Assembly: GCF_005233835.1 (NCBI RefSeq)
Contig: NZ_SZQA01000002.1
Coordinates: 186,001 to 250,000, forward strand
Source: Herbidospora galbida
GTDB taxonomy: Bacteria > Actinomycetota > Actinomycetes > Streptosporangiales > Streptosporangiaceae
Length of the DNA stretch: 64,000 bases
Direction: 5' to 3'
Shown here: positions 1-64,000 of the stretch, one piece after another
Position numbering within the stretch: position 1 is the first letter of the stretch
Layout of the letters: the number at the start of each line of letters is the position of its first letter
The notes under the pieces: generated by a model
Seen by the model: only the letters and a program-made list of their open reading frames with translations
What the model was told of the DNA's origin: nothing
Database searches by the model: none
Made by a program: the position numbers and the translations under genes

Positions 1-404
1 ACGACGTCGACGCCACCGCGCCGCTGCCGCAGGCCTTCGTCGACGCGCTCAACGACGACCTGAACGTGTCGCAGGCGCTGGCGGTCATCCACGAAGTGGT
101 GCGCGAGGGGAACGTGGCCCTCTCGCAGGGCAACAAGGAGGCGGTGGCCAGGCTTCTCGCCGAGACGCAGACCATGCTGGGCGTGCTGGGGCTCGACCCC
201 CGGTCTCCGCAGTGGCGCTCGTCCGGGGAGTCGGGCCTGCACGAGGTCGTCGACGCCCTGGTGGCCGTGGCCCTGGAGCAGCGTCAGGCCGCCCGCGCCC
301 GGAAGGATTACGCGGCCGCCGACGCCATCAGGGAGTCGCTCGCGGCCGCAGGGGTCGTCGTCGAGGACACGCCGCAGGGGCCCCGCTGGGAGCTGGCCCG
401 CTGA
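1..404 (+). CDS. cysS: Cysteinyl-tRNA synthetase, C-terminal part (5' end outside window)
   Basis: The frame is open from the first base (codons from position 3) and ends at TGA 402-404, leaving 133 residues. The visible part begins with an ALNDDLNVSQAL-like segment, which matches the anticodon-binding helical domain of class Ia CysRS (usual form LxDDLNTPxAL). It continues with ARKDYAAADAIR and ends in DTPQGPRWEL, a typical CysRS C-terminus. The enzyme charges tRNA-Cys in the cytoplasm. The rRNA methyltransferase rlmB follows 37 bp downstream, a common actinobacterial order. The catalytic Rossmann domain with HIGH and KMSKS motifs lies outside the window, so the call rests on the C-terminal signature and the neighbour. 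Confidence 0.88.
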   Translation, partial: DVDATAPLPQAFVDALNDDLNVSQALAVIHEVVREGNVALSQGNKEAVARLLAETQTMLGVLGLDPRSPQWRSSGESGLHEVVDALVAVALEQRQAARARKDYAAADAIRESLAAAGVVVEDTPQGPRWELAR

Positions 405-441
405 TCTGGGCTGCTCGAATTCACGGATAGGCTTTTCAGTT

Positions 442-1386
442 ATGGCAGCGGGACGTAAAAGGCAGGGCGCCACTCGGGGAACCGGGGGCAAGGTTCGGCG
501 ATCTCTTGAGGGCAAGGGGCCTACGCCGCCCGCTGAGGCTCGGCACTGGTACAAGGACAAGGCTCGGGCCGAGCGGATCACGCGCGAGGAGCGCGGCGGG
601 GCTTCGCCTCGGAAGGCTCCTGTGCGGGCTCGGAAGTCCGAGGACGCTCCTGAGTACATCGGCGGGCGGAATCCCGTGGTCGAGGCTCTGCGGGCCGGGG
701 TGCCTGCTTCGGCTCTCTATATCGCGGCGCGGATCGAGAACGATGACCGGGTTCGGGAGTCGATCAAGATCGCGGCTGACAAGGGGATCGCGCTGCTCGA
801 GGTCGACCGGGGGAAGCTTGACCGGTTGACCGAGGGTGGGGTGCACCAAGGGGTGGCCCTGCAGATTCCGGCTTATGAGTATGCGCATCCGATCGATCTG
901 GTGCGGTTCGCTCAGGAAGCTGCTGAGGTGCCGCTGATCGTGGCTCTCGACGGGGTTACCGATCCTCGGAACCTGGGGGCTATCGCGCGGTCTGCGGCTG
1001 CGTTCGGGGCTCACGGCTTGTTGGTGCCTGGGCGGCGGTCTGCTGGGGTTACCGCGGGGGCTTGGAAGACTTCCGCTGGGACGCTGGCATCGCTTCCTGT
1101 TGCTCGGGGGGCCAACCTCACGCAGGCGTTGCAGGGGTATCGCGAGGACGGGCTCTTCGTTGTCGGGCTGGACGGGGAGTCTCGGACTGACATCGGGGAC
1201 ATGACGCTGGCTGCTGAGCCGCTGGTTGTCGTGGTGGGGTCCGAAGGGAAGGGGCTGTCTCGCCTTGTGCGGGAGGCCTGTGACCAGGTGGTTCGGATTC
1301 CCATGGGGGCTGCGGCCGAATCGCTGAACGCGGGTGTCGCGGCCGGCATCGCTCTCTACGAGGTGAGTCGCCTGCGCCGAGGGTAG
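442..1386 (+). CDS. rlmB: 23S rRNA (guanosine-2'-O)-methyltransferase, SpoU/TrmH family
   Basis: This SPOUT methyltransferase of 314 residues is predicted to 2'-O-methylate guanosine in 23S rRNA with S-adenosylmethionine. Residues 1-70 are a basic, disordered tail. An L30e-like substrate-binding domain starts near YIGGRNPVVEAL (72-83). The catalytic domain carries all three SpoU motifs: DPRNLGAIARSA (174-185), GSEGKGL (266-272) and SLNAGVAAGIALYE (294-307). The start is ATG 442 with no strong Shine-Dalgarno sequence; a TAGGCT hexamer lies 8 nt upstream (428-433), so initiation may be near-leaderless. Its third positions are visibly richer in T and G (many GCT, GGG, CGG codons) than those of its neighbours. 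Specificity for G2251 is inferred from family and from cysS linkage. Confidence 0.9.
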   Translation: MAAGRKRQGATRGTGGKVRRSLEGKGPTPPAEARHWYKDKARAERITREERGGASPRKAPVRARKSEDAPEYIGGRNPVVEALRAGVPASALYIAARIENDDRVRESIKIAADKGIALLEVDRGKLDRLTEGGVHQGVALQIPAYEYAHPIDLVRFAQEAAEVPLIVALDGVTDPRNLGAIARSAAAFGAHGLLVPGRRSAGVTAGAWKTSAGTLASLPVARGANLTQALQGYREDGLFVVGLDGESRTDIGDMTLAAEPLVVVVGSEGKGLSRLVREACDQVVRIPMGAAAESLNAGVAAGIALYEVSRLRRG

Positions 1387-1413
1387 GTGTGTACTAGACT
1401 AGCCATGGTTCCG

Positions 1414-1486
1414 GCCGCCTTAGCTCAATCGGCAGAGCATCTGTCTTGTAAACAGAAGGTCTGGGGTTCGATTCCCCAAGGCGGCT
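1414..1486 (+). tRNA. tRNA-Thr (anticodon TGT)
   Basis: The 73-nt gene folds as a cloverleaf. The acceptor stem GCCGCCT pairs with AGGCGGC at 1479-1485. The anticodon stem TCTGT/ACAGA encloses loop CTTGTAA with anticodon TGT, which reads ACA threonine codons. The T-arm is TGGGG/CCCCA with loop TTCGATT. CCA is not encoded. It lies 27 bp behind rlmB and marks the left edge of an accessory block. Confidence 0.96.
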
Positions 1487-1493
1487 CTGATTG

Positions 1494-1520
1494 TTCGGCC
1501 TCTCGTTGCGGGAGGCCGAA
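1494..1520 (+). terminator. Hairpin terminator behind tRNA-Thr
   Basis: A perfect 9-bp inverted repeat, TTCGGCCTC (1494-1502) with GAGGCCGAA (1512-1520), has a 9-nt loop and is followed by ATTAGTTATG. It starts 8 bp after the tRNA. It lacks a long T-run, as is usual for high-GC actinobacterial terminators. Confidence 0.7.
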
Positions 1521-1849
1521 ATTAGTTATGGCTTCCTCCCGCAAGAAGCTTGTGTCGCGTTTTTGCCAAGTTTCGATGGAACGTTCCAATTGGGAGGAGA
1601 TAAATATGGGTAATCCTCCCATACGAGACGGTCCACAAGCAGGCCGAATCTCCGTTTTGGGGTCGATTTCCTGTGCCTGACAATCTATTTGGCATCGTGC
1701 TTTAAGCGTTAGAAATATGACGCTAAAGTAAGAAATTTTAGGCAGAGAAGCCCCGCGGTGCCCGGGTCTCTGCCTCGCGTCGCTGGTGATCAGAGCGTTG
1801 CGACGAAGATGGGCCGACCGCGGGCTGAACGCTGAAAGGTGGTCCGCGG
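1521..1849. other. Gene-free, AT-richer stretch between tRNA-Thr and MFS gene
   Basis: This 329-bp stretch holds no gene I can support. Bases 1680-1740 are clearly AT-richer than the surrounding DNA. An imperfect inverted repeat with core arms AGCGT (1705-1709) and ACGCT (1720-1724), extended by CTTTA/TAAAG with one bulged A, is followed by TAAGAAATTTTA. It could be a terminator or an operator. I found no integrase gene and could not establish a direct repeat of the tRNA 3' end at the far side of the block. Confidence 0.5.
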
Positions 1850-3763
1850 GTGGATCGGCGGCAGTCGCTGATGGGTTTCTGGATAGGTCTCACCAGCACA
1901 ACGGTCGTGGCGCGAACGTTGTCTCTGACGTATCCACTCCTTGCTCTCGACCATTCGGGCTCCCCCATGGCGGTCGGTTGGGCGAGTTTCATGCTCGCAC
2001 TACCGGGATTCCTGTTTTATCTGCCTTTCGGTGCGATCATAGACAGAATCGACCCTTCTCAGCTTATGAGGTTGGTCGAAGTTGTTCGTGCACTTATGTT
2101 GCTACTTGTCGGTGGTCTGCTGGTCTACGACTTTCTGTCCCTTCCGGTGATTCTGGCCGCGGCCTTCATCGAGGGTGCGATGTGGATCGCCTATTCCCTT
2201 GCCGAAGCGGCCCTGATCCCGATGGTTCGCAGCGACCGGCTGACCCGGTTCCTCGCCTCCAGCGAGCGCAGCACCCAAGTGGGCTCCCTGATCGCCCGGC
2301 CGCTGGCCGGATTCCTCTACGGCCTGCAGCACACCGTGCCCTTCCTGGTCGCACCGCTCTTCCTGCTCGTCTCGGCGCTCACCGTGCCTTCGGCGCGAGT
2401 GCGACGGACGGAAGTCCGTGGTCGGCGGGAACCGCTGTGGGCGTCGATGGGAGAAGGGCTGCGAGAGCTGGCCCGGCATCGGTTCCTCATGGTCGCCGTC
2501 ATCCTGACGAGCACGACGAACTTGATGATCAATGCCTTGATCGTCGTCTTCATCGCCGGGTACGCGAGCGAACTCGACGCCGCCGACATCGGGTTCTACC
2601 TCATGTTCGGGAGCATCGGCGGGACCGTGGGCACGTTCTTGGCCAGGACCATCCGCCCGGAGAACTGGGTGCTCTACGTGCAGCTCGCCGTCGCAGCCGT
2701 CGCCATGCTGGCCATCGCCCTGCGCCCCAGTCCGGCGTCGTTCGCGCTGGGCCTGCTGCTGACCGGATGGGGCACCGCCACCAACATCGCCATGCGCAGT
2801 TATGAGGGCGTCTACGTCAGGCGCCGCAAACGGGCGCGGGTCGCCAGTGTCTCCCGTCTTCTCAGCCACACCGCCGTGACGGTCGCGGCCCCGCTGGGCG
2901 GTGCGCTGGTGACCGTCTCCGGAGTCGATCAGGCCGCTTCCCTGCTGGCCTGGGGGTTCGCGTTCGTGGCGGGGTCGCTGCTGCTGTGGAGAGTGGTCTC
3001 GTGGACGATCACGGTCGTGAGCCGGTACGCGAAGTACGGCGTCTACGGAATTTTCGACGCGCCGCGATTCGAGGCGATGGTGGGCGTGGTGGGCCTGCGG
3101 ATGGCCTCACTGGCCATCGGCCACCCGTTCGGCCAGGCGGTGGAGATGTGCCGGGAGTGGTGGTGCCTTCGCCGACATCGCGGCTGCGGCGAGATCGGCA
3201 GCTCCTGTGAGATTTCCGGCCTTCTGCTCGACCAGAGCCGCGTAAAGGAGGGCGGGACCGTGTTCCGCCGTGGTCGCGCGTACGGCGGTGATCTCATTCC
3301 GCGCTTCGTCGATATCCCCGCGGCTTGCCAGGGCGTACGCATAGGCGGCGCGGACCCATGGCTCACGTATCGAGCCGAGTCGCCCGAAGTCGATCAGAGC
3401 CTCGTCGGTACGGTCAAGGTGAAGAAGGATCTCGGCGCGGGTGCGCAGGGCGGGCCAGGAGTTGGCGTCGTCGTCGAGCACGCGGTCGAGCGTCCCGAGC
3501 GCGTTGTCCTCATGACCCCCGTACCAATAGGTCCACGCGAGCTCGATGCGGATGCCCTGATCGTCCGGAACCCGTTGGATGGCGGACTTGATGTCCTGAA
3601 TGGCGCGCCGCGTCTGGCCGAGCGCGCGACGGGCCCGGCCGCTTGCGGCCAGCAGACGGCCCACACTCTCCGTACGCCCGTGGACGTCGAAGAGGGCGGC
3701 GGCCTCGCGGTAATGGTCGATGGCCGTGGCGTACCGGCCGTCCTGGAAGGCGACGTCCCCTAG
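1850..3763 (+). CDS. MFS transporter with abnormal C-terminal read-through
   Basis: The first ~385 residues are a typical 12-helix major facilitator of the MFS_3 (EntS-like exporter) kind, with the GAIIDRIDPSQLMR loop after helix 2. GTG 1850 follows a GAAAGGTGG ribosome-binding site; ATG 1871 is an alternative start. The hydrophobic part ends near position 3005 (LLLWRVVSW). The frame then stays open for about 250 further residues to TAG 3761-3763, entirely antisense to the 3' end of the nSTAND1/TPR gene, and those residues look like shadow sequence. A TGA exists at 3018-3020 in the +1 frame, so either a frameshift or stop loss extended the gene, or a long convergent overlap is real. As part of the adjoining RiPP-like cassette it may export the peptide (inference). 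Confidence 0.7.
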   Translation: MDRRQSLMGFWIGLTSTTVVARTLSLTYPLLALDHSGSPMAVGWASFMLALPGFLFYLPFGAIIDRIDPSQLMRLVEVVRALMLLLVGGLLVYDFLSLPVILAAAFIEGAMWIAYSLAEAALIPMVRSDRLTRFLASSERSTQVGSLIARPLAGFLYGLQHTVPFLVAPLFLLVSALTVPSARVRRTEVRGRREPLWASMGEGLRELARHRFLMVAVILTSTTNLMINALIVVFIAGYASELDAADIGFYLMFGSIGGTVGTFLARTIRPENWVLYVQLAVAAVAMLAIALRPSPASFALGLLLTGWGTATNIAMRSYEGVYVRRRKRARVASVSRLLSHTAVTVAAPLGGALVTVSGVDQAASLLAWGFAFVAGSLLLWRVVSWTITVVSRYAKYGVYGIFDAPRFEAMVGVVGLRMASLAIGHPFGQAVEMCREWWCLRRHRGCGEIGSSCEISGLLLDQSRVKEGGTVFRRGRAYGGDLIPRFVDIPAACQGVRIGGADPWLTYRAESPEVDQSLVGTVKVKKDLGAGAQGGPGVGVVVEHAVERPERVVLMTPVPIGPRELDADALIVRNPLDGGLDVLNGAPRLAERATGPAACGQQTAHTLRTPVDVEEGGGLAVMVDGRGVPAVLEGDVP

Positions 3764-5080
3764 GAACGACTCGATCTCGGCCTTGAGGCGGGAGGAGTCG
3801 GTGCGGTCGAGCGCGTCTCTGGCATCGCGGCGGGCACGGGCGAAGTCGCCCTCGCGGAGGGCGTGCTGAGCGGTGTGGAGAAGCTGCTGGGCGGTTCGCT
3901 TGTCGACCACGACGTCGCCGGCCTCCGCACGGATGAGGCGGACGAGGCTCTCGTGCGACAGCTCGTACCACTGGGAGTCGTCTCCCGTGACGCCCGGGCG
4001 CGGGGTCAGGATGTGGTGGTCGACCAGGGCGGCGACCACATCGTTCGGGATTCCGGCCGTCATGGTCTCGCCCCGATAGACCGGCGTCTTGGCCGAGTCG
4101 GCGACGAAGTTGTCGAGCAGCCAGGCGCGCAGACGGGTCGTGTCGTCGTCGAGGTGGTCGCGGGCGACCTCGGCGATCGTCTGGTCGACGAACTTCTCCA
4201 GCGACTTGCGCACGTTGGCGTACCGGATGACGTGGTCGGTCGTGATGTGAGTGACGTCCGGAGGCAGCGAGTCCCAGAGAACCGTGCAGACGACCTGGAG
4301 CTGGACGGGTTCGATGGCCTTCGACTCCCGCGCGGTGCCGTCTCCGCTCAGGTCGTCGATCAGGCGCTGGGCGGCGGCGTCGTCGAAGGAGTAGCCGGTG
4401 CCGGTGAGCGGACCCGTGATGGCCTGGGTGGCGGCCGGTGGTTCCAGGGCGCCGAGCGTGAAACGCCCTTTGGTCATGACGTCGTGGAGGCGTTCGTCCC
4501 TGAGTATGGCGCCGGCCTGGTCGTTCCTGATCGAGATCAGCACCCGCAGGTCGGGATCCTTGCTGAGGGCGGCGAAGAGCTGGTCGAGGAACCACTCGTG
4601 ATACGGCGTCCGCCGGTGGTTCCCCAGGAACAGCTCTTCCGCCTGGTCGATCGAGGCCAGGCGGAGCACCGGATCGCCATAGCGGTCCTGCCTGGGCGGG
4701 CGGCGCAGGAAGAACCGCTCAAGGGTGAGGCTGGCCAGCCGGGACGGGCGCTCCCCCGGGGACCACGACGAGAGGAGCGCGTAGACATGGGGATTGTGCT
4801 CGGGCAGCGCTTCCCGGGGAGACGTGGAGGTGACCGAGACCCGTCCCACCGGCAGGATGTCGTTCTGCGACGGATCGAGCAGGGGCATGACGCCCGCGTT
4901 GAGCAGGGAGGTCTTCCCCGCGCCCGACGGGCCGGACAGCACCGTGATCTGGTTGGACCGCCAGAGATCGCAGACCTCGTGCGCCTCACGGGCCCGGCCG
5001 AAGAACTTGCCGCTGTCCTGACGGCGGAACGCGCGCAGGCCGACGTAGGGTTCGAGGGTCCGCTGATCTCGGCCGGTCAC
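3107..5080 (-). CDS. nSTAND1 NTPase with C-terminal TPR repeats
   Basis: The 657-residue protein starts at GTG 5080, which overlaps the TGA of the SIR2 gene (GTGA), so the two are translationally coupled. The N-terminus PYVGLRAF...FFGRARE (11-31) leads into Walker A GPSGAGKT (50-57) and a Walker B-like DQAEELF (145-151). This is the signature of the novel STAND NTPase 1 family found in conflict systems. A helical winged-helix-like part follows, then TPR-type repeats from about residue 440 to the end. STAND proteins usually sense a trigger through their repeats, oligomerise on ATP and switch on an effector; here the effector would be the SIR2 protein. The long upstream open frame to 5827 is only the shadow of the SIR2 gene. 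The 3' 657 bp overlap antisense with the MFS reading frame. Confidence 0.85.
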   Translation of the reverse strand: MTGRDQRTLEPYVGLRAFRRQDSGKFFGRAREAHEVCDLWRSNQITVLSGPSGAGKTSLLNAGVMPLLDPSQNDILPVGRVSVTSTSPREALPEHNPHVYALLSSWSPGERPSRLASLTLERFFLRRPPRQDRYGDPVLRLASIDQAEELFLGNHRRTPYHEWFLDQLFAALSKDPDLRVLISIRNDQAGAILRDERLHDVMTKGRFTLGALEPPAATQAITGPLTGTGYSFDDAAAQRLIDDLSGDGTARESKAIEPVQLQVVCTVLWDSLPPDVTHITTDHVIRYANVRKSLEKFVDQTIAEVARDHLDDDTTRLRAWLLDNFVADSAKTPVYRGETMTAGIPNDVVAALVDHHILTPRPGVTGDDSQWYELSHESLVRLIRAEAGDVVVDKRTAQQLLHTAQHALREGDFARARRDARDALDRTDSSRLKAEIESFLGDVAFQDGRYATAIDHYREAAALFDVHGRTESVGRLLAASGRARRALGQTRRAIQDIKSAIQRVPDDQGIRIELAWTYWYGGHEDNALGTLDRVLDDDANSWPALRTRAEILLHLDRTDEALIDFGRLGSIREPWVRAAYAYALASRGDIDEARNEITAVRATTAEHGPALLYAALVEQKAGNLTGAADLAAAAMSAKAPPLPAHLHRLAERVADGQ

Positions 5081-5967
5081 GGCATGGCTCCCATCCGCTC
5101 GCGTAACTCCTTGCAGAACTCGTCGATGCCCCCCCAGTAGACCGAGATCTGCCACTCGGCGTAATACCAGTTCAGCAGGCCCTCCATGTCCTCGATGGTG
5201 TAGCCCGAGGTGGGGGCGAGCTGGATGCTCACATGGCGACGCCTGCTGATCGCCGGGATCGACCGGCCGAGTTCCTGGAACAGCATCCGGAACGTCGAGT
5301 CCTGCAGGCTGTATCCGACGAACAGCAGCGGGCGGGTGGTCAGCGCGGCGAGGATCGACGGAGGGAACATCCGGGTCGTGCCGTTGGTGCGCTCGATGAT
5401 GAAATTGCGCAGGAACACCATGTAGTCGTCTTCGGCCAGCACGAAGCTGGCCGGATCGCGCATCGCGCCGTGCAGGTGGTAGACGAGCGGGGTCGCCGGG
5501 CTGGGGTTGAAGCCGGGGGTCTCGGCGAACAACGGGTCGGGGGCGATGGTTTCGGTCCACGGGCAGATGGCCGCGATGGCCGACTTCGTACGCGTCGCGA
5601 GCGCCTGGACGATGAAGTCGTCGTAATTGGTGGTCAGGTAGACCGGCAACGGGAAGTCGGCCAGCAGGGCGTGCGGCTCGTTCGGGTTGGTGAAGTCGGG
5701 TGTCTTGGCGTCCTCGGTCAGCACGTCCCGGACCCGGTTCTTGACGTAGTGGAGATCGCCGTACTTCACGCCAGCGTATTGGGCCACCCGGAGGAGTTCG
5801 GTGCCGTTCGGCCCTGGGTAACCGCACATGGCCGCGAGTTTCTCACTGAGCTCGGCGCCCGACGGGAGAACGCTCGCTGAGGCGCCGGCGCCCACGAAAG
5901 GAGTGCAGTGGCCGGCCCTCAATTGATAAATGAGCCGTTCCCAATCCTCGTCGCGCATTTCGCCCAT
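5077..5967 (-). CDS. SIR2-family protein (predicted NADase effector)
   Basis: The 296-residue protein carries the SIR2 Rossmann NAD-binding signatures of bacterial defence SIR2 proteins: VGAGAS (25-30), LTTNYDDF (111-118), YHLHG (163-167, catalytic-type histidine) and FVGYSLQD (216-223). No zinc-binding Cys quartet of classical deacetylases is visible. Such proteins (as in Thoeris, DSR, Avs5 and SIR2-APAZ) usually degrade NAD+ rather than deacetylate. ATG 5967 has a GGTGGAG ribosome-binding site 6 nt upstream; the longer frame to 6087 lacks one. It overlaps the nSTAND1 gene by 4 bp and lies 146 bp downstream of the peptide gene on the same strand. An NADase function is family knowledge, not shown here. 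Confidence 0.85.
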   Translation of the reverse strand: MGEMRDEDWERLIYQLRAGHCTPFVGAGASASVLPSGAELSEKLAAMCGYPGPNGTELLRVAQYAGVKYGDLHYVKNRVRDVLTEDAKTPDFTNPNEPHALLADFPLPVYLTTNYDDFIVQALATRTKSAIAAICPWTETIAPDPLFAETPGFNPSPATPLVYHLHGAMRDPASFVLAEDDYMVFLRNFIIERTNGTTRMFPPSILAALTTRPLLFVGYSLQDSTFRMLFQELGRSIPAISRRRHVSIQLAPTSGYTIEDMEGLLNWYYAEWQISVYWGGIDEFCKELRERMGAMP

Positions 5968-6066
5968 GCATTGCTCCACCTCATCGGCCGGATGTTCGTT
6001 CCTGACTGTAGAGCCAGTCACGGCGAGATGACCGGTGGTATTTTTTCGGCCCTGCGGGCAGGCGGC

Positions 6067-6105
6067 CGGGAGGGCGCGGATCATCATCGGTACACGACCC
6101 TCCCG
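6067..6105. repeat. Inverted repeat between peptide gene and SIR2 gene
   Basis: CGGGAGGG (6067-6074) pairs with CCCTCCCG (6098-6105) around a 23-nt loop, 9 bp after the peptide stop codon. It could act as a partial terminator or an RNA-stability element separating high peptide expression from lower SIR2/STAND expression. No T-run follows on the minus strand. Confidence 0.4.
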
Positions 6106-6113
6106 CCGTTGTG

Positions 6114-6263
6114 TCAGATGAAGTTCTGGAACCCCGAACTCGTCGTGGCAGGGGCTTCGACGAAGTGTTCCAGCAGCCCACGGAGGGTTGCGTAGGGCAC
6201 TTCGCTGGCGGCGTTCAGGAGTGGTTCCCCGCTCGCCGCAGTACCACGCGCAGCATCGATCAT
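6114..6263 (-). CDS. Candidate cyclophane RiPP precursor peptide (FxSxx-COOH-like)
   Basis: A 49-residue frame starts at ATG 6263 with GCGAGGA 4 nt upstream and ends at TGA 6114-6116. It begins MIDAARGTAASGEPLL, has a short helical leader-like segment (ASEVPYATLRGLLEHF), then a small-residue stretch (APATTSSG) and the C-terminus FQNFI. FxsA precursors end Phe-x-Ser-x-x-COOH after a similar leader; here Phe is at -5 but Asn replaces Ser at -3. Aromatic-x-Asn is a crosslinking motif known from other three-residue cyclophane (triceptide) maturases. The gene sits divergently from the FxsT-like gene, in the same cluster as the FxsB-like maturase 4 kb away. The mRNA leader contains a perfect 6-bp stem, GGCCGC/GCGGCC (6307-6323). 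No alternative precursor was found next to the maturase gene. Confidence 0.68.
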   Translation of the reverse strand: MIDAARGTAASGEPLLNAASEVPYATLRGLLEHFVEAPATTSSGFQNFI

Positions 6264-6359
6264 TAAGTCCTCGCCTTCAGCGGCAGCCGAAATGGGAGTT
6301 ACGGTTGGCCGCCTTTCGCGGCCCGGGCGCCATTGACGAACTTGCTGTATAGATGAGTT

Positions 6360-6389
6360 TTGAACAGGCTCTGGCGCGAAGCAAGTAAT
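6360..6389 (+). promoter_or_regulatory. Possible promoter of the FxsT-like gene
   Basis: TTGAAC (6360-6365) and AGTAAT (6384-6389) are separated by 18 bp. The predicted start point leaves a leader of about 20 nt carrying the GGAGG ribosome-binding site at 6407-6411. It is a sequence match only. Confidence 0.35.
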
Positions 6390-6415
6390 CTTTTCATGGA
6401 AGCAGCGGAGGTCTG

Positions 6416-8944
6416 ATGGTCGCCGAACCCTCCTCGCTAGCGACGCACTCACTCGGGGACAAGCAACCGGAGATCTTCGAGCGGGTCCCACCCCGGAACC
6501 GGAACTTCACCGGACGGGAGAGCCTGCTGCATCAGCTACGTGAGGGCACCCGCTCGGTGACCGCTGTCATCCCGCTGCCGCAGGCGCTGCAGGGATACGG
6601 CGGTGTCGGCAAGACCCACCTGGCCATCGAATACGCCTACCGCTACCGCTCCCATTACGACCTGATCTGGTGGATCCCGGCCGACCAGTACTACCTGGTC
6701 TCCTCCGCCCTGGCGGCGATGGCGCCCCATCTCGGGCTGACCCCCGCATCGGTCGTGGGCGTGGAGGAGGCGGCCGACGCCGTGCGTGAAGCGCTGGAAC
6801 AGGGTGCTCCGTACAACAACTGGCTACTGATCTTCGACAACGCGGAAGACGCGCGGATCGAGAAGTTCATCCCGCGCGGTCCCGGCCACGTGATCATCAC
6901 CTCGCGCGACCCGAACTGGGACGACCAGTTCCGGTCCCTGCAGGTCGACGTGTTCTCCCGGGAGGAGAGCATCGAGTTCCTCACGAAGAGACTGGGGTCG
7001 CGCATCACCAGAGAAGAGGCGTTCCGGCTGGCCGACAAACTGGGTGACCTGCCGCTGGCCCTCGAACAGGTCGGCGCGTTGCAGCGGCGCAGCACCATGA
7101 CGGTCGACGACTACATCGAGTTGCTCGACAAGCAGACCGCGCGGCTCCTCGACACCGACCGGGCCAAGGACTACCCCCTGACGATGACGGCAGCCTGGCG
7201 GGTGTCGATGTCGCTGCTGGAAGAACGCCTCCCGATCGCGCTCAACCTGCTGCGATGCTGCGCCTTCTTCGGGCCCGACCCGATCCCCCTCGACGTGTAC
7301 CGGCGCGGCAACAAGGCCAACGCGCCGAGCCTGGAGAAACTGCTGGCCGACCCGATCATGTTCGACAAGTCGGTGAAGGAGCTCAGCCGCTACGCGCTCA
7401 TCCGGAGCGACCCCGACAACCGGACGATCCAGGTGCACCGGCTGATCCAGGCGCTGCTGCGGGCCGACCTCGACGAGGAACGGCAGACGCAGCACCGCGC
7501 GGAGGTCCACCGCCTGCTCGCGGGAAGCGCGCCGCAAGTGCCCGACGACAACTCCAAATGGGGTGACTTCGCCGATCTGGTGCCCCATGTCGGGCCTTCG
7601 CAACTGCTGGGGTCGTCCGAGCCCGAAGTCCGTGAGTTCGCCCTCAACGTGGTGCGCTACCTCTACTCCTCAGGTAACTACCCGTCGGCGCTGGAACTGG
7701 TCGACACCTTCATCAACGACTGGGGCAAGTCCCGGGAGAACCACCCCGACGTACTGCGGGCCCGCCGCCACCAGGCCAACATCCTGCGCCGCATGGGTGA
7801 GTACAGCACGGTCTACGATCTCGACCGCGCCACCCTCGACATGGTGATCGCCGAGTTCGGTGCGGAGCACCCCGAGACCCTGATCGCGACCAACGGTCTC
7901 GGCGGCAGCATGCGCGCCCGCGGCGATTTCCGGACCGCGCTCGAACTCGACGAAGAGTCGGTCCGCCAGCATGAGCGCCTGCTCGGCGAAGACCACGTGC
8001 TCACCCTCCGGGCCAAGAACAGCCTCGCCCTCGACTACGGCCTCAACAGCCGCTACGAACAGGCCAGAAAGCTCCACACCGAGGTCTACCTGGCACAGAG
8101 TGAGGCACTCAACCCGGCCAGCGCCGAGATCGTGCTGCTCTCGCGCAACAGCATGGCCCGGGCCGTGCGGCTCACCAACGGTTTCGAGGAGGCCTGCGAC
8201 ACCGGTGAGGCCGCCATGGCGTTCGGGGTGCAGAAGCTCGGCCGCGACCACTGGGCCACCCTGATCACCGCGAAGGACCTGTCGATCGCCCAACGGCGCG
8301 CGGGCGCCCTCAACGAGGCCATCGACATCGCGCGAGACACTCACACCCGGCTTACCCGGCTCTTCGGCGCCCGCCATCCCGACACGATCGCGGCCGCCGT
8401 GAACGTCTCCAACGTCCTGCGGGTGCGCGGAGACCTCGCCGAGGCGTACGAACTGGCCGCGGAGATGACCAGAACCTATCCGCTGGTGTACGGCGACGAG
8501 CACCCGTTCACGCTCGCCTGCATGACCAACCTGGCGATCCTGCACCGCCTGCTCGGCAAGCCCGAAGAGGCGCGCGTCCTCAATGAGACCGCCCGCGACG
8601 GCCTGACCGAACGGCTCGGCCCCGACCACCACTACGTCCTTTCGTGCGCGGTGAACCTGGCCAGTGACCTGGCCGCCCTGGGCCGTCGCGAGGAGGCGCG
8701 GCAGCACGGCGAGGCCACGCTCGACCAGCTCACGCGCCTGTTCGGCCGCGACCACTTCCTGGCCATGGCCTGCGCCGCCAACCTGGCTCTCGACCGGGAG
8801 GCGGTCGGCGCGCCCGACGCGGACAAACTGAAGGCGGAGGCGGCCGACCTCTACCTGGAGCGGCTCGACCTCGGCCAGCCAGACGCGGTGACCGCCGCGT
8901 CGGGCAACCGCATCGACTGCGACTTCGACCCGCTACCGATCTGA
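6416..8944 (+). CDS. fxsT: FxSxx-COOH-system NB-ARC/TPR protein (FxsT-like)
   Basis: The 842-residue protein opens with VPPRNRNFTGRESLL, the hallmark N-terminus of the tetratricopeptide protein that accompanies FxSxx-COOH RiPP loci. Walker A is GYGGVGKTH (60-68), Walker B LLIFDNAED (137-145), and the NB-ARC GLPL-type motif is GDLPLALEQ. The second half holds about seven 42-residue TPR_10/kinesin-light-chain-like repeats, each with a [LV][FYL]Gx[DE]H core (for example KLGRDHWATL, LFGARHPDTI, VYGDEHPFTL). ATG 6416 has GGAGG 4 nt upstream. The protein is probably a cytoplasmic ATP-driven sensor or scaffold; its molecular role in these loci is not established. Its 3' end overlaps the HExxH gene by 12 bp, convergently. 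Confidence 0.85.
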   Translation: MVAEPSSLATHSLGDKQPEIFERVPPRNRNFTGRESLLHQLREGTRSVTAVIPLPQALQGYGGVGKTHLAIEYAYRYRSHYDLIWWIPADQYYLVSSALAAMAPHLGLTPASVVGVEEAADAVREALEQGAPYNNWLLIFDNAEDARIEKFIPRGPGHVIITSRDPNWDDQFRSLQVDVFSREESIEFLTKRLGSRITREEAFRLADKLGDLPLALEQVGALQRRSTMTVDDYIELLDKQTARLLDTDRAKDYPLTMTAAWRVSMSLLEERLPIALNLLRCCAFFGPDPIPLDVYRRGNKANAPSLEKLLADPIMFDKSVKELSRYALIRSDPDNRTIQVHRLIQALLRADLDEERQTQHRAEVHRLLAGSAPQVPDDNSKWGDFADLVPHVGPSQLLGSSEPEVREFALNVVRYLYSSGNYPSALELVDTFINDWGKSRENHPDVLRARRHQANILRRMGEYSTVYDLDRATLDMVIAEFGAEHPETLIATNGLGGSMRARGDFRTALELDEESVRQHERLLGEDHVLTLRAKNSLALDYGLNSRYEQARKLHTEVYLAQSEALNPASAEIVLLSRNSMARAVRLTNGFEEACDTGEAAMAFGVQKLGRDHWATLITAKDLSIAQRRAGALNEAIDIARDTHTRLTRLFGARHPDTIAAAVNVSNVLRVRGDLAEAYELAAEMTRTYPLVYGDEHPFTLACMTNLAILHRLLGKPEEARVLNETARDGLTERLGPDHHYVLSCAVNLASDLAALGRREEARQHGEATLDQLTRLFGRDHFLAMACAANLALDREAVGAPDADKLKAEAADLYLERLDLGQPDAVTAASGNRIDCDFDPLPI

Positions 8945-10204
8945 CGACCCGTGCCGGGCCTCCCAGGAGGCCCGGTGCCCGTCGGCCGCCTTCCTGCCGG
9001 CGGTCAGCGCCTCTTCGTCGAGAGCCTCAGCCAGCACCGTGCCGAGGCGGACGCGCATGCCCTCGACGAAGGTGATCCCGGCGGAGGTGAGGAGACGCTC
9101 GTTCTCCAGGGTGTCGAGGACGAGCCGCACGCCCTCCCGCCACCGCGCGAGTTCGACGCGGCCGCGGATGCCTTCGTACGGATGCTGGCGCTGCCAGAAC
9201 TCGGTGACCCCCAGGTAGGCGTAGGCGCCCTGGAGAAGGCCGTGAGCGGGTCTGGGGTCGGGCCGCCAGGGGGCGTAGTAGGTTTCGGTCCGCTCGTAGC
9301 GCACCAGCGGGACCAAGTGCATGAGCGCGTCGAGTTTGGCGTGCTGGATCTCGTGGGCGAACGTCTCGGCGAGCCAGGCGGGGGAGCCCTTCGGGGCGGA
9401 CATGGCGATGGTGCCGAAGGTCTCCCTGGCCGACGAACTGCTGACGCCTTCCGGCGGTGCCGCGATGGGGGTGAGGGCCCGCACGATCGCCACGACCTCC
9501 TCGGCGACGCCCGGATGGTTCTCGCGCAGGACGTGCCAGGCTTCGGGGAGCAGGGACCGCCAGGCGGGCAGGTCTTCGGAGGCGAGCCGGGGGGTCACGC
9601 GGTTGGGCTCCGGCCAGCGGTAGGGGTCGAGGTCGTCGAGGGTGACCGAGAAGCCGTCGTCGATACGGATCCGGTGCAGCACCTGCCAGGCGGGCCCGTC
9701 GGCGGCCGGATCGGCTTCGGCGCTCCAGTCGCCCGCATCGAGGACGCCGCCGGCCACCTCGATCTCTCCTGAGGTCCCGGCGGGGGCCAGCCGGCCGAGG
9801 CCGGGCAGCATCAGGCCGCCGTCGTCGTCGAGGAGCGCCTTCACGCGGCACGACGCACCCGAGGCGACGGCCGCCGCGAGGGCGACGGCCGCCAGGCGGG
9901 CAGGCCGTTCCTGGCCGCGTGCCCGGAGTGAGCGGAACGTCCGCCAGGCCCAGGCGCCGACGGCGGGGTGCTGCAGGATCCGGCCCACCGCGGCGGGAGC
10001 GTCCGCCTCCAGGGCGAGCAGGGTGGCATGGGCCGCGTCGGCCAGGGCAGCGTCGGGGTGGCCGGACAATCGGGATTCCTCGACGACCCCCCGGAGCAGC
10101 CCGATGCGGCGGCGGACCTGTATGCCGTTGAGCTCTTCGGCCGCTTCCGCGTTGGCGGGTTCCTCGGCCAGCGCGCGGAAGGTCTTGTCAGAGACCGTAG
10201 TCAT
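8933..10204 (-). CDS. HExxH-motif putative peptide beta-hydroxylase (RiPP tailoring)
   Basis: This 423-residue protein carries HEIQH at 284-288 inside AETFAHEIQHAK, preceded by GTIAMSAP. That arrangement is typical of the HExxH putative peptide-modification family, later described as alpha-ketoglutarate-dependent peptide beta-hydroxylases, which travel with FxsB-type radical SAM enzymes. No signal peptide is present, so it is not a secreted zinc protease. The N-terminal ~200 residues are alpha-helical and alanine-rich and may bind the leader peptide. ATG 10204 overlaps the stop of the upstream maturase gene (ATGA), so the two modifying enzymes are co-translated. Predicted substrate: the 49-residue peptide at 6114-6263. 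The reaction is assigned from family knowledge. Confidence 0.8.
   Translation of the reverse strand: MTTVSDKTFRALAEEPANAEAAEELNGIQVRRRIGLLRGVVEESRLSGHPDAALADAAHATLLALEADAPAAVGRILQHPAVGAWAWRTFRSLRARGQERPARLAAVALAAAVASGASCRVKALLDDDGGLMLPGLGRLAPAGTSGEIEVAGGVLDAGDWSAEADPAADGPAWQVLHRIRIDDGFSVTLDDLDPYRWPEPNRVTPRLASEDLPAWRSLLPEAWHVLRENHPGVAEEVVAIVRALTPIAAPPEGVSSSSARETFGTIAMSAPKGSPAWLAETFAHEIQHAKLDALMHLVPLVRYERTETYYAPWRPDPRPAHGLLQGAYAYLGVTEFWQRQHPYEGIRGRVELARWREGVRLVLDTLENERLLTSAGITFVEGMRVRLGTVLAEALDEEALTAGRKAADGHRASWEARHGSSDR
8954..8975 (+). terminator. Terminator hairpin of the FxsT-like gene
   Basis: CCGGGCCTCC (8954-8963) and GGAGGCCCGG (8966-8975) form a perfect 10-bp inverted repeat 9 bp after the stop codon. 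It lies inside the last codons of the convergent HExxH gene. Confidence 0.6.
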
Positions 10205-11439
10205 ACACGTCCCTTCAATCGGGCGGTGTCACGGGCGTGCCGATCGCTGATGTACGAGATCAGCCGATAGAGGTCGGGGCAGTAGACCGAAGGGCCGCGG
10301 AAGCCGGCGCCCGGCCGGAAGCGATGGGCGTAGAGGCCGCCGCCGCAGACCTCCATCAGGTCGCAGGCGGTGCACTCCGGGCCGAGCGCGGCCGCGCCGA
10401 GTTGCCGCGCGACGATCGCGGGGAAGCCGAGGGCCGCGTCGAACGGGTGGTCCCGCACGTGGAGGCCGGTCGCCGAGGCGCCTTCATAGGCCGATTTCAG
10501 GATGTCGGACTGCTCGATGTCGCCGTTGGTCTCCACGACCATCATCAATGAGGGCGACAGGCCCACCGCCTCGGTCCGCGACGGGAAGCCGGAAAGCAAC
10601 CGCTGAATCTCGTGGAACAGCCGGATCTCAGTACGGAACGTCACCGCCCCCCGCCACTCGTCGAATATCTCGATGAGCCAGTCGGCATAAGGCGTCAACG
10701 GCGAATGGGGCTCGCGTTCCGGGGGCGGCGCCGCCCAGTTGCCGTGGGGCAGCAGGAAATCGACGCTCGGCGGGTCGAATTCCAGCAATGCGTGATAGGT
10801 CTCCAGAGGGTCGTTTCTCAGGTCGATCGTGCACAGGATGCCGGCGAACAAATGGTGGAACGGCCCGTCGGTCAGCGAGCGCAGCGCCCGGCTCACCTGC
10901 CGGTGGCTGCCCCTGCCGTTCGCGAAGAGCCGAGTCCTGTCGTGCGCCGCCGCGGTTCCGTCGAGGCTGACTCCGATGCGTATGTCCAGTTCATCGAAGA
11001 GTCTCAGATACGCCTCGTTCAGGCGGACTCCGTTGGTCTGCATGCTCACCCGTACGCGGGTGCCGATCTCCGAGCATTCCCCGCGGATCGTCCGCACGAT
11101 ATGGGCGAGGGATTCCGGCCCGGCGAGGAGCGGTTCCCCTCCGTGCAGGATGACGTCGATATCGGCGAGCCGGTGGGTGCGGGCGTGTTCCGCTATGCGG
11201 AATGCCGTGTGCTTCACGATGTCGGGCGACATTTGGCGCGGCTGATCGCGCCAGCCCTGGTCGGCCATTTCATACACGTAGCAGCCCGGGCAGGCGAGAT
11301 CGCATCGGCTGTGCACCTTGAGGATGAACTGCCGAAAGGGGGACGGCCGCCATCCCGTGGCCAGCAATTCCGCGACGTCGAGGTTTGCCGGAAATACGTT
11401 TTCGGGCAGCGGGGTCGTGAGTTCGTGGTTGTTCGCCAA
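10201..11439 (-). CDS. fxsB: FxsB-family radical SAM/SPASM cyclophane-forming maturase
   Basis: The protein (412 residues from TTG 11439) has the FxsB N-terminal signature FRQFILKVHSRCDLACPGCYVYE. The [4Fe-4S]-binding cysteines are C46, C50 and C53 (CxxxCxxC), followed by VILHGGEPLL. The C-terminal SPASM region is CTACDLMEVCGGGLYAHRF with a later YCPDLY. FxsB enzymes join an aromatic ring carbon to the beta-carbon of the residue two positions on. TTG 11439 is chosen over the longer frame (TTG 11463) because it has an AGAAGGG ribosome-binding site about 8 nt upstream and fits a promoter at 11468-11496. The HExxH gene follows with a 4-bp overlap. Confidence 0.9.
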   Translation of the reverse strand: MANNHELTTPLPENVFPANLDVAELLATGWRPSPFRQFILKVHSRCDLACPGCYVYEMADQGWRDQPRQMSPDIVKHTAFRIAEHARTHRLADIDVILHGGEPLLAGPESLAHIVRTIRGECSEIGTRVRVSMQTNGVRLNEAYLRLFDELDIRIGVSLDGTAAAHDRTRLFANGRGSHRQVSRALRSLTDGPFHHLFAGILCTIDLRNDPLETYHALLEFDPPSVDFLLPHGNWAAPPPEREPHSPLTPYADWLIEIFDEWRGAVTFRTEIRLFHEIQRLLSGFPSRTEAVGLSPSLMMVVETNGDIEQSDILKSAYEGASATGLHVRDHPFDAALGFPAIVARQLGAAALGPECTACDLMEVCGGGLYAHRFRPGAGFRGPSVYCPDLYRLISYISDRHARDTARLKGRV

Positions 11440-11467
11440 CCGGCACACCCTTCTTTGCGCCAACCCT

Positions 11468-11496
11468 ATTTCGCCCTATTTTCAACTGATAGTCAA
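11468..11496 (-). promoter_or_regulatory. Possible promoter of the fxsB-HExxH operon
   Basis: On the minus strand TTGACT (11496-11491) and CGAAAT (11473-11468) are 17 bp apart. Transcription would start near 11461, giving a ~22-nt leader with AGAAGG before TTG 11439. The surrounding DNA is unusually AT-rich for the window. Confidence 0.45.
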
Positions 11497-11606
11497 TATT
11501 CGCTTCGCTCCGTGACGACCCGGGCACCGCAACTCGCCACTTTCGGCCGATCGGATCACCGGGTGATGAGGAGGCGGCTATTTCCCCACGTCGGTGGCAT
11601 CTTGCA

Positions 11607-11621
11607 TAGGAAAGTTTCCTA
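11607..11621. promoter_or_regulatory. Palindromic operator candidate TAGGAAA-G-TTTCCTA
   Basis: Perfect 7-bp arms surround a single G. It lies 41 bp before the start of the small secreted protein gene and could also serve the divergent fxsB operon. The regulator is unknown. Confidence 0.5.
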
Positions 11622-11662
11622 ATAAATACTCCGCATGACGACACCAACCCCCAGGAGGCCTC

Positions 11663-11986
11663 ATGCTCCGCCGCGCCCTGACCCTCCTAGCCGCCGCCAC
11701 CCTCACCGCGACGACAGTCCTCACCGCCCCGGCTCAAGCCGTCATCGTGAATCTCAACTTCGGCCCTCTCAGCATCGGCGAATACTGCGCCGCGAAGATC
11801 CACCCGCAGGCCTGGCTGGGCCTCTACGAGGCCTCAGGCCTGCGGTGCTACACCCCGCAGGGATCGGGCCTGATCTACCGAGGCCAGGGCGACCCCTACC
11901 TCGCCTGCAAACACCTCACGACAGACGTCATCGCAGGCGCCACGAGGATCGCCGGTGACGGCCTCAGCTGCCAGGCCGTCCGCTAG
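11663..11986 (+). CDS. Small secreted protein, uncharacterised
   Basis: The product is 107 residues with a clear Sec signal peptide: MLRRAL, a hydrophobic alanine-rich core and an AQA cleavage site near residue 29. The mature part is about 80 residues with four cysteines (in EYCAAK, LRCYTP, LACKHL, LSCQAV), which probably form two disulfides. GGAGG precedes ATG 11663 by about 5 nt. The gene follows a perfect palindrome at 11607-11621 and overlaps the convergent SnoaL-like gene by 4 bp. I do not recognise the family; similar small Cys-paired secreted proteins are common in actinomycetes and are mostly uncharacterised. Confidence 0.75.
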   Translation: MLRRALTLLAAATLTATTVLTAPAQAVIVNLNFGPLSIGEYCAAKIHPQAWLGLYEASGLRCYTPQGSGLIYRGQGDPYLACKHLTTDVIAGATRIAGDGLSCQAVR

Positions 11987-12333
11987 GCCACCGGCGTGAT
12001 CTGAAAGACGGCAGCCCGCCAGGCCCCGGAAGAGTCGAGAACCATCGTCGTGGTCGCGTGAACGACCATCGTCCCCCGCTCGGAGTCGATCTCCACCCGG
12101 GCGGTGTGGACGACCGAGGTGTCACTCAGCCGGACCACCCGGTGCTCCGACTGGTCCGTCCGCGTGTACGGGTTCTCGTTCTCCGCGAACGTCCGCAGGA
12201 TGGCGGCCCGGTCGGTCTCCACCCCCCACGGGGAGATCGCCACCGGGTCGTCCGTCAGGTATGCGTCGTAGAAAGAGGCGTCCCCCTCACGGTTCGCCTT
12301 CCACGCGCGTTCGGTCAGTTCGATGAAGTCCAT
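11983..12333 (-). CDS. SnoaL-like / NTF2-fold small protein
   Basis: This 116-residue protein has the DUF4440/SnoaL-like pattern: MDFIELTERAWKANREGDASFYDAYLTDD at the start (an alpha+beta cone with a conserved small-helix opening), then ISPWGVETDRAAILRTF and a C-terminal beta sheet ending AVFQITPV. ATG 12333 has GAGGA 6 nt upstream; the longer frame to 12396 has no such signal. Its start codon overlaps the -35 element of the divergent ECF41 sigma gene, so the two are probably coupled in regulation. Function unknown; the fold serves as cyclase, isomerase or ligand-binding domain. Confidence 0.75.
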   Translation of the reverse strand: MDFIELTERAWKANREGDASFYDAYLTDDPVAISPWGVETDRAAILRTFAENENPYTRTDQSEHRVVRLSDTSVVHTARVEIDSERGTMVVHATTTMVLDSSGAWRAAVFQITPVA

Positions 12334-12359
12334 GTCACATCCTCTAGCCCTGTGTCGTT
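12333..12359 (+). promoter_or_regulatory. ECF41-type autoregulatory promoter
   Basis: TGTCACA (12333-12339) and CGTT (12356-12359) are separated by exactly 16 bp. I recall the published ECF41 target promoter as TGTCACA-N16-CGTC. Transcription would start at or next to GTG 12369, so the sigma-factor mRNA is probably leaderless. Confidence 0.7.
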
Positions 12360-12368
12360 CTTCTATGC

Positions 12369-13184
12369 GTGGAACCGTATGTGGCGATCCGGCCAAGACT
12401 TGTCCGCTTGGCCTACGGCCTCCTGGGTGATCTGGCCGAGTCTGAGGACGTCGTCCAGGACGCCTGGCTGCGCCTCAACCGGGCCGAGGAGGTCCCGGAA
12501 GACGTCGAGGGCTGGCTCGTGGTCACCGTCTCCCGGCTGGCCCTGGACGTCCTGAAGTCGGCCAGGAAGCGCCGGGAGGAGTACGTCGGCCCCTGGCTCC
12601 CCGAGCCCGTCGTCGACGCCGACCCGGCCGACCGGGTGACCCTCGACGAGTCGCTCAGCCTCGCCATGTTCGTGGTGCTCGAAAGCCTCAGCCCGGCCGA
12701 GCGCACGGCTTTCGTGCTGCACGACGTCTTCGGGGTCCCCTTCGACGAGATCGGCCGGGCCGTGGGGCGGACCCCGGCCGCCTGCCGGCAGCTGGCCGCC
12801 AGGGCGCGCAGGCATGTCCAGGAGAAGGCCCCGAGGTTCGACGTCAGCGTCGAAGACCACAAGCGGGTCGTGGACGCGTTCGCGGCGGCCTGCGCGGGGA
12901 GGGATATCGACGGGCTGCTCGTGGTGCTCGATCCCGATGTGGTCCTGCGCAGTGACGGGGGCGGGCTGGTCAAGGCGGCGCTGCGGCCGATCGAAGGGGC
13001 CGGGAAGGTCGCGCGGTTCCTGGTCGCGACCTCCAAGCCGGGGTTCCGGCCGGCCTTGGTCAACGGCTCGCCCGGGCTGGTCCGCGATGATCCGCCGGCG
13101 GTCTACGGGCTGGCGGTCCGACAGGGACGAATCGTCGAGGTCGACATCGTCCGCAATCCAGAGAAACTGAGGAGTCTGAGATGA
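12369..13184 (+). CDS. ECF41-family RNA polymerase sigma factor (SigJ-like) with SnoaL-like regulatory domain
   Basis: The product has 271 residues. Region sigma-2 occupies roughly 5-75 (LAYGLLGDLAESEDVVQDAWLRL) and region sigma-4 110-160 (FDEIGRAVGRTPAACRQLAARAR). A C-terminal SnoaL-like domain fills 165-271. The diagnostic ECF41 motifs are all present: WLPEP in the linker, DGGG in the extension and a C-terminal NPEKL. In this group the extension replaces a separate anti-sigma factor and tunes activity. GTG 12369 has no ribosome-binding site and sits at the expected start of transcription from the ECF41 promoter. It overlaps the next gene by 4 bp (ATGA). The inducing signal is unknown. Confidence 0.9.
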   Translation: MEPYVAIRPRLVRLAYGLLGDLAESEDVVQDAWLRLNRAEEVPEDVEGWLVVTVSRLALDVLKSARKRREEYVGPWLPEPVVDADPADRVTLDESLSLAMFVVLESLSPAERTAFVLHDVFGVPFDEIGRAVGRTPAACRQLAARARRHVQEKAPRFDVSVEDHKRVVDAFAAACAGRDIDGLLVVLDPDVVLRSDGGGLVKAALRPIEGAGKVARFLVATSKPGFRPALVNGSPGLVRDDPPAVYGLAVRQGRIVEVDIVRNPEKLRSLR

Positions 13185-13618
13185 GAATCGACGTCGCCGC
13201 CCTGGCGCCCGAGGCGTACAAGGCGATGCTGGGGCTGGAGCGCTACCTGCGGTCGAGCGGGCTGCCGACGCAGGTCGTCGAGCTGGTCAAGCTGCGGGCC
13301 AGCCAGATCAACGGGTGCGCCTACTGCGTGCACATGCACAGCTCCGACATGAAGAAGGCCGGGGAGCCCGACGAACGCATCTGGGGGGTGGCGGCCTGGC
13401 GGGAGACGCCGTCGTTCAGCCCGGCCGAGCGGGCCGCCCTCGCGCTGACCGAGGAGGCGACCCGGCTCGCCGACTCCGCCGGCGTCAGCGACGAGGCGTG
13501 GGGGGAGGCGGCCAAGTACTTCGACGACACGCAGCTCGCGGCGCTGGTGGTGGCCATCTCCACGATCAACGCCTGGAACCGCATCGCGGTCACGACCCAC
13601 AAGGAACCAGAGGCCTGA
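13181..13618 (+). CDS. Carboxymuconolactone decarboxylase / AhpD-like protein
   Basis: The 145-residue protein has the AhpD-type core VKLRASQINGCAYCVHMH with a CxxC pair and nearby histidine, and the C-terminal ALVVAISTINAWNRIAV helix. Such proteins are small thiol oxidoreductases or decarboxylase-like enzymes. ECF41 sigma factors are typically encoded beside exactly this family (the carboxymuconolactone decarboxylase/oxidoreductase/epimerase group) and control it; the 4-bp overlap here makes co-expression near certain. A hairpin terminator follows 15 bp after the stop. The substrate is unknown. Confidence 0.88.
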   Translation: MRIDVAALAPEAYKAMLGLERYLRSSGLPTQVVELVKLRASQINGCAYCVHMHSSDMKKAGEPDERIWGVAAWRETPSFSPAERAALALTEEATRLADSAGVSDEAWGEAAKYFDDTQLAALVVAISTINAWNRIAVTTHKEPEA

Positions 13619-13632
13619 TCACCCAGGTGGTG

Positions 13633-13657
13633 TGGCCCGGGACTAGACCTCGGGCCA
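13633..13657 (+). terminator. Terminator of the ECF41 operon
   Basis: TGGCCCG (13633-13639) pairs with CGGGCCA (13651-13657) around an 11-nt loop, followed by TATCGCC. It lies between the AhpD-like gene and the next transcription unit. Confidence 0.6.
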
Positions 13658-13698
13658 TATCGCCATGTCCTCACCCGTGAAGCCACGCGGCGCTCACA

Positions 13699-13704
13699 TA
13701 ATGT
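13699..13704 (+). promoter_or_regulatory. -10 box TAATGT for a leaderless start
   Basis: TAATGT fits the actinobacterial TANNNT consensus and lies exactly 6 nt before ATG 13711. No Shine-Dalgarno sequence is present. Confidence 0.5.
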
Positions 13705-13710
13705 CCACCG

Positions 13711-14799
13711 ATGAACGCGCAACGTCACCACCCATATGACGTCAGCGTCGTCGTCTCGGCCGCCGGTTCCGTGCACCTGGACAGGTGGCTGACGCACGCG
13801 CTGGCTCTGCGGGCCTCCAAAGAGATTTTCGTGGCCGACTCGCGGCTCGCCCGGCTCTACGCGAGGCTCCACCGCAACGTCCACATCGTCGACCGTCCGG
13901 AGAACGCCCCCACCCGGGGCCGGTACACCTATTTCGCCGGCGACCATCCCCTGCCACCGCTCGATCTCATGATCGAGGCGGCCGATCGGACCGGCGCCGA
14001 CCTGGTCGCCATCGCGTCCGAGGCCAGTGACGACGCGCTGCTCGGCGACATCTACGACGACCTGTCGCTGGCCAAGCTGTTCCGGACCGCCTTCCGCGAC
14101 CGGATCCCCTTCACCGACCCGGCCGACTTCGTCGTCCACGCCTACTGTCACGCCGAGCGCATCGCGACCGTGCGGGGGCGGCAGCAGAAGCGGCGGCACC
14201 ACCCCGACCGGCTGGTCCGCAGGGTGCAGAGCCACCTTCCCAACGGGCTGCTGCGCGACCATCTGATCGCGCGGCACATCACCCGCGACGTCCTGCCCGA
14301 TCTCGCCGAGCCCTTCCTGGAGGCCGACGACGAGGCCAGGGACGCGATCGTCAGGGGGGTCGCGCACCGGTGCGCCGCCTGGGTGACGCCGGGGGTGCGG
14401 GCCCAGCTCGACGCCGCCGACCAGGCGCGGCTCGCCTCGCTGCAGGACCACCGGCGGCTCGAACGGCTCGCGCGCATCTCCGAGGCGCCCCTGCACCGGG
14501 CGCTCACGAACGTCGCCTGGGAGGGCGACCGGCTCCGCATCGAGTTCACCGCGGCCCTCGAAGGGTTCCCCGAGGCCGAGATAGGGCTGCTGCTCAAGGA
14601 CGGCGATCCACAGGACGTCTGGGACGTCTACGTCACCGCCGAATGCGACGGGATCGTGCGGCAGGCGCGGCTCGAAGGAGCCCGCGACATCGCACTGCCG
14701 GCCCGCTTCACCGACGACCTCGTCGCGCTGCCCTACCTGACCCGGACGGGCACACTCAGCCTGCGGAAAGAGCGTCGCCTGATCCACACCTCCTCTTAA
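13711..14799 (+). CDS. Glycosyltransferase-like protein, family uncertain
   Basis: The 362-residue protein begins DVSVVVSAAGSVHLDRWL, a GT-A-like first strand and helix, and continues to a segment (APTRGRYTYFAGD) that resembles the ARNxG region of GT2 enzymes. No clear DxD metal motif is visible, so catalysis is doubtful. The C-terminal ~90 residues (from LTNVAWEGDRLRIEF) resemble the beta-rich domain appended to actinobacterial polymer glycosyltransferases and glycerophosphotransferases. It has no membrane segment. It is a single gene between the ECF41 operon and the metal transporter. The call rests on overall pattern; a search could reassign it. Confidence 0.45.
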   Translation: MNAQRHHPYDVSVVVSAAGSVHLDRWLTHALALRASKEIFVADSRLARLYARLHRNVHIVDRPENAPTRGRYTYFAGDHPLPPLDLMIEAADRTGADLVAIASEASDDALLGDIYDDLSLAKLFRTAFRDRIPFTDPADFVVHAYCHAERIATVRGRQQKRRHHPDRLVRRVQSHLPNGLLRDHLIARHITRDVLPDLAEPFLEADDEARDAIVRGVAHRCAAWVTPGVRAQLDAADQARLASLQDHRRLERLARISEAPLHRALTNVAWEGDRLRIEFTAALEGFPEAEIGLLLKDGDPQDVWDVYVTAECDGIVRQARLEGARDIALPARFTDDLVALPYLTRTGTLSLRKERRLIHTSS

Positions 14800-14814
14800 T
14801 GCGAATGACTCGCA
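14800..14814. promoter_or_regulatory. Fur-family-like palindrome before cbiM (Nur/Zur type)
   Basis: TGCGAAT-G-ACTCGCA is a 7-1-7 arrangement with one mismatch between arms. It can also be read as TGC...GCA half-sites around a 5-bp centre, close to the Streptomyces nickel-responsive Nur box. It lies 46 bp upstream of the transporter operon, at the position expected for metal-dependent repression. Confidence 0.45.
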
Positions 14815-14860
14815 ACTGCTCTACTGTTGTGGAAAATTCGTACAAAAGTGGAGGAACGCC

Positions 14861-15859
14861 GTGCACGTTCCAGATGGCTTCTTCACCGCTCCGGTCGCCA
14901 TCGGCGCCGGTGTCGTGGCGGTGGCCGGAGTCGCCGTGGCCCTCAGGCGGGCCAAGACCGAACTCGACGACCGCACCGCCCCGATGGCGGGCCTGGTCGC
15001 GGCGTTCATCTTCGCGGTCCAGATGCTCAACTTCCCCATCGCGGCGGGCACGTCCGGACACCTCCTCGGAGGCGCGCTCGCGGCGATACTCGTCGGGCCG
15101 TACACGGCCGTCCTCTGTGTGTCGGTCGTGCTCCTCGTGCAGGGCTTCTTCTTCGCCGACGGCGGGCTGACCGCGCTCGGGATCAACATCGTGCTGATGG
15201 CGATCATCCCCTCGGCGGTCGGCTGGGGGATCTTCCAGCTGGTCACGCGGGTGGCCAAGAACCGGGCCGCGGTCGTCGCCGGGTCGTTCGTGGCGGCGCT
15301 GATCTCGGTGCCGATCGCCGCGCTGACCTTCGCGGTGCTCTTCACGATCGGCGGAACGGCGCCGATCGAGACCGGCGCCGTGTTCGCCGCCATGGGCGGC
15401 GTCCACGTGCTGGTGGGCATCGGTGAGGGGCTGATCACCGCGGTCACCGTCAGCAGCGTGCTGGCGGTCCGTCCCGATCTCGTGTACGGCGCCCGCTTCC
15501 TCACCAAGCCCCTCGTCCTGAAGACCGCCACGGGCGAGCGGATCGTCGAGCCGGCCCGGCCCGAGAGCGCGCCCAAGCCGGTCCGGCCCTTCCTCGTCGG
15601 CGGCGGCGTCGTGGCCCTGTTCCTCGCGGGCGTCGTCAGCTTCTTCGCCTCCTCCTCACCCGACGGCCTGGAGCGGGTCGCCGAGGACGAGGGCTTCATC
15701 GGCGCGGCCACCGACCACTCGTTCGGCGGGTTCGCCCTGGCCGACTACGGCGACGTCGGCGGCATCCCCGTCGGGGTGGCCGGGATCATCGGCGTCGTGA
15801 TCACCCTGCTGGTCGGCGGGGCCATCCTCTGGTCGGTCCGGCAGAAGACCGCGGCGTGA
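14861..15859 (+). CDS. cbiM: Cobalt/nickel ECF transporter substrate-binding membrane protein, CbiM fused to CbiN-like PDGLE domain
   Basis: The 332-residue integral membrane protein begins MHVPDGF. This is the invariant CbiM/NikM N-terminus whose Met1 and His2 coordinate the metal, which fixes GTG 14861 as the start; GGAGG lies upstream. Six helices of CbiM occupy 1-215. A linker leads to a C-terminal PDGLE domain (SSSPDGLERVAEDEGF) with flanking helices, which replaces a separate CbiN. It overlaps cbiQ by 4 bp (GTGA). Uptake of Co2+ or Ni2+ is predicted; sequence alone does not decide the metal. A Fur-family-like palindrome at 14800-14814 suggests metal-dependent control. Confidence 0.9.
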   Translation: MHVPDGFFTAPVAIGAGVVAVAGVAVALRRAKTELDDRTAPMAGLVAAFIFAVQMLNFPIAAGTSGHLLGGALAAILVGPYTAVLCVSVVLLVQGFFFADGGLTALGINIVLMAIIPSAVGWGIFQLVTRVAKNRAAVVAGSFVAALISVPIAALTFAVLFTIGGTAPIETGAVFAAMGGVHVLVGIGEGLITAVTVSSVLAVRPDLVYGARFLTKPLVLKTATGERIVEPARPESAPKPVRPFLVGGGVVALFLAGVVSFFASSSPDGLERVAEDEGFIGAATDHSFGGFALADYGDVGGIPVGVAGIIGVVITLLVGGAILWSVRQKTAA

Positions 15860-16593
15860 AAGGGCTCTACCGGCCGGGCGACTCCCCGATCCACCGGCTC
15901 GCGCCGCAGTGCAAACTGCTCGCCGTCGTGCTCTTCGCCGTGGTGGTGGTCGCGACGCCGCGAGAACGGTTCCTGGCCTTCCTCCTGTACGCCCTGAGCC
16001 TCGCGGTCGTCGTCCTCCTCGCCAGGATCCCGCCGGGATACGTGCTGAAGCGCCTGGCGGTCGAGCTTCCCTTCGTGCTGTTCGCCGTGGCCATCCCGTT
16101 CATCGGCATGGGGGAGCGGGTCGACGTCCTGGGCGTGCCGCTCAGCGTCGCCGGGCTCTGGGCGAGCTGGAACATCCTGGCCAAGGCCACCCTGGGCGTG
16201 GCGGCCTCGATCGTGCTGGCCGCCACCACCGAGCCGCGCGCCCTGCTGCTGGGCGCGCAGCGGCTGCGGGTGCCCCAGTTGCTGATCCAGATCGCCACGT
16301 TCATGCTGCGCTACCTGGAGGTCATCCTCGACGAGATGCGCCGCATGCGGGTCGCCCGCGAGTCCCGGGGCTTCGCCGCCCGGGACTTCCGGCAGGCCCC
16401 CGTGCTGGCCAAGTCGGCGGGGGCGATGTTCATCCGGTCGTACGAACGCGGCGAGCGGGTGCATCTGGCCATGCTGAGCAGGGGATACACCGGCGTCATG
16501 CCCACGCTGGCCGACGGCCGGGCGCCGAAGGCGCAGTGGGCCATGGCCGCCGTGCTGCCCGTGGTGGCCTCGGCCGTACTGTTCGTGTCATGA
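15856..16593 (+). CDS. cbiQ: ECF transporter transmembrane component CbiQ (EcfT)
   Basis: The product has 245 residues and about five membrane helices. Both EcfT coupling-helix motifs are present, RVARESRGF and LAMLSRGYTG (A-x-x-S-RG type); they dock the ATPase. GTG 15856 overlaps the cbiM stop by 4 bp, and its own stop overlaps cbiO (ATGA). It transmits ATP hydrolysis in CbiO to the metal-binding CbiM subunit. Confidence 0.92.
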   Translation: MKGLYRPGDSPIHRLAPQCKLLAVVLFAVVVVATPRERFLAFLLYALSLAVVVLLARIPPGYVLKRLAVELPFVLFAVAIPFIGMGERVDVLGVPLSVAGLWASWNILAKATLGVAASIVLAATTEPRALLLGAQRLRVPQLLIQIATFMLRYLEVILDEMRRMRVARESRGFAARDFRQAPVLAKSAGAMFIRSYERGERVHLAMLSRGYTGVMPTLADGRAPKAQWAMAAVLPVVASAVLFVS

Positions 16594-17333
16594 CCCTCGA
16601 CGTCCGCGACCTGGCCTATGCCTACCCCGACGGCACGCAGGCCCTCTTCGGGGTCACCCTCTCGATCGCCAAGGGCGAGCGGGTGGCCCTGCTGGGGCCC
16701 AACGGCGCCGGCAAGACCACGCTGGTCATGCACCTGAACGGGATCCTGACCGCCGGGCACGGCGAGGTCAGCGTGGCCGGTCTGCCGGTCCGGAAGGACA
16801 CCCTCAAGGAGATCAGGCGGCGGGTCGGCCTGGTCTTCCAGGACCCCGACGACCAGCTCTTCATGCCCACCGTGCGCGAGGACGTCGCCTTCGGCCCGGC
16901 CAACATGGGCCTGCGCGGCGCCGACCTCGAGCACGCGGTCGTCACGGCCCTGGAGAAGGTCGGCATGGCCGACGTGATCGACCGGCCGCCCCACCACCTC
17001 TCGTTCGGCCAGCGCCGCCGGGTCGCGGTGGCGACCGTGCTGGCCATGGACCCCGAGATCCTGGTCTTGGACGAACCCTCGTCGAACCTCGACCCGGCCA
17101 GCCGCCGCGAGCTCGCCGAGATCCTGCGCGGGCTCGACGTCACCGTTCTGATGGTCACCCACGACCTGCCGTACGCCCTGGAGCTCTGCGACCGCTCGGT
17201 GATCCTCTCGGGCGGGGTGATCGCCGCCGACGGGCCGACCCACGAGATCCTGGCCGACGGCGACCTGCTCGCCGAGCACCGCCTGGAGCTGCCCTACGGC
17301 TTCGCCGTGCCTACTCCTCCGGCACGTGGATGA
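16590..17333 (+). CDS. cbiO: ECF transporter ATPase CbiO
   Basis: The 247-residue ABC ATPase has Walker A GPNGAGKTT, Q-loop VFQDPDDQLF (the extended form typical of ECF ATPases), signature LSFGQRRRVAVA, Walker B ILVLDEP and the switch histidine in VTHDLPYAL. ATG 16590 overlaps the cbiQ stop (ATGA). Only one ATPase gene is present, as in CbiMNQO systems, so a homodimer is expected. Its last 23 bp overlap the convergent K+-channel gene. Confidence 0.93.
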   Translation: MTLDVRDLAYAYPDGTQALFGVTLSIAKGERVALLGPNGAGKTTLVMHLNGILTAGHGEVSVAGLPVRKDTLKEIRRRVGLVFQDPDDQLFMPTVREDVAFGPANMGLRGADLEHAVVTALEKVGMADVIDRPPHHLSFGQRRRVAVATVLAMDPEILVLDEPSSNLDPASRRELAEILRGLDVTVLMVTHDLPYALELCDRSVILSGGVIAADGPTHEILADGDLLAEHRLELPYGFAVPTPPARG

Positions 17334-18309
17334 CGACCAGCCGGTCGGTGGCCATCAACGTGGGGACCTTCGCGTAGGGGATGACCCTGCCGTCGCGGAC
17401 GACCGCCACGACCATGCCCTCGGCCTGGTCGCAGCTGCCGCCGACCTCGCCCGGCTTGACCGGGCGCTCGTAGAGGTCGAGGCCGGTGCCGTACATGAGG
17501 AAGTCGTCGATGATCGTGCTGACGGCGGGGCTCTGGGTGGCCACGCCGAGCATGCGTCCGGCCGCCTCCGACGAGGTGATCACGACGTCGGCGCCGCTGC
17601 TGCGCACGAGCGGGTCGTTCTCCGACTCCCTGACCGCCGCGACGATCGTGGCCTTCGGGTTGAGGCTGCGGGCGGTCAGCACGACCAGGGCGGTCGTGTC
17701 GTCGCGCTGGGTCGAGATGATCACCTCGCTGGCGGTCTCGATCCGGGCCCTTCTGAGCACGCTGCTGCGGGTGCCGTCGCCGACGACGCCGGCGAAGCCG
17801 TCCTCGTTGGCCTCGTGGACGACGCCGCCGTTGGGATCGATCACCACGATCGAGTCGCGGCTGCGGTCGTTGTCGAGGAGGGTGCGCACGGCGGCCCGGC
17901 CCTTGGTGCCGTAGCCGACCACGACGGTGTGCCCGGTCAACTTGGACCTCCAGCGGTTGGTGAGGAAATCTTCCCTGGTCCGCCGGGTGAGCACTTCGAG
18001 CGTGGTCCCCACCAGGATGACGAGGAAGACGATCCGGAGCGGGGTCACCAGCACGATGTTGATCAACCGCGCCAGATCGGAGGTCGGGGTGATGTCGCCG
18101 TAGCCGGTCGTCGAGACGGTGACCGTGGCGTAGTAGAGCGCGTCGAGCAGGGACACCTTGCCGTCGTAGCTGTCCTTGTATCCGTCGAGGTCGGACGCGA
18201 CCAGCAGAAACACGGCGCCGAGGGCGGCGAGGGCGTACCAGAGCCGGCGCAGAACGGCCCTGAGCGGGCTGACCTGTTCCTGGGGGAGCCGAATCCCGGC
18301 ATCTGTCAC
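17311..18309 (-). CDS. Two-helix K+ channel with RCK (TrkA-N/TrkA-C) domains
   Basis: This 332-residue protein has one helix (residues ~18-42), a pore loop with the selectivity filter TTGYGD, and a second helix. A TrkA-N Rossmann domain follows (VVVGYGTKGRAAV, then VVIDPN), and a TrkA-C part reaches the end (VIPYAKVPTLMATDRLVVI). This is the MthK-like architecture of bacterial K+ channels gated by nucleotides or Ca2+. GTG 18309 has no ribosome-binding site but a TAAGAT box 6 nt upstream, so it is probably leaderless. Confidence 0.88.
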   Translation of the reverse strand: MTDAGIRLPQEQVSPLRAVLRRLWYALAALGAVFLLVASDLDGYKDSYDGKVSLLDALYYATVTVSTTGYGDITPTSDLARLINIVLVTPLRIVFLVILVGTTLEVLTRRTREDFLTNRWRSKLTGHTVVVGYGTKGRAAVRTLLDNDRSRDSIVVIDPNGGVVHEANEDGFAGVVGDGTRSSVLRRARIETASEVIISTQRDDTTALVVLTARSLNPKATIVAAVRESENDPLVRSSGADVVITSSEAAGRMLGVATQSPAVSTIIDDFLMYGTGLDLYERPVKPGEVGGSCDQAEGMVVAVVRDGRVIPYAKVPTLMATDRLVVIHVPEE

Positions 18310-18315
18310 AAGGCG

Positions 18316-18321
18316 ATCTTA
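18316..18321 (-). promoter_or_regulatory. -10 box TAAGAT for leaderless K+-channel gene
   Basis: Read on the minus strand, TAAGAT lies exactly 6 nt before GTG 18309. Confidence 0.5.
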
Positions 18322-18385
18322 CGGTTCAAGCACCTCACTCACGGTGATGCACCAGTAAAGTGGGCCTCGCGGAGGAGGTTCGACA

Positions 18386-18730
18386 ATGAAACTGCGGCTT
18401 GCCCGGAGATCACTCTCCGGTGCCGTGGTGGTGGCCGTCGAGGGCGAACTCGACCTGTTCACCGCCCCCTTCCTGCGCGACGAGGTGCGCGACGCGATCA
18501 AACAGGACGGCGCCGTGCTGGTGCTCGACCTCACGTCGCTGTCGTTCATGGACTCCAGCGGCCTGAGCGTGCTCATCGAGGCGTGGCGGCTGGCCACCAG
18601 CGAGGGCGGGGGGGTGACCCTCGCCGCGCCGCAGGCGCCGGTGGCGCGAATTCTCCGGACGACCGGGCTCGACCGGCGGATCAAGGTCTATCCCGATGTC
18701 GACACCGCGATTTTGGGCCACCCCGAGTAG
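18386..18730 (+). CDS. STAS-domain anti-sigma factor antagonist
   Basis: The 114-residue protein is a single STAS domain with the VAVEGELDLFTAP opening and the phosphoserine motif FMDSSGL. Proteins of this kind (SpoIIAA/RsbV/BldG type) release a partner sigma factor by binding an anti-sigma kinase, and are switched off by serine phosphorylation. GGAGGAGG precedes ATG 18386 by about 8 nt. No kinase gene is adjacent. The PP2C phosphatase at 27215-29488 could act on it (inference). Confidence 0.9.
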   Translation: MKLRLARRSLSGAVVVAVEGELDLFTAPFLRDEVRDAIKQDGAVLVLDLTSLSFMDSSGLSVLIEAWRLATSEGGGVTLAAPQAPVARILRTTGLDRRIKVYPDVDTAILGHPE

Positions 18731-18751
18731 AACTTCATTCGGTTCTTTGGT

Positions 18752-18757
18752 TATGGT
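18752..18757 (+). promoter_or_regulatory. -10 box TATGGT for leaderless SDR gene
   Basis: TATGGT lies exactly 6 nt before ATG 18764 and no ribosome-binding site is present. Confidence 0.5.
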
Positions 18758-18763
18758 CCGCGT

Positions 18764-19537
18764 ATGGACCTGAGGAACTGTGTAGCGATCATCTCCGGCG
18801 GGGCGAGCGGGCTCGGTGAGGGCACCGCCCGCGAGCTGGCCGGAATCGGCGCGACCGTCGTCATCGCCGACCTCAACGAAGAGCGCGGCAAGGCCCTGGC
18901 CGACGAGCTGGGCGGGCTCTTCGTCCGCACCGACGTCGCCGACGAGGCCTCCGTGCAGGCTGCCGTCGACGCCGCGGTCGCCCTGGGCAGGCCGCTGCGG
19001 GCCGTGGTCAACAGCGCCGGCATCGGCTGGGCCGCCCGCACGGTCAACCGTGACGGCTCGCCGCACGACCTGGCGTCGTACCGGAAGGTGATCGACGTCA
19101 ACCTCATCGGCACCTTCAACCTCATGCGCATCGGCGCGGCGGCGATGGCCAAGACCGAGCCCGCCGACGCCGACAACGCGCGCGGCGTGGTGATCAACAC
19201 CGCGTCGGTGGCCGGCATCGAGGGGCAGACCGGGCAGGTGGCCTACTCGGCGTCCAAGGGCGGCATCATCGGCATGACCCTCCCGGCGGCCCGCGACCTG
19301 GCCGCCATCGGGGTGCGGGTGCTGACGATCTGCCCCGGCATCATCGACACCCCGATCTACGGCTCCGGGCCCGAGTCCGAGGCGTTCAAGGCCCACCTGG
19401 CCGCGCCGGTGCCGTTCCCGAAGCGCATGGGCACCGCCGCCGAGTTCGCCCACCTGGTCCGCTCGCTGATCGAGAACGACTACATGAACGGCGAGGTCAT
19501 CCGCTTCGACGGCGGCATTCGCTTCCAGCCCAAATAG
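18764..19537 (+). CDS. Short-chain dehydrogenase, 3-hydroxyacyl-CoA dehydrogenase type
   Basis: The 257-residue SDR has the NAD-binding GGASGLGEG loop at residues 12-20, Asp after strand 2 (VIADLNEE), the NSAG motif, catalytic Ser in INTASVAG and YSASK with catalytic Tyr and Lys. The long insert around NRDGSPHDL and the ending NGEVIRFDGGIRFQP are typical of the HSD10/type-2 3-hydroxyacyl-CoA dehydrogenase group. A crotonase gene follows 10 bp downstream, so the two probably perform consecutive beta-oxidation steps in one operon. Confidence 0.85.
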   Translation: MDLRNCVAIISGGASGLGEGTARELAGIGATVVIADLNEERGKALADELGGLFVRTDVADEASVQAAVDAAVALGRPLRAVVNSAGIGWAARTVNRDGSPHDLASYRKVIDVNLIGTFNLMRIGAAAMAKTEPADADNARGVVINTASVAGIEGQTGQVAYSASKGGIIGMTLPAARDLAAIGVRVLTICPGIIDTPIYGSGPESEAFKAHLAAPVPFPKRMGTAAEFAHLVRSLIENDYMNGEVIRFDGGIRFQPK

Positions 19538-19547
19538 GAGACTTGCC

Positions 19548-20312
19548 ATGTCTGACGAGGTTCTGGTCGAGGTCGACGGCAACGTCGCCGTCCTGACGAT
19601 CAACCGGCCGAAGGCGAAGAACGCGGTCAACGGCGCGGTCGCCCAGGGCATCGCGGCGGCCGTCGACGAGCTCGACGCCCGCCCCGACGTGTCGGTCCTG
19701 GTCCTGGCGGGCGCGGGCGGCACCTTCTGCGCCGGCATGGACCTGAAGGGTTTCCTGACCGGCGACATGCCGTTCGTGCCCGACCGCGGGTTCGGCGGCC
19801 TGGCCGAATCGCCGCCGAAGAAGCCGCTGATCGCGGCCGTCGAGGGCTACGCCCTGGCGGGCGGGTTCGAGCTGGCCCTGTCGTGCGACCTGATCGTGGC
19901 CGCCGAGTCGGCCAAGTTCGGGCTGCCCGAGCCCAAGCGCGGCCTGATCGCCGGCGCGGGCGGCGTGATGCGGCTGCCGCGCCGCATCCCCTACCACGTG
20001 GCCATGGAGATCGCCCTGACCGGCGACTTCTACCCGGCGCAGCGCCTCTACGAGCTGGGCCTGGTCAACCGGGTCGTGGCCGAGGGCGAGGCGGTCGCGG
20101 CGGCCAAGGAGCTGGCCGGGAAGATCGCGCAGAACGCGCCGCTGTCGCTCGCGGGCACCAAGAAGATCGTCGTCGAGTCGGTCGACTGGCCCCTCGACGA
20201 GATGTTCGCCCGCCAGTCCGAGATCATGAACCCGATCTTCGGCTCCAAGGACGCCATGGAGGGCGCCGCCGCCTTCGCCGAGAAGAGAGCGCCCGTGTGG
20301 CGCGGTGAATGA
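19548..20312 (+). CDS. Enoyl-CoA hydratase/isomerase (crotonase)
   Basis: The product has 254 residues. The two oxyanion-hole segments are GAGGTFCAGMDLKGF and GYALAGGFELALSCDLIVA, followed by FGLPEPKRGL. These mark the crotonase fold, which hydrates or isomerises acyl-CoA esters. GGAG lies upstream of ATG 19548, directly after the SDR gene. The Glu pair of classical hydratases is only partly evident, so a related reaction is possible. Confidence 0.85.
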   Translation: MSDEVLVEVDGNVAVLTINRPKAKNAVNGAVAQGIAAAVDELDARPDVSVLVLAGAGGTFCAGMDLKGFLTGDMPFVPDRGFGGLAESPPKKPLIAAVEGYALAGGFELALSCDLIVAAESAKFGLPEPKRGLIAGAGGVMRLPRRIPYHVAMEIALTGDFYPAQRLYELGLVNRVVAEGEAVAAAKELAGKIAQNAPLSLAGTKKIVVESVDWPLDEMFARQSEIMNPIFGSKDAMEGAAAFAEKRAPVWRGE

Positions 20313-20367
20313 TCGTCCCCGTGGGGGGAACTCCGCGTTCATGACGAGAACTGCGTACCGTTATGGC

Positions 20368-21000
20368 ATGAGCGACGGCATTCCCCCCACCTCCCGGCAG
20401 AAGGTGCACGGCCTTCTCGCCGGGGCGATCGGCAGTGGTCTGCTGGTCGTGTTCCTCGTGTGCGTGATGTGGGTCCTGGAGGTCGTCGACTATCTCGGCG
20501 ACGGCTATCTCGACCGCTACGGCATCGTGGCCCACGAACCCGACGGCCTGCCCGGCATCTTCTTCGCGCCGTTCCTGCACGCCGGGTTCCCGCACCTGAT
20601 GGCCAACTCGCTGCCCCTGCTGATCCTGGGCTTCCTGGCCGCGGTCCGGGGTCTCGGGAAGTTCCTGGCGGCCAGCCTCATCGTCATCGTGGTCAGCGGC
20701 GTCGGAGTCTGGGTGACCAGCCCGCCCGACACGGTCACGCTGGGCGCCAGCGGCCTGGTGTTCGGCTACTTCGGCTATGTCGTGGCGCGCGGCCTGTTCG
20801 ACCGCCGGCTGCTCGACATCGTGCTCGGAGTGATCGTCGCCGCGCTCTACTGGTCGATCCTGTGGGGCGCGCTGCCGGGCGAGACGGGCATCTCGTGGCA
20901 GGGCCACCTGTTCGGGTTGATCGGCGGCGTGTTGGCGGCGTGGGTGCTGCGCCGCAGGAAGCCGCCCGTTACACGAGTCTCGACCGCGAGCATCGAATGA
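20368..21000 (+). CDS. Rhomboid-family intramembrane serine protease
   Basis: About 210 residues with six helices. The L1-like loop motif HAGFPHLMAN (71-80), the catalytic serine in GASG (126-129) and the histidine in WQGHLFG of the last-but-one helix complete the rhomboid Ser-His dyad. I chose ATG 20368 because TACCGT (20356-20361) lies exactly 6 nt upstream, a leaderless arrangement. ATG 20341 or GTG 20305 would add 9 or 21 residues. Substrates are unknown. Confidence 0.85.
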   Translation: MSDGIPPTSRQKVHGLLAGAIGSGLLVVFLVCVMWVLEVVDYLGDGYLDRYGIVAHEPDGLPGIFFAPFLHAGFPHLMANSLPLLILGFLAAVRGLGKFLAASLIVIVVSGVGVWVTSPPDTVTLGASGLVFGYFGYVVARGLFDRRLLDIVLGVIVAALYWSILWGALPGETGISWQGHLFGLIGGVLAAWVLRRRKPPVTRVSTASIE

Positions 21001-21060
21001 GCACGATCGGATCACTGTTCGCATGGCGCGACCTGCGAAGAGCCTGACAGAATCGATTTC

Positions 21061-21471
21061 GTGAACTTGGGGCCCCTGGAGCGCGCGATCATGGACGTTC
21101 TGTGGGACGCCAAGGAATCGCTGCTCATCCGCGAAGTGCAGGCACTGCTGAACCAGCGGGCCGAGAAGCCGTGGGCGTACACGACCATCCAGACGGTCGC
21201 CGAACGGCTGGTACGAAAACGGCTGCTGTTCCGGACCGCCGAACGCAAGGCGTTCCGCTACGGCGCCACGAAGTCGCGTGAGGAACACCTGACCGAGCTG
21301 ATGCTGACGGCCCTCGCGGAGAGCCCTGACCGCTCTCCGGTGCTGTCCAGGTTCGCGCAGAGTGTCGACCTCGACGACGCCCTGCGGCTGCTCGACGAAC
21401 TGGCGCGGCGGGCCGGGCGGGCTCCGGCGGAGCAGCCGCCCGGCTGGGTCCCGCCGCCTTCCGTCGACTAG
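21061..21471 (+). CDS. BlaI/MecI/CopY-family repressor
   Basis: The 136-residue protein has the BlaI winged-helix: LGPLERAIMDVLWD, LIREVQALL, then TTIQTVAERLVRKRLL as recognition region, and a C-terminal dimerisation helix. GTG 21061 follows CAGAATCGATTTC with no clear ribosome-binding site. No BlaR1-type membrane protease is adjacent, so it is an orphan; the rhomboid protease gene lies just upstream, but a link is only a guess. Its tail is proline-rich (PPGWVPPP). Confidence 0.85.
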   Translation: MNLGPLERAIMDVLWDAKESLLIREVQALLNQRAEKPWAYTTIQTVAERLVRKRLLFRTAERKAFRYGATKSREEHLTELMLTALAESPDRSPVLSRFAQSVDLDDALRLLDELARRAGRAPAEQPPGWVPPPSVD

Positions 21472-21492
21472 GCCCGGTGTCGGCCGACCTGA

Positions 21493-21672
21493 TCCGGCCT
21501 TGAGCTCGCGGCGGCCCTCGGGGTCGGTGCGGAGCGCGGGACGGACGTTCTGATGATCGTCCTGGCCACGGCTCAGGCGTGGAGCATCACGCCGCCCAAG
21601 ATCCGCGATCTCGGCGGTCCGCCCGACGAGGGCAGAAGGCGGCGCCACCGCGCGGCGGCGCTGGACGAATGA
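21493..21672 (+). pseudogene. Possible TetR-type C-terminal remnant
   Basis: In one frame the DNA reads about 59 residues from just after a stop codon at 21490-21492 to TGA 21670-21672, including ELAAALGVGAERGTDVLMIV, LATAQAW and RRRRHRAAALDE. This resembles the last helices of TetR regulators, without any DNA-binding part or usual start. It could also be chance open DNA between two converging units. Confidence 0.25.
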
Positions 21673-21704
21673 GGCCGCGAGGGCGCCGGGCACCCTCGCG
21701 GCCT
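21672..21704 (-). terminator. Terminator of serC
   Basis: AGGCCGCGAGGG (21672-21683) and CCCTCGCGGCCT (21693-21704) form a perfect 12-bp hairpin with a 9-nt loop, starting 8 bp beyond the serC stop codon. Confidence 0.7.
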
Positions 21705-21712
21705 TCGCGGAA

Positions 21713-24093
<2,381 letters not shown>

Positions 24094-24264
24094 TCCCGGC
24101 CGCCTCCCTCTCTTGTGAAGTCCAAAGCCTTGATGTCGAGATACCGGCGGGTCAATTTAACCCCCAGGGTTGTGGCGGGTCGCCTCCGGTCCCTCCCAAA
24201 CGCCGTCGTCCCTGGTTAGGGCCTGTGCGCCAGACGTCTGTCAAGCGCGCAAGAATACCGTTTC

Positions 24265-24903
24265 GTGGACAGCGCATCGCACCTCGCCGGGCTCCGGCGC
24301 AACTACCAGGGCGAACCTCTGCTCGACGTGGCCGACGATCCGATGACGCAGTTCGCCGTCTGGTTCGACGACGCGGTGAGCGCCGAAGTTCCGGAACCCA
24401 ATGCCATGGTGCTCGCGACGGCGTCGGCCGGGGGAAGACCCTCGGCGCGGACAGTTCTGTTGAAAGGCGCCGACGAGCAAGGTTTCACGTTCTTCACCAA
24501 CTACGAGTCCCGCAAGGGCCGCGACTTGGCCGAGAACCCCCGTGCCGCCCTGGTCTTCCCGTGGCATGTCATCAGCCGCCAGGTACGCGTGGAGGGCCGC
24601 GTCCGGCGCCTGTCCCGCGAGGACACCGCGGCCTATTTCCAATCGCGCCCGTACGGCTCCCGCATCGGCGCCTGGGCCTCCCGGCAGTCGGCGGTGGTCC
24701 GCAATAGAGAGGACCTGGAAAACCGCTACAACGAACTCGCGGAGAGATGGCCGGAAGATCCACCGGTGCCCGACTTCTGGGGCGGCTACGTGGTCGTGCC
24801 GAGCGAGATCGAGTTCTGGCAGGGCCGCGGCGACCGCATGCACGACCGGCTGCGCTACCGGAGGACGGGCCAGGACTGGACGGTCGAACGCCTGGCGCCT
24901 TGA
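24265..24903 (+). CDS. pdxH: Pyridoxamine 5'-phosphate oxidase
   Basis: The 212-residue FMN flavoprotein has [25 protein letters not shown], the FMN-binding RTVLLKG and [13 protein letters not shown], the substrate-site SRQVRVEG and [11 protein letters not shown], and the C-terminal [12 protein letters not shown] with Arg/His of the active site. It oxidises PNP/PMP to PLP, the cofactor used by serC nearby. GTG 24265 lacks a ribosome-binding site and follows AAGAAT by 8 nt. Confidence 0.95.
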
Positions 24904-24908
24904 GGCGG

Positions 24909-24931
24909 GCCGTCCACAGGCTGTGGACGGC
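24909..24931 (+). terminator. Terminator of pdxH
   Basis: GCCGTCCACAG (24909-24919) and CTGTGGACGGC (24921-24931) form an 11-bp hairpin starting 5 bp after the pdxH stop codon. Confidence 0.65.
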
Positions 24932-24959
24932 GCGGCCGGTGGGCTCGACGTTGTCCACA
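24910..24959. other. Three DnaA-box-like 9-mers
   Basis: CCGTCCACA (24910-24918), TGTGGACGG (24922-24930, inverted) and TTGTCCACA (24951-24959) lie within 50 bp. TTGTCCACA equals the DnaA box preferred in Streptomyces. The first two are also the arms of the pdxH terminator, so their DnaA role is doubtful. Confidence 0.35.
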
Positions 24960-25046
24960 GGCCTGGGTGGGCGGTGGCGAAGTCGTCGGTCCGGGGCGGG
25001 AGAATCGGCCCGCCCTCGTGGGTGGGCCCGTCACCAGGACGAACCC

Positions 25047-25065
25047 GGAAATATGTGATATTTCC
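25047..25065. promoter_or_regulatory. Perfect palindrome before MFS exporter
   Basis: GGAAATAT (25047-25054), GTG, ATATTTCC (25058-25065): perfect 8-bp arms, 22 bp before GTG 25088. It is AT-rich in a GC-rich setting and probably binds a dimeric repressor controlling the exporter. Confidence 0.55.
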
Positions 25066-25087
25066 CCCATGAGTAGGGTGTCCCCCC

Positions 25088-26326
25088 GTGAGCAAGGTGA
25101 GGGCGGCACTCGAACGGCATTTCGCGGACACCCGGCCGGTGGCCATCCCCGAGTACCGCAGGCTCCTGGCCGGCCAGGCCGTCGGGTTCATCGGGTTCCA
25201 GCTCACCGGAGTCGCCGTCGCGGCCGAGATCTACTCGATCACCAAGTCGTCGTTCTGGGTCGGCATGATGGGGCCGGTCGCCCTCGTCCCGCTCGTCGTC
25301 TTCGGCCTGTGGGGCGGCGCGGTCGCCGACGCCATGGACCGGCGCAAGCTGCTGCTGATCAGCTCCCTGTTCACCTGGGGCGCCACGATCGCGCTGCTCG
25401 TCAACGCGCTCACCGCCAAGAGTGTGTGGGTGATCATGGCGGCGGTGTTCGTGCAGTCGAGCGGCTTCGCGGTCAGCTCACCCACCCGGCAGGCGATCGT
25501 CCCGAGGCTGGTGCCGACCGACCTGGTGCCGGCCGCGAACACCCTGAGCTTCCTGTTCTCCAGCCTCGGCTCGGTGCTCGGGCCGCTGCTCGGCGGCGTG
25601 ATCCTGGCCACCACCGACTTCTCGGCCGCCTACGCCATCGACGCCGTCCTCTTCACCGCCACCCTGTACGCCTCCTACCGGCTCCCCAAGCTGGAGCCCC
25701 TCGGCGAGGTGACCGCCCCCGGCCCCCGGGCCGTGGCCGACGGCCTGCGCTACATCATGACCAGCCCGATCGTGCTGATGAGCTTCGCCGTCGACATCGT
25801 GGCGATGGCCTTCGCCCTGCCGAGGGCGCTGTTCCCCCAGATGGCCGCCGAACGCTTCGACGGCTCGGAGTTCGCCTTCGGCGCGCTGTCGGCCTCGATC
25901 GCCCTCGGCTCGGTCGTCGGCGGCGTCTTCTCCGGCTGGGTGGGGCGCGTACGCCGCCAGGGGGTGGCCCTCACCGTCGTGATCGCCCTGTGGGGCCTCA
26001 GCGTGGCTCTGGCGGGCCTGGCCGAGCCCCTGTGGCTGTGCGTCGCCCTGCTGGCCGTGGGCGGGTTCGCCGACCTGGTCTCGGCGGTCTGGCGGCAGAC
26101 CATCCTGCAGACGTACGCGCCGGACGAGATGCGCGGACGCCTCCAGGGCGTCTTCTTCGTCGTGGTGGCCGGCGGGCCGCGCCTGGGCGACCTGAGGGCG
26201 GGGGCCACGGCCTCGGCGTTCGGGCTGGTCCCGGCCTGGGTCGGGGGCGGCCTGCTGTGCGCGGTGAGCGTCTTCGCGGTCGGGCTGTCGGTGAAATCGT
26301 TCCGTAACTACCGGGTGGGTTCCTAG
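25088..26326 (+). CDS. MFS exporter (EntS/MFS_3 type)
   Basis: The 412-residue protein has 12 predicted helices, the loop 2-3 motif GGAVADAMDRRKLL, SSPTRQAIVPRLVP before helix 5 (typical of the MFS_3/enterobactin exporter group) and a second-half loop GWVGRVRR. Probable role: efflux of a small molecule such as a siderophore or antibiotic. A perfect palindrome at 25047-25065 overlaps its likely promoter. The iron regulator gene follows 147 bp downstream, which makes an iron-linked substrate possible but unproven. Confidence 0.85.
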   Translation: MSKVRAALERHFADTRPVAIPEYRRLLAGQAVGFIGFQLTGVAVAAEIYSITKSSFWVGMMGPVALVPLVVFGLWGGAVADAMDRRKLLLISSLFTWGATIALLVNALTAKSVWVIMAAVFVQSSGFAVSSPTRQAIVPRLVPTDLVPAANTLSFLFSSLGSVLGPLLGGVILATTDFSAAYAIDAVLFTATLYASYRLPKLEPLGEVTAPGPRAVADGLRYIMTSPIVLMSFAVDIVAMAFALPRALFPQMAAERFDGSEFAFGALSASIALGSVVGGVFSGWVGRVRRQGVALTVVIALWGLSVALAGLAEPLWLCVALLAVGGFADLVSAVWRQTILQTYAPDEMRGRLQGVFFVVVAGGPRLGDLRAGATASAFGLVPAWVGGGLLCAVSVFAVGLSVKSFRNYRVGS

Positions 26327-26473
26327 CTGGGCCGCGGGCCGCCCACGTGCGGGTCCGGACACCGGAAGCTTTTCGGGCCTCTCGCTGTTGCCCAAGGTGC
26401 TTTCCCGGACCAGTAAGGTCGGCGGGAACGCGCTTGCGGGTCGTAGCATCGAACAGGACCGGGAGGATGACCG

Positions 26474-27172
26474 TTGACCGCACACGGCCTGATCGACACG
26501 ACGGAGATGTATCTCCGCACGATCTTCGAGCTCGAAGAGGAAGGGATCGTCCCGCTGCGCGCCCGGATCGCCGAGAGGCTGCAGCAGAGCGGTCCCACCG
26601 TGAGCCAGACCGTCGCCCGCATGGAGCGCGACGGGCTCGTCAAGGTGGAGGGCGACCGCCACCTGACCCTGAGTGAGGCGGGCCGCAAGCAGGCGATCCG
26701 CGTCATGCGCAAGCACCGCCTCGCCGAGTGCCTGCTGACCCAGGTGATCGGCATGCCCTGGGAAGATGTCCACGTCGAGGCGTGCCGCTGGGAACACGTC
26801 ATGTCGGAACAGGTCGAGGTGCGGCTGGTGGCCCTCCTCGGCAACCCGACCGTCTGCCCTCATGGGAACCCCATCCCGGGGCTCGAAGAGCTGGGCGCGT
26901 CCGGTTTGACGGAAATTGAGCAGGTCTCGCCTATGGCCGACGTCGCGGGGCCAAGAGATATACCCGTTGTCGTGCGCCGAATTAGCGAACAAGTGCAAAG
27001 CGATCCCGCTCTGATGCTTAAACTCAAGCAAGTTGGGATACAACCCGGACGCGAGGTGACGCTCGCGGCGAGCGACGACGGTGTGCGGGTGACTGGTGAC
27101 GAACAGGCTGACAACAACCTCGCGGAGCTCCCGCGCGACGTCGCAGCACACGTTTTCGTCTCCAAGCGCTGA
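26474..27172 (+). CDS. ideR: Iron-dependent repressor of the DtxR/IdeR family
   Basis: The 232-residue protein starts at TTG 26474 (GGGAGGA 7 nt upstream). It has the N-terminal winged-helix (GLIDTTEMYLRTIFELEEEG, SGPTVSQTVARMERDGLV), the metal-binding dimerisation domain with EACRWEHVMS (the Cys/Glu/His ligands of IdeR) and a C-terminal SH3-like FeoA domain (GIQPGREVTL). With Fe2+ bound, such proteins repress siderophore and uptake genes. The length equals mycobacterial IdeR. Confidence 0.93.
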   Translation: MTAHGLIDTTEMYLRTIFELEEEGIVPLRARIAERLQQSGPTVSQTVARMERDGLVKVEGDRHLTLSEAGRKQAIRVMRKHRLAECLLTQVIGMPWEDVHVEACRWEHVMSEQVEVRLVALLGNPTVCPHGNPIPGLEELGASGLTEIEQVSPMADVAGPRDIPVVVRRISEQVQSDPALMLKLKQVGIQPGREVTLAASDDGVRVTGDEQADNNLAELPRDVAAHVFVSKR

Positions 27173-27214
27173 TCCCCACGGGTCCAGCTCTGTTCTCCTA
27201 GGAGTGGTCGTCGG

Positions 27215-29488
27215 ATGAAGCGTTGGGGGGACCTGTCGCAGGACACGACCGACCACCTCTCCGCGGGCGCGGTGCTCGACCAGGCGGAGTTGGCCGTCGT
27301 CGTCACCGACAGGTTCAGCAACGTCCTTTACTGGAACCCCTTCGCCGAGCAGCTGTTCGGCCGGCCGGGCTACGCCCACGGGCGTGATGACACGATCTCC
27401 ATCAGCATCATGGAGCGTGACCACCCGCTGGGCGTCGAGCTCGCCAAACACGTGCTCAAGGGCAACGTGTGGGAGGGGACCTTCGACGTCGTCCGCCACG
27501 ACGGCACGCTGATCTACGTGCGGGCGCAGGCGGTGCCCATGCGGCACACGTCGGGGTCGGTCACCGGCATCGTGATCACCGCCCGCGAGGCGATGAAGAG
27601 CAACGAGCGGGAGAAAGACCGCTTCGGCCTGCTCGAGCGCATCGGCGAGCGGCTGGCCGGCTCCCTCTACGTCGAGGAGACCCTCAACCGGGTCGCCGAG
27701 ATGCTCGTCCCGCAGTTCGCCGACCACTGCTTCATCGAGCTGATGGAGGGCGAGCGGCTGGTCCGCAAGGTCTCCACCCACGTCGGCGGCTGGCAGCCCC
27801 CGGCCGACACCTGGAAGCCCGTCGGCGCCGAGATCCGCTATCCCATCGGCCACTACGCCGACAGCGCGATGCGCCGCCAGGAGACCATCCTGGTCGAAGA
27901 CTTCTCCCAGGTCAGCTACCCCTCCATCAGCGAGGGCGCGGCCCGGGTCGACGGCGAGGTCGGGGTCACCTCGGCGATCGTGGCGCCGCTGTGCGCCCGC
28001 GGCGAGTCCCTCGGGCTGATGTACCTGTCGATGTCCAACCTGACCGACCGGCGCTCGCCCCACTACGACGCCTTCGACCGCGACTTCGTCGGGGCCATCG
28101 CCACCCGGGTCGCCATCGCCGTCGACAACGCCCTCCTGTTCGAAGAGGAGCGCCACACGGCCGAGTCGTTCCAGAAGCACCTGCTGCCGCGTGAGCTGCC
28201 CAAGCTCGACGGGCTCGAGATCGCCGTCCGCTACCTCCCGGCCGCCCCGCTGTCCAGCCACGGCCAGGGCATCCAGACCCAGGTCGGCGGCGACTGGTAC
28301 GACGTGATCCCGCTGTCGGCCGGTCGGGTCGGCATCGTGATCGGCGACGTCGAGGGCCGCGGCGCCAAGGCCGCCGCCGTGATGGGCCAGCTCCGCGCCG
28401 CCCTGCGGGCCTTCGCACAGGACGACAAGCCTCCGGCCGACATCCTGGCCCGCCTCGACGAGTGGACCCGCATACTGGCCTCTCCCGAGGAAGACGACTT
28501 CGGCGCCGACGTCACCAGCCCGCCGATCGTCACCTGCCAATACATGGTCTACGACGCCTGGTCGCGCGAGTTGTCGTTCGCCAACGCCGGTCATTCGCCG
28601 CCCCTGCTGATCGTCGACGGTTCGGTCACCGAGCTCGACATCGGCGACGTCGGCAAGCCGCTGGGCGTGCGGGCCACCGGCGTCCACGCCGACCTGGTCT
28701 ACAAGGAGGAGACGCGGGTGCTGCCCCCGGGCGCGACCCTGCTCCTCTACACCGACGGCCTGGTCGACCGGCGTCCGCTGCGCGAGTCGGGGGTGCCCTC
28801 GCGCGACCTCGAAGAGGCCGTGCGGGTGCTGTGCGACGAGATCTCCAAGATCGCCGACGAGCCGGTCGAGCGCATCGCCGACGTCGCCACCAGCGCGGTG
28901 CCCGGTGAGATCGACGACGACATGGCGATCCTGGTCGTCCGGTCGGGCGGCGGCGAGCTGGAGTTCGAGGAGTCCGACTATCCCGCCCAGCCGATCATGG
29001 TCGGCGAGGCGCGGCGGATGGCCCGCAACGCCTTCGAGCGCTGGAACATCCCCGAGGAGAAGGGCGAGCTGGCCTGCCTGCTCGTCTCCGAGGTGGTCAC
29101 CAACGTCGTGCTGCACGCCGCGTCGGCCAGCGCGCCGCGCCGCGAGCTCGTGCTCGACGGGCCGCCGCTGCCGTTCGACGAGTCGTGGGACTTCCCCGAG
29201 CTCGAGGTCGACCTCGATCTCGACCTTGGCCGTGAGGGCATCGCGGCGCTCAACGCCGCCGCCGACCCCGAGAAGAAGTTCACGCTCCGGCTCCGCCGCG
29301 GCGGCGAGTCGATCTGGGTCGAGGTCTTCGACCAAGACCTCCGGCTGCCCCGCATCCGCAGCGCCGGGGAGAACGACGAAGGCGGGCGAGGGCTTTACCT
29401 GGTCGACCAACTGGCTCGGCGTTGGGGCTCCCGGCCCACCCCCGACGGGAAGGCCGTCTGGTTCGAGATTCCGGTCGGCGGTCGCTGA
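27215..29488 (+). CDS. PAS-GAF-SpoIIE (PP2C) phosphatase with HATPase_c domain
   Basis: The product has 757 residues and no membrane segment. A PAS domain lies at ~20-130 (LAVVVTDRFSNVLYWNPFAEQLFG), a GAF domain at ~145-310, a SpoIIE-type PP2C phosphatase at ~320-575 (QVGGDWYDVIPL, IGDVEGRGAKAA, DDDMAILVV), and an anti-sigma-kinase-like HATPase_c at ~590-757 (LLVSEVVTNVVLHA, DNDEGGRGLYLVDQL-like end). This is the Streptomyces-type stress and development regulator that both dephosphorylates STAS antagonists and may bind a sigma factor. AGGAG precedes ATG 27215. The STAS protein at 18386-18730 is a candidate partner. Confidence 0.92.
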   Translation: MKRWGDLSQDTTDHLSAGAVLDQAELAVVVTDRFSNVLYWNPFAEQLFGRPGYAHGRDDTISISIMERDHPLGVELAKHVLKGNVWEGTFDVVRHDGTLIYVRAQAVPMRHTSGSVTGIVITAREAMKSNEREKDRFGLLERIGERLAGSLYVEETLNRVAEMLVPQFADHCFIELMEGERLVRKVSTHVGGWQPPADTWKPVGAEIRYPIGHYADSAMRRQETILVEDFSQVSYPSISEGAARVDGEVGVTSAIVAPLCARGESLGLMYLSMSNLTDRRSPHYDAFDRDFVGAIATRVAIAVDNALLFEEERHTAESFQKHLLPRELPKLDGLEIAVRYLPAAPLSSHGQGIQTQVGGDWYDVIPLSAGRVGIVIGDVEGRGAKAAAVMGQLRAALRAFAQDDKPPADILARLDEWTRILASPEEDDFGADVTSPPIVTCQYMVYDAWSRELSFANAGHSPPLLIVDGSVTELDIGDVGKPLGVRATGVHADLVYKEETRVLPPGATLLLYTDGLVDRRPLRESGVPSRDLEEAVRVLCDEISKIADEPVERIADVATSAVPGEIDDDMAILVVRSGGGELEFEESDYPAQPIMVGEARRMARNAFERWNIPEEKGELACLLVSEVVTNVVLHAASASAPRRELVLDGPPLPFDESWDFPELEVDLDLDLGREGIAALNAAADPEKKFTLRLRRGGESIWVEVFDQDLRLPRIRSAGENDEGGRGLYLVDQLARRWGSRPTPDGKAVWFEIPVGGR

Positions 29489-29502
29489 GCTGGCTTTCCC
29501 GT

Positions 29503-29526
29503 GGGTTCGGTGTTTGACTCGAACCC
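29503..29526. promoter_or_regulatory. Inverted repeat abutting the hydrolase start codon
   Basis: GGGTTCG (29503-29509) and CGAACCC (29520-29526) end exactly before ATG 29527 and begin 14 bp after the phosphatase stop. It may be a small terminator or may mask the start codon. No ribosome-binding site is present for the next gene. Confidence 0.45.
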
Positions 29527-30261
29527 ATGGAGCTGGTGTACCGCCGCACGGGAGCCGGCCCGCCCCTGGTGCTGATGCACGGGATCGGGCACCACTGGCA
29601 GGCCTGGCAGCCGGTCATCGACCTGCTCGCCCGGCACCATGACGTGATCGCCGTCGACCTGCCCGGGTTCGGCGCCTCCCCGCCCCTGCCCCCGGGCACG
29701 ATCTCCACCGCCGAGTCGCTGGCCTACGCCGTCGAGGCCTTCTGGCACGACCTCGGCATCGAGGAACCCCACGTCGCGGGCAACTCCCTCGGCGGCTACC
29801 TCGCCCTCGACATGGCCTCGCGCGGGGTCTGCCGTACGGCCACCGCGATCTCCCCGGCCGGATACTGGTCACGGACCGAGCTGCTCTGGCTCCGCAGCGT
29901 GCTCAAGGTGATGCGGATGGGGCCGATCACCCGGAAGGGCCTGGGGCTGGTCGTCGCCCATCCCGAACGGGTGTCCGACGAGGTGCTCCACGCCGGGTGG
30001 CTGGCGCTCAAGGAGGCGCCCGGCTTCTACGAGACGCTCGACGCCTTCTACTGGATGCCGCCGCCCGCGCCGCCGAAGGTGCCGGTCACGATCGCCTGGG
30101 GCGAGAAAGACCGGCTGCTGCCCAAACGGCAGGCGGTCAGGGCCGGGCGGTGGGCGCAGAAGCGGGTGCACCTGCTGCCCGACTGCGGGCATGTCCCGAT
30201 GACCGACGATCCCGAGCTGGTGGCGCGGGTGCTCCTCAGCGGAGCACGCGCAGCGAACTGA
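29527..30261 (+). CDS. Alpha/beta-fold hydrolase
   Basis: This 244-residue protein has the oxyanion LMHGIGHHW segment, the nucleophile elbow GNSLGG, the acid residue in WGEKDRLLP and the catalytic His in DCGHVPM. These define an alpha/beta hydrolase near the MhpC/haloperoxidase group. No signal peptide is visible. The substrate cannot be told. Its last 26 bp overlap the convergent membrane-protein operon. Confidence 0.85.
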   Translation: MELVYRRTGAGPPLVLMHGIGHHWQAWQPVIDLLARHHDVIAVDLPGFGASPPLPPGTISTAESLAYAVEAFWHDLGIEEPHVAGNSLGGYLALDMASRGVCRTATAISPAGYWSRTELLWLRSVLKVMRMGPITRKGLGLVVAHPERVSDEVLHAGWLALKEAPGFYETLDAFYWMPPPAPPKVPVTIAWGEKDRLLPKRQAVRAGRWAQKRVHLLPDCGHVPMTDDPELVARVLLSGARAAN

Positions 30262-31075
30262 CGACCGTCGCGATGTCGGGCCACAAACGCTTGTGGGTGT
30301 CCGGGATGGTGATCCAGATGACCGACGGGCGGTCGGCGCCGGTCTCCACCGCGACGGCGACGGCCAGCTCCAGCCGTGCCTTGCGCCCCAGTTCGCTGGG
30401 CGGCATGCGCATCTCGCGGGCCACCAGCCAGCCGTTGGGAACGCGCTGCGAGGCGACGTCCTTGCCCTTGGTGCCGCGCGGGAAGTTGTTCTCCTGCTTG
30501 TAGTCGAGCATCGCGACGGCGGCGTCGTAAGGGCTGTCGCCTCCGTCGACGTCGCTCCACAGGCGCTGGGCGTCGATGTCGGCGAACCACTCGCTGTCGA
30601 GGTCCGGGCCGTACTCCTCGGTGACGAAACTCTGGCGGGTGGAGTAGCGGCCGTCGGAGAACAGGCCTTCCGGCTGGCCCTTGGCGGGTTTCCAGGGCTT
30701 GCCGAGTTCGGCGTAGCGGAGGCGGGCCTTGCGGTCGCGGACCTCGCCGATCACCTGCGAGGGGGTGCCGGAGTACTTCTTGAGGCGGACGACGGTGCCC
30801 TCGGCGATGCGGTCGACCTCCAGCGTGGGGGAGGGCGACGGGGTCGGCTCCTCCGTCGGGGTCGGGGTCGGCTCCGGCGTGGGGGTGGTCGCGGTGACCG
30901 GCCTCGGGGGCGCGGGGCGGTCGGGGCGAGGTAGCGCGGTCGGGGTGGCGCCCGAGTTGGCGGCCAGGGAGATGCCGGTGATCACCTGGGTGACCAGGAG
31001 GGCGCCGCCGAGCAGGTTGGCCCACACCGGGACGCGGACGTAGAGGCGGCGGGCCTTGGGGGAGACCTTGGGCAT
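30236..31075 (-). CDS. Single-pass membrane protein with Pro/Thr-rich stalk, uncharacterised
   Basis: The product has 279 residues. A basic N-terminus (MPKVSPKARRLYVRV) precedes one helix (~17-38), then a proline/threonine stalk (~45-85, PTPEPTPTPTEEPTPSPSP) and a ~190-residue extracellular domain with WITIPDTHK near the end. The orientation is N-in/C-out. It is the last gene of a three-gene minus-strand operon, 1 bp after the stop of the 304-residue coiled-coil membrane protein. I do not recognise the extracellular domain. Confidence 0.75.
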   Translation of the reverse strand: MPKVSPKARRLYVRVPVWANLLGGALLVTQVITGISLAANSGATPTALPRPDRPAPPRPVTATTPTPEPTPTPTEEPTPSPSPTLEVDRIAEGTVVRLKKYSGTPSQVIGEVRDRKARLRYAELGKPWKPAKGQPEGLFSDGRYSTRQSFVTEEYGPDLDSEWFADIDAQRLWSDVDGGDSPYDAAVAMLDYKQENNFPRGTKGKDVASQRVPNGWLVAREMRMPPSELGRKARLELAVAVAVETGADRPSVIWITIPDTHKRLWPDIATVVSSLRVLR

Positions 31076-31076
31076 G

Positions 31077-31991
31077 TCAGCCCGCCTTCGGGAGCAGGAC
31101 CAGGCCGGCCTTGCGGGCGTCGCGCACGCTCTCGCGCAGCGCGGCCTCGACCCTGGCGGCCTTCTCGGTCAGGGCGTCGATCTCCTCGGTGGCCAGGCGG
31201 TCGCGGACCGTCCGGGCCAGGAGTTCGGTGTAGGCGTCGCCGTCGTCGGCCAGGTCCTGGAGGGTCTTCCACTCCTGGTAGGCGTCGTCGGCGGCCATCA
31301 CCCGCAGGGCGTAGTCCTCCAGCGCCTCGACCCGTTCGGTCAGGGAGTCGGTGGCCACCCTCAGGGCGCTCTCGTGGGCGTCGAGCATGTCTCTGATGCG
31401 GTCGGTGACCTTGCCCTTGCGGGCCGCCCGCTGTTCGCGGCGCAGCCGGGTCATCTCGGCGAGGGTCTCGGCGATCTCCCACTCCTGGCGGGGGAGGGTG
31501 ACGGTGTTGGCGATGTCGTCGAGCAGGCCGGCCCGGTTGACGCTCGATTCGAGCACGGCGGCGACCGCCTTCTGGGTGCGCTCCAGCAACTCGGCGTCGC
31601 GGAGATGCAGGTCGGCGATGTAGCGGCCCTGGTGCTTGCGGGCCAGCTTGGCGACGGGCGACTCGCCCGACAGGGCCAGCAGGGCGAGGAATGCCACCGC
31701 CTCGACCGCGAGGCTCATGGTGAAGGCGGGGGCGAAGCCGTAAAAGAACCAGATCATCAGCTGGACGACCTGCAGGGTCGCGCCGAGCGGGAACCACCAC
31801 CGGCCGTGGAGGCGGCCGATCACGACGGGCAGGAACCCCCACAGCGAGGCCGACAGCAGCGCGGCCCAGGCGTCGGCGCCGATCCGGCCGCCCCAACGGG
31901 GGCGGCCCGGGACCGGGTGGAGGAACTCGGGGGAGGCGGCCATGAGCGCCCGCTCGGCGGGCGGCAGAGCCGGATCGAACGCAGGTCTCAT
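31077..31991 (-). CDS. Membrane protein with cytoplasmic coiled coil, uncharacterised
   Basis: The 304-residue product has at least two or three helices in the first 110 residues (WAALLSASLWGFLPVVIG; LQVVQLMIWFFYGFAPAF; AVAFLALLAL). A long charged helical region (~115-300) rich in Glu, Arg and Ala is probably a coiled coil. ATG 31991 overlaps the stop of the upstream 54-residue gene (ATGA). The open frame extending upstream to 33245 is the shadow of acdh coding sequence. Architecture suggests a membrane-associated scaffold; no known family is recognised. Confidence 0.75.
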   Translation of the reverse strand: MRPAFDPALPPAERALMAASPEFLHPVPGRPRWGGRIGADAWAALLSASLWGFLPVVIGRLHGRWWFPLGATLQVVQLMIWFFYGFAPAFTMSLAVEAVAFLALLALSGESPVAKLARKHQGRYIADLHLRDAELLERTQKAVAAVLESSVNRAGLLDDIANTVTLPRQEWEIAETLAEMTRLRREQRAARKGKVTDRIRDMLDAHESALRVATDSLTERVEALEDYALRVMAADDAYQEWKTLQDLADDGDAYTELLARTVRDRLATEEIDALTEKAARVEAALRESVRDARKAGLVLLPKAG

Positions 31992-32152
31992 CGGATGGTC
32001 TGACCCCAGATCAGGAGCATGGCGATGATGAAGACGATCATCACGCCTCCGTAGGCGACGGCGCCCAGCCGGAAGAACCGGCGCACCTTGTTCAGCAGCC
32101 AGGCCGCCAGGAACGCCAGGAAGACCAGCAGGATCAGCCCGGTGATTTCCAT
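31988..32152 (-). CDS. Small membrane protein (54 residues)
   Basis: The frame from ATG 32152 to TGA 31988-31990 encodes two helices, LILLVFLAFLAAWLL (6-20) and VAYGGVMIVFIIAMLLIW (32-49), separated by the basic loop NKVRRFFR. Its stop overlaps the next start (ATGA), which strongly supports translation. CATACT lies 6 nt upstream of the ATG, so it may be leaderless and the first gene of the operon running to 30236. Confidence 0.75.
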   Translation of the reverse strand: MEITGLILLVFLAFLAAWLLNKVRRFFRLGAVAYGGVMIVFIIAMLLIWGQTIR

Positions 32153-32191
32153 GGGGCCAGTATGAAGCTTTACCGCCGCTTTTGGATTGGT

Positions 32192-33337
32192 TCAGAACCC
32201 GAATGATCTGCCGATGATCTCCTTCATGATCTCGGTGGTGCCGCCGTAGATGGTCTGGACGCGGGCATCGAGCCAGGCCTTGGCCACCGGGTACTCGGTC
32301 ATGTAGCCGTAGCCGCCGTGCAGCTGCAGGCAGCGGTCGATGACCTTGTTCTGCAGCTCGGTGGTCCACCACTTGGCCTTGGCGGCGTCGACCGGGGTCA
32401 GGGTCCCGGCGTTGAGCGCGGTCACGCAGGTGTCGACGTACAGGCGGGCGATCTCGACCTCGGTGGTCAGCTCGGCCAGCACGAACCGGGTGTTCTGGAA
32501 GCTGCCCAGGTTCCGGCCGAACGCCTGACGGCTGCGGCAGTAGTCGATCGTCGTGGCCAGCACGGCCTCGGCGGCGGCGACCGCGACCACCGCGATCGAC
32601 AGGCGCTCCTGCGGCAGGTTGCCCATCAGCTGGAAGAACCCCTGGCCGTCGTCGGGCCCGAGGCGGTTGGCGGCCGGGACCCGGACGTTCTCGAAGAACA
32701 GCTCGGCGGTGTCCTGCGCCTTGAGGCCGACCTTGTCGAGGTTGCGGCCCCGCTGGAAGCCGGGCATGCCGCGCTCGACCACGAACAGGGTGGTGCCGCG
32801 CGCCCCGGCCGCCGGGTCGGTCTTGGCCACCACGACCACCAGGTCGGAGTTGATGCCGTTGGTGATGAAGGTCTTCTGACCGTTCAGGACGTAGTCGTCG
32901 CCGTCCTTCTCGGCGGTGGTCCGGATGCCCTGGAGGTCGCTGCCGGCCCCCGGCTCGGTCATCGCGATGGCGGTGATCAGCTCGCCGCTCACGAAGCCGG
33001 GCAGCCAGCGGGCCTTCTGCTCGTCGTTCGTCAGGTCGACGAAGTAGGGGGCCATCACGTCGTTGTGCAGGCCGAAGCCCAGGCCGCTGGCGCCCGCGCG
33101 GATGATCTCCTCGATGACCACCACGTTGAACCGGAAGTCGGTGATCCCGATGCCGCCGTGTTCCTCGGGGACCGACATGGCGAACATGCCCAGGTCGCCG
33201 GCCTTCTTCCAGATCTCGCGAGGGACGATGCCGTCCTTCTCCCACTGCCCGTGGTTCGGGATGACTTCGCGGCTCATGAAATCGCGCACGGTCTCACGGA
33301 AGAGCTCGTGCTCCTCCTCGAAGAGGGTTCGCTCCAT
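32192..33337 (-). CDS. Acyl-CoA dehydrogenase
   Basis: The 381-residue FAD enzyme has AMTEPGAGSDLQGI and FITNGINSDLVVV for FAD and substrate contacts, QAFGRNLGSFQ, LHGGYGYMTEYPV with the catalytic-base Glu region, and the C-terminal QTIYGGTTEIMKEIIGRSF. It introduces the alpha-beta double bond in fatty or branched acyl-CoAs, possibly feeding the crotonase/SDR pair elsewhere in the window. ATG 33337 follows TATTCT by 7 nt on the minus strand, and that -10 box lies inside a perfect palindrome (33341-33361), implying repressor control. Confidence 0.92.
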   Translation of the reverse strand: MERTLFEEEHELFRETVRDFMSREVIPNHGQWEKDGIVPREIWKKAGDLGMFAMSVPEEHGGIGITDFRFNVVVIEEIIRAGASGLGFGLHNDVMAPYFVDLTNDEQKARWLPGFVSGELITAIAMTEPGAGSDLQGIRTTAEKDGDDYVLNGQKTFITNGINSDLVVVVAKTDPAAGARGTTLFVVERGMPGFQRGRNLDKVGLKAQDTAELFFENVRVPAANRLGPDDGQGFFQLMGNLPQERLSIAVVAVAAAEAVLATTIDYCRSRQAFGRNLGSFQNTRFVLAELTTEVEIARLYVDTCVTALNAGTLTPVDAAKAKWWTTELQNKVIDRCLQLHGGYGYMTEYPVAKAWLDARVQTIYGGTTEIMKEIIGRSFGF

Positions 33338-33340
33338 GAC

Positions 33341-33361
33341 TAACAGAATACGATTCTGTTA
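33341..33361. promoter_or_regulatory. Perfect palindromic operator over the acyl-CoA dehydrogenase -10 box
   Basis: Arms TAACAGAAT (33341-33349) and ATTCTGTTA (33353-33361) around ACG are perfect 9-bp inverted repeats. On the minus strand the site contains TATTCT, 7 nt before the acyl-CoA dehydrogenase ATG. The size suits a TetR-type repressor responding to acyl-CoA (inference). Confidence 0.65.
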
Positions 33362-33478
33362 CTCCTCAGAACATGCTGGGGAGCGCATCACAAGTGCGCC
33401 ACGTTCCCACCAATCCCTCTCCTTAACCCCATAAGATCTACCTTCGGTTTGGTATGCCGCGATATCGGAGTGTGGGCA

Positions 33479-34918
33479 ATGCGGTGGGAACGAACGCGTC
33501 GGCGGTGGGCCGCCCTGGGAGCGGTGGGAATTGCCACTGCTGGCGCACTGATCGTCTTCCCCGGCACCAGCCAGGGTTCGGCAGAAGGTCCCTACTACTT
33601 CAAGTGCGTCGGCCCGCTGGCCGACGGCCAGACGATCGCGGCGTCGATCTCGCTGTCGTCCAAGGAGCTGACGGTCGGCCAGCAGCTGGTCATCAACTGG
33701 CAGCTCGGTGACGCGCAGCGCAGCGTGAAGGTCCCCGACCCCTTGAACCCCAATCACGACAAGGGCGGCCACCTCGCGGTCACCGCCCGCGTGAAGGCGC
33801 ACGGCGTGTGGACCGGCCAGGGCGCGATCGACTCGACCGGCACCCGCCTGGTCGAGGAGGGCGACCTGCGTACCGGCAAGCCGTTGTCGCTGGGGCTGGT
33901 CTCGCCGGGTCTGGCGACCGCCGAGCGGGCCGGCTCCGGGTCGATCGAGGTCGGGCCGATCATCCTGGACCTGGCTCCGGTCGAGTCGACCTGGAACAAC
34001 ACCTTCGTCGAGCCGGTCGGTGACTTCGGGGTGGCCTACGACGGCAACTGGTCCTACCTCGCCGACAACAACTCCTACCTCGGCGAGACCCACTTCAACC
34101 ACGACCTCCACCAGGCGAGCAAGGAGGACGCCGAGGCGTCCTTCACCTTCGTCGGCACCGGCGTCGACCTGATCGGCGACAAGGCGAGCGACATGAGCGA
34201 GTTCACGCTCGTCACCGACCAGGGCAACCCCCCGGACGAGGCCTCCGAGCGCTACAACGCCTACTGGTCGGTCGCGGGTGAGCGGCGGGTCCGGGAGACC
34301 TTCACGGCGGCCAAGGACCTGCCCTACGGCAAGTACACCGTCAAGGTCAACAACAAGACCGAGGGCAAGCACGCCCGGATCGACGCCTGGCGCGTCCACG
34401 CGAGCACCGCCGACAACCTGAACAAGTCGCCCTACCACACCGTCTGCAGCCCCGAGCCGAAGTTCCCGCTGATCCCGCTGACGGTGACCGGCGGCGGCAA
34501 CGGCTCCCCGTCGCCCGACCCCTCCGGCGACCCGTCGCAGAGCCCCTCGGGGAACCCGTCGGTCACGCCGTCGACCACCCCGACGACGACGCCCACCACC
34601 ACGCCGAGTGGCTCGGCGACGCCCTCCGGCAACGTGAGCAGGCCGCCGACGCCGCAGGAGAACTTCACGCCGCTGGTGTCGGTGATCGTGCAGGGCACCC
34701 CGACCCCCACGGCGACCACGACCGTGACGCTGACCTCGACCCCGACCGTGGCGCAGGTGGCCATCACGCCACTGGGCGGCGCGCAGACCGGTGAGGCGCC
34801 CGACCGGTCGAACCCCGGCGCCGCGGTGCTGGTGGCCGGTGCGTTGCTGCTGATGGGTGGCATGGTCAGCGGAATCAAGCTGCTGCGCAGGCGCGCGGCC
34901 CACGCCGGGGAGCGGTGA
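33479..34918 (+). CDS. Secreted, C-terminally anchored surface protein (sortase locus, protein 1)
   Basis: About 479 residues from ATG 33479, after a twin-Arg-like basic start (MRWERTRRRW) and a signal peptide of ~36 residues. A beta-rich ectodomain of ~330 residues follows, including YDGNWSYLADNNSYLGETHF, which looks like a jelly-roll/discoidin-like fold. Then come a Ser/Thr/Pro stalk, the motif GGAQTG (433-438), a membrane helix and a basic tail LLRRR. There is no LPXTG. The arrangement is a cell-wall sorting signal with a variant motif. The sortase gene begins at the last base of its stop codon (TGATG). No enzymatic domain is recognised. Confidence 0.75.
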   Translation: MRWERTRRRWAALGAVGIATAGALIVFPGTSQGSAEGPYYFKCVGPLADGQTIAASISLSSKELTVGQQLVINWQLGDAQRSVKVPDPLNPNHDKGGHLAVTARVKAHGVWTGQGAIDSTGTRLVEEGDLRTGKPLSLGLVSPGLATAERAGSGSIEVGPIILDLAPVESTWNNTFVEPVGDFGVAYDGNWSYLADNNSYLGETHFNHDLHQASKEDAEASFTFVGTGVDLIGDKASDMSEFTLVTDQGNPPDEASERYNAYWSVAGERRVRETFTAAKDLPYGKYTVKVNNKTEGKHARIDAWRVHASTADNLNKSPYHTVCSPEPKFPLIPLTVTGGGNGSPSPDPSGDPSQSPSGNPSVTPSTTPTTTPTTTPSGSATPSGNVSRPPTPQENFTPLVSVIVQGTPTPTATTTVTLTSTPTVAQVAITPLGGAQTGEAPDRSNPGAAVLVAGALLLMGGMVSGIKLLRRRAAHAGER

Positions 34919-36294
34919 TGACGGACAAGCGCAATCCCTATCCGACGCCCGACCCCGAGCCGGAGGAGGAGCAGCAGAAGCCCGCCTCTCCCGGGGCGAT
35001 CGTGCAGCACCCCTACGACCGGCTGCTGAAGGCGACCGGGCACAAGCTCGTGAAGGGCGACAGCGGCGACAAGCCGGCCCTGCCCATCGACCCCTCGGCC
35101 GACGAGACCACCGACGCCGCGGACGCCTCGACGGCTCCGGCGGCCTCCGCCCCCGACGCGCCCGGTGCGGTCGCGCCGGGTGGCGTGGTCATGGTCCCGA
35201 GCGGGTCGGTGCCTCCGGGCATGGTGCCCGTCGTGATGGTGCCGGTGAACCAGGTTCCTGGTGCCGGTGTTCCGGGTTCGGGTGTCCCCGGTGCTGGTGT
35301 CCCAGGTGCCGTTCCCGGGGCGCAGGCCGGTGTTCCCGGCGCCGGTGTCCCCGGGGCTCAGGTTCCGGGTGCCGGTGTTCCGGTGGGTGCGGTTCCGGTT
35401 TCCGGTACGCCCTCCGCTCAGGTCGTCCCCGTCATCCAGGTCCCGGCGCAGGCGCCTGCGCCTGACGGCATGTCCAAGCGGACCCTCACGGCCCTGCTGG
35501 TCGGCGGCTCCTTCAGCGGTATCGCGGCGATCATGGCCGGGCTGCTGATGGTGTTCTCGCCGACCGCGCCGATCGAGGAGCCGGCCGACGAGGTCAGCAT
35601 CCAGGCCGCCGGCAACTCCTACGTCATCCCGCCGACCGTGGGCCCGGGCGGCCCCGGCGTCCCGCTGACCGCGGCCGACCCGACCGCCCCGCCGCCCCAG
35701 CCGGCCACCCAGCCGGTCGCTCCGCTGACCCTGTCGCCGCAGGTCGTGGCGCAGGCGAACGGGGTGGGCCTCAACGTCGAGGTGCCGAAGCCGGCCGCGA
35801 AGGCGAGTTCCGCGCCGAAGGTGACCGCGCCCAAGTCGTCGCGTCCCTTGAAGATCAGCATTCCGGCGGTCGGCGTGAACCGGGCCAAGATCGGCACTGT
35901 GGGCGTGACCAAGAAGGGCGAGATCGCGACGCCGTCGATGGCCAAGCCCAAGGAGACCGCCTGGTACAGGTTCGGGCCCGCCCCCGGCGACCAGGGTCCG
36001 GCCGTCATCCTCGGGCACGTCAACACCCGCTCGGGCGCCGCGGTCTTCAGCCGCCTGCGCGACATCAAGCGCGGCAACAAGATCAGCATCCTGCGCGCGG
36101 ACGGTAAACTGGCGGTCTTCACCGTCGATGGCGTCGAGCAGGTCAGCAAGAAGGCCTTCCCGACCAAGCGCGTCTACGGGAACACCATCACCTCAAGCCT
36201 TCGGTTGATCACGTGTGGTGGTGCCTACAATGCGAAGACCCATCACTACACCGACAACATCGTCGTCTACGCGACCCTGACCGAGGTCCGCTGA
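34918..36294 (+). CDS. Class F-like sortase with elastin-like cytoplasmic tail
   Basis: The product has 458 residues. Residues 1-188 are a cytoplasmic, Pro/Ala-rich tail with VPGxG-type repeats (~113-155). One helix follows (~190-213), then a linker and a sortase domain (~310-458) with His367 in ILGHVNT and Cys433 in LITCGG. The position 12 after Cys, where class F sortases normally carry the catalytic Arg (HYRDN), is Thr (HYTDN). ATG 34918 has GGGGAG upstream and overlaps the preceding stop. It presumably anchors the three neighbouring surface proteins. Confidence 0.85.
   Translation: MTDKRNPYPTPDPEPEEEQQKPASPGAIVQHPYDRLLKATGHKLVKGDSGDKPALPIDPSADETTDAADASTAPAASAPDAPGAVAPGGVVMVPSGSVPPGMVPVVMVPVNQVPGAGVPGSGVPGAGVPGAVPGAQAGVPGAGVPGAQVPGAGVPVGAVPVSGTPSAQVVPVIQVPAQAPAPDGMSKRTLTALLVGGSFSGIAAIMAGLLMVFSPTAPIEEPADEVSIQAAGNSYVIPPTVGPGGPGVPLTAADPTAPPPQPATQPVAPLTLSPQVVAQANGVGLNVEVPKPAAKASSAPKVTAPKSSRPLKISIPAVGVNRAKIGTVGVTKKGEIATPSMAKPKETAWYRFGPAPGDQGPAVILGHVNTRSGAAVFSRLRDIKRGNKISILRADGKLAVFTVDGVEQVSKKAFPTKRVYGNTITSSLRLITCGGAYNAKTHHYTDNIVVYATLTEVR
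35254..35382 (+). repeat. Elastin-like VPGxG coding repeat
   Basis: About 43 codons are built from GGTGTTCCGGGTGCC-like units (VPGAG, VPGSG, VPGAQ, VPGAV). The encoded pentapeptides match the elastin repeat VPGxG. They lie in the cytoplasmic tail of the first sortase. Confidence 0.8.
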
Positions 36295-36320
36295 TAGACG
36301 GTCGTATCCGGGGGCAAGCG

Positions 36321-37436
36321 ATGAGGATGCTGAACACTCGTGCCCGTTTCGCCGCGCGCGGAGCGGGCGCCGGGGCCGTCGCCGCCCTGCTGTTACTCGG
36401 CCTCCCCGCGCTGGCCGGCAACAGCGACGGCACGACGACCTACGAGTGCGTCAGGGGCGCCGAGACGTCGGCCACGCCCTATCGGGTGCGGGTCATCCTC
36501 GGCGCACCCGACCAGCCCAAGCCGAGCGCGCCCGTGTCGGTCGTCTGGAGCCTGCTCCCCGCGACGCCGACGGCCAGCGGCGGGCCCGTCATGAGCCTGC
36601 CGACCCCGCTGGCCGTGGGCGACCAGGTCGCGGCCCAGGGCGTGCTGCGGGCCACCGGCCCGGCCATCGACTCCTCGACCCCCACGCCGAGCACGACTCC
36701 GAGCACGACTCCCAGCACGACTCCGAGCGGCTCGGGCAGCCAGACCCCCAGCCAGACGCCCAGCACGACTCCGAGCACCACCCCCAGTACGACGCCGAGC
36801 CAGACCCCCAGCCAGACCCCCACCGCGAGCCTGACTCCGACCCAGGACCCCGACGAGTCCGGTGACGACCCGCCGGTGTACCACGGCGCGACCGCCAACG
36901 CCACGGTGACGGTGAACGCGGCGGCCACCCAGGGCGCCACCGTGTGGCCGATCCCGCAGCTCATCGGGGTCGTCACCCCCAAGGCGACCGGGGTGTTCGA
37001 GGTGTCCGCCCGTGATTTCACGGTGCGGGTCAGGCCCTCGGGGGCCACGACCGACAGCGTGCTCTACAACTGCGCCCTCCCTGACAGCGCGACCCCGGTC
37101 GCGTTGAAGATCACTGTGGTCGCGTCGCCGACTCCGACGTCGTCCACGACCCCCAGTTCGTCCACCACCCCCACGCCGACCGGCAGCGGCACGCCGACCC
37201 CCAGGGGCACGGTGACCGCCACCGCCACGGTGACCGCGCCGACGCCGGTCGACCGCTCCACCCGTACCGCCACGGCGACCGTCACCGCTCAGGTCGAGAC
37301 CCCCGGCGGGGGCGTCGCGACCGGTGGGGGAGGGTCTCTCGGGCCCGACGGGCGGGTGCTCGTGCTGGCCGGAGGCACCGTCACGCTGGCCGCGATGGTG
37401 GGAGGCCTGATGCTCAGGAGACGTGTGGGGTCTTGA
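36321..37436 (+). CDS. Secreted, Thr/Pro-rich anchored surface protein (protein 2)
   Basis: The 371-residue product has a signal peptide (MRMLNTRARF... to ALAGNS), an N-terminal beta domain beginning TTYECVRGAE, a Thr/Ser/Pro stalk (~118-175), a second part with YNCALPDS, and a C-terminal signal QVETPGGGVATGGGG (GGVATG at 330-335), helix and RRRVGS. Two separated cysteines probably form a disulfide clamp, as in actinobacterial DUF6801-like proteins. ATG 36321 has GGGG upstream. It belongs to the sortase locus; function is unknown. Confidence 0.75.
   Translation: MRMLNTRARFAARGAGAGAVAALLLLGLPALAGNSDGTTTYECVRGAETSATPYRVRVILGAPDQPKPSAPVSVVWSLLPATPTASGGPVMSLPTPLAVGDQVAAQGVLRATGPAIDSSTPTPSTTPSTTPSTTPSGSGSQTPSQTPSTTPSTTPSTTPSQTPSQTPTASLTPTQDPDESGDDPPVYHGATANATVTVNAAATQGATVWPIPQLIGVVTPKATGVFEVSARDFTVRVRPSGATTDSVLYNCALPDSATPVALKITVVASPTPTSSTTPSSSTTPTPTGSGTPTPRGTVTATATVTAPTPVDRSTRTATATVTAQVETPGGGVATGGGGSLGPDGRVLVLAGGTVTLAAMVGGLMLRRRVGS
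36674..36843 (+). repeat. 12-bp Ser-Thr-Thr-Pro coding repeats
   Basis: Degenerate 12-bp units of the form AGCACGACTCCG encode STTP and SQTP repeats, forming the stalk of surface protein 2. Such stalks are often O-mannosylated in actinobacteria (general knowledge). Confidence 0.75.
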
Positions 37437-37554
37437 CGAAATCTTTACTGATTGTCGTCAGAGTAGGGGTTATCCCTGCCTTCTCCCAGGCTTTGTCCCT
37501 AGGATCTCCCCATCCGCCATGAAACGGTCATCGAATCTGAAACGGAGAGAGTCA

Positions 37555-38442
37555 GTGCTGAAGTGCAAGGCACGGCGACGCATCGCTACCAAGGCCGCCG
37601 CTGCCGGTGTGGTCAGTGCTGGTCTTCTTCTTGGTCTCGGTCCCCTGCTCAGCAGCGCCACCGCCGACACGAAGACGGTGAACTACATCTGCAAGCCCTG
37701 GCTGGCCGGGGTCGAGGGAACCGACATCGACTATGACGTGACCGTGGCCCTGAACTCCTCCGTGACGGCCGCGACCATCGCCACCGGTTTCAACGCGACC
37801 GTCGCGCTGAGCGGCACCGCGCTTCCCCCGGCACCGGTGGCCCTGGAGACGACCAACTCGATCCAGATCGCCGCCGAGATCGAGATCAAGGGCAACGGCA
37901 GCGCGGCGGCCATCGCCACGGTGACCCCGTCGGCCTCCGTAGCCCCGGCCGCCCCGATCTCCGTCGGCGGCGCGCTTCCCGCTCTGCCCACCCCCACGGC
38001 CACGATCACCCCGTCGACCGGTACGACCCAGCTGATCCTGACCGCCAAGAACTTCACGATCCGGCTGATGAGCGGCACCACCGAGGCCGCCAAGTTCGTG
38101 TGCAGCCTGCCGACCACGGCTCCGCTCCCGACTCCGGCGAGCGCGACCCTGAGCGTCACGGGCGCGAGTACCACCCCTTCGACCTCGCAGACGCCCTCGC
38201 CGAGCCCGTCCACCTCCAACACGCCGACCCCCCGGACCACCAAGACGGTGACCGAGACCGCCACCGCCGAGGTGCCGGTCGACGACCAGGTCGAGACGCC
38301 CGACGGCGGCGTGGCCACCGGCGGCGGCGGCATGCTCGGCCCCGACGGCCGGGTGTTCGTGCTGACCGGCACGGCGATCGTGCTGGCGGCCGGCATCGGC
38401 GGGCTGATGCTGCGCTCCCGGCGACGGCCGCAGCAGGGATGA
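37555..38442 (+). CDS. Secreted anchored surface protein (protein 3, DUF6801-like)
   Basis: The 295-residue protein starts at GTG 37555 with GGAGAGA 5 nt upstream; ATG 37519 is an alternative. The signal peptide ends near SSATADT. The beta domain starts TVNYICKPW and closes with KFVCSLP, a Cys pair like protein 2. A Ser/Thr/Pro stalk and the ending QVETPDGGVATGGGG (GGVATG at 251-256), helix and RSRRR follow. The last ~45 residues are nearly identical in pattern to protein 2, pointing to recognition by the same sortase. Confidence 0.75.
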   Translation: MLKCKARRRIATKAAAAGVVSAGLLLGLGPLLSSATADTKTVNYICKPWLAGVEGTDIDYDVTVALNSSVTAATIATGFNATVALSGTALPPAPVALETTNSIQIAAEIEIKGNGSAAAIATVTPSASVAPAAPISVGGALPALPTPTATITPSTGTTQLILTAKNFTIRLMSGTTEAAKFVCSLPTTAPLPTPASATLSVTGASTTPSTSQTPSPSPSTSNTPTPRTTKTVTETATAEVPVDDQVETPDGGVATGGGGMLGPDGRVFVLTGTAIVLAAGIGGLMLRSRRRPQQG

Positions 38443-38449
38443 GGCGCCG

Positions 38450-39262
38450 GTGACCGGCTATTACCCGCAGGATCCCAACCAGCCGCAGCAGGGCTACGTC
38501 TACTACCAGCAGGTTCCGGCGCCGCAGCAGGAGCCTGAGGGGAAGAACGGCACCCAGCTCGTCCGGCTGATTCTGATCATCGCCGCGGTGGCCGGTCTCC
38601 TGACGGTCGGGCTCGGACTGGTGTTCATCCTGGGCAACCCGGAGGAGTACGGCGAGCCCAACCGGGTCAACCTCAAGCCCGCCAACGGCATGCTCGCCGA
38701 AGTGGGCCGGGGTGGCGGTCCTGAGCTGCCGCAGGCCGTTCCCGAGGCGCCGGCCCCGTTGCCGCCGCTGACGCCCGTCGCCCCCATGACCCAGCCGTCG
38801 TCGCCCAAGCGCCTGATCGTCAAGCGGCTGAACATCGACGCGCCGGTGCGCTCGGTGGGGCTCGACAAGACCGGCGCGATCGAGCCGCCGCCGCTGGCCA
38901 ACACGAACCTGGTCGGCTGGTACCGGAAGGGCCCGACCCCGGGCTCCGCCGGGCCGGCCACACTGGTGGGTCACCGCGACACCGCGACCTCGCCCGCGGT
39001 GTTCAACCGGCTGGCCGAGCTGCGCTACGGCGACACCGTCGAAGTGGTCCGGCAGGACGGCACCGTCGCGATCTTCACCGTCGGCGGCATCGAGCAGGCC
39101 GACAAGACGACGTTCCCGACCGAGCGGGTCTACGGCGACAGCGACATGGCCGAGCTCAGATTGATCACATGTGGTGGAACATACAACCGCACCACCCGTC
39201 ACTACGTGGACAATGTCATCGTTTACGCGACGATGACAGGGACCGGCCTAGCCTCGTCCTGA
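38450..39262 (+). CDS. Class F-like sortase, second copy
   Basis: This 270-residue sortase has a short cytoplasmic Gln/Pro/Tyr-rich tail (YYPQDPNQPQQGYVYYQQ), one helix (~37-58), a linker and a sortase domain with His175 in LVGHRDT and Cys241 in LITCGG. As in the first sortase the residue 12 after Cys is not Arg (Val in HYVDN), though Arg occurs at +6 and +9. GTG 38450 lies 7 bp after protein 3. The domain is clearly homologous to that of the first sortase. Confidence 0.85.
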   Translation: MTGYYPQDPNQPQQGYVYYQQVPAPQQEPEGKNGTQLVRLILIIAAVAGLLTVGLGLVFILGNPEEYGEPNRVNLKPANGMLAEVGRGGGPELPQAVPEAPAPLPPLTPVAPMTQPSSPKRLIVKRLNIDAPVRSVGLDKTGAIEPPPLANTNLVGWYRKGPTPGSAGPATLVGHRDTATSPAVFNRLAELRYGDTVEVVRQDGTVAIFTVGGIEQADKTTFPTERVYGDSDMAELRLITCGGTYNRTTRHYVDNVIVYATMTGTGLASS

Positions 39263-39283
39263 CTTCTACGTAAGGAAGGGCAC

Positions 39284-40324
39284 ATGGGTCTTCTCTCCAA
39301 TCTGCTGCTGCCCGGCCGGCTGCGCACCGGCCCCACGGTCGTGTTGCCGGCCAAGACCAAGCCCGAGGCGATCCTGGAGATCGTCCGGCTGGCCGACCCG
39401 CAGGCGGAACTCGACGGCAACGACGTGCTGGCCGCCGCGACCCGCATCCACGACGGCGTCGAGCTCACCCCCGACCTGCAGAAGAAGCTCGGCCTCGACG
39501 GCGAGGAGAAGCTCTGGGCCCACCGGGTGGTGGCCGAGCGCCCGCTGCCGGTCGACTACTACGACAAGCTGCTGGCGGCCGGGCTGGCCTACCGCCTGGG
39601 CGGCTACTGCCTGTGCGAGGGCTCGGCCGACGACCCGGCCGAGGACGTCGAGCTGGAGTACGTGGTCTACCTCCCGGCGGTCGAGGAGTCGGAGCTGACC
39701 CCGGCTCTGGAGAAGATCCTCGGTACGGAAGAGGACGCCGCAGAGGGCGCTTCTCCGGGAGTCGACGACCCGACCGCGTCGAGCACCGAGACCGAAGCCA
39801 ACGAGACCGCCGACGGCCACCCGGATGGCGACGCCACCACCGGGGACCGAGCCGGGAGCGCTCCCGGGAGCGCTGCTTCTGAAGCCGTCGAGGACCAGAC
39901 CGACAGCGGCACCGAGGGCGCTTCCGACGCCGCGACTGAGGCCGGGGACGAATCCGACGACGCCGAGAGCGCGTCCGACGACGTCGCGCCCGGTTCCCAG
40001 GACGAGTCAGACGACACCCCCGAGGCCCCCAAGGCGCGGACGTCCCGTTGGTCGTCCGACGGTGTCTACGAGGCCGCCGGCTTCCGCGTTTCGGTGACGC
40101 CCGTGCATCGTTTCCCCGCCGCCGTCGCCGGGCTCATGCCCTACGCGACCGAGGTCGTCAGGATCGCGGTCAGCGCCACCGAAGAGCTCGACGGCGATGC
40201 CCGGATGCTCGATCCCGGCAACGTGGCCCTGGCTCTCGGCACCGCTCTTGACGGTCCCGTGGTCGACCACTGGGGATTCCAGGTCTTCGAACCCGCCGAT
40301 CTGCTGCCGCCCAGGAGCGTCTAG
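39284..40324 (+). CDS. Uncharacterised cytoplasmic protein with long acidic linker
   Basis: The 346-residue protein has an N-terminal globular part (1-150; MGLLSNLLLPGRLRTGPTVV), a highly acidic Asp/Glu/Ser/Ala linker (~150-250) and a C-terminal domain (~255-346; FRVSVTPVHRFPAAVAGLMPY). No signal peptide or membrane segment is present. AAGGA precedes ATG 39284, 21 bp after the second sortase, so it may be the last gene of the surface locus. I do not recognise the family. Confidence 0.7.
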   Translation: MGLLSNLLLPGRLRTGPTVVLPAKTKPEAILEIVRLADPQAELDGNDVLAAATRIHDGVELTPDLQKKLGLDGEEKLWAHRVVAERPLPVDYYDKLLAAGLAYRLGGYCLCEGSADDPAEDVELEYVVYLPAVEESELTPALEKILGTEEDAAEGASPGVDDPTASSTETEANETADGHPDGDATTGDRAGSAPGSAASEAVEDQTDSGTEGASDAATEAGDESDDAESASDDVAPGSQDESDDTPEAPKARTSRWSSDGVYEAAGFRVSVTPVHRFPAAVAGLMPYATEVVRIAVSATEELDGDARMLDPGNVALALGTALDGPVVDHWGFQVFEPADLLPPRSV

Positions 40325-40395
40325 GAAGCGACTGTTGTAGCCTCCCAAGTAACGACCGAATGTTGCTCGGTTTCGTGGAACAGGTGGAGGCCATC

Positions 40396-41541
40396 GTGGC
40401 AGAGGCGTACATCGTCGGTGCGGTTCGCACTCCCGTCGGCAGGAAGAAGGGCGGGCTGTCGGCCGTCCATCCGGTCGATCTGGCCGCGTATCCGCTGAAG
40501 GAGCTCATCGACCGGACCGGGGTTGACCCGTCCGCCGTCGACGACGTGATCATGGGCTGCGTCATGCAGTTCGGGCCGCAGTCCATGGACATCGCGCGGA
40601 ACGCCTGGCTGAGCGCGGGCCTGCCCGAGACCGTGGCGGGCGTCACGATCGACCGGCAGTGCGGGTCGTCGCAGCAGTCGATCCACTTCGCCGCCCAGGG
40701 CGTCATGTCGGGCACGCAGGACCTGGTGGTGGCGGCCGGGGTCGAGTCGATGTCGATCGTCCCGATGGGCTCCAGCATCACGGCCGCCCTGGAGAAGGGC
40801 ATGCCGTTCCCGTTCGGCGAGAAGTGGGTCGAGCGCTACGGCATGCAGGAGATCTCCCAGTTCCGGGGCGCCGAGCTGATGGCCGAGAAGTGGGGCTTCT
40901 CCCGCGAGGACATGGACTGCTACGCCTACGAGAGCCACCAGCGCGCCGCCAAGGCCGTCGCCAACGGCTACTTCAGAGACCAGATCGTCCCGGTCGCCGG
41001 CGTCGAGGACGACGAGGGCCCCCGCCCCGACACGACGCTCGAGAAGATGGCCTCGCTGAAGCTGCTGCGGGAGGGCGGCCGGATCACGGCCGCTACCTCC
41101 TCGCAGATCTCCGACGGCGCCGGCGCGATCCTGGTGGCCTCGGAGCAGGCCGTACGCGACCACAACCTGACCCCCAGGGCCCGGATCGTCACCCTGGCGC
41201 TCACCGGCGACGACCCGGTCTACATGCTGACCGCGCCGATCCCGGCGACGAAGAAGGCGCTGAAGCGGGCCGGGCTGAGCATCGGCGACATCGACGTGGT
41301 CGAGATCAACGAGGCGTTCGCGCCGGTCCCGATGGCGTGGATGAAGGAGCTCGACGCCGACCCCGACAAGACCAACCCGAACGGCGGCGCGATCGCCCTG
41401 GGCCACCCGCTGGGCGGCACCGGCGCGATCCTGATGGCCAAGCTGCTGCACGAGCTGGAGCGCACCGGCGGCCGCTACGGCCTGCAGACGATGTGCGAGG
41501 GCGGCGGTCAGGCCAACGTCACCATCATCGAGCGGCTCTAG
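40396..41541 (+). CDS. Acetyl-CoA acetyltransferase (thiolase)
   Basis: The 381-residue thiolase has the acyl-carrying Cys89 in DRQCGSSQQ, the His in ALGHPLGGTGA and the second Cys in CEGGGQANVTIIERL. It catalyses thiolytic cleavage or condensation of acyl-CoAs. GTG 40396 has GGAGG 5 nt upstream, chosen over the longer frame at 40360. The gene overlaps the VOC gene by 4 bp convergently. Confidence 0.92.
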   Translation: MAEAYIVGAVRTPVGRKKGGLSAVHPVDLAAYPLKELIDRTGVDPSAVDDVIMGCVMQFGPQSMDIARNAWLSAGLPETVAGVTIDRQCGSSQQSIHFAAQGVMSGTQDLVVAAGVESMSIVPMGSSITAALEKGMPFPFGEKWVERYGMQEISQFRGAELMAEKWGFSREDMDCYAYESHQRAAKAVANGYFRDQIVPVAGVEDDEGPRPDTTLEKMASLKLLREGGRITAATSSQISDGAGAILVASEQAVRDHNLTPRARIVTLALTGDDPVYMLTAPIPATKKALKRAGLSIGDIDVVEINEAFAPVPMAWMKELDADPDKTNPNGGAIALGHPLGGTGAILMAKLLHELERTGGRYGLQTMCEGGGQANVTIIERL

Positions 41542-41897
41542 CCCTCGGGGCAGACGTCGATCAGGTGCCCTTCCGGGTCGGCGATCACCGTCCAGTGGTC
41601 GCCGCCCGGCTGGAAGTCGGGCTTGGTGGCCCCCAGCGCGAGATACTCCTCCACCGCCTTGGCGACGTCGGGCACCCGGACGTCGATGTGGAACTGCTTG
41701 CCCGGTCCCGGCCACGGGGCCGGGGCCCGCTCGGGGACGCGCTGGAAGTAGAAGGTCGTGGTGCCGTCGCCGATGGCGCTGTATTCGTCCTGGGAGTGCT
41801 GGACTTCGAAGCCGAGGACGGTGGCGTAGAACTCGGCGAGGGTCTTGGGCTCGGCGCAGTCGATGTTCACTGCGATCAGTTTCGCGATCGTGGTCAT
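41538..41897 (-). CDS. VOC (glyoxalase/bleomycin-resistance) superfamily protein
   Basis: The 119-residue single VOC unit pair begins IAKLIAVNIDCAEPKTLAEFYATVLGFE and ends HWTVIADPEGHLIDVCPE, with metal-ligand-type positions (FHIDVRV, Glu/His near the end). Substrate unknown. ATG 41897 overlaps the stop of the lacI gene (ATGA), so it is co-transcribed with the regulator of the arabinose locus. Confidence 0.85.
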   Translation of the reverse strand: MTTIAKLIAVNIDCAEPKTLAEFYATVLGFEVQHSQDEYSAIGDGTTTFYFQRVPERAPAPWPGPGKQFHIDVRVPDVAKAVEEYLALGATKPDFQPGGDHWTVIADPEGHLIDVCPEG

Positions 41898-42943
41898 GCG
41901 CCTGATCCTCCTCGCGATACCTGCCAGGGCGTGTCAGGAATCCCGGGCGCGGTGGAGTCGCGGATGACCAGCCGGGTGGGCATGCTGTGCACGCCCGGCG
42001 TGGCCTTGCCGTCGATGGCGGCGAACAGGTGCTGGGCGGCGGTGTGGCCGAGGCGCTCCAGGTCGGGGTCGATCGTGGTGAGGGTGGGCCGGGTCTCCTC
42101 CGACAGCACCTCCCAGTTGTCGTAGCCGACGACCGCGATGTCGTCGGGCACCCGGCGTCCGCGTTCCCTGGCGGCCTCGATGAAGCCGGCCGCGATCTGG
42201 TCGTTGCCGCAGAACACCGCGTCGACCGTGGGGTCGTTCAGCAGCAGCATGTCGGCCGCGAGCCGGCCCCAGCGCTGGGACCACGCGCCGTAGAGCGTCT
42301 CGCCGGCCTGTTCCAGGCCGGCCTCCTCCAGCGTCTCCCGCACTCCCTCGGCCCGGTCGGTGGCCGCCTTGTAGGTGGTGGGGCCGGTGATGTGGGCGAC
42401 GCGGGTCCGCCCGGTGGCGATCAGGTGGCGGACAGCCAGCCGCGCGCCGCCCTCGTCGTCGGGGACGAACGAGACGTCCGCGGGGTCGTCTGAGGGCGCG
42501 TAGGCGTACACGACCGGAACCGGCACGTCCTTGGTGATGGACGGGCGGGGGTTGGTGCTCTCGCCGACGACGATGAGGCCGTCGACCCGGCGGGAGAGCA
42601 GGGTGCGGATGTAGTGCTGCTCGCGGATCGCGTCGCCCCGGGCGTCGCAGAGGAGCACCGCCATCTCCCCGGCGCCGAAAGCGTTTTCCGCACCCAGCAG
42701 AACCGGGATGCCGAACCGCCCGACCATGTCGCTCGTGAGCAGCCCGACGGTGCGCGTCTGCCCGCTGAGCAGGCCTTGAGCCAGCACGTTGGGTTGGAAG
42801 CTGAGCTGGGCCGCAGCGTCGATGACCAGTTGCCTGGTAGTGGCCCGGACGTCGTCGCGGCCGTTGAGCGCCTTGGACGCCGTGGCGACGGAGACGCCCG
42901 CAAGGGCGGCCACGTCGGTGATGGTCGCACGTCTCGTCGTCAC
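41894..42943 (-). CDS. LacI-family repressor of the arabinose-polymer locus
   Basis: The 349-residue protein starts at GTG 42943 (TTG 42979 is an alternative). It has the LacI helix-turn-helix and hinge ATITDVAALAGVSVATASKALNG and a periplasmic-binding-like effector domain (VGLLTSDMVGRFGIPVLLGAE, AVVGYDNWEVLSEETRPTLTTI). It is divergent from the transporter genes. Matching operators lie at 42947-42960, directly before its own start, and at 43033-43046, just past the -10 box of the divergent promoter, so it probably represses both directions. The effector is probably L-arabinose or a beta-L-arabinosyl sugar. Confidence 0.9.
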   Translation of the reverse strand: MTTRRATITDVAALAGVSVATASKALNGRDDVRATTRQLVIDAAAQLSFQPNVLAQGLLSGQTRTVGLLTSDMVGRFGIPVLLGAENAFGAGEMAVLLCDARGDAIREQHYIRTLLSRRVDGLIVVGESTNPRPSITKDVPVPVVYAYAPSDDPADVSFVPDDEGGARLAVRHLIATGRTRVAHITGPTTYKAATDRAEGVRETLEEAGLEQAGETLYGAWSQRWGRLAADMLLLNDPTVDAVFCGNDQIAAGFIEAARERGRRVPDDIAVVGYDNWEVLSEETRPTLTTIDPDLERLGHTAAQHLFAAIDGKATPGVHSMPTRLVIRDSTAPGIPDTPWQVSRGGSGA

Positions 42944-42946
42944 TCC

Positions 42947-42960
42947 CGAAAACCCTTTCG
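42947..42960. promoter_or_regulatory. LacI-type operator 1
   Basis: CGAAAACCCTTTCG has 5-bp inverted arms CGAAA/TTTCG and lies 3 bp upstream of the lacI GTG. It shares 12 of 14 positions with the second site at 43033-43046. Confidence 0.6.
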
Positions 42961-43002
42961 CCTGACATTGGCTGGTCAAACGGCATCATACCTGGCAAAC
43001 CG

Positions 43003-43031
43003 TTGACAGTGATGCAGGTTTCTTCTACGTT
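43003..43031 (+). promoter_or_regulatory. Promoter of the arabinose-polymer operon
   Basis: TTGACA (43003-43008) and TACGTT (43026-43031) are separated by 17 bp, a near-ideal sigma-70-type promoter. The operator directly follows the -10 box. Confidence 0.7.
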
Positions 43032-43032
43032 A

Positions 43033-43046
43033 CGAAAACCTTTTAG
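43033..43046. promoter_or_regulatory. LacI-type operator 2
   Basis: CGAAAACCTTTTAG covers the expected transcription start of the promoter at 43003-43031, a position that blocks initiation when a repressor is bound. Confidence 0.6.
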
Positions 43047-43090
43047 GTGATTTCGGTCATTGGTTCGGGGGGTATCGGAAGGAGCAGGCC

Positions 43091-44362
43091 ATGAAGCCAC
43101 GTGTGCTGGTCAGCGCTGCTGTGGTCGCATTGGTGTCGTTAGTCGCGGCGTGCGGCGGTTCGGGTGCGGGCGGGCAGCAGCCCGCCGCCTCGGACGCCGG
43201 CGTCGAGGTCACGATGTGGACCCGGGCGGCCACCCAGGCGCAGAGTGAGCGGTTGGTCAAGGCCTACAACGCGAGCCACAAGAACCAGGTGAAACTGACC
43301 GTCATCCCGACGGACAACTACCAGCCGAGGGTCGCCGCGGCGGCCGGCGCGGGGCAGCTGCCCGACATCTTCGCCTCCGACGTGGTGTTCGTGCCCAACT
43401 ACACCTCGCAGGGCCTGTTCATGGACATCACCGACCGGGTCGCGTCCCTGCCGTTCAAGGACAGCCTCGCGCCCTCGCACATGAAGCTGGGCACCCTGGA
43501 GGGCCGGAACCACACCCTCCCGCACACGCTCGACCTGTCGGTCTGGTTCTGGAACAAGGACCTCTACGAGAAGGCCGGGCTCGACCCGGAGAAGGGCCCG
43601 ACGTCCCTCAAGGAGTTCGCCGAGCAGGCCACCGCCGTCGACGAGAAACTCGGCCAGGACGGCAAGGTCAGCGGCACCTTCTTCGGCGGCAACTGCGGCG
43701 GCTGCTTCGTCTTCACCTTCTGGCCCTCGGTCTGGGCGGCCGGCGGTCAGACGCTCAACCCCGAGGGCACCGAGTCCCTCAACGACAAGTCGCCGATGAC
43801 CGACGTGTTCGCGATCTACCGGGGCCTCTTCGAGAAGGGCGTCACCGGCGCCACCACCAAGGAGGAGCAGGGCCCGACCTGGACCGGCTTCTTCCCCAAG
43901 GGTGAGATCGGCGTCATGCCGATGCCGTCGACCACGCTCGGCTCGATGCCCGCCGACATGAACATCGGCGTCGCGCCGATCGCCGGCCCCGACGGCGGCG
44001 AGTCGACCTTCGTCGGCGGCGACTCCGTCGGCATCTCCTCGACCAGCAAGAACGCCGACGCCGCCTGGGACTTCCTGGCCTGGTCGGTCTCGGACGAGGC
44101 CCAGGTCGAGGTCATGGCCAAGAACAAGGACGTGCTCGCGCGGGTCGACCTGGCCGACAACAAGTACTCGGCGGAGGACCCCCGGGTGGTCCTGATCAAC
44201 TCCCTGGTCGGCAAGGGCCAGACCCCGATGGCGCTGAAGTTCGGCGAGAGCTTCAACGACCCGCAGGGGCCCTTCCTCCGCCTCGCCCGCGAGGCCCTCT
44301 TCGGCGACGCCGCGAAGGTGACCGAACTCAACGCCGCGATCAACGCCTCGTTGCGGTCATGA
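43091..44362 (+). CDS. Sugar ABC transporter solute-binding lipoprotein
   Basis: The 423-residue family-1 solute-binding protein has a lipoprotein signal ending LVAAC (lipid-carrying Cys21) followed by GGSGAGG. VEVTMWTRAATQAQSERLVKAYN opens the mature domain. GGAAGGAG precedes ATG 43091. It captures an oligosaccharide at the cell surface; from the locus the ligand should be a beta-L-arabinooligosaccharide. It overlaps the first permease gene by 4 bp. Confidence 0.92.
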   Translation: MKPRVLVSAAVVALVSLVAACGGSGAGGQQPAASDAGVEVTMWTRAATQAQSERLVKAYNASHKNQVKLTVIPTDNYQPRVAAAAGAGQLPDIFASDVVFVPNYTSQGLFMDITDRVASLPFKDSLAPSHMKLGTLEGRNHTLPHTLDLSVWFWNKDLYEKAGLDPEKGPTSLKEFAEQATAVDEKLGQDGKVSGTFFGGNCGGCFVFTFWPSVWAAGGQTLNPEGTESLNDKSPMTDVFAIYRGLFEKGVTGATTKEEQGPTWTGFFPKGEIGVMPMPSTTLGSMPADMNIGVAPIAGPDGGESTFVGGDSVGISSTSKNADAAWDFLAWSVSDEAQVEVMAKNKDVLARVDLADNKYSAEDPRVVLINSLVGKGQTPMALKFGESFNDPQGPFLRLAREALFGDAAKVTELNAAINASLRS

Positions 44363-45297
44363 CCACCCTGACACGCCCCCGTGGGCGTGCGGCGCGCGGA
44401 GGTTCCTCCTCCGCCGTCGCGCCGCCGCCCTGGTGGCGCCGCCAAGGAGCACAGGGCTGGCTGTACGCCGCCCCGACCGCCCTGATCGTGGTCGTGCTCT
44501 TCCTGGCGCCACTCGTCCTCGTCGGCTGGATGTCACTGAACCGGTGGCCCCTGCTGGGCGAGGCCACGCTCAACGCCCCCGCCAACTACACCAAGATCGC
44601 CGACAACCCGCTCTTCGCCGACGCCGTGTGGTTCACCCTGAAGTACACCGTGATCATCACGGTCGTGCTCTCGCTGTTCGCGCTCGGCCTGGCCCTGCTC
44701 GTCCAGGAGCGCAGGCCCGGCGTGGGGTTCTTCCGCACCGCGTTCTTCCTGCCCGGCGCGGTGGGCTTCGCGGCGGCGGCGCTGCTCTTCTACGGCATGC
44801 TCAACAGCGACTTCGGCCCGATCGACCCGATCCTGCGAACCCTGGGGATCATCGACGAACCGGTCAGCTGGATCGGCACGCCGAACATGGCGCTGTTCTC
44901 CACGATCACGCTCGTGCTCTGGCGCTTCGCCGGGTTCAACATGCTCATCCTGCTCACCGGCCTACAGGCCATCCCGGTCGCGGTGTACGAGGCGGCCCGC
45001 ACCGACGGCGCGAGCCGCTGGGTGATCTTCCGCCGGATCACGCTGCCGCTGCTGCGCCCCACGATCGCGCTGATGCTCATCATGAGCGTCACCGGCTCGC
45101 TGCTGGCCTTCGACCAGTTCTTCATCTTCACCAACGGCGGCCCCGACAACAGCACCGTCTCGATGGTCATGGTGATCTATCGCGACGCCTTCCTCCGGTT
45201 CGACCTCGGCGGCGCCGCCGCCCTGTCGGTCGTGCTGCTGATCGCCCTCGTCGCGCTCAACGCCCTGCAGCTGCGGGTCCTCAGGAGGCCGGAGTGA
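44359..45297 (+). CDS. Sugar ABC transporter permease, MalF type
   Basis: The 312-residue product has six helices and the binding-protein-dependent permease EAA loop (VYEAARTDGASRWVIFRRITLPLL). A basic Ala/Ser-rich N-terminus precedes the first helix. ATG 44359 overlaps the solute-binding protein stop (ATGA). No ATPase gene is in the locus; as usual in actinobacteria a shared MsiK-type ATPase encoded elsewhere is expected. Confidence 0.92.
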   Translation: MTTLTRPRGRAARGGSSSAVAPPPWWRRQGAQGWLYAAPTALIVVVLFLAPLVLVGWMSLNRWPLLGEATLNAPANYTKIADNPLFADAVWFTLKYTVIITVVLSLFALGLALLVQERRPGVGFFRTAFFLPGAVGFAAAALLFYGMLNSDFGPIDPILRTLGIIDEPVSWIGTPNMALFSTITLVLWRFAGFNMLILLTGLQAIPVAVYEAARTDGASRWVIFRRITLPLLRPTIALMLIMSVTGSLLAFDQFFIFTNGGPDNSTVSMVMVIYRDAFLRFDLGGAAALSVVLLIALVALNALQLRVLRRPE

Positions 45298-46058
45298 GGT
45301 ACTACACCACCATGTCGGCCCTGGCCGTCCTGTTCCTGTTCCCGCTGGTGTGGAGCGGGTGGGCGTCCATGGAGGAGCCGCACAACTACGTCGAGATGGC
45401 CGGCTTCGGCGAGGGGCTGGGCACGTATCTGACCAACAGCGTCGTCGTCTCGGTGATGACCGTCGCGGGCACCCTGTTCGTCTCGGCGCTCGGCGGCTAC
45501 GCCTTCGCCCGGTTCGCCTTCCCCGGCAAGAACCTGCTGTTCCTGGCGACGCTGGCGATTCTGATGGTGCCGTACGCGACGGTGCTGATCCCGCTGTACG
45601 TGCTGCTCGGCTACATCGGGCTGCAGAACTCGCTGGTCGGCGTGGCCCTGGTGTTCGTCATGTTCCAGCTCCCGTTCGCGCTGTTCATGATGCGCAACGC
45701 GTTCGAGGCGTTGCCGAAGGAACTGGAGGAGGCGGCGCTGGTCGACGGCTGCACGACCTTCCGGGCGTTCCTCCGCATCTTGCTGCGGGCGGTCCGGCCG
45801 GCCATGGTCACCGTCGGGCTGTTCGCCTTCCTGGCCTCCTGGAACGACTTCTTCGCGCCGCTGATCCTGCTCAACGACGGCGCCGGCTTCACGCTGCCGG
45901 TCGCGGTGGTCAGCATGACGCAGAACACGTTCGGCGCCATCGACTACGGCATGTTGCAGGCCGGCGTCATGGTCATGGCGATCCCGTGCCTGATCCTCTT
46001 CCTCGTCCTCCAGCGCCACTACGTGCGCGGATTCATGTCAGGAGCTCTGCGTGGCTAG
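45294..46058 (+). CDS. Sugar ABC transporter permease, MalG type
   Basis: The 254-residue permease starts at GTG 45294, overlapping the previous stop (GTGA), with AGGAGG upstream. The EAA loop is ELEEAALVDGCTTFRAFLRILL. It is ~20 residues shorter at the N-terminus than typical MalG permeases, starting almost directly in the first helix. The stop lies 8 bp inside the GH127 gene. Confidence 0.92.
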   Translation: MRYYTTMSALAVLFLFPLVWSGWASMEEPHNYVEMAGFGEGLGTYLTNSVVVSVMTVAGTLFVSALGGYAFARFAFPGKNLLFLATLAILMVPYATVLIPLYVLLGYIGLQNSLVGVALVFVMFQLPFALFMMRNAFEALPKELEEAALVDGCTTFRAFLRILLRAVRPAMVTVGLFAFLASWNDFFAPLILLNDGAGFTLPVAVVSMTQNTFGAIDYGMLQAGVMVMAIPCLILFLVLQRHYVRGFMSGALRG

Positions 46059-47892
46059 TCCTGTGCTGCCCTCCTCCGGCGTGCTGTCCCCCCTCGGCCT
46101 GGACGCCGTGCGCCCCGCGCCCGGTTTCTGGGGCGACCGGATCGCCCTGAACCGCGAGGTCACCATGGCCCACTGCCAGGAATGGATGGAGAAGGAGGGC
46201 TGGATCGCCAACTTCCGGGGCGGGGTGCCACGCCGCGGCCGGGAGTTCAGCGACTCGGAGATCTACAAGCTGCTGGAGGGCATGGCCTGGGCCGACCATC
46301 CGGCGCTGCCGGAGCTGGCCGGGATCGTGGCCCGCGCGCAGGAGCCCGACGGCTACCTCAACACCCGCTGGCGGTACGCCCGCTACACCGACTTCGAGTG
46401 GGGCCACGAGCTGTACTGCTACGGCCACCTCATCCAGGCCGGGGTCGCCCGCCTCCGCACCCACGGCGAAGACGAACTGACGCAGGTCGTCCGCCGGGTC
46501 GCCGACCACGTGTGCGCCCGGTTCATGGAGACCACCGAGACCTGCGGGCACCCGGTGGTCGAGATGGCCCTGGTCGAGCTCTACCGCGCCACCGGCGTGG
46601 AACGTTACCTGGAGATGGCCCGCCGGTTCGTCGACCGCCGGGGGCTGCCGGCGCTGGCCGACATCGAGTTCGGCCGGGGCTACTTCCAGGACGACGTCCC
46701 GGTAAGGCAGGCCAAGGTGTTCCACGGCCACGCCGTGCGGGCGCTCTACCTGGCCTCCGGGGTCGTCGACGTCGCGGTCGAGACCGGCGACGCCGACCTG
46801 CTGAAGACCGTCGAGGCGCAGTGGGAGTCGACGATCGCCCGGCGCACCTACCTGACCGGCGGGATGGGCTCGCGCCACTTCGGCGAGTCGTTCGGCGAGG
46901 ACTTCGAGCTGCCGTCCGACCGGGCCTACTCGGAGACCTGCGCCGGCGTCGCCTCGTTCATGCTCTCGCACCGGCTGCTGCTGGCCACCGGCGACGTCCG
47001 CTACGCCGACCTGGCCGAACGCACTCTCTACAACGTGCTGGCCACCTCGCCCGCGCTCGACGGCAAGTCGTTCTTCTACGCCAACCCGCTGCAGGTCCGG
47101 GTGCCGGCCGAGCCGCTCGACGGGATCAACCTGGCCGCCGAGGGCGGGCTGCGCTCGCCGTGGTTCACGGTGTCGTGCTGCCCGAGCAACATCGCGCGGA
47201 CGTTCGCCTCCCTGCCCGCCTACTTCGCGGCGGCCGAGGAGTCCGGCGTCCGGATCCACCACTACACGCCCGCGGAGATCCGGCACGACGGGCTCGTGCT
47301 GAACGTGGAGACCGACTACCCGTGGTCGGGCCGGGTCGCCGTCACGGTGGCCGAGGGCGGGACCGGGTCGATCTCGCTGCGGGTGCCCTCATGGGCCGAA
47401 GGGGCGACCGTCTCCTACGGCGAGACGCGGCGCGCGGTCTCGCCCGGCTACGCCGTCGCGGAGGCCGAAGGCGGGTGGCGTCCGGGCGACGTCATCACCC
47501 TCGACCTGCCCGTCATCTCCCGCTGGACCGTGCCGGACGCCCGGATCGACGCGCTCAGGGGCAGCGTCGCGATCGAGCGCGGCCCGCTGGTCTACTGCGC
47601 CGAATCGGTGGGGGACCAGCCTCCGCTGGCCGAGGTCGTGGTCCGGCCGGACGCGGCCGTGGAGCACGTGGTCGACGGCGCCGTCGAACTGGACGTCAAG
47701 GCGGCGCTCATCTCAGGGGTGCCGACCGGCTGGCCGTACACGGCCGAGAAGGAGACCCCGGACGAGGAGCCGATCACCCTGCGGCTGGTGGCCTACCACC
47801 GCTGGGGCAACCACGGGCCCGCGACGATGCGGGTCTGGCTTCCCGTCGACACCGCCCGAACCGACCGATCCCGGTACCTGGAGGAAGTCTAA
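46051..47892 (+). CDS. hypBA1: Beta-L-arabinofuranosidase, GH127
   Basis: The 613-residue enzyme has the GH127 (formerly DUF1680) layout: VRPAPGFWGDR at the start, KLLEGMAWA, GHELYCYGHLIQAG, YLTGGMGSRHFGESFG, YSETCAGVA and SCCPSNIARTFASLPAYF. The last supplies the two adjacent cysteines; GH127 uses Cys as nucleophile with a Zn2+ held by three cysteines and a glutamate. No signal peptide, so it acts inside the cell on imported sugar, freeing L-arabinose from beta1,2-linked arabinobiose or arabinosyl-hydroxyproline. GTG 46051 has AGGAG upstream and overlaps the permease by 8 bp. Confidence 0.92.
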   Translation: MASPVLPSSGVLSPLGLDAVRPAPGFWGDRIALNREVTMAHCQEWMEKEGWIANFRGGVPRRGREFSDSEIYKLLEGMAWADHPALPELAGIVARAQEPDGYLNTRWRYARYTDFEWGHELYCYGHLIQAGVARLRTHGEDELTQVVRRVADHVCARFMETTETCGHPVVEMALVELYRATGVERYLEMARRFVDRRGLPALADIEFGRGYFQDDVPVRQAKVFHGHAVRALYLASGVVDVAVETGDADLLKTVEAQWESTIARRTYLTGGMGSRHFGESFGEDFELPSDRAYSETCAGVASFMLSHRLLLATGDVRYADLAERTLYNVLATSPALDGKSFFYANPLQVRVPAEPLDGINLAAEGGLRSPWFTVSCCPSNIARTFASLPAYFAAAEESGVRIHHYTPAEIRHDGLVLNVETDYPWSGRVAVTVAEGGTGSISLRVPSWAEGATVSYGETRRAVSPGYAVAEAEGGWRPGDVITLDLPVISRWTVPDARIDALRGSVAIERGPLVYCAESVGDQPPLAEVVVRPDAAVEHVVDGAVELDVKAALISGVPTGWPYTAEKETPDEEPITLRLVAYHRWGNHGPATMRVWLPVDTARTDRSRYLEEV

Positions 47893-50800
47893 ATGAGTGC
47901 CAGACGCATAGGCAGGGCGCCCACGTGGCTCGCCCTGGCTGCGCTCACTGTGGCGGGCCTGGTCAGCCTGCCTCCCGCCGCCCATGCCGCAACGCCGATT
48001 CTCCCCGGAAACGAAGGCGACGTCGGTGTCTACACCAACGGCCAGAACCACGCGATGGAGATCGGCGACCCGGTCTACGCCAACGTCGGCGACGTCGCCA
48101 ACCAGGTCAAACCCGGTGTCCCGTTCACCGCGTCCAGCATGCACCAGTCCATCTTCGACAAGGACCTCGCCGCGGGCGGGACGGACTACTACCTCGACCG
48201 CGTCCTGGGCGTGCAGGGGGCCGTCGGGTCGGCCGTGCTGATGACCCGGGGCCGCTCGCTCTACATGCGCGGCGCGAGCAACGCCAACTTCACCACCATG
48301 GGCTTCGCGGGCAGCGCCTTCGTCGGAGGGCCCAACAACCTGGGCAACTTCTACACGGTCACCGTCCCCGGCCAGACCGTGACCGAGGTGAACGCCAACC
48401 GGTTCAACGCGCCCTCGCACGCCAGGAGCCGGTACACGATCGGCGGCACCGGGGTCACCGCCGACCTGACGAAGTTCATCACCTACGAGAACGTCGCGGT
48501 CACCGCGATCACCTTCACCAACCCGGGCGGTTCGGCGGCGACCTTCACGGTCCGCGCGGCCTCTCCGCTGGCCACCCAGGCGGGCGCGGGCGACGCCGAG
48601 CTGACCGGCACCCGGACCATCACGAGCGGCTCCAACAACGGCCTGATCGACACCCCGTGGAACCAGATCAGGGTCAACCTGACCGGTGACGGGTTCGCCC
48701 GGACCGGCGCCAACCTCGACCGTGAGATCACCGTCCCGGCGGGCGGCTCGGTCTCGCTGTCGGTCGTCGGCGCGGTCACGCAGGACTCGCTGCCGCAGGC
48801 GGCGGCCGAATACCGCGCCTACGCGCAGAAGAGCCCGGCCGAGGCGGTCAAGGACGGCATCACCGCGTTCAACCGCCAGTGGGCCGAGGACGTGCCCTAC
48901 ATCGACGTGCCGGACCCGGCGCTGGAGAAGGCCATCGTCTACCGCTGGTGGGGGGAGCGGTACAACACCCTCGACGCCAACGCGACCGGCTACGTCTACC
49001 AGTACCCCACGACGATCGAGGGGGTGAACCTCTACCAGAACGCCGTGGCGCTGACGCAGCCGATGCACCTGCAGGACACCAAGTGGCTGCGGACGCCGTA
49101 CCTGCCCTACGGCCAGATCCTCAACATCGGCGAGCTCTCGGGCTCCTCGGCGTTCCTGGACAGCCCGGGTCACACGAGCTGGAACAACCACTACTCGCAG
49201 TACATCGGCACCGCGGGCTTAGAGGCCTACGAGGTGCACGGCGGCGGCAAGGAGATCGCCCAGAAGTTCGCCCGCTACTTCGAGGGCGACGGCAAGGGCC
49301 AACTGGAGCACTACGACGGCAACGGCGACAAGCTGATCGCCTACGACACCAACTACATGCCCGGCAACGACGCGGACGCCATCTCCTTCGGGTTCCCGAA
49401 GGTCGGCGGCGGCGCGCCCGGCGCCCGGACCATCGAGCGGCCGGAGTCGGCGTACGTGTGGGGCGCCTTCGACGCCGCCCGGCAGCTCTACTCGGCGGCC
49501 GGCGCCGACCAGGCCAAGGTCGACGAGATGGCGGCCAGCGCCGACGGGATCCGGGACGCGATCCTGACCAAGCTGTGGAGCCCGGACACGAAGATGTTCC
49601 TGGCCGCCGCCTCGCACGGCGCGACCAGCGCGGCCAGCTCGAACGGCACCGCCAACCCGCTGCCGGCCGCCGCGCGCGGGCTGATCCCGGCCAAGGAGTC
49701 GAACCTCTACGACGTCTACTCCGAGAACCTGATCCCGTTCGACCAGGCCGCGAAGTACGTCGACGGCTACCGCTTCCTGACCTACGGCGACAACTTCCCG
49801 ATCTTCCCGTTCTACACGGCCAACCAGTACGACCGGACGGCCTACGGGATCGGCGGCTCGAACAACTTCTCCAACATCAACTTCACGGTCCAGTACCGGG
49901 CCGTGCGCTCGGCCCTGCGGCACTACGACCCGGCGGGCAAGTACATCACCCCGGCCTACGCCAAGCGCCTGCTCGACTGGATGGCCTGGAGCATCTACCC
50001 GGCCGGTGACCTGCGGGCCCCCAACCAGTCGGAGTACTACTCCAACTGGAACCCGACCACCAAGACGTACAACAGGAACAACCCGAACCACGTGATGCTC
50101 GGGAACATGAACTACATCTTCGTCGAGGACATGGGCGGCATCCAGCCGCGCGCCGACGACAAGATCGAGCTCTGGCCGATCGACTTCGGCTACGAGCACT
50201 TCATGGTCAACAACCTGAAGTACCACGGCCAGGACGTCACCCTCGTCTGGGACCCCGACGGCACCGCCTACGGCCTCGGCTCGGGCTACAGCCTGTTCCT
50301 CAACGGCGAGCGCAAGTTCGCCGTCGACAAGCTGGGCCAGGTCACCTACGACCCGGCGGCCAACACCGTCACCCCGGCGGCCGGGGTCACCGTGACCTTC
50401 AAGGCCACTGAGGGTGACGACTTCCCGACCTCGGTGAACACCCCCATCGAGGACGAGCGGGTCGTCTCCTACCTCAAGACGGCCGGCATCGACCTCACCG
50501 AGGACGCGGCGAACCTGGCGAAGGGCGCGACCCTGGCCTCGTCGTACACCCAGCAGGGCGCGCGCCCGGCTTCGTGGCGGCAGTTCCACACGCCCGGGTA
50601 CAGCACCACTTCGATGAACTACACCCCCGGCGCGATCAAGGAGCTGGAGCGTCCCGTGGCGCTGGCGGCCGTCACCGACGGCGTGACCGCCAACGAGCCC
50701 TACTGGGGCAACTACGGCACCACCGAGAAGAACGGCCACGTCGAGCTGAACTTCGGCTCGGCCAAGACGTTCGACAACGTCAAGGTCTTCTTCGTCTCCG

Positions 50801-52626
50801 ACCGTCAGGCCGGCGGTTACCACGAGCCCGCCCGCTGGTGGATCCAGGTGCCCGACGGCCAGGGCGGCTGGAAGGAGGTGCCGGGCCAGTTCAAGAACCC
50901 GGCCGTGCCGACCGCGAAGTTCAACGAGGCGCTGTTCGACTCCGTGACCTCCGACAAGGTGCGGATCGTCTTCACCAACAGCCCGGCCCACTACACCGCG
51001 ATCTCCGAGATCCAGGTCTTCGACTCGGGCCGTGAGGTCCCGGACGTCTCCAACCAGGCCCCGGACGTCACCGCCGCCCGCGACGCCTCGCAGGACGGCA
51101 ACCTGTCGACCCGCCTGGTCGGCACCGCCGCCGACGACGGCGTGCCCTACGACGACGAGCTCACCTACGGCTGGGAGACCGTCTCGGCGCCGGCCGGCGC
51201 GGGCGTCATCTTCGCCGACTCCAAGGCCCTGGCCACCCGCGTGACCGGCACCGCCGAGGGCGACTACGTCTTCCGGTTCTTCGCCGACGACGGCGAGAAG
51301 CGGTCGACCGCCACGGTGTCGGTGACCCTGGCCAAGAAGGCCGTCTCCGCGGAGTTCGGCTCCTCGGCGACCATCACCACCAGCGGCACCGCGTCGTGGG
51401 AGAACCACTCGCGGGTCAACGAGAACACCACCCCGGCGAACAGCAACCCCGGCGCCGGCAACGGCTGGGGCAACTGGGGCCAGCCCCGCAACGGCACCAG
51501 CCCGGCCAACGAGGCGTGGATCCAGTACACCTGGGCCTCGCCGGTCCGGCTCTCCTCGACCGATGTCTACTGGTACGACGACAACGGCGGCACCCGCCGC
51601 CCGACGGCCACCACGTACGCCATCGAGACCTCCACCGACGGCGCCACCTGGACGCCCGTCACCCTCACCGGAGGATCGACGTACGTGGCCGGCCTGAACA
51701 CCAACGCCTACAACAAGTTCAACTTCACGCCGGTCAGCACCAGCCGGATCCGCATCCGGATCTGGGGCCTGATGACCGGCGGCGCGGGCACCGGCGTGCT
51801 GCGCTGGCGGGCCAACGGCGAGACCGTCGACTCGGTGGCCTCCCCGGTGCTGATCCGGACCGGCGTCGGCCTCGTCCCGACCTTGCCGGCGACGCTGGAC
51901 GCGACCTACACCAGCGGCGCCCCCGGCCAGGTGGCGTTCACCTGGCAGCCCATCACCGCGGACATGGTCGCCGAGACCAACGTCGACCCGTTCGTCGTGT
52001 ACGGCACCAACGACGCCTACGGCCTGATCGCCGAGGCCCGCGTCTACGTGCGTCCCGAGATGTCGGAGGGCGGCATCTCGATCCAGGGCGCCGAGTCGTT
52101 CGAGCGGCACGTGGAGGTCGGCGAGCAGCCGGTGCTGCCCACCAAGGTCTCGGTGTCGTACAACGACGGCTCCCGTGACAACCAGGCCATCGGCGTGAAC
52201 TGGCGGTACAACCCCGAGGTGGTGAACACCGACGGGACGTACACGATCATCGGCGACCTGGTCCTGCCGTCCTACGTCAGCCAGGCGGGCACCACGCAGA
52301 CCACGCTGAAGCTCGTCGTCGGGGAGGGCGGTCCGCGGTTCGCGACCACCGTCACGCCGAAGACGCAGTGCACGGGCATGAACGTCTACCTGTCGCTCAG
52401 CGTCCGCAACGACTCCGACGGGCCGCTCACTATCGAGCTCGGCACGCCCTACGGAACGAAGACGGTGTCCGGCGTGGCGCCCGGCAAGAACGCCTTCCAG
52501 TCGTTCAACACCCGCGCCAGGTCGATCCCGGCCGGCACGGCGACCGTGAAGGTCACCGGGACCGTCGGCGGCCAGTCGGTCACCGAGACGGCGTCGGTGC
52601 CCTACACCGCGCGCAACTGCGGCTAG
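47893..52626 (+). CDS. hypBA2: Large secreted glycosidase, GH121-like beta-L-arabinobiosidase
   Basis: The product is 1577 residues with a signal peptide (cleavage near AHA, residue 32). The first ~840 mature residues are an N-terminal beta domain plus an (alpha/alpha)6-type catalytic part (FNRQWAEDVPYIDVPDPALEKAIVYRWWGERYN region, SENLIPFDQAAKYVDGYRFL, DYGYEHF-like end). F5/8-type discoidin domains follow at ~875-1050 and ~1150-1310, an Ig-like domain at ~1055-1150, a Big_4 domain at ~1315-1385, another Ig-like unit at ~1390-1485 and a Cys-closed C-terminal module at ~1490-1577. The GH121 call rests on synteny with B. longum HypBA2 and on architecture. It would release beta-L-arabinobiose outside the cell. 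A rare TTA codon occurs at residue 443 (49219-49221). Confidence 0.75.
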   Translation: MSARRIGRAPTWLALAALTVAGLVSLPPAAHAATPILPGNEGDVGVYTNGQNHAMEIGDPVYANVGDVANQVKPGVPFTASSMHQSIFDKDLAAGGTDYYLDRVLGVQGAVGSAVLMTRGRSLYMRGASNANFTTMGFAGSAFVGGPNNLGNFYTVTVPGQTVTEVNANRFNAPSHARSRYTIGGTGVTADLTKFITYENVAVTAITFTNPGGSAATFTVRAASPLATQAGAGDAELTGTRTITSGSNNGLIDTPWNQIRVNLTGDGFARTGANLDREITVPAGGSVSLSVVGAVTQDSLPQAAAEYRAYAQKSPAEAVKDGITAFNRQWAEDVPYIDVPDPALEKAIVYRWWGERYNTLDANATGYVYQYPTTIEGVNLYQNAVALTQPMHLQDTKWLRTPYLPYGQILNIGELSGSSAFLDSPGHTSWNNHYSQYIGTAGLEAYEVHGGGKEIAQKFARYFEGDGKGQLEHYDGNGDKLIAYDTNYMPGNDADAISFGFPKVGGGAPGARTIERPESAYVWGAFDAARQLYSAAGADQAKVDEMAASADGIRDAILTKLWSPDTKMFLAAASHGATSAASSNGTANPLPAAARGLIPAKESNLYDVYSENLIPFDQAAKYVDGYRFLTYGDNFPIFPFYTANQYDRTAYGIGGSNNFSNINFTVQYRAVRSALRHYDPAGKYITPAYAKRLLDWMAWSIYPAGDLRAPNQSEYYSNWNPTTKTYNRNNPNHVMLGNMNYIFVEDMGGIQPRADDKIELWPIDFGYEHFMVNNLKYHGQDVTLVWDPDGTAYGLGSGYSLFLNGERKFAVDKLGQVTYDPAANTVTPAAGVTVTFKATEGDDFPTSVNTPIEDERVVSYLKTAGIDLTEDAANLAKGATLASSYTQQGARPASWRQFHTPGYSTTSMNYTPGAIKELERPVALAAVTDGVTANEPYWGNYGTTEKNGHVELNFGSAKTFDNVKVFFVSDRQAGGYHEPARWWIQVPDGQGGWKEVPGQFKNPAVPTAKFNEALFDSVTSDKVRIVFTNSPAHYTAISEIQVFDSGREVPDVSNQAPDVTAARDASQDGNLSTRLVGTAADDGVPYDDELTYGWETVSAPAGAGVIFADSKALATRVTGTAEGDYVFRFFADDGEKRSTATVSVTLAKKAVSAEFGSSATITTSGTASWENHSRVNENTTPANSNPGAGNGWGNWGQPRNGTSPANEAWIQYTWASPVRLSSTDVYWYDDNGGTRRPTATTYAIETSTDGATWTPVTLTGGSTYVAGLNTNAYNKFNFTPVSTSRIRIRIWGLMTGGAGTGVLRWRANGETVDSVASPVLIRTGVGLVPTLPATLDATYTSGAPGQVAFTWQPITADMVAETNVDPFVVYGTNDAYGLIAEARVYVRPEMSEGGISIQGAESFERHVEVGEQPVLPTKVSVSYNDGSRDNQAIGVNWRYNPEVVNTDGTYTIIGDLVLPSYVSQAGTTQTTLKLVVGEGGPRFATTVTPKTQCTGMNVYLSLSVRNDSDGPLTIELGTPYGTKTVSGVAPGKNAFQSFNTRARSIPAGTATVKVTGTVGGQSVTETASVPYTARNCG

Positions 52627-52635
52627 CACCCCCCT

Positions 52636-52667
52636 GGTGGCGGCGTCTCCCGTGGGGCGCCGCCACC
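52636..52667 (+). terminator. Intercistronic hairpin between the two large glycosidase genes
   Basis: GGTGGCGGCG (52636-52645) pairs with CGCCGCCACC (52658-52667). It starts 10 bp after the first stop and ends 26 bp before the next start. It could partially terminate transcription or stabilise the upstream mRNA. Confidence 0.6.
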
Positions 52668-52692
52668 CTTGCCGACGGTAAGGAAGAGCACC

Positions 52693-55600
52693 TTGAAGAT
52701 CGCCATACGGGCGGCGGCCGCCGCCTCACTCGTGGCGGCCTGCCTGGTCGGGCTGCCCGGTCCGGCCCATGCCGCCGACTCGTACACCTTCACCAGCACC
52801 GTCAACCCGATCCTGAAGGACGGCACCTACTACTCCGCCGACCCCGCCCCCCTCGTCGTCGACGACCAGCTCTTCGTCTACACCGGCCACGACCAGGCCG
52901 GGCCCACGACCAACGACTTCATCATGAACGAGTGGGGCGCGTTCGCGACCTCCGACGTGGAGTCGGGCCAGTGGACCCACTACCCCTCGCTCATGCGCCC
53001 GGAGGCGGTCTTCGCCTGGGCCACCCCGGGCCGCGCCTACGCGGGCCAGGTGGTCAGGGGCCTCGACGGCCGCTACTACTGGTACGTCCCGATCAACGAG
53101 CGGGAGAGCCCGGCGTCCGACAAGTTCGCCATCGGCGTCGCCGTGTCCGACTCGCCGACCGGCCCGTGGACCGACCACGTGGGCGGGCCGCTGATCTCCC
53201 AGCGGGTGCCCACGGCCAACACCATCCACAACATCGACCCGACCGTCCTGGTCGACGGCCAGCGGGTCTTCATCTGGTGGGGATCGTTCGGCAACCTGAG
53301 AATGCTGGAACTCGCCGCCGACATGAAGACCCCGGTCACCACCCAGCGCACGGTGACCGGCCTGACCGGCTTCTTCGAGGCGGCCTGGGCGTTCAAGCGG
53401 AACGGCGTCTACTACATGGCGTACGCCGGCAACAACGCCGGCCCGACCTCGCAGTGCACCCCGGCGAACTACCACGCCTGCATCGCCTACGCCACGGCCG
53501 CGGCCCCCGAGGGGCCCTGGACCTACCGCGGCACGATGCTCCGGCCGGTCTCCTCGACCACCAGCCACCCGGGCATCCTGGAGTTCGACGGCAAGTGGTA
53601 CATCGCCTACCACACGGCCGACGCCGCCGGCGGCAACCACTTCCGCCGGTCGGTCGCGATCGACCCGGTGGAGTGGGACGACACCCAGACCCCACCGCGC
53701 ATGAAGCTCGTCACGCCGACCCCGGTCAAGGGCCGTGACCGCACGCCCCGGCCGAACATCGCGCAGGAGGCCAGGGTCGCCGTCTCGAACGAGCCGGTGC
53801 CCACCCAGTACTGGGTGAAGGCGCTCAACGACGAGATCCAGCGGCCCAACCCGCTGCCCCCGGACATGTGGGGCACCTGGACCGGCGGCAATCCGCCGCA
53901 GCAGTGGGTCCAGTACACCTGGGACCAGCCGATGCGGATCTCGGGTTCCCAGATCGACTTCTGGAACGACTCGGCGCAGGGCACCGGCGTGGGCGTCGCC
54001 GCCCCGGCGAGCTGGAAGATCCAGTACTGGAACCCGGCCACCGGCCAGTGGGCCGACGTCCCCGCTCCGAGCGGCTACCCGACCGCCACCCAGGGTCTCC
54101 AGAACACGAACTTCGACCCGGTGACCACCACGCAGGTCCGGGCGACCTTCAACGCCTCCACCAACGGCAGCACCTACTCGGCCGTCGCGGTGGAGGAGTG
54201 GAAGATCCTGGCCGCCCAGCCCGCGAACCTCACCCCGCCCGCCATCAGGGTCGAGGTCGGCGAGCGCGAACTGCCCGGCACGGTGCCCGTCGCCTTCGGC
54301 GGCGAGACGCTGCGGATCCCGGTCTTCTGGGACGCCGTGACCGACGGGCAGGTCGCCGCACCCGGCACGTTCTCCATCGAGGGGACCGTGCTCGGCTACG
54401 CGGCGGGAAGGGTCACCGCCCAGGTCACCGTCCTGTCGCCGGAGGGCACCGAGGGCGACGTGACCAGGCCCGAGGTGACGCTCACCCCGAGCGGCAGCGC
54501 CGGGACCAACGGCTGGTACCGGTCGGCGGTGCGCGTCAGGGCCGACGGGGTCGACGACAGCGGCGGCCGGATGACCATCGAGACCAAGGTCGACGACGCC
54601 GCCCCGGTCGTCACCACCGACACCCGCGCGGCCGACGCCACGGTGACCGGCGAGGGCGAGCACACCGTCACCGCCAGGGCCACCGACCGCGCGGGCAACG
54701 TCTCCGACGCCGCGGCCCTGTCGGTGAAGATCGACTCGGTCGCGCCCGCCAGCGTCGGCACGCTCAACGCCAACCGGACCGTCAAGGTCCTGGCGGCCGA
54801 CCCCACCTCGGGCGTGGCCGGCATCGAGTACGCCATCGGCACCGGCCCCTGGACCCCGCTCGCGGGCGGCGTCATCTCGGCGCCGGACGCCAGTAAGTAC
54901 ACGGTGTCCTACCGGGCGACCGACCGGGCGGGCAACGTCGAGACCGCCAAGACGATCGTCATCCCGGCCGACCTGTCGGCGCCGCTCAACGGCAACGTCG
55001 CCCCGATCGCGACGCCGACGGCCTCGTACACGGCGGGCTGGAACGCGGTCTCCGCCCTCAACGACAACGCCGACCCGGCCAACCCGAGCCAGGCGCAGAT
55101 CTGGGGCACCTGGTCGGGCACCCGCCCGGCCACCCAGTGGACGCAGTACGAATGGTCCCGCCCGGTCCGGATCGTCAGCTCCGAGCTGAAGTTCTGGCGC
55201 GACTCCGACCAGGGCACCGGCGACGGCGTCGCCCAGCCCGACGGCTGGGTCCTGCAGTACTGGGACGAGGCCGCCTCGGCCTGGCGGGACGTGCCGAACC
55301 CGTCCGCTTACGGCACGAGCACGACCGCGTTCAACACCGTCTCCTTCACCCCCGTCACCACCTCCCGGGTGCGGGCCACGATCCGGGCCAACGGCAACGG
55401 GACCACCTACTCGGCGGTCGCGGTCACGGAGTGGCGGGTCTTCGCCCAGGAACCCGCCCCCGAGGAGCCCGCCGGGCTCCCCGTGACGGTCACGGTCACC
55501 CCGCGCTGCCTGGCCGGCAAGGCGTACGTCGCCGTGCAGGCGCGCAACGACCACGACGCGGCGGTGGACCTCACCGTCGAGACCGCCTTCGGCGCGAAGT

Positions 55601-55752
55601 CGTTCACCGGCGTCGCCCCGGGCGTGAACGCCTACCAGTCGTTCACCACCCGCGCGGCCTCGATCGGGGCGGGCTCGGTCACCGTCACCGCCACCGACGG
55701 GGAGACGACCTCCGCGCACACGGGCACCTACCCCGCTCTTTCCTGTCCCTGA
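52693..55752 (+). CDS. Secreted GH43-type alpha-L-arabinofuranosidase with discoidin domains
   Basis: The 1019-residue protein starts at TTG 52693 with AAGGAAG 6 nt upstream. The signal peptide ends near GPAHAADS. The GH43 five-bladed propeller (~35-345) shows the three acidic positions: YSADPAPLV (Asp50), NIDPTVLVDG and FFEAAW. Then come a discoidin domain (~355-510), Ig-like units (~515-770), a second discoidin domain (~770-925) and the Cys-closed module shared with the GH121-like protein (~935-1019). In the B. longum extensin locus the matching gene (hypAA) removes the terminal alpha-1,3-arabinose before HypBA2 acts; the same role is likely here. Confidence 0.85.
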   Translation: MKIAIRAAAAASLVAACLVGLPGPAHAADSYTFTSTVNPILKDGTYYSADPAPLVVDDQLFVYTGHDQAGPTTNDFIMNEWGAFATSDVESGQWTHYPSLMRPEAVFAWATPGRAYAGQVVRGLDGRYYWYVPINERESPASDKFAIGVAVSDSPTGPWTDHVGGPLISQRVPTANTIHNIDPTVLVDGQRVFIWWGSFGNLRMLELAADMKTPVTTQRTVTGLTGFFEAAWAFKRNGVYYMAYAGNNAGPTSQCTPANYHACIAYATAAAPEGPWTYRGTMLRPVSSTTSHPGILEFDGKWYIAYHTADAAGGNHFRRSVAIDPVEWDDTQTPPRMKLVTPTPVKGRDRTPRPNIAQEARVAVSNEPVPTQYWVKALNDEIQRPNPLPPDMWGTWTGGNPPQQWVQYTWDQPMRISGSQIDFWNDSAQGTGVGVAAPASWKIQYWNPATGQWADVPAPSGYPTATQGLQNTNFDPVTTTQVRATFNASTNGSTYSAVAVEEWKILAAQPANLTPPAIRVEVGERELPGTVPVAFGGETLRIPVFWDAVTDGQVAAPGTFSIEGTVLGYAAGRVTAQVTVLSPEGTEGDVTRPEVTLTPSGSAGTNGWYRSAVRVRADGVDDSGGRMTIETKVDDAAPVVTTDTRAADATVTGEGEHTVTARATDRAGNVSDAAALSVKIDSVAPASVGTLNANRTVKVLAADPTSGVAGIEYAIGTGPWTPLAGGVISAPDASKYTVSYRATDRAGNVETAKTIVIPADLSAPLNGNVAPIATPTASYTAGWNAVSALNDNADPANPSQAQIWGTWSGTRPATQWTQYEWSRPVRIVSSELKFWRDSDQGTGDGVAQPDGWVLQYWDEAASAWRDVPNPSAYGTSTTAFNTVSFTPVTTSRVRATIRANGNGTTYSAVAVTEWRVFAQEPAPEEPAGLPVTVTVTPRCLAGKAYVAVQARNDHDAAVDLTVETAFGAKSFTGVAPGVNAYQSFTTRAASIGAGSVTVTATDGETTSAHTGTYPALSCP

Positions 55753-55780
55753 AAACACACCCCCCAAAGTGGAGCGACAC

Positions 55781-56401
55781 ATGAAGATCCAGCACAGATG
55801 GCTGCTCGCGGCGGCCGTCGCCATGACCACCGCCGTCGCCTTCCCCGGCGCGGCCGCAGCCGACCCCGGTGACAGCACCGACGTCGCGGTGACCGTCGAG
55901 ATCGCCCCGATCGAGGAGCCGGGCGTCCTGGCCATGTCCGTCGCCGCCAACTCGGTCGCCCTGGCCGAGGACGGCTCGACCCTGGAGGAGCGCCGGTTCA
56001 CCGGCACCCTCCCGACGGTGACCGTCACCGACACCCGTACCGGCGACGAGATCCCCGAGGGCGCGGCGTGGGCCGTGCTCGGCAACGCCTCCGACTTCAC
56101 CGGCGACGCCGGCCAGGCGGCCATCGGCGCCGGTCACCTCGGCTGGAAGCCGAACCTGATCGACGGCGGCGACACCGGCCTGGTCGCCGAGGGAGAGGAG
56201 GTCGTGACCGTCCTCGACGAGCCGACCCAGCCGGGCAACAACGTCGGCCTGGTCGACCAGGAACTGCTCGTCTCGACCTTCGACTCCGGCGAGGTCACCG
56301 AGGGCTCCTACACCGTCGACGCCGACCTGTTCCTGAAGACCCCGGCCGACGTGGCCGCCGGTTCCTACAGCTCCACGCTGACCCTGTCCCTGTTCGAGTA
56401 G
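55781..56401 (+). CDS. Secreted WxL-like surface protein, uncharacterised
   Basis: The 206-residue product starts at ATG 55781 (GGAG 6 nt upstream). It has a signal peptide to about AAAADPG and an all-beta mature domain (VAVTVEIAPIEEPGVLAMSV; HLGWKPNLIDGGD; LFLKTPADVAAGSYSSTLTLSLFE). The ending resembles WxL-domain proteins, in which a tryptophan motif and a final SLFE-type strand bind the wall. The next gene is a DUF916-type partner, the usual WxL locus pairing. Only one W-containing motif (GWKP) is seen, so the assignment is tentative. Confidence 0.6.
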   Translation: MKIQHRWLLAAAVAMTTAVAFPGAAAADPGDSTDVAVTVEIAPIEEPGVLAMSVAANSVALAEDGSTLEERRFTGTLPTVTVTDTRTGDEIPEGAAWAVLGNASDFTGDAGQAAIGAGHLGWKPNLIDGGDTGLVAEGEEVVTVLDEPTQPGNNVGLVDQELLVSTFDSGEVTEGSYTVDADLFLKTPADVAAGSYSSTLTLSLFE

Positions 56402-56407
56402 TCCCCC

Positions 56408-56434
56408 GGACGGGGGGCCGCCGGCCCCCCGTCC
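56408..56434 (+). terminator. Strong hairpin between WxL-like and DUF916-like genes
   Basis: GGACGGGGGGCC (56408-56419) and GGCCCCCCGTCC (56423-56434) form a perfect 12-bp GC hairpin with a 3-nt loop. The next gene follows at 56452 with its own GGAGGAG, so the hairpin may lower expression of the membrane partner relative to the secreted one. Confidence 0.65.
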
Positions 56435-56451
56435 CACCGGAGGAGCCCGCC

Positions 56452-57429
56452 ATGACCCGATTCCTCGCCGTCCTCGTGGCGGTGCTGCTCGCCGTTCCGC
56501 TCGCGCCCTCGGCCGCCCACGCCGAACCGGCCACGCTGACCTGGTCGGTCCAGCCGGCGACCGCCGCGGGCCCCGACGGACGGCGCTGGATCGAACTCTC
56601 CCTCGACCCCGGCCAGACCGTGACCGAGCACCTGGCGGTGCGCAACTTCGGCGACGGCGAGGCGGTCTTCGCCCTCAAGGCGGCCGACGGCTACCTGACC
56701 GACAAGGGCCGCTTCAACATGCTCCAGTCCGACCAGACCTCCAAGGACGGCGGCACCTGGATCGACGTCCAGAAAGAAGTCAGGGTCGGCGGCAACGCGA
56801 CCACGGTCGTGCCGTTCACCATCACCGTGCCGAAGGACGCCGCCCCCGGCGACCACCCGGCCGGCATCGCCGCCACCGTCACCAGCGCAAGCGGCACCGT
56901 CGCCGTGGAGAGCCGGGTCGGCTTCCGCGTCATGATGCGCGCCACCGGCGCCATCAGGGCCGAAGTGGCGGTCACCGGCTTGTCGGCCGTCTACGAGCAG
57001 CCGTGGAACCCCTTCTCCTCGGGAACCGTCACGGTGAAGTACACGGCGACCAACAAGGGCAACGTCGCGGCGGGCGGCGCGGGCGCGGTGGCGGTCAGCG
57101 ACCTGACCGGGCTGGCCGGACGCGACGGCCGGGCCGACGTGGCGGAGATCTTCCCCGGCGACAGCCGGACGGTGGAGACCAGGATCGGCGGCGTCTGGGC
57201 CCTCGGCCCGATGTCCGCGAACGTCACCGTGACCCCCTCGGTCGAGGGCGGCGTCCCGATGAGCGCCGACGTGACGCTCTGGACCGTCCCGTGGCCGCAA
57301 CTGGCCCTGGTCGCGCTGGTCGTGGTGTTGTTCCTCGCCTACCGGGCGATCGCCCGCCGCCGTCGCCGGTATCTGGAAGACCTGCTGGCCAGGGCCCGCG
57401 ACGAGGGCCGCGCCGAAGCCCGGGGCTAG
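56452..57429 (+). CDS. DUF916-like (WxL-locus) membrane-anchored surface protein
   Basis: The 325-residue product has a signal peptide (to SAAHAEP), a first beta domain beginning LTWSVQPATAAGPDGRRWIELSL and LAVRNFGDGEAVF (the DUF916 peptidoglycan-binding pattern), a second Ig-like domain (DUF3324-like), one C-terminal helix (~288-305) and a basic cytoplasmic tail (RRRRRYLEDLLARARDEGRAEARG). DUF916 proteins sit in the membrane and hold WxL proteins at the wall. Placement at the end of the arabinose locus suggests anchoring of secreted enzymes or plant-wall binding (inference). Confidence 0.75.
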   Translation: MTRFLAVLVAVLLAVPLAPSAAHAEPATLTWSVQPATAAGPDGRRWIELSLDPGQTVTEHLAVRNFGDGEAVFALKAADGYLTDKGRFNMLQSDQTSKDGGTWIDVQKEVRVGGNATTVVPFTITVPKDAAPGDHPAGIAATVTSASGTVAVESRVGFRVMMRATGAIRAEVAVTGLSAVYEQPWNPFSSGTVTVKYTATNKGNVAAGGAGAVAVSDLTGLAGRDGRADVAEIFPGDSRTVETRIGGVWALGPMSANVTVTPSVEGGVPMSADVTLWTVPWPQLALVALVVVLFLAYRAIARRRRRYLEDLLARARDEGRAEARG

Positions 57430-58820
57430 ACCTCGCTCATGACGACCGTGCGCGCGGTGGGCAGCGCCACGTGCACGGTCGTCCCGTTCCCCGGGGCCGA
57501 GGTGATCCAGCAGCGCCCGCCGTGCGCGTCGGTGATGGCCTTCACGATGGCCAGGCCGAGGCCCGCGCCGCCGGTGGCGCGTTCCGAGGAGCCCTGGGTG
57601 AACCGGTCGAAGGCCTGGGCGACCTGCTCGGGCGGCATCCCCGGGCCCTGGTCGGTGATCTCCAGGAGCACCCGGGCGTCGTCCTGCGCCAGGTGGATCA
57701 GCGCGGGGGTGCCTTCGGGGGTGTGGGCGCGTACGTTGGCCAGCAGGTTCACCATGATCTGCCGGATCCTGGCCTCGTCGACCACCGCGACCAGCGAGTC
57801 GGGGGCGTTGACGACGATGGGGGAGCCGGGGTTCAGCGCGCCCGCGTCGGCGGCGGCCTCCCTGACCACCTCGGCCAGGTCGGTGGCGGCCAGGCTGAGG
57901 GTGGCGCCCTTGTCGAGGCGGGCCAGCTCCAGCATCTCGGTGACCAGGTTGCCCATGCGGGTGGCCTCGTCCTCGATGCGGCCCATGATCTTGGGGAGCT
58001 GCTCGGGCGGGATCGCGCCGGCGCGGTAGAGCTCGGCGTAGCCGCGTACCGTGGACAGCGGCGTGCGCAGTTCGTGGGAGGCGTCGGCGGCGAAGCGGCG
58101 GACCCGCTCCTCGGAGGTCCAGCGGTCGCGGAACGCCTCGGAGATGCGGTCGAGCATCAGGTTGATGGCGCTGCCGAGCCGGCCGACCTCGGTGGCTCCC
58201 TCGGGCATCCGGGCCGACAGGTCGCCGCCCTGGGCGATCCGCAGGGCCGTGCGCGACATGCGGTCGAGCGGCGACAGGCCCGACACGATCAGCAGCCGCC
58301 CGCCCAGCGCCAGCAGCGCGATCAGCAGCCCGCCGGTGACGAGCTCGGCCAGCAGCAGGTGGCGGACCGGGTCGCCGACGGCGTCGAGCGGCACCGCCAC
58401 GACCACGATGCTGGTTCCGGTACGGTCCTTCGCCGCGCTCGCCAGCAGGTCGTCGCCCAGCTGGAAGGTGCGCCCGGCGGCGGCGTGCCCGCCGAGCCGG
58501 TCGGCGCCGAGGTCGGCGAGCATGCCCGGCACCTTGGGCGACTGCGGGAAGTCGCCGTTGACCAGCGCGGGCTTGCCGCTTTTGAGGTTGACCTGCGCGA
58601 CCGCGAACGGCGAGCCGGCCAGCGCCTGGGTGACCGACTCCACGGCGTCGACCCGCCGGGTGGCGGTCGCGGTGGCGGCCAGCAGCTGGCTCTCCAGCCG
58701 GCTGGTGAGGTGCTGTTCCAGCACCACCGCGCTCGTGACCGACAACACGACGAGCAGGATCGTGCTCACCACGAGCAGCCCGGCCAGCAGCCGGGAGCGG
58801 AGCGACATCGTCAACGCCAT
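57426..58820 (-). CDS. HAMP-domain sensor histidine kinase
   Basis: About 464 residues from ATG 58820. A first helix (LLAGLLVVSTILLVVLSVTS), an extracellular domain of ~120 residues, a second helix (LLLAELVTGGLLIALLALGG) and HAMP are followed by HisKA with DASHELRTPLSTVRGYAELY (phospho-His) and HATPase_c with NLLANVRAHT, DQGPGMP and GGAGLGLAIV. It follows its response regulator after a 19-bp gap. The ligand is unknown. It overlaps the DUF916-like gene by 4 bp convergently. Confidence 0.92.
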   Translation of the reverse strand: MALTMSLRSRLLAGLLVVSTILLVVLSVTSAVVLEQHLTSRLESQLLAATATATRRVDAVESVTQALAGSPFAVAQVNLKSGKPALVNGDFPQSPKVPGMLADLGADRLGGHAAAGRTFQLGDDLLASAAKDRTGTSIVVVAVPLDAVGDPVRHLLLAELVTGGLLIALLALGGRLLIVSGLSPLDRMSRTALRIAQGGDLSARMPEGATEVGRLGSAINLMLDRISEAFRDRWTSEERVRRFAADASHELRTPLSTVRGYAELYRAGAIPPEQLPKIMGRIEDEATRMGNLVTEMLELARLDKGATLSLAATDLAEVVREAAADAGALNPGSPIVVNAPDSLVAVVDEARIRQIMVNLLANVRAHTPEGTPALIHLAQDDARVLLEITDQGPGMPPEQVAQAFDRFTQGSSERATGGAGLGLAIVKAITDAHGGRCWITSAPGNGTTVHVALPTARTVVMSEV

Positions 58821-58839
58821 TTCGTCTGGCCCCGATCTG

Positions 58840-59526
58840 TCAGGGCCGCAGAGCGTATCCCACGCCACGTTGCGTGTGGATCAGAGGTGGTCCGAGCGGG
58901 TCCAGCTTCCGCCGCAGATAGGAGATGTACGTCTCCAGCACCTGCGACGATCCGCCGTACCCCCAGACCTGGTCGAGCAGCTGCCGTTTGGTCAGCACCA
59001 GCCCGGGATGTTCCATCAGGAAGGCGAGCAGCCGGAACTCGGTCGGCGACAACTCCACCCTGACCCCGCCGCGGCGCACCTCCCACCGGGCCTCGTCGAG
59101 TTCGAGGTCGGCGACCCGCAGCACGTCCCGGCTGGGACGCTCCGCGACGTCGGGGACGGTCGTCCGGCGCAGCACCGCCCGGACCCGCGCGATCAGCGCC
59201 TCCACCGAGAACGGTTTGGTGACGTAGTCGTCGCCGCCCATGGTGAGCCCGCGCACGGTGTCGGAGACGGTGTCGCGCGCGGTCAGGAAGATGACGGGCG
59301 TGGTCGCGCCCTCGGCCCTGACCCGGCGGCAGATCTCGAACCCGTCGATGTCGGGGAGCATCACGTCGAGCACGATGAGGTCGGGCCTGCGCTCGGCGAA
59401 CTCGCGCAGCGCGTCGCGCCCGTTGGCCACGGCCTTGACGGTGAACCCGTGGAAGCGGAGGGCCACCTCGATGATGTCGCGGATGTTCGGGTCGTCTTCG
59501 ACGACGAGGATCCTGGTCTCACTCAT
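58840..59526 (-). CDS. OmpR/PhoB-family response regulator
   Basis: The 228-residue protein has a receiver domain with acidic pair EDD (10-12), phospho-acceptor Asp54 in IVLDVMLPD and the KPFS lysine, then an OmpR winged-helix (LSPTEFRLLAFLMEHPGLVLTKRQLL, ETYISYLRRKLD, TQRGVGYALRP). It forms a two-component system with the adjoining kinase and closely resembles TcrA/MprA-like regulators. Target genes are not evident from the sequence. Confidence 0.93.
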   Translation of the reverse strand: MSETRILVVEDDPNIRDIIEVALRFHGFTVKAVANGRDALREFAERRPDLIVLDVMLPDIDGFEICRRVRAEGATTPVIFLTARDTVSDTVRGLTMGGDDYVTKPFSVEALIARVRAVLRRTTVPDVAERPSRDVLRVADLELDEARWEVRRGGVRVELSPTEFRLLAFLMEHPGLVLTKRQLLDQVWGYGGSSQVLETYISYLRRKLDPLGPPLIHTQRGVGYALRP

Positions 59527-59601
59527 GGCGAGCTCAAGTATGGTGCTTTTCTCCCACTAAAAGCCCCATATCGGTCACATCGTGGCGTCTCATGCGCCAC
59601 A

Positions 59602-59638
59602 CCTTCTCCTCCGCGCCTGTGGCGCCCGGAGGAGAAGG
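59602..59638 (-). terminator. Terminator of the methyltransferase gene
   Basis: CCTTCTCCTCCG (59602-59613) and CGGAGGAGAAGG (59627-59638) form a 12-bp stem whose loop can fold further (GCGCC/GGCGC). It starts 16 bp beyond the methyltransferase stop. A second small repeat, GTGGCG/CGCCAC, lies at 59582-59600. Confidence 0.7.
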
Positions 59639-59654
59639 GTGAGAAAAGCCTGAG

Positions 59655-60383
59655 TCACTTCACCGTCGCGACGCAGAAGACGGTCTGGCCGAACGGCGGC
59701 GTGACGAATCGCTCGATGAACCGCGTGGCCGGCACGACCGTCCGGTCGTAGATCTTGACCAGGCGCGGGTCGGGGTAGCCGACGCCGCCGCGGCGCACGG
59801 CCGCCCACCAGGCGATGCCGCCCAGGAAGTTGATCGGCTTCAGCGTGTGGACGCCCAGCCCGGCCGCCTTCACCGTGGCGCCGAGCGTCTTGGGGGTGTA
59901 GCGGGTGACGTGGCCGACCTTCTTGTCGAAGTCGCCGTAGAGCTGCATGTAGCCGGGCACCCAAATGATGATCTTGCCGCCGGGCTGGGTGACGCGGGCG
60001 AGCGAGCGCAGCGCCTCGACGTCCTCCTCGATGTGCTCCAGCACGTTCATCAGCACGACCGTGTCGACCTTGTCCTCAAGCGGGATGTCGGTCGGCAGCC
60101 CGAACTGCAGCACGCCGACGTCGGGGTTGTCGGCGAAGCGCTTCTCCAGCTGCTCGACGCAGTAGGGGTCGAAGTCGCTCGTCACCAGACGGTCGAGGCG
60201 GGGCAGGAACTGCTCGGCGAAGTGCCCGAGCCCGGAGCCGATCTCCAGCATCGACCGGCCGACGTGCGGTGCAACCATGTCGAACTCGTATTGCCGGTAG
60301 TTGCGCGCTTCGTCGCCGCCCAGATGGTTCTCCAGGGCTTCGTCTCCGGCAGCGGGTTGTACTACACGGTCGTACCCAGACAT
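59655..60383 (-). CDS. Class I SAM-dependent methyltransferase
   Basis: The 242-residue protein has motif I LEIGSGLGHFAE, an acidic residue after strand 2 (VTSDFDPYCVE), motif IV VVLMNVLEHIEED and the post-IV GGKIIIWVPG. The pattern matches methyltransferases acting on sugars or lipids next to cell-envelope glycosyltransferases, but no such gene is adjacent. GAGGAG precedes ATG 60383. Substrate unknown. Confidence 0.85.
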   Translation of the reverse strand: MSGYDRVVQPAAGDEALENHLGGDEARNYRQYEFDMVAPHVGRSMLEIGSGLGHFAEQFLPRLDRLVTSDFDPYCVEQLEKRFADNPDVGVLQFGLPTDIPLEDKVDTVVLMNVLEHIEEDVEALRSLARVTQPGGKIIIWVPGYMQLYGDFDKKVGHVTRYTPKTLGATVKAAGLGVHTLKPINFLGGIAWWAAVRRGGVGYPDPRLVKIYDRTVVPATRFIERFVTPPFGQTVFCVATVK

Positions 60384-60478
60384 GGCTCCTCATTCAACGA
60401 GCTGGTGGCGGTTCGAGCGAGTCTAGTGCCCAGCAGAATGACGCCGATTCTCTTCTGCGGCATCTCCCACTACAGAGT

Positions 60479-60484
60479 TACGAT
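60479..60484 (+). promoter_or_regulatory. -10 box TACGAT for leaderless STAND gene
   Basis: TACGAT lies exactly 6 nt before ATG 60491; no ribosome-binding site is present. Confidence 0.55.
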
Positions 60485-60490
60485 TCGTTA

Positions 60491-62458
60491 ATGCGTGCCG
60501 AGGTGACCAGTTTCATCGGCCGGGAGCCGGAGATCACCGAGATCGCGCGCCTGCTCGAGGTCTCCCGCCTGGTGACTCTCACCGGCGTGGGCGGCGTCGG
60601 CAAGTCCCGGCTGGCGAGCCGGGTCGCGGCCGTGGCGCAGGCCGCCTCCCCCGACGGAGTGTTCGTCGCCGACCTCGCGAAAGTCGGCGAGCCCGACCTG
60701 CTCAGCCATGCCGTCGCCGACGCGATGCGGCTGACCGACCGCACCACCCGCCCGGCCGACGAGGTGCTGACCGCCCATCTGGCCGACCGGCGGGCGCTGC
60801 TGGTGCTCGACGGCGCCGACCGGCTCGTCGACGCGTGCGCCAAGCTGGCCGAGCTGCTGCTGCGCGGCGCTCCTGAGCTGCGGGTGCTGGTCACCAGCAG
60901 GCAGCCGCTCGACGTCGCCGGAGAGCACCTGTTCGCGGTGGCGCCGATGACCCGCGCCGAGGCGCTGGAACTGCTGTCCGAACGCGCCGGGAGGGTGGTC
61001 GCCGACGACGCCGGGCTCTGCGACCGGCTCGACGGCATCCCACTGGCGATCGAGCTGGCCGCGGTGCGGCTCGGCGAGTTCCCGGTCGAGGAACTGGTGC
61101 GCCGGCTCGACGACCGGTTCCGGCTGCTCGACGGGCTGCGCGCCGCGATCGGGCTGAGCCACGAGCTGTGCTCGCCGGCCGAGCGCCTGCTGTGGGCGCG
61201 CCTGTCGGTGTTCGCCGGGTCGTTCGGGCTGGCCGCGGCCGAGGAGGTGTGCGCCGACCGCACCCTCCCCGCCCACGCGCTGCTCGGCCTGATCAGCGGT
61301 CTGGTCGACCGGTCGATCGTGGTCCGCGCCGGCGCGCAGTACCGGCTGCTCGACACCGTGCGCGACTACGGCGAGGAGTGGCTGCACCGGCTCGGCCCCG
61401 ACGAGACCGACCGGTTGCGCCGCAAGCACAAGAACCACTACCTGCGGCTGGCCCGGCGCGGCGAGTCGCAGTGGTTCGGCCCCGGCCAGCAGAAGATCTA
61501 CGCCCGCACCCACGCCGAGCACGGCAACTTCCGGGCCGCGCTGGAGTTCTGCGTCTCCACCCCCGGCGAGGAGCGCGACGGGCTCGACCTGGCCGCCACG
61601 CTCTGGTTCTACTGGGTCTGCTGCGGGCACCTCGGCGAGGGCCGCCACTGGCTGGAGCAGGTCCTCGACTCCGACCCCTCGCCCACGCCCGAGCGGGCCA
61701 AGGCGCTGTGGGTGGCCGGCTACGTCGCGATCATGATGGGCGACACCGCCAGGGCCACCACCCTGCTGGCCGAGTGCCGCGAGCGCGGCGACGACCGGTC
61801 GCGGGCCCGCGCGGTGCAGCGGCTGGGCGCGCTGGCGATGCTGGCCGACGAGCTCGACCGGGCGATCCCGCTGCTGCTCCACGCCCTGGCCGAATACGAG
61901 GACATGGGGCTGCTCGACACCCACGTGCTGATGGGCAAGATCGAGCTGGCCATGGCCCAGGCGTTCACCGGCCGGCTCGAACCGGCCGGAGTCATCTGCC
62001 GCGACGTCCGGCGGCTGTGCGAAGACCACGGCGAGAGGTGGGTGCTGGCCTACGTCTGCTACGTCGAGGCCTATCTCGCGTGGGGGTCGGGCGACCACGC
62101 CGGAGCCGAGCGGCTGGCGCGCGAGTCGCTGACGTACAGCAGGATCTTCAACGATCTGATCGGCACGGTGCTCGACGTCGAACTGCTCGCGCTGGTGCTC
62201 GTCGGCACCGGCGACGCCGCCGGCGGCGCGCTCCTGCAGGGCGCGGCGGCGGTCGTCTGGGAGTCGGTCGGCTCTCCTCTGTACGGCTCCCGCCACTTCA
62301 CCGCCGCCCACGACGAATGCGCCCGAAGGGCGGCGATCGAACTGGGCGAGGAGGCTTACCAGACGGCGCTGGCGCGCGGCAGGGGGATGGGACTCGACCG
62401 GGCGTTAGAACTTTCCACCCGAGGTAGAGAATTATCCACCGCCGCCCCTCAAACGTGA
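60491..62458 (+). CDS. STAND (NB-ARC-like) ATPase with TPR-type repeats, no DNA-binding domain
   Basis: The 655-residue protein begins almost directly with the ATPase domain: FIGREPEITEIARLL, Walker A GVGGVGKSR, Walker B ALLVLDGADRL, RVLVTSRQPL, GIPLAIELAA, then LSVFAGSFGL. This is the ATPase core of AfsR/LuxR-type regulators, followed by helical repeats with AEHGNFRAALEF. Neither an N-terminal BTAD/winged-helix nor a C-terminal LuxR helix-turn-helix is present, so it is not itself a transcription factor. Two rare TTA codons lie near the end (residues 639 and 648), suggesting bldA dependence. A paralogue follows 24 bp downstream. Confidence 0.85.
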   Translation: MRAEVTSFIGREPEITEIARLLEVSRLVTLTGVGGVGKSRLASRVAAVAQAASPDGVFVADLAKVGEPDLLSHAVADAMRLTDRTTRPADEVLTAHLADRRALLVLDGADRLVDACAKLAELLLRGAPELRVLVTSRQPLDVAGEHLFAVAPMTRAEALELLSERAGRVVADDAGLCDRLDGIPLAIELAAVRLGEFPVEELVRRLDDRFRLLDGLRAAIGLSHELCSPAERLLWARLSVFAGSFGLAAAEEVCADRTLPAHALLGLISGLVDRSIVVRAGAQYRLLDTVRDYGEEWLHRLGPDETDRLRRKHKNHYLRLARRGESQWFGPGQQKIYARTHAEHGNFRAALEFCVSTPGEERDGLDLAATLWFYWVCCGHLGEGRHWLEQVLDSDPSPTPERAKALWVAGYVAIMMGDTARATTLLAECRERGDDRSRARAVQRLGALAMLADELDRAIPLLLHALAEYEDMGLLDTHVLMGKIELAMAQAFTGRLEPAGVICRDVRRLCEDHGERWVLAYVCYVEAYLAWGSGDHAGAERLARESLTYSRIFNDLIGTVLDVELLALVLVGTGDAAGGALLQGAAAVVWESVGSPLYGSRHFTAAHDECARRAAIELGEEAYQTALARGRGMGLDRALELSTRGRELSTAAPQT

Positions 62459-62482
62459 TTGCGCCGTGAAACCCTGACGGCC

Positions 62483-64000
62483 GTGAACCTTCCGGCGGAA
62501 ACCAGTACCTTCGTCGGGCGAGACGCGGAGTTGTCCGAGGTCGGCCGACTGATCACCGAGTCGTCGGTGGTGACGCTCGCCGGTCCGGGCGGCGTGGGGA
62601 AGACGCGTCTGGCATTCCGCGCGGCGGCGCAGCACGCCAGGGTTCACCTGGAGCCGGTCCGGGTGGCCGAGTTGGCCGCCGAGCGCAACGGCGATCTGCT
62701 CGCCCACGCGGTCTCCGCTGCGCTCGGCCTCCCGGAGCAGTCGGTCCGGCCCCAGGGCGAGGTGCTGGCCGCACACCTCGCCGACAGCCGTCTGCTGATC
62801 GTGCTCGACACGGTCGAACACCTCATCGGGCCCGTCCGCACTCTGGTCGGCCAGGTGCTGGCGAAGGCGCCCGGCGTCCGGTTCCTGGTCACCGGCCGCC
62901 AGCCGATCGGCCATCCGGCCGAACGCGTCTTCCGGGTACGCCCGCTCGCCGAGGCCGACGCCCTGCGCCTGTTCGCCGAACGCGCCGCCGCCGTCGTCCC
63001 CGGCTTCACCTCAACCGACGAGGTCGCCGAGCTCTGCCACCGCATGGAGGGCCTGCCGCTCGCCATCGAACTGGCCGCCCGGCGGCTGCGCTCGATGACC
63101 CCCAAAGAGCTGGCCGACCGGCTCGACGACCGGTTCGCGCTGCTCTCGGGCCACCCGGGCCGCACCGGCCGGCACGCCGCGCTGCGGACGTCGGTCGGCT
63201 GGAGCCACGAACTGTGCACCCCCGACGAGCGGCTGCTCTGGGCCCGGCTGTCGGTGTTCGCCGGCTCGTTCGAGGCCGAGGCGGCCCAGTACGTCTGCGG
63301 CGACGACCGCCTGCCCAACGTGCCCGGCACCCTGGCCAGACTGGCCGACAAGTCGGTCGTCTGCGTCGTCGGCGAGCGGTTCCACATGCTGGAGACGGTC
63401 CGCGTCTACGGCCGCGAGTGGCTGCGCGAACTCGGCGAGGAGGAGCACCTGATGCTCCGCCACCGCGACCACTACGTCTCGCTGGCCCGCCGCGCCGAGG
63501 CCGACTGGTGCGGCCCCAACCAGGCGTCGTGGTCCGACTGGGCGCGCGGCGAGATGCCGAACCTGCGCCTGGCCCTCGACCGGAGCATCGCCAGCCCGAT
63601 CGGCCTCGACCTGGTGGGCCGCCTGTGGTTCGTCTGGTACTGCCTCGGCCACGCCCGCGAAGGCCGCCACTACCTCGACCGGGCGTTGGAACGTAACACC
63701 GCGGACAGCCCCCAGCGCACCCGCGCCCTGTGGGCCGCCGCCTTCGTCGCCTTCGCCCAGGGCGACCACGACCAGATGGCCATCCGCCTCACCCAGGCCC
63801 GCGAGGCCGCCCTCGCCCAGGAGGATCCGGCCGCCATCGGCCACGCCTGCACCGGCGCCGCGAGCCTGGCCCTGTTCCAGGGCGACTTCGACGCCGTACG
63901 CCTGCTCGCCGAGGAGGCCATCGACCACCTCGACCGCGTCGGCGGCCGCTACGTCGCCCGCCTGTCGGCGATGTCGCTGCTGGCGCTGGCCCTGATCGGC
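62483..64000 (+). CDS. Second STAND ATPase of the tandem pair (3' end outside window)
   Basis: From GTG 62483 the frame stays open to the window edge (506 codons). It begins LPAETSTFVGRDAELSEVGRL with Walker A GPGGVGKTR and repeats the landmarks of its upstream neighbour: LLIVLDTVEHL, RFLVTGRQPI, GLPLAIELAARRL, LSVFAGSFEAEAA, VRVYGREWLREL, and NLRLALD at the start of the helical repeats. It too lacks an N-terminal DNA-binding domain; whether a C-terminal one exists cannot be seen. The tandem arrangement indicates local duplication. Confidence 0.82.
   Translation, partial: MNLPAETSTFVGRDAELSEVGRLITESSVVTLAGPGGVGKTRLAFRAAAQHARVHLEPVRVAELAAERNGDLLAHAVSAALGLPEQSVRPQGEVLAAHLADSRLLIVLDTVEHLIGPVRTLVGQVLAKAPGVRFLVTGRQPIGHPAERVFRVRPLAEADALRLFAERAAAVVPGFTSTDEVAELCHRMEGLPLAIELAARRLRSMTPKELADRLDDRFALLSGHPGRTGRHAALRTSVGWSHELCTPDERLLWARLSVFAGSFEAEAAQYVCGDDRLPNVPGTLARLADKSVVCVVGERFHMLETVRVYGREWLRELGEEEHLMLRHRDHYVSLARRAEADWCGPNQASWSDWARGEMPNLRLALDRSIASPIGLDLVGRLWFVWYCLGHAREGRHYLDRALERNTADSPQRTRALWAAAFVAFAQGDHDQMAIRLTQAREAALAQEDPAAIGHACTGAASLALFQGDFDAVRLLAEEAIDHLDRVGGRYVARLSAMSLLALALIG

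What the first reader, a model, noticed from the sequence alone, without database searches (positions are those of the whole stretch)
3107..11463. Composite RiPP / SIR2 / STAND cassette: FxSxx-type peptide maturation joined to a SIR2-nSTAND1 pair
Seen directly: within 8.4 kb lie an FxsB-like radical SAM/SPASM maturase, an HExxH peptide-modification protein (4-bp overlap), an FxsT-like NB-ARC/TPR protein, a 49-residue candidate precursor, a SIR2 protein and an nSTAND1/TPR protein (4-bp overlap), plus an MFS transporter. Known: FxSxx-COOH loci normally pair FxsA, FxsB and FxsT with a TIR-like FxsC. Both TIR and SIR2 can be NAD-degrading effectors. Inference: SIR2/nSTAND1 replaces FxsC, so a modified peptide may be the signal or guard element that sets an NAD-depleting immune or signalling response, or the peptide is secreted by the MFS and sensed by kin. 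This arrangement is, as far as I know, undescribed.
Basis: partly seen in the sequence, partly recalled or inferred. Interest (0 to 1): 0.92.

Follow-up and report, generated by a model that had tools for sequence, protein, structure and literature searches.

The report
Modified-peptide cassette wired to NAD-cutting immunity pair
In soil actinomycetes related to Herbidospora, the genes that make and chemically cross-link a tiny peptide are consistently joined to a pair of genes that look like a cell-suicide (NAD-destroying) switch, which points to a previously undescribed peptide-controlled bacterial immune system that still needs an experiment.

Summary
The window, from a Herbidospora-like actinomycete, carries FxsB (TIGR04269), a separate HExxH hydroxylase, FxsT, a 49-aa precursor ending GFQNFI, a SIR2 protein, nSTAND1-TPR and an MFS gene.

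It is not a local curiosity. In 347 genomes of the order, 101 of 105 distinct relatives of this SIR2 have FxsT within 10 kb and 102 have nSTAND1; none has FxsC next to it. A precursor ORF ending F-x-[S/N/A/Q]-x-x lies between FxsT and SIR2 in 68 of 94 loci (about 2 expected by chance). It sits on the SIR2 strand, not beside fxsB as in FxsC loci.

FxsT phylogeny separates the FxsC/TIR type from this SIR2-nSTAND1 type. Both can occupy one genome, so 'replaces FxsC' is true of the locus, not the cell. SIR2 keeps the NADase residues and folds like ThsA, KomC, DSR2 and Avs5. SIR2-nSTAND1 pairs also occur without fxs genes in other phyla, and several fxs loci lack SIR2 but keep nSTAND1.

Best reading: a peptide-gated STAND/NADase conflict module and a new variant of the FxSxx systems. 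Linkage and anatomy are shown; NAD depletion, peptide sensing and phage defence are inferred.

The parts
1414..1487 (+). tRNA-Thr(TGT) that marks the left edge of the cassette site in all 7 Herbidospora genomes
   Evidence: ARAGORN; Rfam; synteny
1850..3763 (+). MFS transporter (TIGR00900-like). The profile-conserved part is 1877-2968; the ORF tail runs antisense through the 3' end of nSTAND1
   Evidence: Pfam MFS_1; NCBIfam; conserved neighbour of nSTAND1 in 44 of 105 SIR2-nSTAND1 pairs
3107..5080 (-). nSTAND1 NTPase with C-terminal TPR superhelix (657 aa, GTG start, 4-bp overlap with SIR2 stop)
   Evidence: Pfam; AlphaFold pLDDT 84.7; Walker A in 103 of 107 relatives
5077..5970 (-). SIR2-family protein with intact TTNYD and HLHG motifs (start placed by homology at about 5970; ORF opens at 6087)
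   Evidence: Pfam; PADLOC ThsA; catalytic residues in 101 of 105 relatives; AlphaFold pLDDT 92.9; Foldseek
6114..6263 (-). FxsA-type precursor peptide, 49 aa, C-terminus GFQNFI-COOH, first gene of the presumed FxsA-SIR2-nSTAND1 transcription unit
6416..8944 (+). FxsT: NB-ARC STAND NTPase with TPR repeats, divergent from FxsA
   Evidence: NF040586 957 bits; P-loop kept in 111 of 111 FxsT proteins
8933..10204 (-). HExxH-type aKG-dependent peptide beta-hydroxylase as a separate gene (HEIQH motif present)
   Evidence: TIGR04267; motif in 80 of 80 relatives
10201..11463 (-). FxsB radical SAM/SPASM cyclophane-forming maturase (CxxxCxxC present)
   Evidence: TIGR04269; motif in 80 of 80 relatives

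Best explanation
The locus is a self-contained, cell-internal conflict module of multicellular actinomycetes: a second type of FxSxx-COOH system in which the output is a SIR2/nSTAND1 pair instead of FxsC. Shown: the gene set; the fixed layout ([fxsB-HExxH] convergent with fxsT, fxsT divergent from fxsA-SIR2-nSTAND1, often followed by an MFS gene); intact catalytic motifs in each enzyme; strong linkage. Inferred: (1) FxsA is made with the effector pair, FxsB cross-links the C-terminal Phe to the residue two positions on (here Phe-Gln-Asn), and the HExxH enzyme hydroxylates it. (2) The modified C-terminus is read by the TPR superhelix of FxsT and/or nSTAND1 and sets these STAND switches to rest or fire. 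(3) A disturbance, most likely phage infection, changes the peptide-receptor state. (4) nSTAND1 oligomerises and licenses SIR2 to hydrolyse NAD+, stopping the cell.
For: Linkage: 101/105 SIR2 relatives have FxsT within 10 kb, 102 nSTAND1, 92 HExxH, 80 FxsB. nSTAND1 is the next co-directional gene in 104 of 112 SIR2 ORFs and FxsT is divergent upstream in 96. The precursor lies upstream of SIR2, whereas in six FxsC loci examined it abuts fxsB (within 42 bp). Fusion evidence: in five Streptosporangiaceae genomes an FxsT-like NB-ARC half is fused to a SIR2 domain in one ORF of 856-913 aa, and all five have lost catalytic residues, as expected of a regulatory pseudo-enzyme. Tandem units: L039 and L043 carry two FxsT-SIR2-nSTAND1 units served by one FxsB-HExxH. 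Effector: SIR2 N and H kept in 101/105; nearest folds are ThsA, KomC, DSR2 and Avs5, all antiphage sirtuins. SIR2-nSTAND1 pairs stand alone in Chloroflexota, Planctomycetota, Verrucomicrobiota, Methanoperedens and others, so the pair works as a unit without fxs genes. Hot-spot behaviour: at one tRNA-Thr site, flanking proteins are 86-91% identical between the window and G040 but cassette proteins 41-62%, and the G040 cassette groups with Acrocarpospora ones. Chemistry: Phe-Ser and Phe-Asn three-residue cyclophanes are documented for related enzymes (PMC11002830) and HExxH hydroxylation for a fused enzyme (PMC12636437).
Against: No experiment. SIR2 is missing from a minority of nSTAND1-type fxs loci (16 in the tree sample), so nSTAND1 must have another output there or SIR2 is accessory. 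The MFS gene suggests that something is exported. Nothing in the sequence shows that FxsA, rather than a phage product, is the ligand. TPR superhelices match many peptide and protein receptors non-specifically.
Confidence: 0.5

Rival explanations
1. The peptide is exported by the MFS protein as a kin signal or weapon, and FxsT/nSTAND1/SIR2 form the matching recognition and killing or immunity side: an allorecognition system of filamentous bacteria.
For: MFS gene directly beyond nSTAND1 in 44 of 105 pairs, also in SIR2-less loci; whole cassettes with different peptide termini (FQNFI against FDASI) exchange at one chromosomal site.
Against: MFS absent next to nSTAND1 in more than half of loci; no protease or ABC-peptidase exporter recognised in the cassette; no membrane receptor.
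Confidence: 0.2
2. SIR2-nSTAND1 is an ordinary two-gene antiphage system that has come to live beside an fxs cluster and works independently of the peptide.
For: The pair occurs without fxs genes in many phyla and SIR2 can be absent from fxs loci.
Against: In the order it is almost never found away from fxs (4 of 105 lack FxsT nearby, one of these only because the contig ends); the precursor gene sits in its presumed transcription unit; units are duplicated together with FxsT; NB-ARC-SIR2 fusions.
Confidence: 0.15
3. SIR2 is a tailoring or regulatory enzyme (deacylation, ADP-ribosyl transfer) acting on the peptide or FxsT, and the locus serves development or metabolism rather than immunity.
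For: Position directly after the precursor; accessory distribution; FxsT also scores weakly as the regulator AfsR.
Against: The closest solved relatives are NADases; rapid turnover at a fixed site is unlike a developmental gene.
Confidence: 0.12

Closest known systems
FxSxx-COOH system (FxsA, FxsB, FxsC, FxsT) with KGGVGR-FxsT fusion; standalone and VMAP-linked peptide-processing systems of Kaur et al. 2020 (PMC7159879)
   Same: Homologous FxsB, HExxH domain and FxsT; precursor with aromatic C-terminal motif; STAND ATPase coupled to a nucleotide-targeting effector fold
   Different: FxsB and HExxH are separate genes, FxsT lacks the KGGVGR ATPase domain, FxsA is in the effector operon, no FxsC; SIR2, nSTAND1 and often MFS take its place
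Avs5 (AVAST type V, SIR2-STAND), PMC12931631
   Same: SIR2 effector coupled to a STAND NTPase with TPR-type sensor; SIR2 fold match
   Different: Avs5 is one polypeptide with an nSTAND3 module; here two genes, nSTAND1, plus a peptide maturation system
Thoeris ThsA and Kongming KomC SIR2 NADases
   Same: Best fold and sequence matches of the SIR2 protein
   Different: No SLOG domain and no ThsB in the cassette, partner is nSTAND1; Kongming partner genes were not specifically searched for

Membership tests
FxSxx-COOH systems | FxsB family radical SAM/SPASM maturase | tested here: met
   TIGR04269 above cut-off
FxSxx-COOH systems | FxsT STAND/TPR protein | tested here: met
   NF040586 957 bits
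FxSxx-COOH systems | Precursor ending F-x-S-x-x-COOH | tested here: inconclusive
   Window peptide ends F-Q-N-F-I, Asn for Ser; family models silent; Ser is the commonest third residue among relatives, 46 exact matches
FxSxx-COOH systems | FxsC TIR-like protein in the locus | tested here: not met
   FxsC never follows SIR2; present only in a separate neighbouring locus of the same genome
Avs5 (AVAST type V) | SIR2 and STAND in one polypeptide | tested here: not met
   Two genes with 4-bp overlap
Avs5 (AVAST type V) | nSTAND3 module | tested here: not met
   Pfam hit is nSTAND1; nSTAND3 stated for Avs5 in PMC12931631
Thoeris | SIR2-SLOG ThsA with a TIR ThsB | tested here: not met
   Only SIR2_2 in the protein; no TIR gene in the cassette
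VMAP/vWA-MoxR ternary systems | vWA, MoxR and VMAP genes | tested here: not met
   No such domain among cassette or flanking proteins tested
Antiphage sirtuin NADases | Catalytic Asn and His in SIR2 fold | tested here: met
   101 of 105; fold match
Antiphage sirtuin NADases | NAD+ hydrolysis on infection | not testable with these tools
   Needs a biochemical assay

The most novel reading that the evidence does not exclude
A cross-linked ribosomal peptide is the intracellular ligand (guard or licence) of a bacterial NLR-like pair and thereby controls a SIR2 NADase: a peptide-gated abortive-infection or allorecognition system.
Probability: 0.35. Interest if true: 0.92.

Novelty: new variant of a known kind. 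Interest (0 to 1): 0.77.

Why it matters
As far as I know the biological role of FxSxx peptides has not been established. A locus in which the precursor gene sits with a recognisable NADase effector pair makes the question directly testable: measure NAD+ with and without the peptide. If the peptide gates the effector, it would tie RiPP chemistry to NLR-type immunity.

Tried and rejected
Chance linkage: rejected. Pseudogene or over-called precursor: rejected by conservation and dN/dS. Simple swap of FxsC for SIR2 inside one lineage: rejected; two separate FxsT lineages that can coexist. Another effector filling the SIR2 slot in SIR2-less loci: none recognised by eye between FxsT and nSTAND1, not searched by profile. 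Integrative element with a duplicated tRNA end: no repeat of the tRNA-Thr 3' end found within 14 kb. Plasmid or phage carriage of this SIR2 type: only distant hits, apart from a Nonomuraea chromosome-sized record and an Ensifer plasmid pair without recognised fxs genes. RNA elements in the cassette: only the tRNA.

Full report
WHAT IS THERE. fxsB and a separate HExxH gene (minus strand) overlap by 4 bp; fxsT (plus strand) ends convergently with the HExxH gene; divergent from fxsT lie a 49-aa precursor, a SIR2 gene and an nSTAND1-TPR gene (minus strand). The last two overlap by 4 bp (GTGA). An MFS gene converges on nSTAND1. The listed nSTAND1 ORF of 906 aa is too long; homology starts at the overlapping GTG, giving 657 aa. 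The best start of SIR2 is near 5970.

WHERE IT COMES FROM. Nearest named relatives are Herbidospora species, Streptosporangiaceae. The genome has three FxsB loci: this one; a second SIR2-nSTAND1 locus on another contig; and beside that second locus a classic FxsC locus with FxsB-HExxH fused and KGGVGR-FxsT fused.

IS IT MORE THAN CHANCE. I searched 347 genomes of the order with the SIR2 protein and fetched regions of up to 20 kb around the hits. Of 105 distinct SIR2 proteins, 101 have FxsT within 10 kb, 102 nSTAND1, 92 HExxH, 80 FxsB and 48 an MFS relative; 8 have an FxsC gene in the same region, in the examples read as part of a separate classic locus. Counting every SIR2 ORF in all regions, 104 of 112 are followed directly by nSTAND1, 96 have FxsT divergent upstream, and none is followed by FxsC. 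In a class-wide sample 19 of 395 genomes have this SIR2 and 18 of these have FxsT (114 of 395 overall), Fisher p = 1e-9. Caveats: the relatives were found with this SIR2 as query, only the best few candidates per genome were scored, and related genomes are not independent.

THE PRECURSOR. Between FxsT and SIR2, on the SIR2 strand, an ORF ending F-x-[S/N/A/Q]-x-x-COOH is found in 68 of 94 regions; shuffled sequence gives 0.02 per region and the antisense strand 4 of 94. The upstream part often carries LIDVSGLSLxDL. Five Herbidospora orthologues show dN/dS of 0.17-0.55 and an invariant TTSSGFQNFI end. In six FxsC loci examined the precursor instead abuts fxsB (stop codon within 42 bp of the fxsB match). 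So in the SIR2 type the peptide gene sits with the effector genes, not with the maturase. This is the strongest architectural hint that the peptide acts on SIR2-nSTAND1.

TWO TYPES. A tree of 148 FxsT proteins puts the 17 FxsC-type proteins on one branch (support 93) and all 100 SIR2-type proteins on the other side (quick method, midpoint root, some long branches). nSTAND1-only loci (16) are nested inside the SIR2 side at several points, so SIR2 was probably lost, or gained, repeatedly; in several of these loci the FxsA-nSTAND1 order and the MFS neighbour are kept. FxsT loci of a third group, with neither, were also seen.

THE SIR2 PROTEIN. TTNYD and HLHG residues are kept in 101 of 105. AlphaFold gives pLDDT 92.9. 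Sequence and fold searches find ThsA, KomC, DSR2 and Avs5, all antiphage sirtuins. Five genomes carry an additional or alternative protein in which an FxsT-like NB-ARC half is fused to a SIR2 domain; all five have lost catalytic residues. Such fusions argue for a functional tie between FxsT-like and SIR2 proteins and for a regulatory pseudo-enzyme.

THE STAND PROTEIN. nSTAND1 followed by a TPR superhelix; model pLDDT 84.7, pTM 0.63, with a solved STAND-TPR protein (6mfv) among the best fold matches. Stand-alone SIR2-nSTAND1 pairs in other phyla carry WD40, long TPR, an extra TIR, or unrecognised parts instead, so the sensor end varies while the pair stays.

THE SITE. In all seven Herbidospora genomes the cassette sits beside the same tRNA-Thr, between a SpoU methylase gene and an ECF-type sigma factor gene. 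Six flanking proteins are 86-91% identical between the window and G040, but the five main cassette proteins 41-62%, and the G040 cassette groups with Acrocarpospora ones in the FxsT and SIR2 trees. Two species carry tandem FxsT-SIR2-nSTAND1 units sharing one FxsB-HExxH pair. Exchange and duplication at a fixed site is common for immune and incompatibility loci (general knowledge).

MECHANISM. Related enzymes join Phe to Ser or Asn two residues on (PMC11002830), and a fused HExxH enzyme beta-hydroxylates a cyclophane peptide (PMC12636437), so Phe-Gln-Asn in GFQNFI is the expected cross-link. That the modified C-terminus is read by a TPR domain, and that this controls SIR2, is inference from the fixed C-terminus, the gene order and the fusions. 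Phage as trigger is inference from the effector family.

AGAINST THE LITERATURE. Kaur et al. 2020 already place FxSxx peptides in conflict systems with TIR/AP-ATPase partners and propose the peptide as toxin or signal; SIR2 does not appear in that main text. Seven searches of the open-access library found no description of the SIR2 variant; subscription papers and supplements could not be searched. I therefore call it a new variant of a known kind.

Noticed in passing
L005/L006 (own genome, contig C84): A second SIR2-nSTAND1 fxs locus lies directly beside a classic FxsC-KGGVGR locus, so both types are neighbours in one genome; the same pairing recurs in other Herbidospora.
   Followed up: yes
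L077, L079, L080, L081, L120: NB-ARC(FxsT-like)-SIR2 fusion proteins of 856-913 aa, all with lost catalytic residues.
   Followed up: partly
L006:417-1815: An extra HExxH gene followed by its own precursor-like ORF ending VARFQSAY, without an adjacent FxsB.
   Followed up: no
window:1414-12400 and L074: One tRNA-Thr site holds non-orthologous cassettes in different Herbidospora species while flanks stay alike.
   Followed up: yes
L220, L227, L231, L237-L241, L245, L246: Stand-alone SIR2-nSTAND1 pairs in Chloroflexota, Desulfobacula, Planctomycetota, Methanoperedens and others; in L220 the nSTAND1 protein also has an N-terminal TIR domain and WD40 repeats.
   Followed up: partly
L006:7879-9039: A gene related to aminoglycoside 3-N-acetyltransferases lies between FxsC and FxsB-HExxH in the classic locus.
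   Followed up: no
L039 and L043: Tandem FxsT-SIR2-nSTAND1 units served by a single FxsB-HExxH pair; in L043 the second unit has a short gap and no recognisable precursor.
   Followed up: partly
window:3107-3763: The MFS reading frame stays open antisense through the 3' end of nSTAND1; whether the protein really extends there is unknown.
   Followed up: no

Follow-up and report, generated by a model that had tools for sequence, protein, structure and literature searches.

A conserved gene for a probable FxsA-like precursor with a Phe-Gln-Asn core beside an FxsB maturase in Herbidospora galbida

A 64,000-nucleotide stretch of the Herbidospora galbida genome, here called the window, carries a gene for an FxsB maturase, and the question that the locus raises is which gene encodes the peptide on which the enzyme acts. 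The candidate is a 49-codon frame whose product ends in Phe-Gln-Asn-Phe-Ile rather than in the Phe-x-Ser-x-x of the FxSxx peptides. The original prediction took it for a precursor-like gene of an FxsB system with a Phe-x-Asn core in place of Phe-x-Ser, and held that FxsB enzymes seldom have Asn as the acceptor. The former claim is supported by the comparisons described below; the latter is not. The peptide is best read, from these comparisons, as a diverged FxsA-like cyclophane precursor with a putative Asn acceptor in the triplet Phe45-Gln46-Asn47.

The gene lies on the minus strand at positions 6114 to 6263, with the coding part at 6117-6263 and the stop codon at 6114-6116, and encodes the 49-residue peptide MIDAARGTAASGEPLLNAASEVPYATLRGLLEHFVEAPATTSSGFQNFI, the core of which is SSGFQNFI-COOH. 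A ribosome-binding-like GCGAGGA (6268..6274, read 6274-6268 on the minus strand) stands 4 bases before the ATG and is kept in close species. The elements first noticed in this gene, namely the 49-codon frame, the GCGAGGA before its ATG, a helical leader, a spacer and the FQNFI end, are thus all present on the minus strand. The original prediction named no strand; an unrelated frame occupies 6114-6263 on the plus strand and gives no sensible peptide.

The original prediction implied that the frame and its C-terminus should be conserved in close relatives, and they are. The peptide is encoded in six of seven Herbidospora genomes, one of which carries a second paralogue, and each of the seven copies ends in SSGFQNF followed by Ile or Met. 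Residues S42 to F48 are invariant in the seven-sequence alignment, across two paralogous lineages, and the copies of the FQNFM group (n = 2) are 51–53% identical to the window peptide overall. The start codon is pinned because the open frame of two species is only 50 codons long. Codon changes fall more often on third positions than on first and second positions in most comparisons. Between paralogues, the last eight codons hold 2–3 synonymous changes and one non-synonymous change, and the preceding 27 codons hold 8–14 synonymous and 11–15 non-synonymous changes. The codons TTC CAG AAC TTC show no variation among the copies, synonymous changes included, so that for those four residues taken alone it cannot be proved that selection acts on the protein and not on the DNA. 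The 49-codon frame is a real gene, more than a chance frame, and it is clearly conserved in Herbidospora although unannotated.

The neighbours belong to recognised families. The FxsB gene (10201..11463, minus strand) encodes a radical SAM/SPASM cyclophane-forming maturase that scores 459 bits with TIGR04269 against a cut-off of 370 bits; it possesses the motif CDLACPGC (CxxxCxxC) and the SPASM cysteines C364, C367, C373 and C395, and its nearest solved structure is ChlB (9gm3, E 6e-71). Next to it lies a gene for an aKG-HExxH-type peptide beta-hydroxylase (8933..10204, minus strand; TIGR04267, 155 bits against a cut-off of 40), in which HEIQH is intact. The NB-ARC/TPR protein of FxSxx-COOH systems (6416..8944, plus strand; NF040586, 957 bits) is encoded divergently from fxsA and convergently with the FxsB and HExxH genes. 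Downstream of fxsA, and co-directional with it, come a gene for a SIR2_2 NADase-like protein (5077..5967, minus strand), which resembles Thoeris ThsA and has the motifs GAGAS, TTNYD and HLHG, and, directly after it, one for an nSTAND1 NTPase with TPR repeats (3107..5077, minus strand; PF20703). The start of the SIR2 gene was set at a conserved MGEMRDEDW by comparison with relatives. Within the divergent region between fxsA and the TPR gene, an intergenic element at 6341..6367, TGTTCAAAACTCATCTATACAGCAAG in the minus-strand reading, is largely kept by eye among the copies of the genus, including the paralogous modules, and may be a shared promoter or operator. Divergent from the FxsB gene, at 11663-11986 on the plus strand, is a gene for a small, secreted-looking protein of 107 aa that matches no Pfam or NCBIfam family; related sequence stands beside FxsB in other Herbidospora loci.

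Among the 80 loci nearest to the window FxsB, some of which are cut by contig ends, a TPR gene was found in 73, an HExxH gene in 66, a STAND gene in 46 and a SIR2 gene in 25. Many Streptosporangiaceae loci show the same gene order, and most of these have a Phe-x-x peptide in the matching place. The genome from which the window comes has further Fxs loci (L093, 15057-15227 and 19630-19815; L094, 6712-9042), with the cores FTSSY and FQSAY and one fused FxsB-HExxH protein.

Is the peptide, then, an FxsA? The family model TIGR04268, with a curated cut-off of 28 bits, does not match it at E values up to 10, and a profile of 72 FxsA sequences built without the Herbidospora group places the frame fourth in the window, at E 0.68. 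A better precursor near the maturase would have undermined the original prediction; none reached a significant score in the window with that same profile, the best being at 46 kb with E 0.12. Profile–profile comparison of the Herbidospora peptides with 18 other FxsA sequences, by contrast, aligns 35 columns covering leader and core (E 2.2e-6, probability 89%). The gene also occupies a conserved slot, beside the genes for FxsB and the FxSxx-TPR protein, and peptides of intermediate character are known. A Streptosporangium peptide in the equivalent slot ends in SSGFQSWI, and a second Fxs locus of H. daliensis encodes a peptide with a canonical leader and the core SGFQNFL that fits the FxsA profile at E 3e-11 and scores 19.8 bits with TIGR04268, below the cut-off. 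That cut-off is nevertheless passed by some peptides in which Asn, Ala, Glu or Gln stands in place of the Ser. Since direct profile tests fail while profile–profile alignment, slot and bridging peptides succeed, the peptide is FxsA-like rather than a strict member of TIGR04268. We consider it likely that the gene encodes the FxsA-type precursor of the window FxsB. The weak similarity of its leader to those of other FxsA peptides would also suit a conserved small protein with an unmodified C-terminus and an incidental likeness to Phe-x-Asn, but this is made highly improbable by the place of the gene in the module, the invariance of the core, the bridging peptides ending FQSWI and FQNFL and the profile alignment. 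What has been identified is a real gene for a probable precursor that the standard family model misses.

The Asn itself proved to be commonplace. Beside 73 FxsB enzymes, a sample chosen for nearness to the window FxsB and with cores assigned by eye from the aligned C-termini of FxsA-like frames, the third core residue is Ser in 33, Asn in 23, Ala in 8, Gln in 8 and Asp in 1. A class-wide sample of 30 fetched TIGR04268 matches, which is itself biased to Ser, gives Ser 22, Asn 5, Ala 2 and Glu 1. On the FxsB tree there are at least eight changes between Asn and other residues, an approximate figure, since the tree was built quickly and several of its branches are weak; an origin of Asn as a novelty of a single lineage is rejected on this tree. 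The exchange of Ser for Asn is therefore common in the FxsA family, not exceptional, and the novel specificity claimed for this locus is unsupported. Nor is Asn tied to the HExxH hydroxylase, as Asn cores occur both with a detected HExxH gene (L022, L025, L027 and L028) and without one (L019, L023, L024, L044 and L047). The first core residue is variable too, being His in two loci and Tyr in one class-wide match. FxsA peptides ending in HQSSV, with His for Phe, lie above the TIGR04268 cut-off at L040:13430-13639 and L041:13429-13638, and the ends AAHGS/AAHNT are seen at L076 and L078. A precursor candidate from Nocardia (L070:7626-7865) contains GNFNSFI twice, possibly two cores in one peptide. 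The Ser by which FxSxx peptides are defined is thus replaceable across the FxsB family, which predicts that FxsB tolerates several acceptors and is relevant to peptide engineering.

The leader, about residues 1-37, would guide FxsB, which would then link Phe45, through a ring carbon, to Cbeta of Asn47. The resulting three-residue cyclophane would be followed by a C-terminal dipeptide. The Phe45–Asn47 ring is, in our judgement, rather more probable than otherwise. Its chemistry has precedent, as XncB and OscB form a bond from Phe-C4 to Asn-Cbeta, so that a Phe-x-Asn ring is in itself nothing new, and MscB forms a bond from Phe-C4 to Ser-Cbeta (review, PMC11002830). In the open-licence literature, we found no report of a Phe-x-Asn ring made by an FxsB enzyme, and nothing in which FxsB and cyclophane are mentioned together. 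So many residues occur at the third position (S, N, Q, A, D, E) that it may be passive, with FxsB crosslinking Phe45 elsewhere than to Asn47, e.g. to Gln46 or outside the triplet. This is very unlikely, however, as the bond lies between residues i and i+2 in the three-residue cyclophanes that the review covers (PMC11002830), and the position right behind Phe is at least as variable. With the ring at Phe45–Asn47, it is plausible that Phe48 stays free, as was remarked at the outset: it cannot start a three-residue ring of its own because one residue alone follows it.

The cyclised peptide would probably then be hydroxylated by the HExxH protein. This aligns with 22nu and ChlH, with HExxH and a PWRxDxRPxxGLLxxxY-like stretch largely kept, and ChlH, a HExxH relative, hydroxylates a cyclophane peptide (PMC12636437). 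As regards the site, a ring at Asn47 would mean that the beta carbon of that residue is already taken.

What the finished peptide might do is suggested by the organisation of paralogous modules. In one Herbidospora genome (G005; L089/L092, C25:328000-353000), a single FxsB/HExxH pair precedes two fxsA-TPR-SIR2-STAND modules, whose peptides have the cores FQNFM and FQNFI; one pair serving two modules implies that the peptide travels with the TPR, SIR2 and STAND genes. Another genome (G004; L090, 13685-19284) has a second TPR-SIR2-STAND module with long open frames for all three proteins but no fxsA, of which flanks resembling the upstream region remain. The effector therefore does not strictly require the peptide at its side, unless both modules make use of the neighbouring FQNFM peptide. 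The modified peptide would most readily work within the cell, binding or regulating the NB-ARC/TPR, SIR2 and STAND proteins, which together would form an NAD-linked conflict module; we propose this intracellular regulatory role tentatively, at a little short of an even chance. In a bolder scheme, which we regard as unlikely, the cyclised, hydroxylated peptide would be the ligand of immune-like receptors within the cell, a set made up of NB-ARC/TPR with SIR2 and nSTAND1. Selection of the third ring residue would then lie with the receptor pairing and not with FxsB, so that this residue would drift freely among Ser, Asn, Gln and Ala and a shared maturase would serve several peptide–receptor modules.

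Two other roles have to be weighed against that of an intracellular regulator. The mature peptide might be exported as an antimicrobial or a signal via a nearby MFS transporter (about 1850-3763, plus strand), a relative of which accompanies the STAND gene in 29 of 46 loci. Shared synteny in one family explains this link equally well, however; many FxsB loci lack the MFS gene, which in the window points towards the module. The precursor has no apparent signal peptide, a dedicated leader protease was not recognised among the genes of the module, and export is accordingly distinctly unlikely. We attach a similarly low probability to an antitoxin-like peptide that keeps the SIR2/STAND effector silent. 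Such a role would suit a peptide gene directly upstream of and co-directional with the SIR2 and STAND genes, present once in each module in most loci, but some loci in which no SIR2 gene was detected retain fxsA, and a strict antitoxin is hard to reconcile with the full-length TPR-SIR2-STAND set of G004, which persists after loss of its own fxsA. Kaur et al. (2020; PMC7159879) predicted that FxSxx peptides are toxins or signals that amplify a conflict system, and no experiments on what these peptides do were found in the open-licence literature. The SIR2/STAND neighbourhood, together with one maturase for two peptide modules, offers a concrete route to their function.

The locus has much in common with the FxsA (TIGR04268)/FxsB (TIGR04269) systems, i.e. 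an FxsB above the cut-off, FxSxx-TPR and HExxH partners, a short leader and a Phe-x-X-x-x C-terminus, but it differs from them in having Asn for Ser and a leader too diverged for TIGR04268 to report. MscB, which we take to be a member of the FxsB family, belongs to a triceptide system with the Phe donor and the i to i+2 geometry predicted here, although its acceptor is Ser rather than Asn. The predicted Phe-x-Asn ring is like that of the XncB and OscB triceptides, whose maturases are of different subfamilies. ChlB, the closest solved relative of the window FxsB, makes multiple cyclophanes, and ChlH (8s5f), a relative of the window HExxH protein, has Asp and His as its targets. The systems described by Kaur et al. 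(2020; PMC7159879) likewise combine an FxSxx peptide, an HExxH protein, a radical SAM enzyme and an AP-ATPase/TPR protein; there, however, the HExxH protein was read as a peptidase and the AP-ATPase partners are of the TIR type, whereas here fxsA is followed by SIR2 and nSTAND1 genes.

Follow-up and report, generated by a model that had tools for sequence, protein, structure and literature searches.

Why should two neighbouring enzymes of different fold end in the same tail? The question is raised by a gene cluster in a 64,000-nucleotide stretch of the Herbidospora galbida genome (the window), whose features are collected in Table 1. The GH121-like protein is built, in order, of the region matched by NF041578, F5/8 type C domains, a PKD domain, a Big_4 domain and the tail. 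Its NF041578 match (595.6 bits, E = 2.2e-178; protein 108-889 aligned with positions 118-904 of the 1709 in the model) lies below the 3200-bit cut-off of this GH121 HypBA2 equivalog. The GH43 frame was read from a TTG start preceded by the stretch GTAAGGAAGAGCACC; by its position the protein is the probable counterpart of HypAA.

Table 1. Genes and C-terminal modules of the cluster, in window coordinates
Feature	Position	Strand	Remarks
ABC transporter solute-binding protein	43091..44362	+	same cluster
ABC transporter permease	44359..45297	+	reading from sequence; second permease next, to about 46058
GH127 beta-L-arabinofuranosidase (HypBA1-like)	46051..47892	+	signal peptide not seen; without module
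GH121-like beta-L-arabinobiosidase (HypBA2-like)	47893..52626	+	NF041578 match, residues 108-889
Cys-closed Ig-like C-terminal module of GH121-like protein	52348..52623	+	Cys codons 52369, 52618
GH43 protein	52693..55752	+	GH43, F5/8 type C-like, Big_4 and OmpL47-type domains, module
Cys-closed Ig-like C-terminal module of GH43 protein	55483..55749	+	Cys codons 55507, 55744
Stand-alone secreted WxL-like protein	55781..56401	+	~206 aa, without cysteine
DUF916/WxLIP-like protein	56452..57429	+	C-terminal membrane helix and basic tail

Judged by sequence comparison, the two tails are homologous. BLASTP aligned them with 33 of 70 residues identical (47% over 70 aa, E = 2e-20), and their local alignment score of 167 exceeds the highest value that 2000 shuffles reached, 66, so the shared tail that the first-pass annotation had aligned by eye is real. 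In the GH121-like protein (1577 aa), the opening cysteine had been correctly placed at C1493; together with Cys 1576 it makes up the protein's entire complement of cysteines, and an internal disulfide is therefore very likely. The corresponding C939 of the GH43 protein is right if translation begins at the TTG at 52693. The closing cysteine, which had been put near the chain end, is penultimate in both enzymes. Only the size needed revision: rather than ~85 residues, the module has about 92, because a strand A precedes the first cysteine.

The predicted structure (pLDDT 96.6) is an Ig-like sandwich with strands at residues 2-11, 14-23, 29-35, 38-45, 50-56, 65-75 and 78-88. On this model, the two sheets and about seven strands that define an Ig-like beta-sandwich are predicted with confidence. 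The best VIA-align match (Z 9.7, 90 residues, rmsd 2.4 A) was a GH2 beta-glucuronidase domain, from a list in which the absence of a fold is not evidence against it. Foldseek with the predicted module returned nothing at E <= 0.001 (best E 0.019), and therefore only a common arrangement links the module to Ig-like accessory domains such as the GH2 sandwich, NEW3/NPCBM_assoc and CARDB. A convincing sequence relation to these domains is lacking, whereas the paired terminal cysteines and the terminal position are the module's own. The first-pass annotation knew no named domain for the tail and would have given way to a match with a well-described one; Pfam, NCBIfam and the PDB yielded none that convinces. 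Searched singly against Pfam and NCBIfam, the window tails gave nothing close to a cut-off, and the PDB held no sequence relative. A 60-row module alignment gave matches that were weak and inconsistent, with cut-offs available for its first row, in both Pfam (best E 0.0026, Lipoprotein_17) and NCBIfam (best E 0.00062, TIGR04203, in 5 of 60 rows). A resemblance to the C-terminal domain of phospholipase C (PF05506), seen in 4 of 60 members with E 0.038 at best, was rejected, the family being absent from the three genomes searched.

The module is a single domain, found in three copies in the H. galbida genome (one locus of that search, L004, was discarded as spurious). With up to 13 first-look candidates scored per genome, the class sample of 394 genomes contained 33 that were module-positive. 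A phylum sample gave 6 positives in 396, all from the same class, the share of the 396 outside that class not being given; viral contigs and phages contained no relative. The first-pass annotation had proposed counting the module at the C-termini of secreted actinobacterial glycosidases; 243 of the 247 copies listed occupy the extreme C-terminus. In 228 of the 247 the chain ends 0-3 residues past the module, which leaves the hosts without the C-terminal hydrophobic helix and basic tail of an LPXTG or TM anchor. These hosts are many unrelated secreted enzymes, with an ordinary signal peptide in 185 of 190 by a crude script. Most are glycosidases that bear further binding modules, and the rest include peptidases (M14 and S8), a multicopper oxidase, and LVIVD and ThuA/GSDH proteins (the Pfam scan of host sub-cluster representatives left out 8 of 49).

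The paired cysteines are either both present or both absent. A lone row with the second cysteine only was truncated at its locus edge, and in a lone row with the first only (L049) the second lies before a CBM5/12. Both were lost, with the module kept, in about seven lineages; of the 19 Cys-less stretches, seven were either the first copy of a tandem or a distant match over part of the module. Module similarity was 0.754 between unrelated hosts within a genus and 0.632 between homologous hosts across genera. The within-genus excess was driven by Microbispora, the Herbidospora value being 0.41, and the outcome for the idea that the tail tracks the genome rather than the enzyme, by co-evolution with a cell-specific partner, was mixed.

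Just downstream of the GH43 gene, a WxL/DUF916 pair had been proposed. The DUF916 half has support: the protein matches PF06030 at E = 1.4e-5 (25.6 bits, just below the cut-off of 27.3), its profile matches EfmWxLIP1 in the PDB (E 0.0012), a protein contained in entries 9i25 and 9i1y, and a hydrophobic C-terminal helix with a basic tail is present in 20 of 20 aligned rows. The WxL half, in contrast, has no direct Pfam WxL match. PF13731 was listed for none of 28 WxL-like rows and was above cut-off in none of 10 genomes. The A4 search reached a locus in another genome (G045, C58:4869-5309) at 8.5e-20, and that locus matched PF13731 at 4.6e-4, a distant link only. The small protein can thus be termed WxL-like only by position, size and distant homology. 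Between the module, WxL-like and DUF916 profiles there was no homology (hhalign probability 0.3-5%).

Module and pair are strongly associated. In the 394-genome class sample, a dedicated WxL-like subtype (>=100 bits, up to eight first-look candidates scored per genome) was found in 20 of the 33 genomes with the module and in none of the 361 without it (Fisher 2.8e-25, uncorrected for kinship); at genus level the counts were 7 of 11 and 0 of 126 (2e-9). A dedicated DUF916 protein (>350 bits) was likewise present in 20 of the 33, against 0 of 36 module-negative genomes having generic WxL-like proteins. Every one of the 33 full-length WxL-like copies listed (>=190 bits) lay within 6 kb of a module on the same contig, and 24 of them started <=600 bp downstream of it on the same strand. 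In a screen of the genes following 202 module genes, which did not use a WxL profile and omitted two duplicate loci (L001 and L220), the follower was another module enzyme in 70 cases, a WxL-like gene in 62 and a DUF916 gene in 38, the next class numbering 16. At least 16 different host sub-clusters are trailed by a WxL-like gene. In one Microbispora-like genome, 7 of 13 module loci listed have a WxL-like copy of their own; each such gene goes with one module operon, and often no DUF916 gene adjoins it.

The dedicated WxL-like protein was missing from 13 of the 33 module-positive genomes, two of which are fragmented Microbispora-like assemblies. Four Jiangella relatives (G104, G122, G195 and G292) have module-bearing GH121 and GH43 proteins without it, and there the module therefore acts without this protein or with another partner. 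Among the 222 module genes with enough downstream DNA (37 of 259 were dropped for having too little), 156 had no WxL-like gene within 700 bp; in 32 of the 156, one or two more module genes came first and then a WxL-like gene.

From these sequence comparisons, the module is probably a docking tail that tethers enzymes to a WxL-like/WxLIP surface complex. Docking to the neighbouring pair had been a guess of the first-pass annotation; it is strongly supported on genetic grounds because the dedicated WxL-like subtype is limited to module-positive genomes in the sample and linked to modules, across several genera. The extreme C-terminal site, typical of sorting and anchoring elements, also counts for it. 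The disulfide-clamped, seven-stranded module would dock secreted enzymes at the cell surface, on a complex of the small WxL-like protein and the membrane-anchored DUF916/WxLIP protein, whose genes often lie right behind those of the enzymes. In the window, the beta-arabinobiosidase and the GH43 arabinofuranosidase would be kept beside the ABC importer of their product. We infer binding of the module to the WxL-like protein or the WxLIP, a wall location for the complex, and retention as the module's purpose.

The module might instead bind glycans or the wall in general, as a CBM-like or peptidoglycan-binding domain with no protein partner, while the pair serves adhesion independently of it and only shares its operons. 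The prevalence of glycosidases with other binding modules among the hosts, the ordinary Ig-like fold and the retention of the module in genomes lacking the dedicated pair all accord with this. We nevertheless consider it unlikely: a glycan binder would need neither the C-terminal site nor a single WxL-like subtype to track, and the peptidase, oxidase, LVIVD and ThuA/GSDH hosts make a single plant glycan improbable as the target, although the module may still bind the wall. Because of these hosts, substrate binding, which the first-pass annotation had offered beside docking as a common task, also becomes less likely. A more doubtful alternative is a stabilising, disulfide-locked cap against unfolding and carboxypeptidases, the WxL-like linkage then coming from common polysaccharide-utilisation operons. 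The all-or-none cysteines, one at either end of the domain, and its terminal position on many unrelated hosts would suit a cap, but the cysteine-free lineages would not, and neither the WxL-like genes behind so many enzyme types nor their absence from all module-negative genomes would be explained. It is very improbable that the module serves as a signal for secretion or maturation, with the WxL-like protein as extracytoplasmic pilot or chaperone during export rather than permanent anchor, since, for all its strictly terminal position, like that of known C-terminal sorting domains, and the one WxL-like gene per module operon in a Microbispora-like genome, it is predicted to be folded, has no hydrophobic or charged tail and sits on hosts with ordinary signal peptides.

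The proposed docking system is best read as an actinobacterial variant of the Firmicute Csc clusters. For these clusters of DUF916 and WxL proteins, a role as surface complexes in the use of plant carbohydrates has been proposed (PMC1534035), as has binding of WxL by WxLIP (PMC10599100). Their parts are CscA (DUF916 plus TM), CscB (small WxL), CscC (large WxL) and CscD (LPXTG). As in those operons, a DUF916-like membrane protein and a small secreted WxL-like protein here accompany carbohydrate-use genes. Unlike CscB, however, the small protein is under the Pfam WxL cut-off, and the enzymes bear the Ig-like module rather than a 160-190-aa C-terminal WxL domain. The word 'Actinobacteria' is absent from the main text of three papers compared on the Csc/WxL system (PMC1534035 and PMC10599100 among them). 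The docking reading would carry the WxL/WxLIP surface system, studied so far in Firmicutes of the gut and of lactic type, over to the breakdown of plant polysaccharides by Actinomycetes. It also offers a testable handle on how soil actinobacteria hold large secreted enzymes close, for which LPXTG or TM anchors are the usual answer.

A broader reading, which we hold at somewhat less than even confidence, is a previously undescribed, cellulosome-like plug-in system in Actinobacteria, with the Ig module as plug and the co-inherited WxL-like adaptor and WxLIP as socket. The module would be a universal plug on glycosidases, peptidases and oxidases, and many enzyme operons would carry their own adaptor copy. 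In the cohesin-dockerin system of cellulosomes, many enzymes have a common C-terminal element for a surface complex, and the analogy lies in such an element being thought to plug in. Dockerin consists of paired calcium-binding repeats, whereas no Pfam dockerin was listed for the tails and the module is predicted to be all-beta; nor was a multi-cohesin scaffold seen adjoining module genes. A short module that serves enzymes so varied in fold would also lend itself directly to use as a tag for surface display.

The anchoring of GH121 enzymes outside the module family bears on the docking proposal. The Bifidobacterium longum hyp cluster (HypBA1, HypBA2, HypAA and an ABC transporter) comprises genes for an SBP, two permeases, GH127, GH121 and GH43, and HypBA2 (GH121) has F5/8-C and Big4 domains followed by a FIVAR-transmembrane anchor (PMC7263609). 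Gene set and GH121 core are thus shared with Herbidospora, whose cluster differs in extending into the WxL-like and DUF916 genes and in having the Cys-closed module where HypBA2 has its anchor, an exchange that we count for docking. In nine genomes the best GH121 was only ~41-46% identical. Seven of these remote proteins end in neither TM nor module, so GH121 enzymes can do without an anchor and the idea that every one of them needs it was ruled out; the other two have TM-like anchor ends.

The GH121-like and GH43 proteins of the window end in homologous tails: 33/70 residues are identical (E=2e-20), and the local alignment score of 167 compares with a maximum of 66 over 2000 shuffles. This bears out the shared C-terminal module proposed in the first-pass annotation. 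The 1577-residue GH121-like chain has two cysteines in the tail and none elsewhere. The tail cysteines of the GH43 protein are residues 947 and 1026 when numbered from 52669, or 939 and 1018 when numbered from TTG 52693; the latter start gives the C939 of the earlier annotation.

Features of the window around the two tails
Feature	Coordinates	Size	Remarks
GH121-like protein	47893-52626	1577 residues	ends in module
GH43 protein	52693-55752		TTG 52693 is the preferred start; stop 55752; ends in module
OmpL47-type domain	54769-54960		within the actinobacterial GH43 protein, residues 701-764 numbered from 52669; NCBIfam, E 1.1e-23
WxL-like protein	55781-56401	~206 aa	secreted; directly behind GH43 gene
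DUF916 protein	56452-57429		behind WxL-like gene; PF06030 E=1.4e-5, just under cut-off
Histidine kinase and response regulator	57426-59526		- strand, from ORFs; convergent with the DUF916 gene ahead

The first-pass annotation knew of no named domain for the tail, and this still holds: Pfam and NCBIfam searches with single tails and with a 60-row alignment produced nothing convincing, and a PDB sequence search found no relative. AlphaFold2, run with an alignment, predicts a seven-stranded sandwich (mean pLDDT 96.6, pTM 0.85). Foldseek of the predicted structure against the PDB gave no match at E <= 0.001; VIA-align gave Z up to 9.7 (90 residues, 2.4 A) with Ig-like domains of GH2 enzymes and with many others. 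The Ig-like likeness of the predicted fold is a common arrangement.

In 228 of 247 distinct copies at most 3 residues separate the module from the chain end, and in 243 at most 13; the remaining four comprise the first member of three tandem pairs and a copy that precedes a CBM5/12. Both cysteines are present in 226 copies and neither in 19, of which 12 are full-length and represent, by inspection, about seven separate lineages. The two single-cysteine copies are artefacts (one cut by a locus edge, the other with a CBM behind it). Cysteines that are either both present or both absent are the pattern predicted by an intramodule disulfide. None of 28 WxL-like protein rows contains a cysteine, which argues that the module's bond is not to the WxL-like partner. 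Two tandem, divergent module-like repeats were seen in Jiangella-type proteins of 754-823 aa (loci L090 4428-4970, L091 615-1157 and L118 2756-3298); the L091 protein, the only one of the three scanned, had no Pfam match at 1e-5. Weak Cys-less relatives occur in proteins at L119 1038-5645 and L088 2425-4990, and a Pfam scan of L119:3396-5645 gave no match at 1e-5.

The source genome has three real copies, the third of which, in a GH127 + LamG protein on contig C87, is without either cysteine. In the class sample, 33/394 genomes were module-positive, with up to 13 copies each; in the phylum sample 6/396 were, every one from the same class. A scan of named genomes gave 162 pattern matches, 151 of them relatives; the 80 that were kept represent Microbispora, Acrocarpospora, Streptosporangium, Herbidospora, Nonomuraea, Sphaerisporangium, Micromonospora, Phytohabitans, Dactylosporangium, Plantactinospora, Jiangella and Cellulosimicrobium. 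The module is also found on plasmid records (one Cellulosimicrobium, two Clavibacter and a Nonomuraea record filed as plasmid); searches of phages and viral contigs found no relative.

The 190 complete hosts were grouped loosely into 27 clusters and more tightly into 49. For 41 of the 49 tight clusters a representative was scanned with Pfam. Apart from the GH121 type, these scans identified GH43 (several architectures), GH127, GH95, GH92, GH59, GH31, GH30, GH10, an ASD1-type alpha-L-arabinofuranosidase and a pullulanase, together with an esterase, ThuA/GSDH, LVIVD, peptidases of the M14 and S8 families, a multicopper oxidase and a barrel of xylose-isomerase-like type. A signal-like segment was present in 185/190 by a crude test; the common trait of the hosts is secretion, not substrate.

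Profiles of both the WxL-like and the DUF916 protein matched throughout loci chosen for the module alone. Across the 394 genomes of the class sample, hits of the WxL-like profile fell into two score classes, with 33 places at >=190 bits versus a generic class mostly <85 bits, and only four places at 100-190 bits, three being fragments. The high class (>=100 bits) occurs in 20 genomes, all module-positive, and in 0/361 module-negative genomes. All 33 strong places (>=190 bits) lie <=6 kb from a module: 24 follow it immediately, no more than 600 bp downstream; six have the order WxL-like, DUF916, GH121, GH43 at ~5.5 kb; and three are on the opposite strand at 3.2-3.6 kb. Dedicated DUF916 genes (>350 bits) are found in 20/33 module-positive genomes and in 0/36 module-negative genomes with generic WxL-like proteins. 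Behind 202 module genes, the commonest neighbours were another module enzyme (70), WxL-like (62) and DUF916 (38), the next reaching 16. WxL-like genes stand behind at least 16 host sub-clusters, so it is the tail, not any single enzyme, to which they are linked. The same pair adjoins module enzymes on plasmids annotated for Cellulosimicrobium protaetiae and Clavibacter phaseoli; the latter, pCCh (L224), carries an island in which the pair occurs together with module enzymes and several GH43 genes. The Phytohabitans flavus DUF916 gene (L183 10917-12205) appears in its record as split across three frames, by frameshift or sequencing error. Elsewhere in the source genome (G000:C73:137041-138588), and not adjacent to a module hit, lies a second WxL-like gene, of the generic class (58.7 bits), accompanied by a DUF916 gene of its own (255.6 bits).

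The association has limits. The dedicated WxL-like protein is absent from 13/33 module-positive genomes, among them four relatives of Jiangella in which both module enzymes are present. A WxL-like gene lies within 700 bp of 66/222 module genes, or 98 including 32 that reach it via further module genes. At genus level the association is 7/11 versus 0/126; the genomes themselves are not independent.

The most economical reading of these gene and sequence patterns is that the module is a putative docking tail, by which the enzymes would dock onto a WxL-like/WxLIP surface complex. Firmicute Csc clusters unite DUF916 and WxL proteins in proposed surface complexes for plant carbohydrates (PMC1534035), and for WxLIP binding to both WxL and peptidoglycan has been proposed (PMC10599100). 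The DUF916 profile built here picks up EfmWxLIP1 among PDB sequences (E=0.0012). The actinobacterial WxL-like protein scores under the Pfam WxL cut-off and its tie to WxL is distant, so 'WxL' is a working label. Among the open-licence PMC papers listed for DUF916/WxL in Actinobacteria or together with C-terminal docking modules, no description of the module or the pairing came up; PMC12537917 mentions DUF916 genes beside HupE/UreJ-2-linked 'anglerase' genes that a Streptomyces query had retrieved.

The Bifidobacterium longum hydroxyproline-arabinoside cluster, as PMC7263609 describes it, comprises an SBP, two permeases, HypBA1 (GH127), HypBA2 (GH121) and HypAA (GH43); beyond its core, HypBA2 has F5/8-C, Big4 and then a FIVAR-transmembrane anchor. 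The window contains this gene set too, with the F5/8-C and Big_4 domains on its GH121 protein, whereas HypBA2 has the anchor where the window protein has the module, a positional argument. Among remote GH121 proteins, 7/9 have neither anchor nor module. In GH121 paralogues at L240 and L241 (genomes G343 and G374, which also use the module), an STGVPE/ATGMPE stretch leads into a C-terminal hydrophobic helix plus basic tail.
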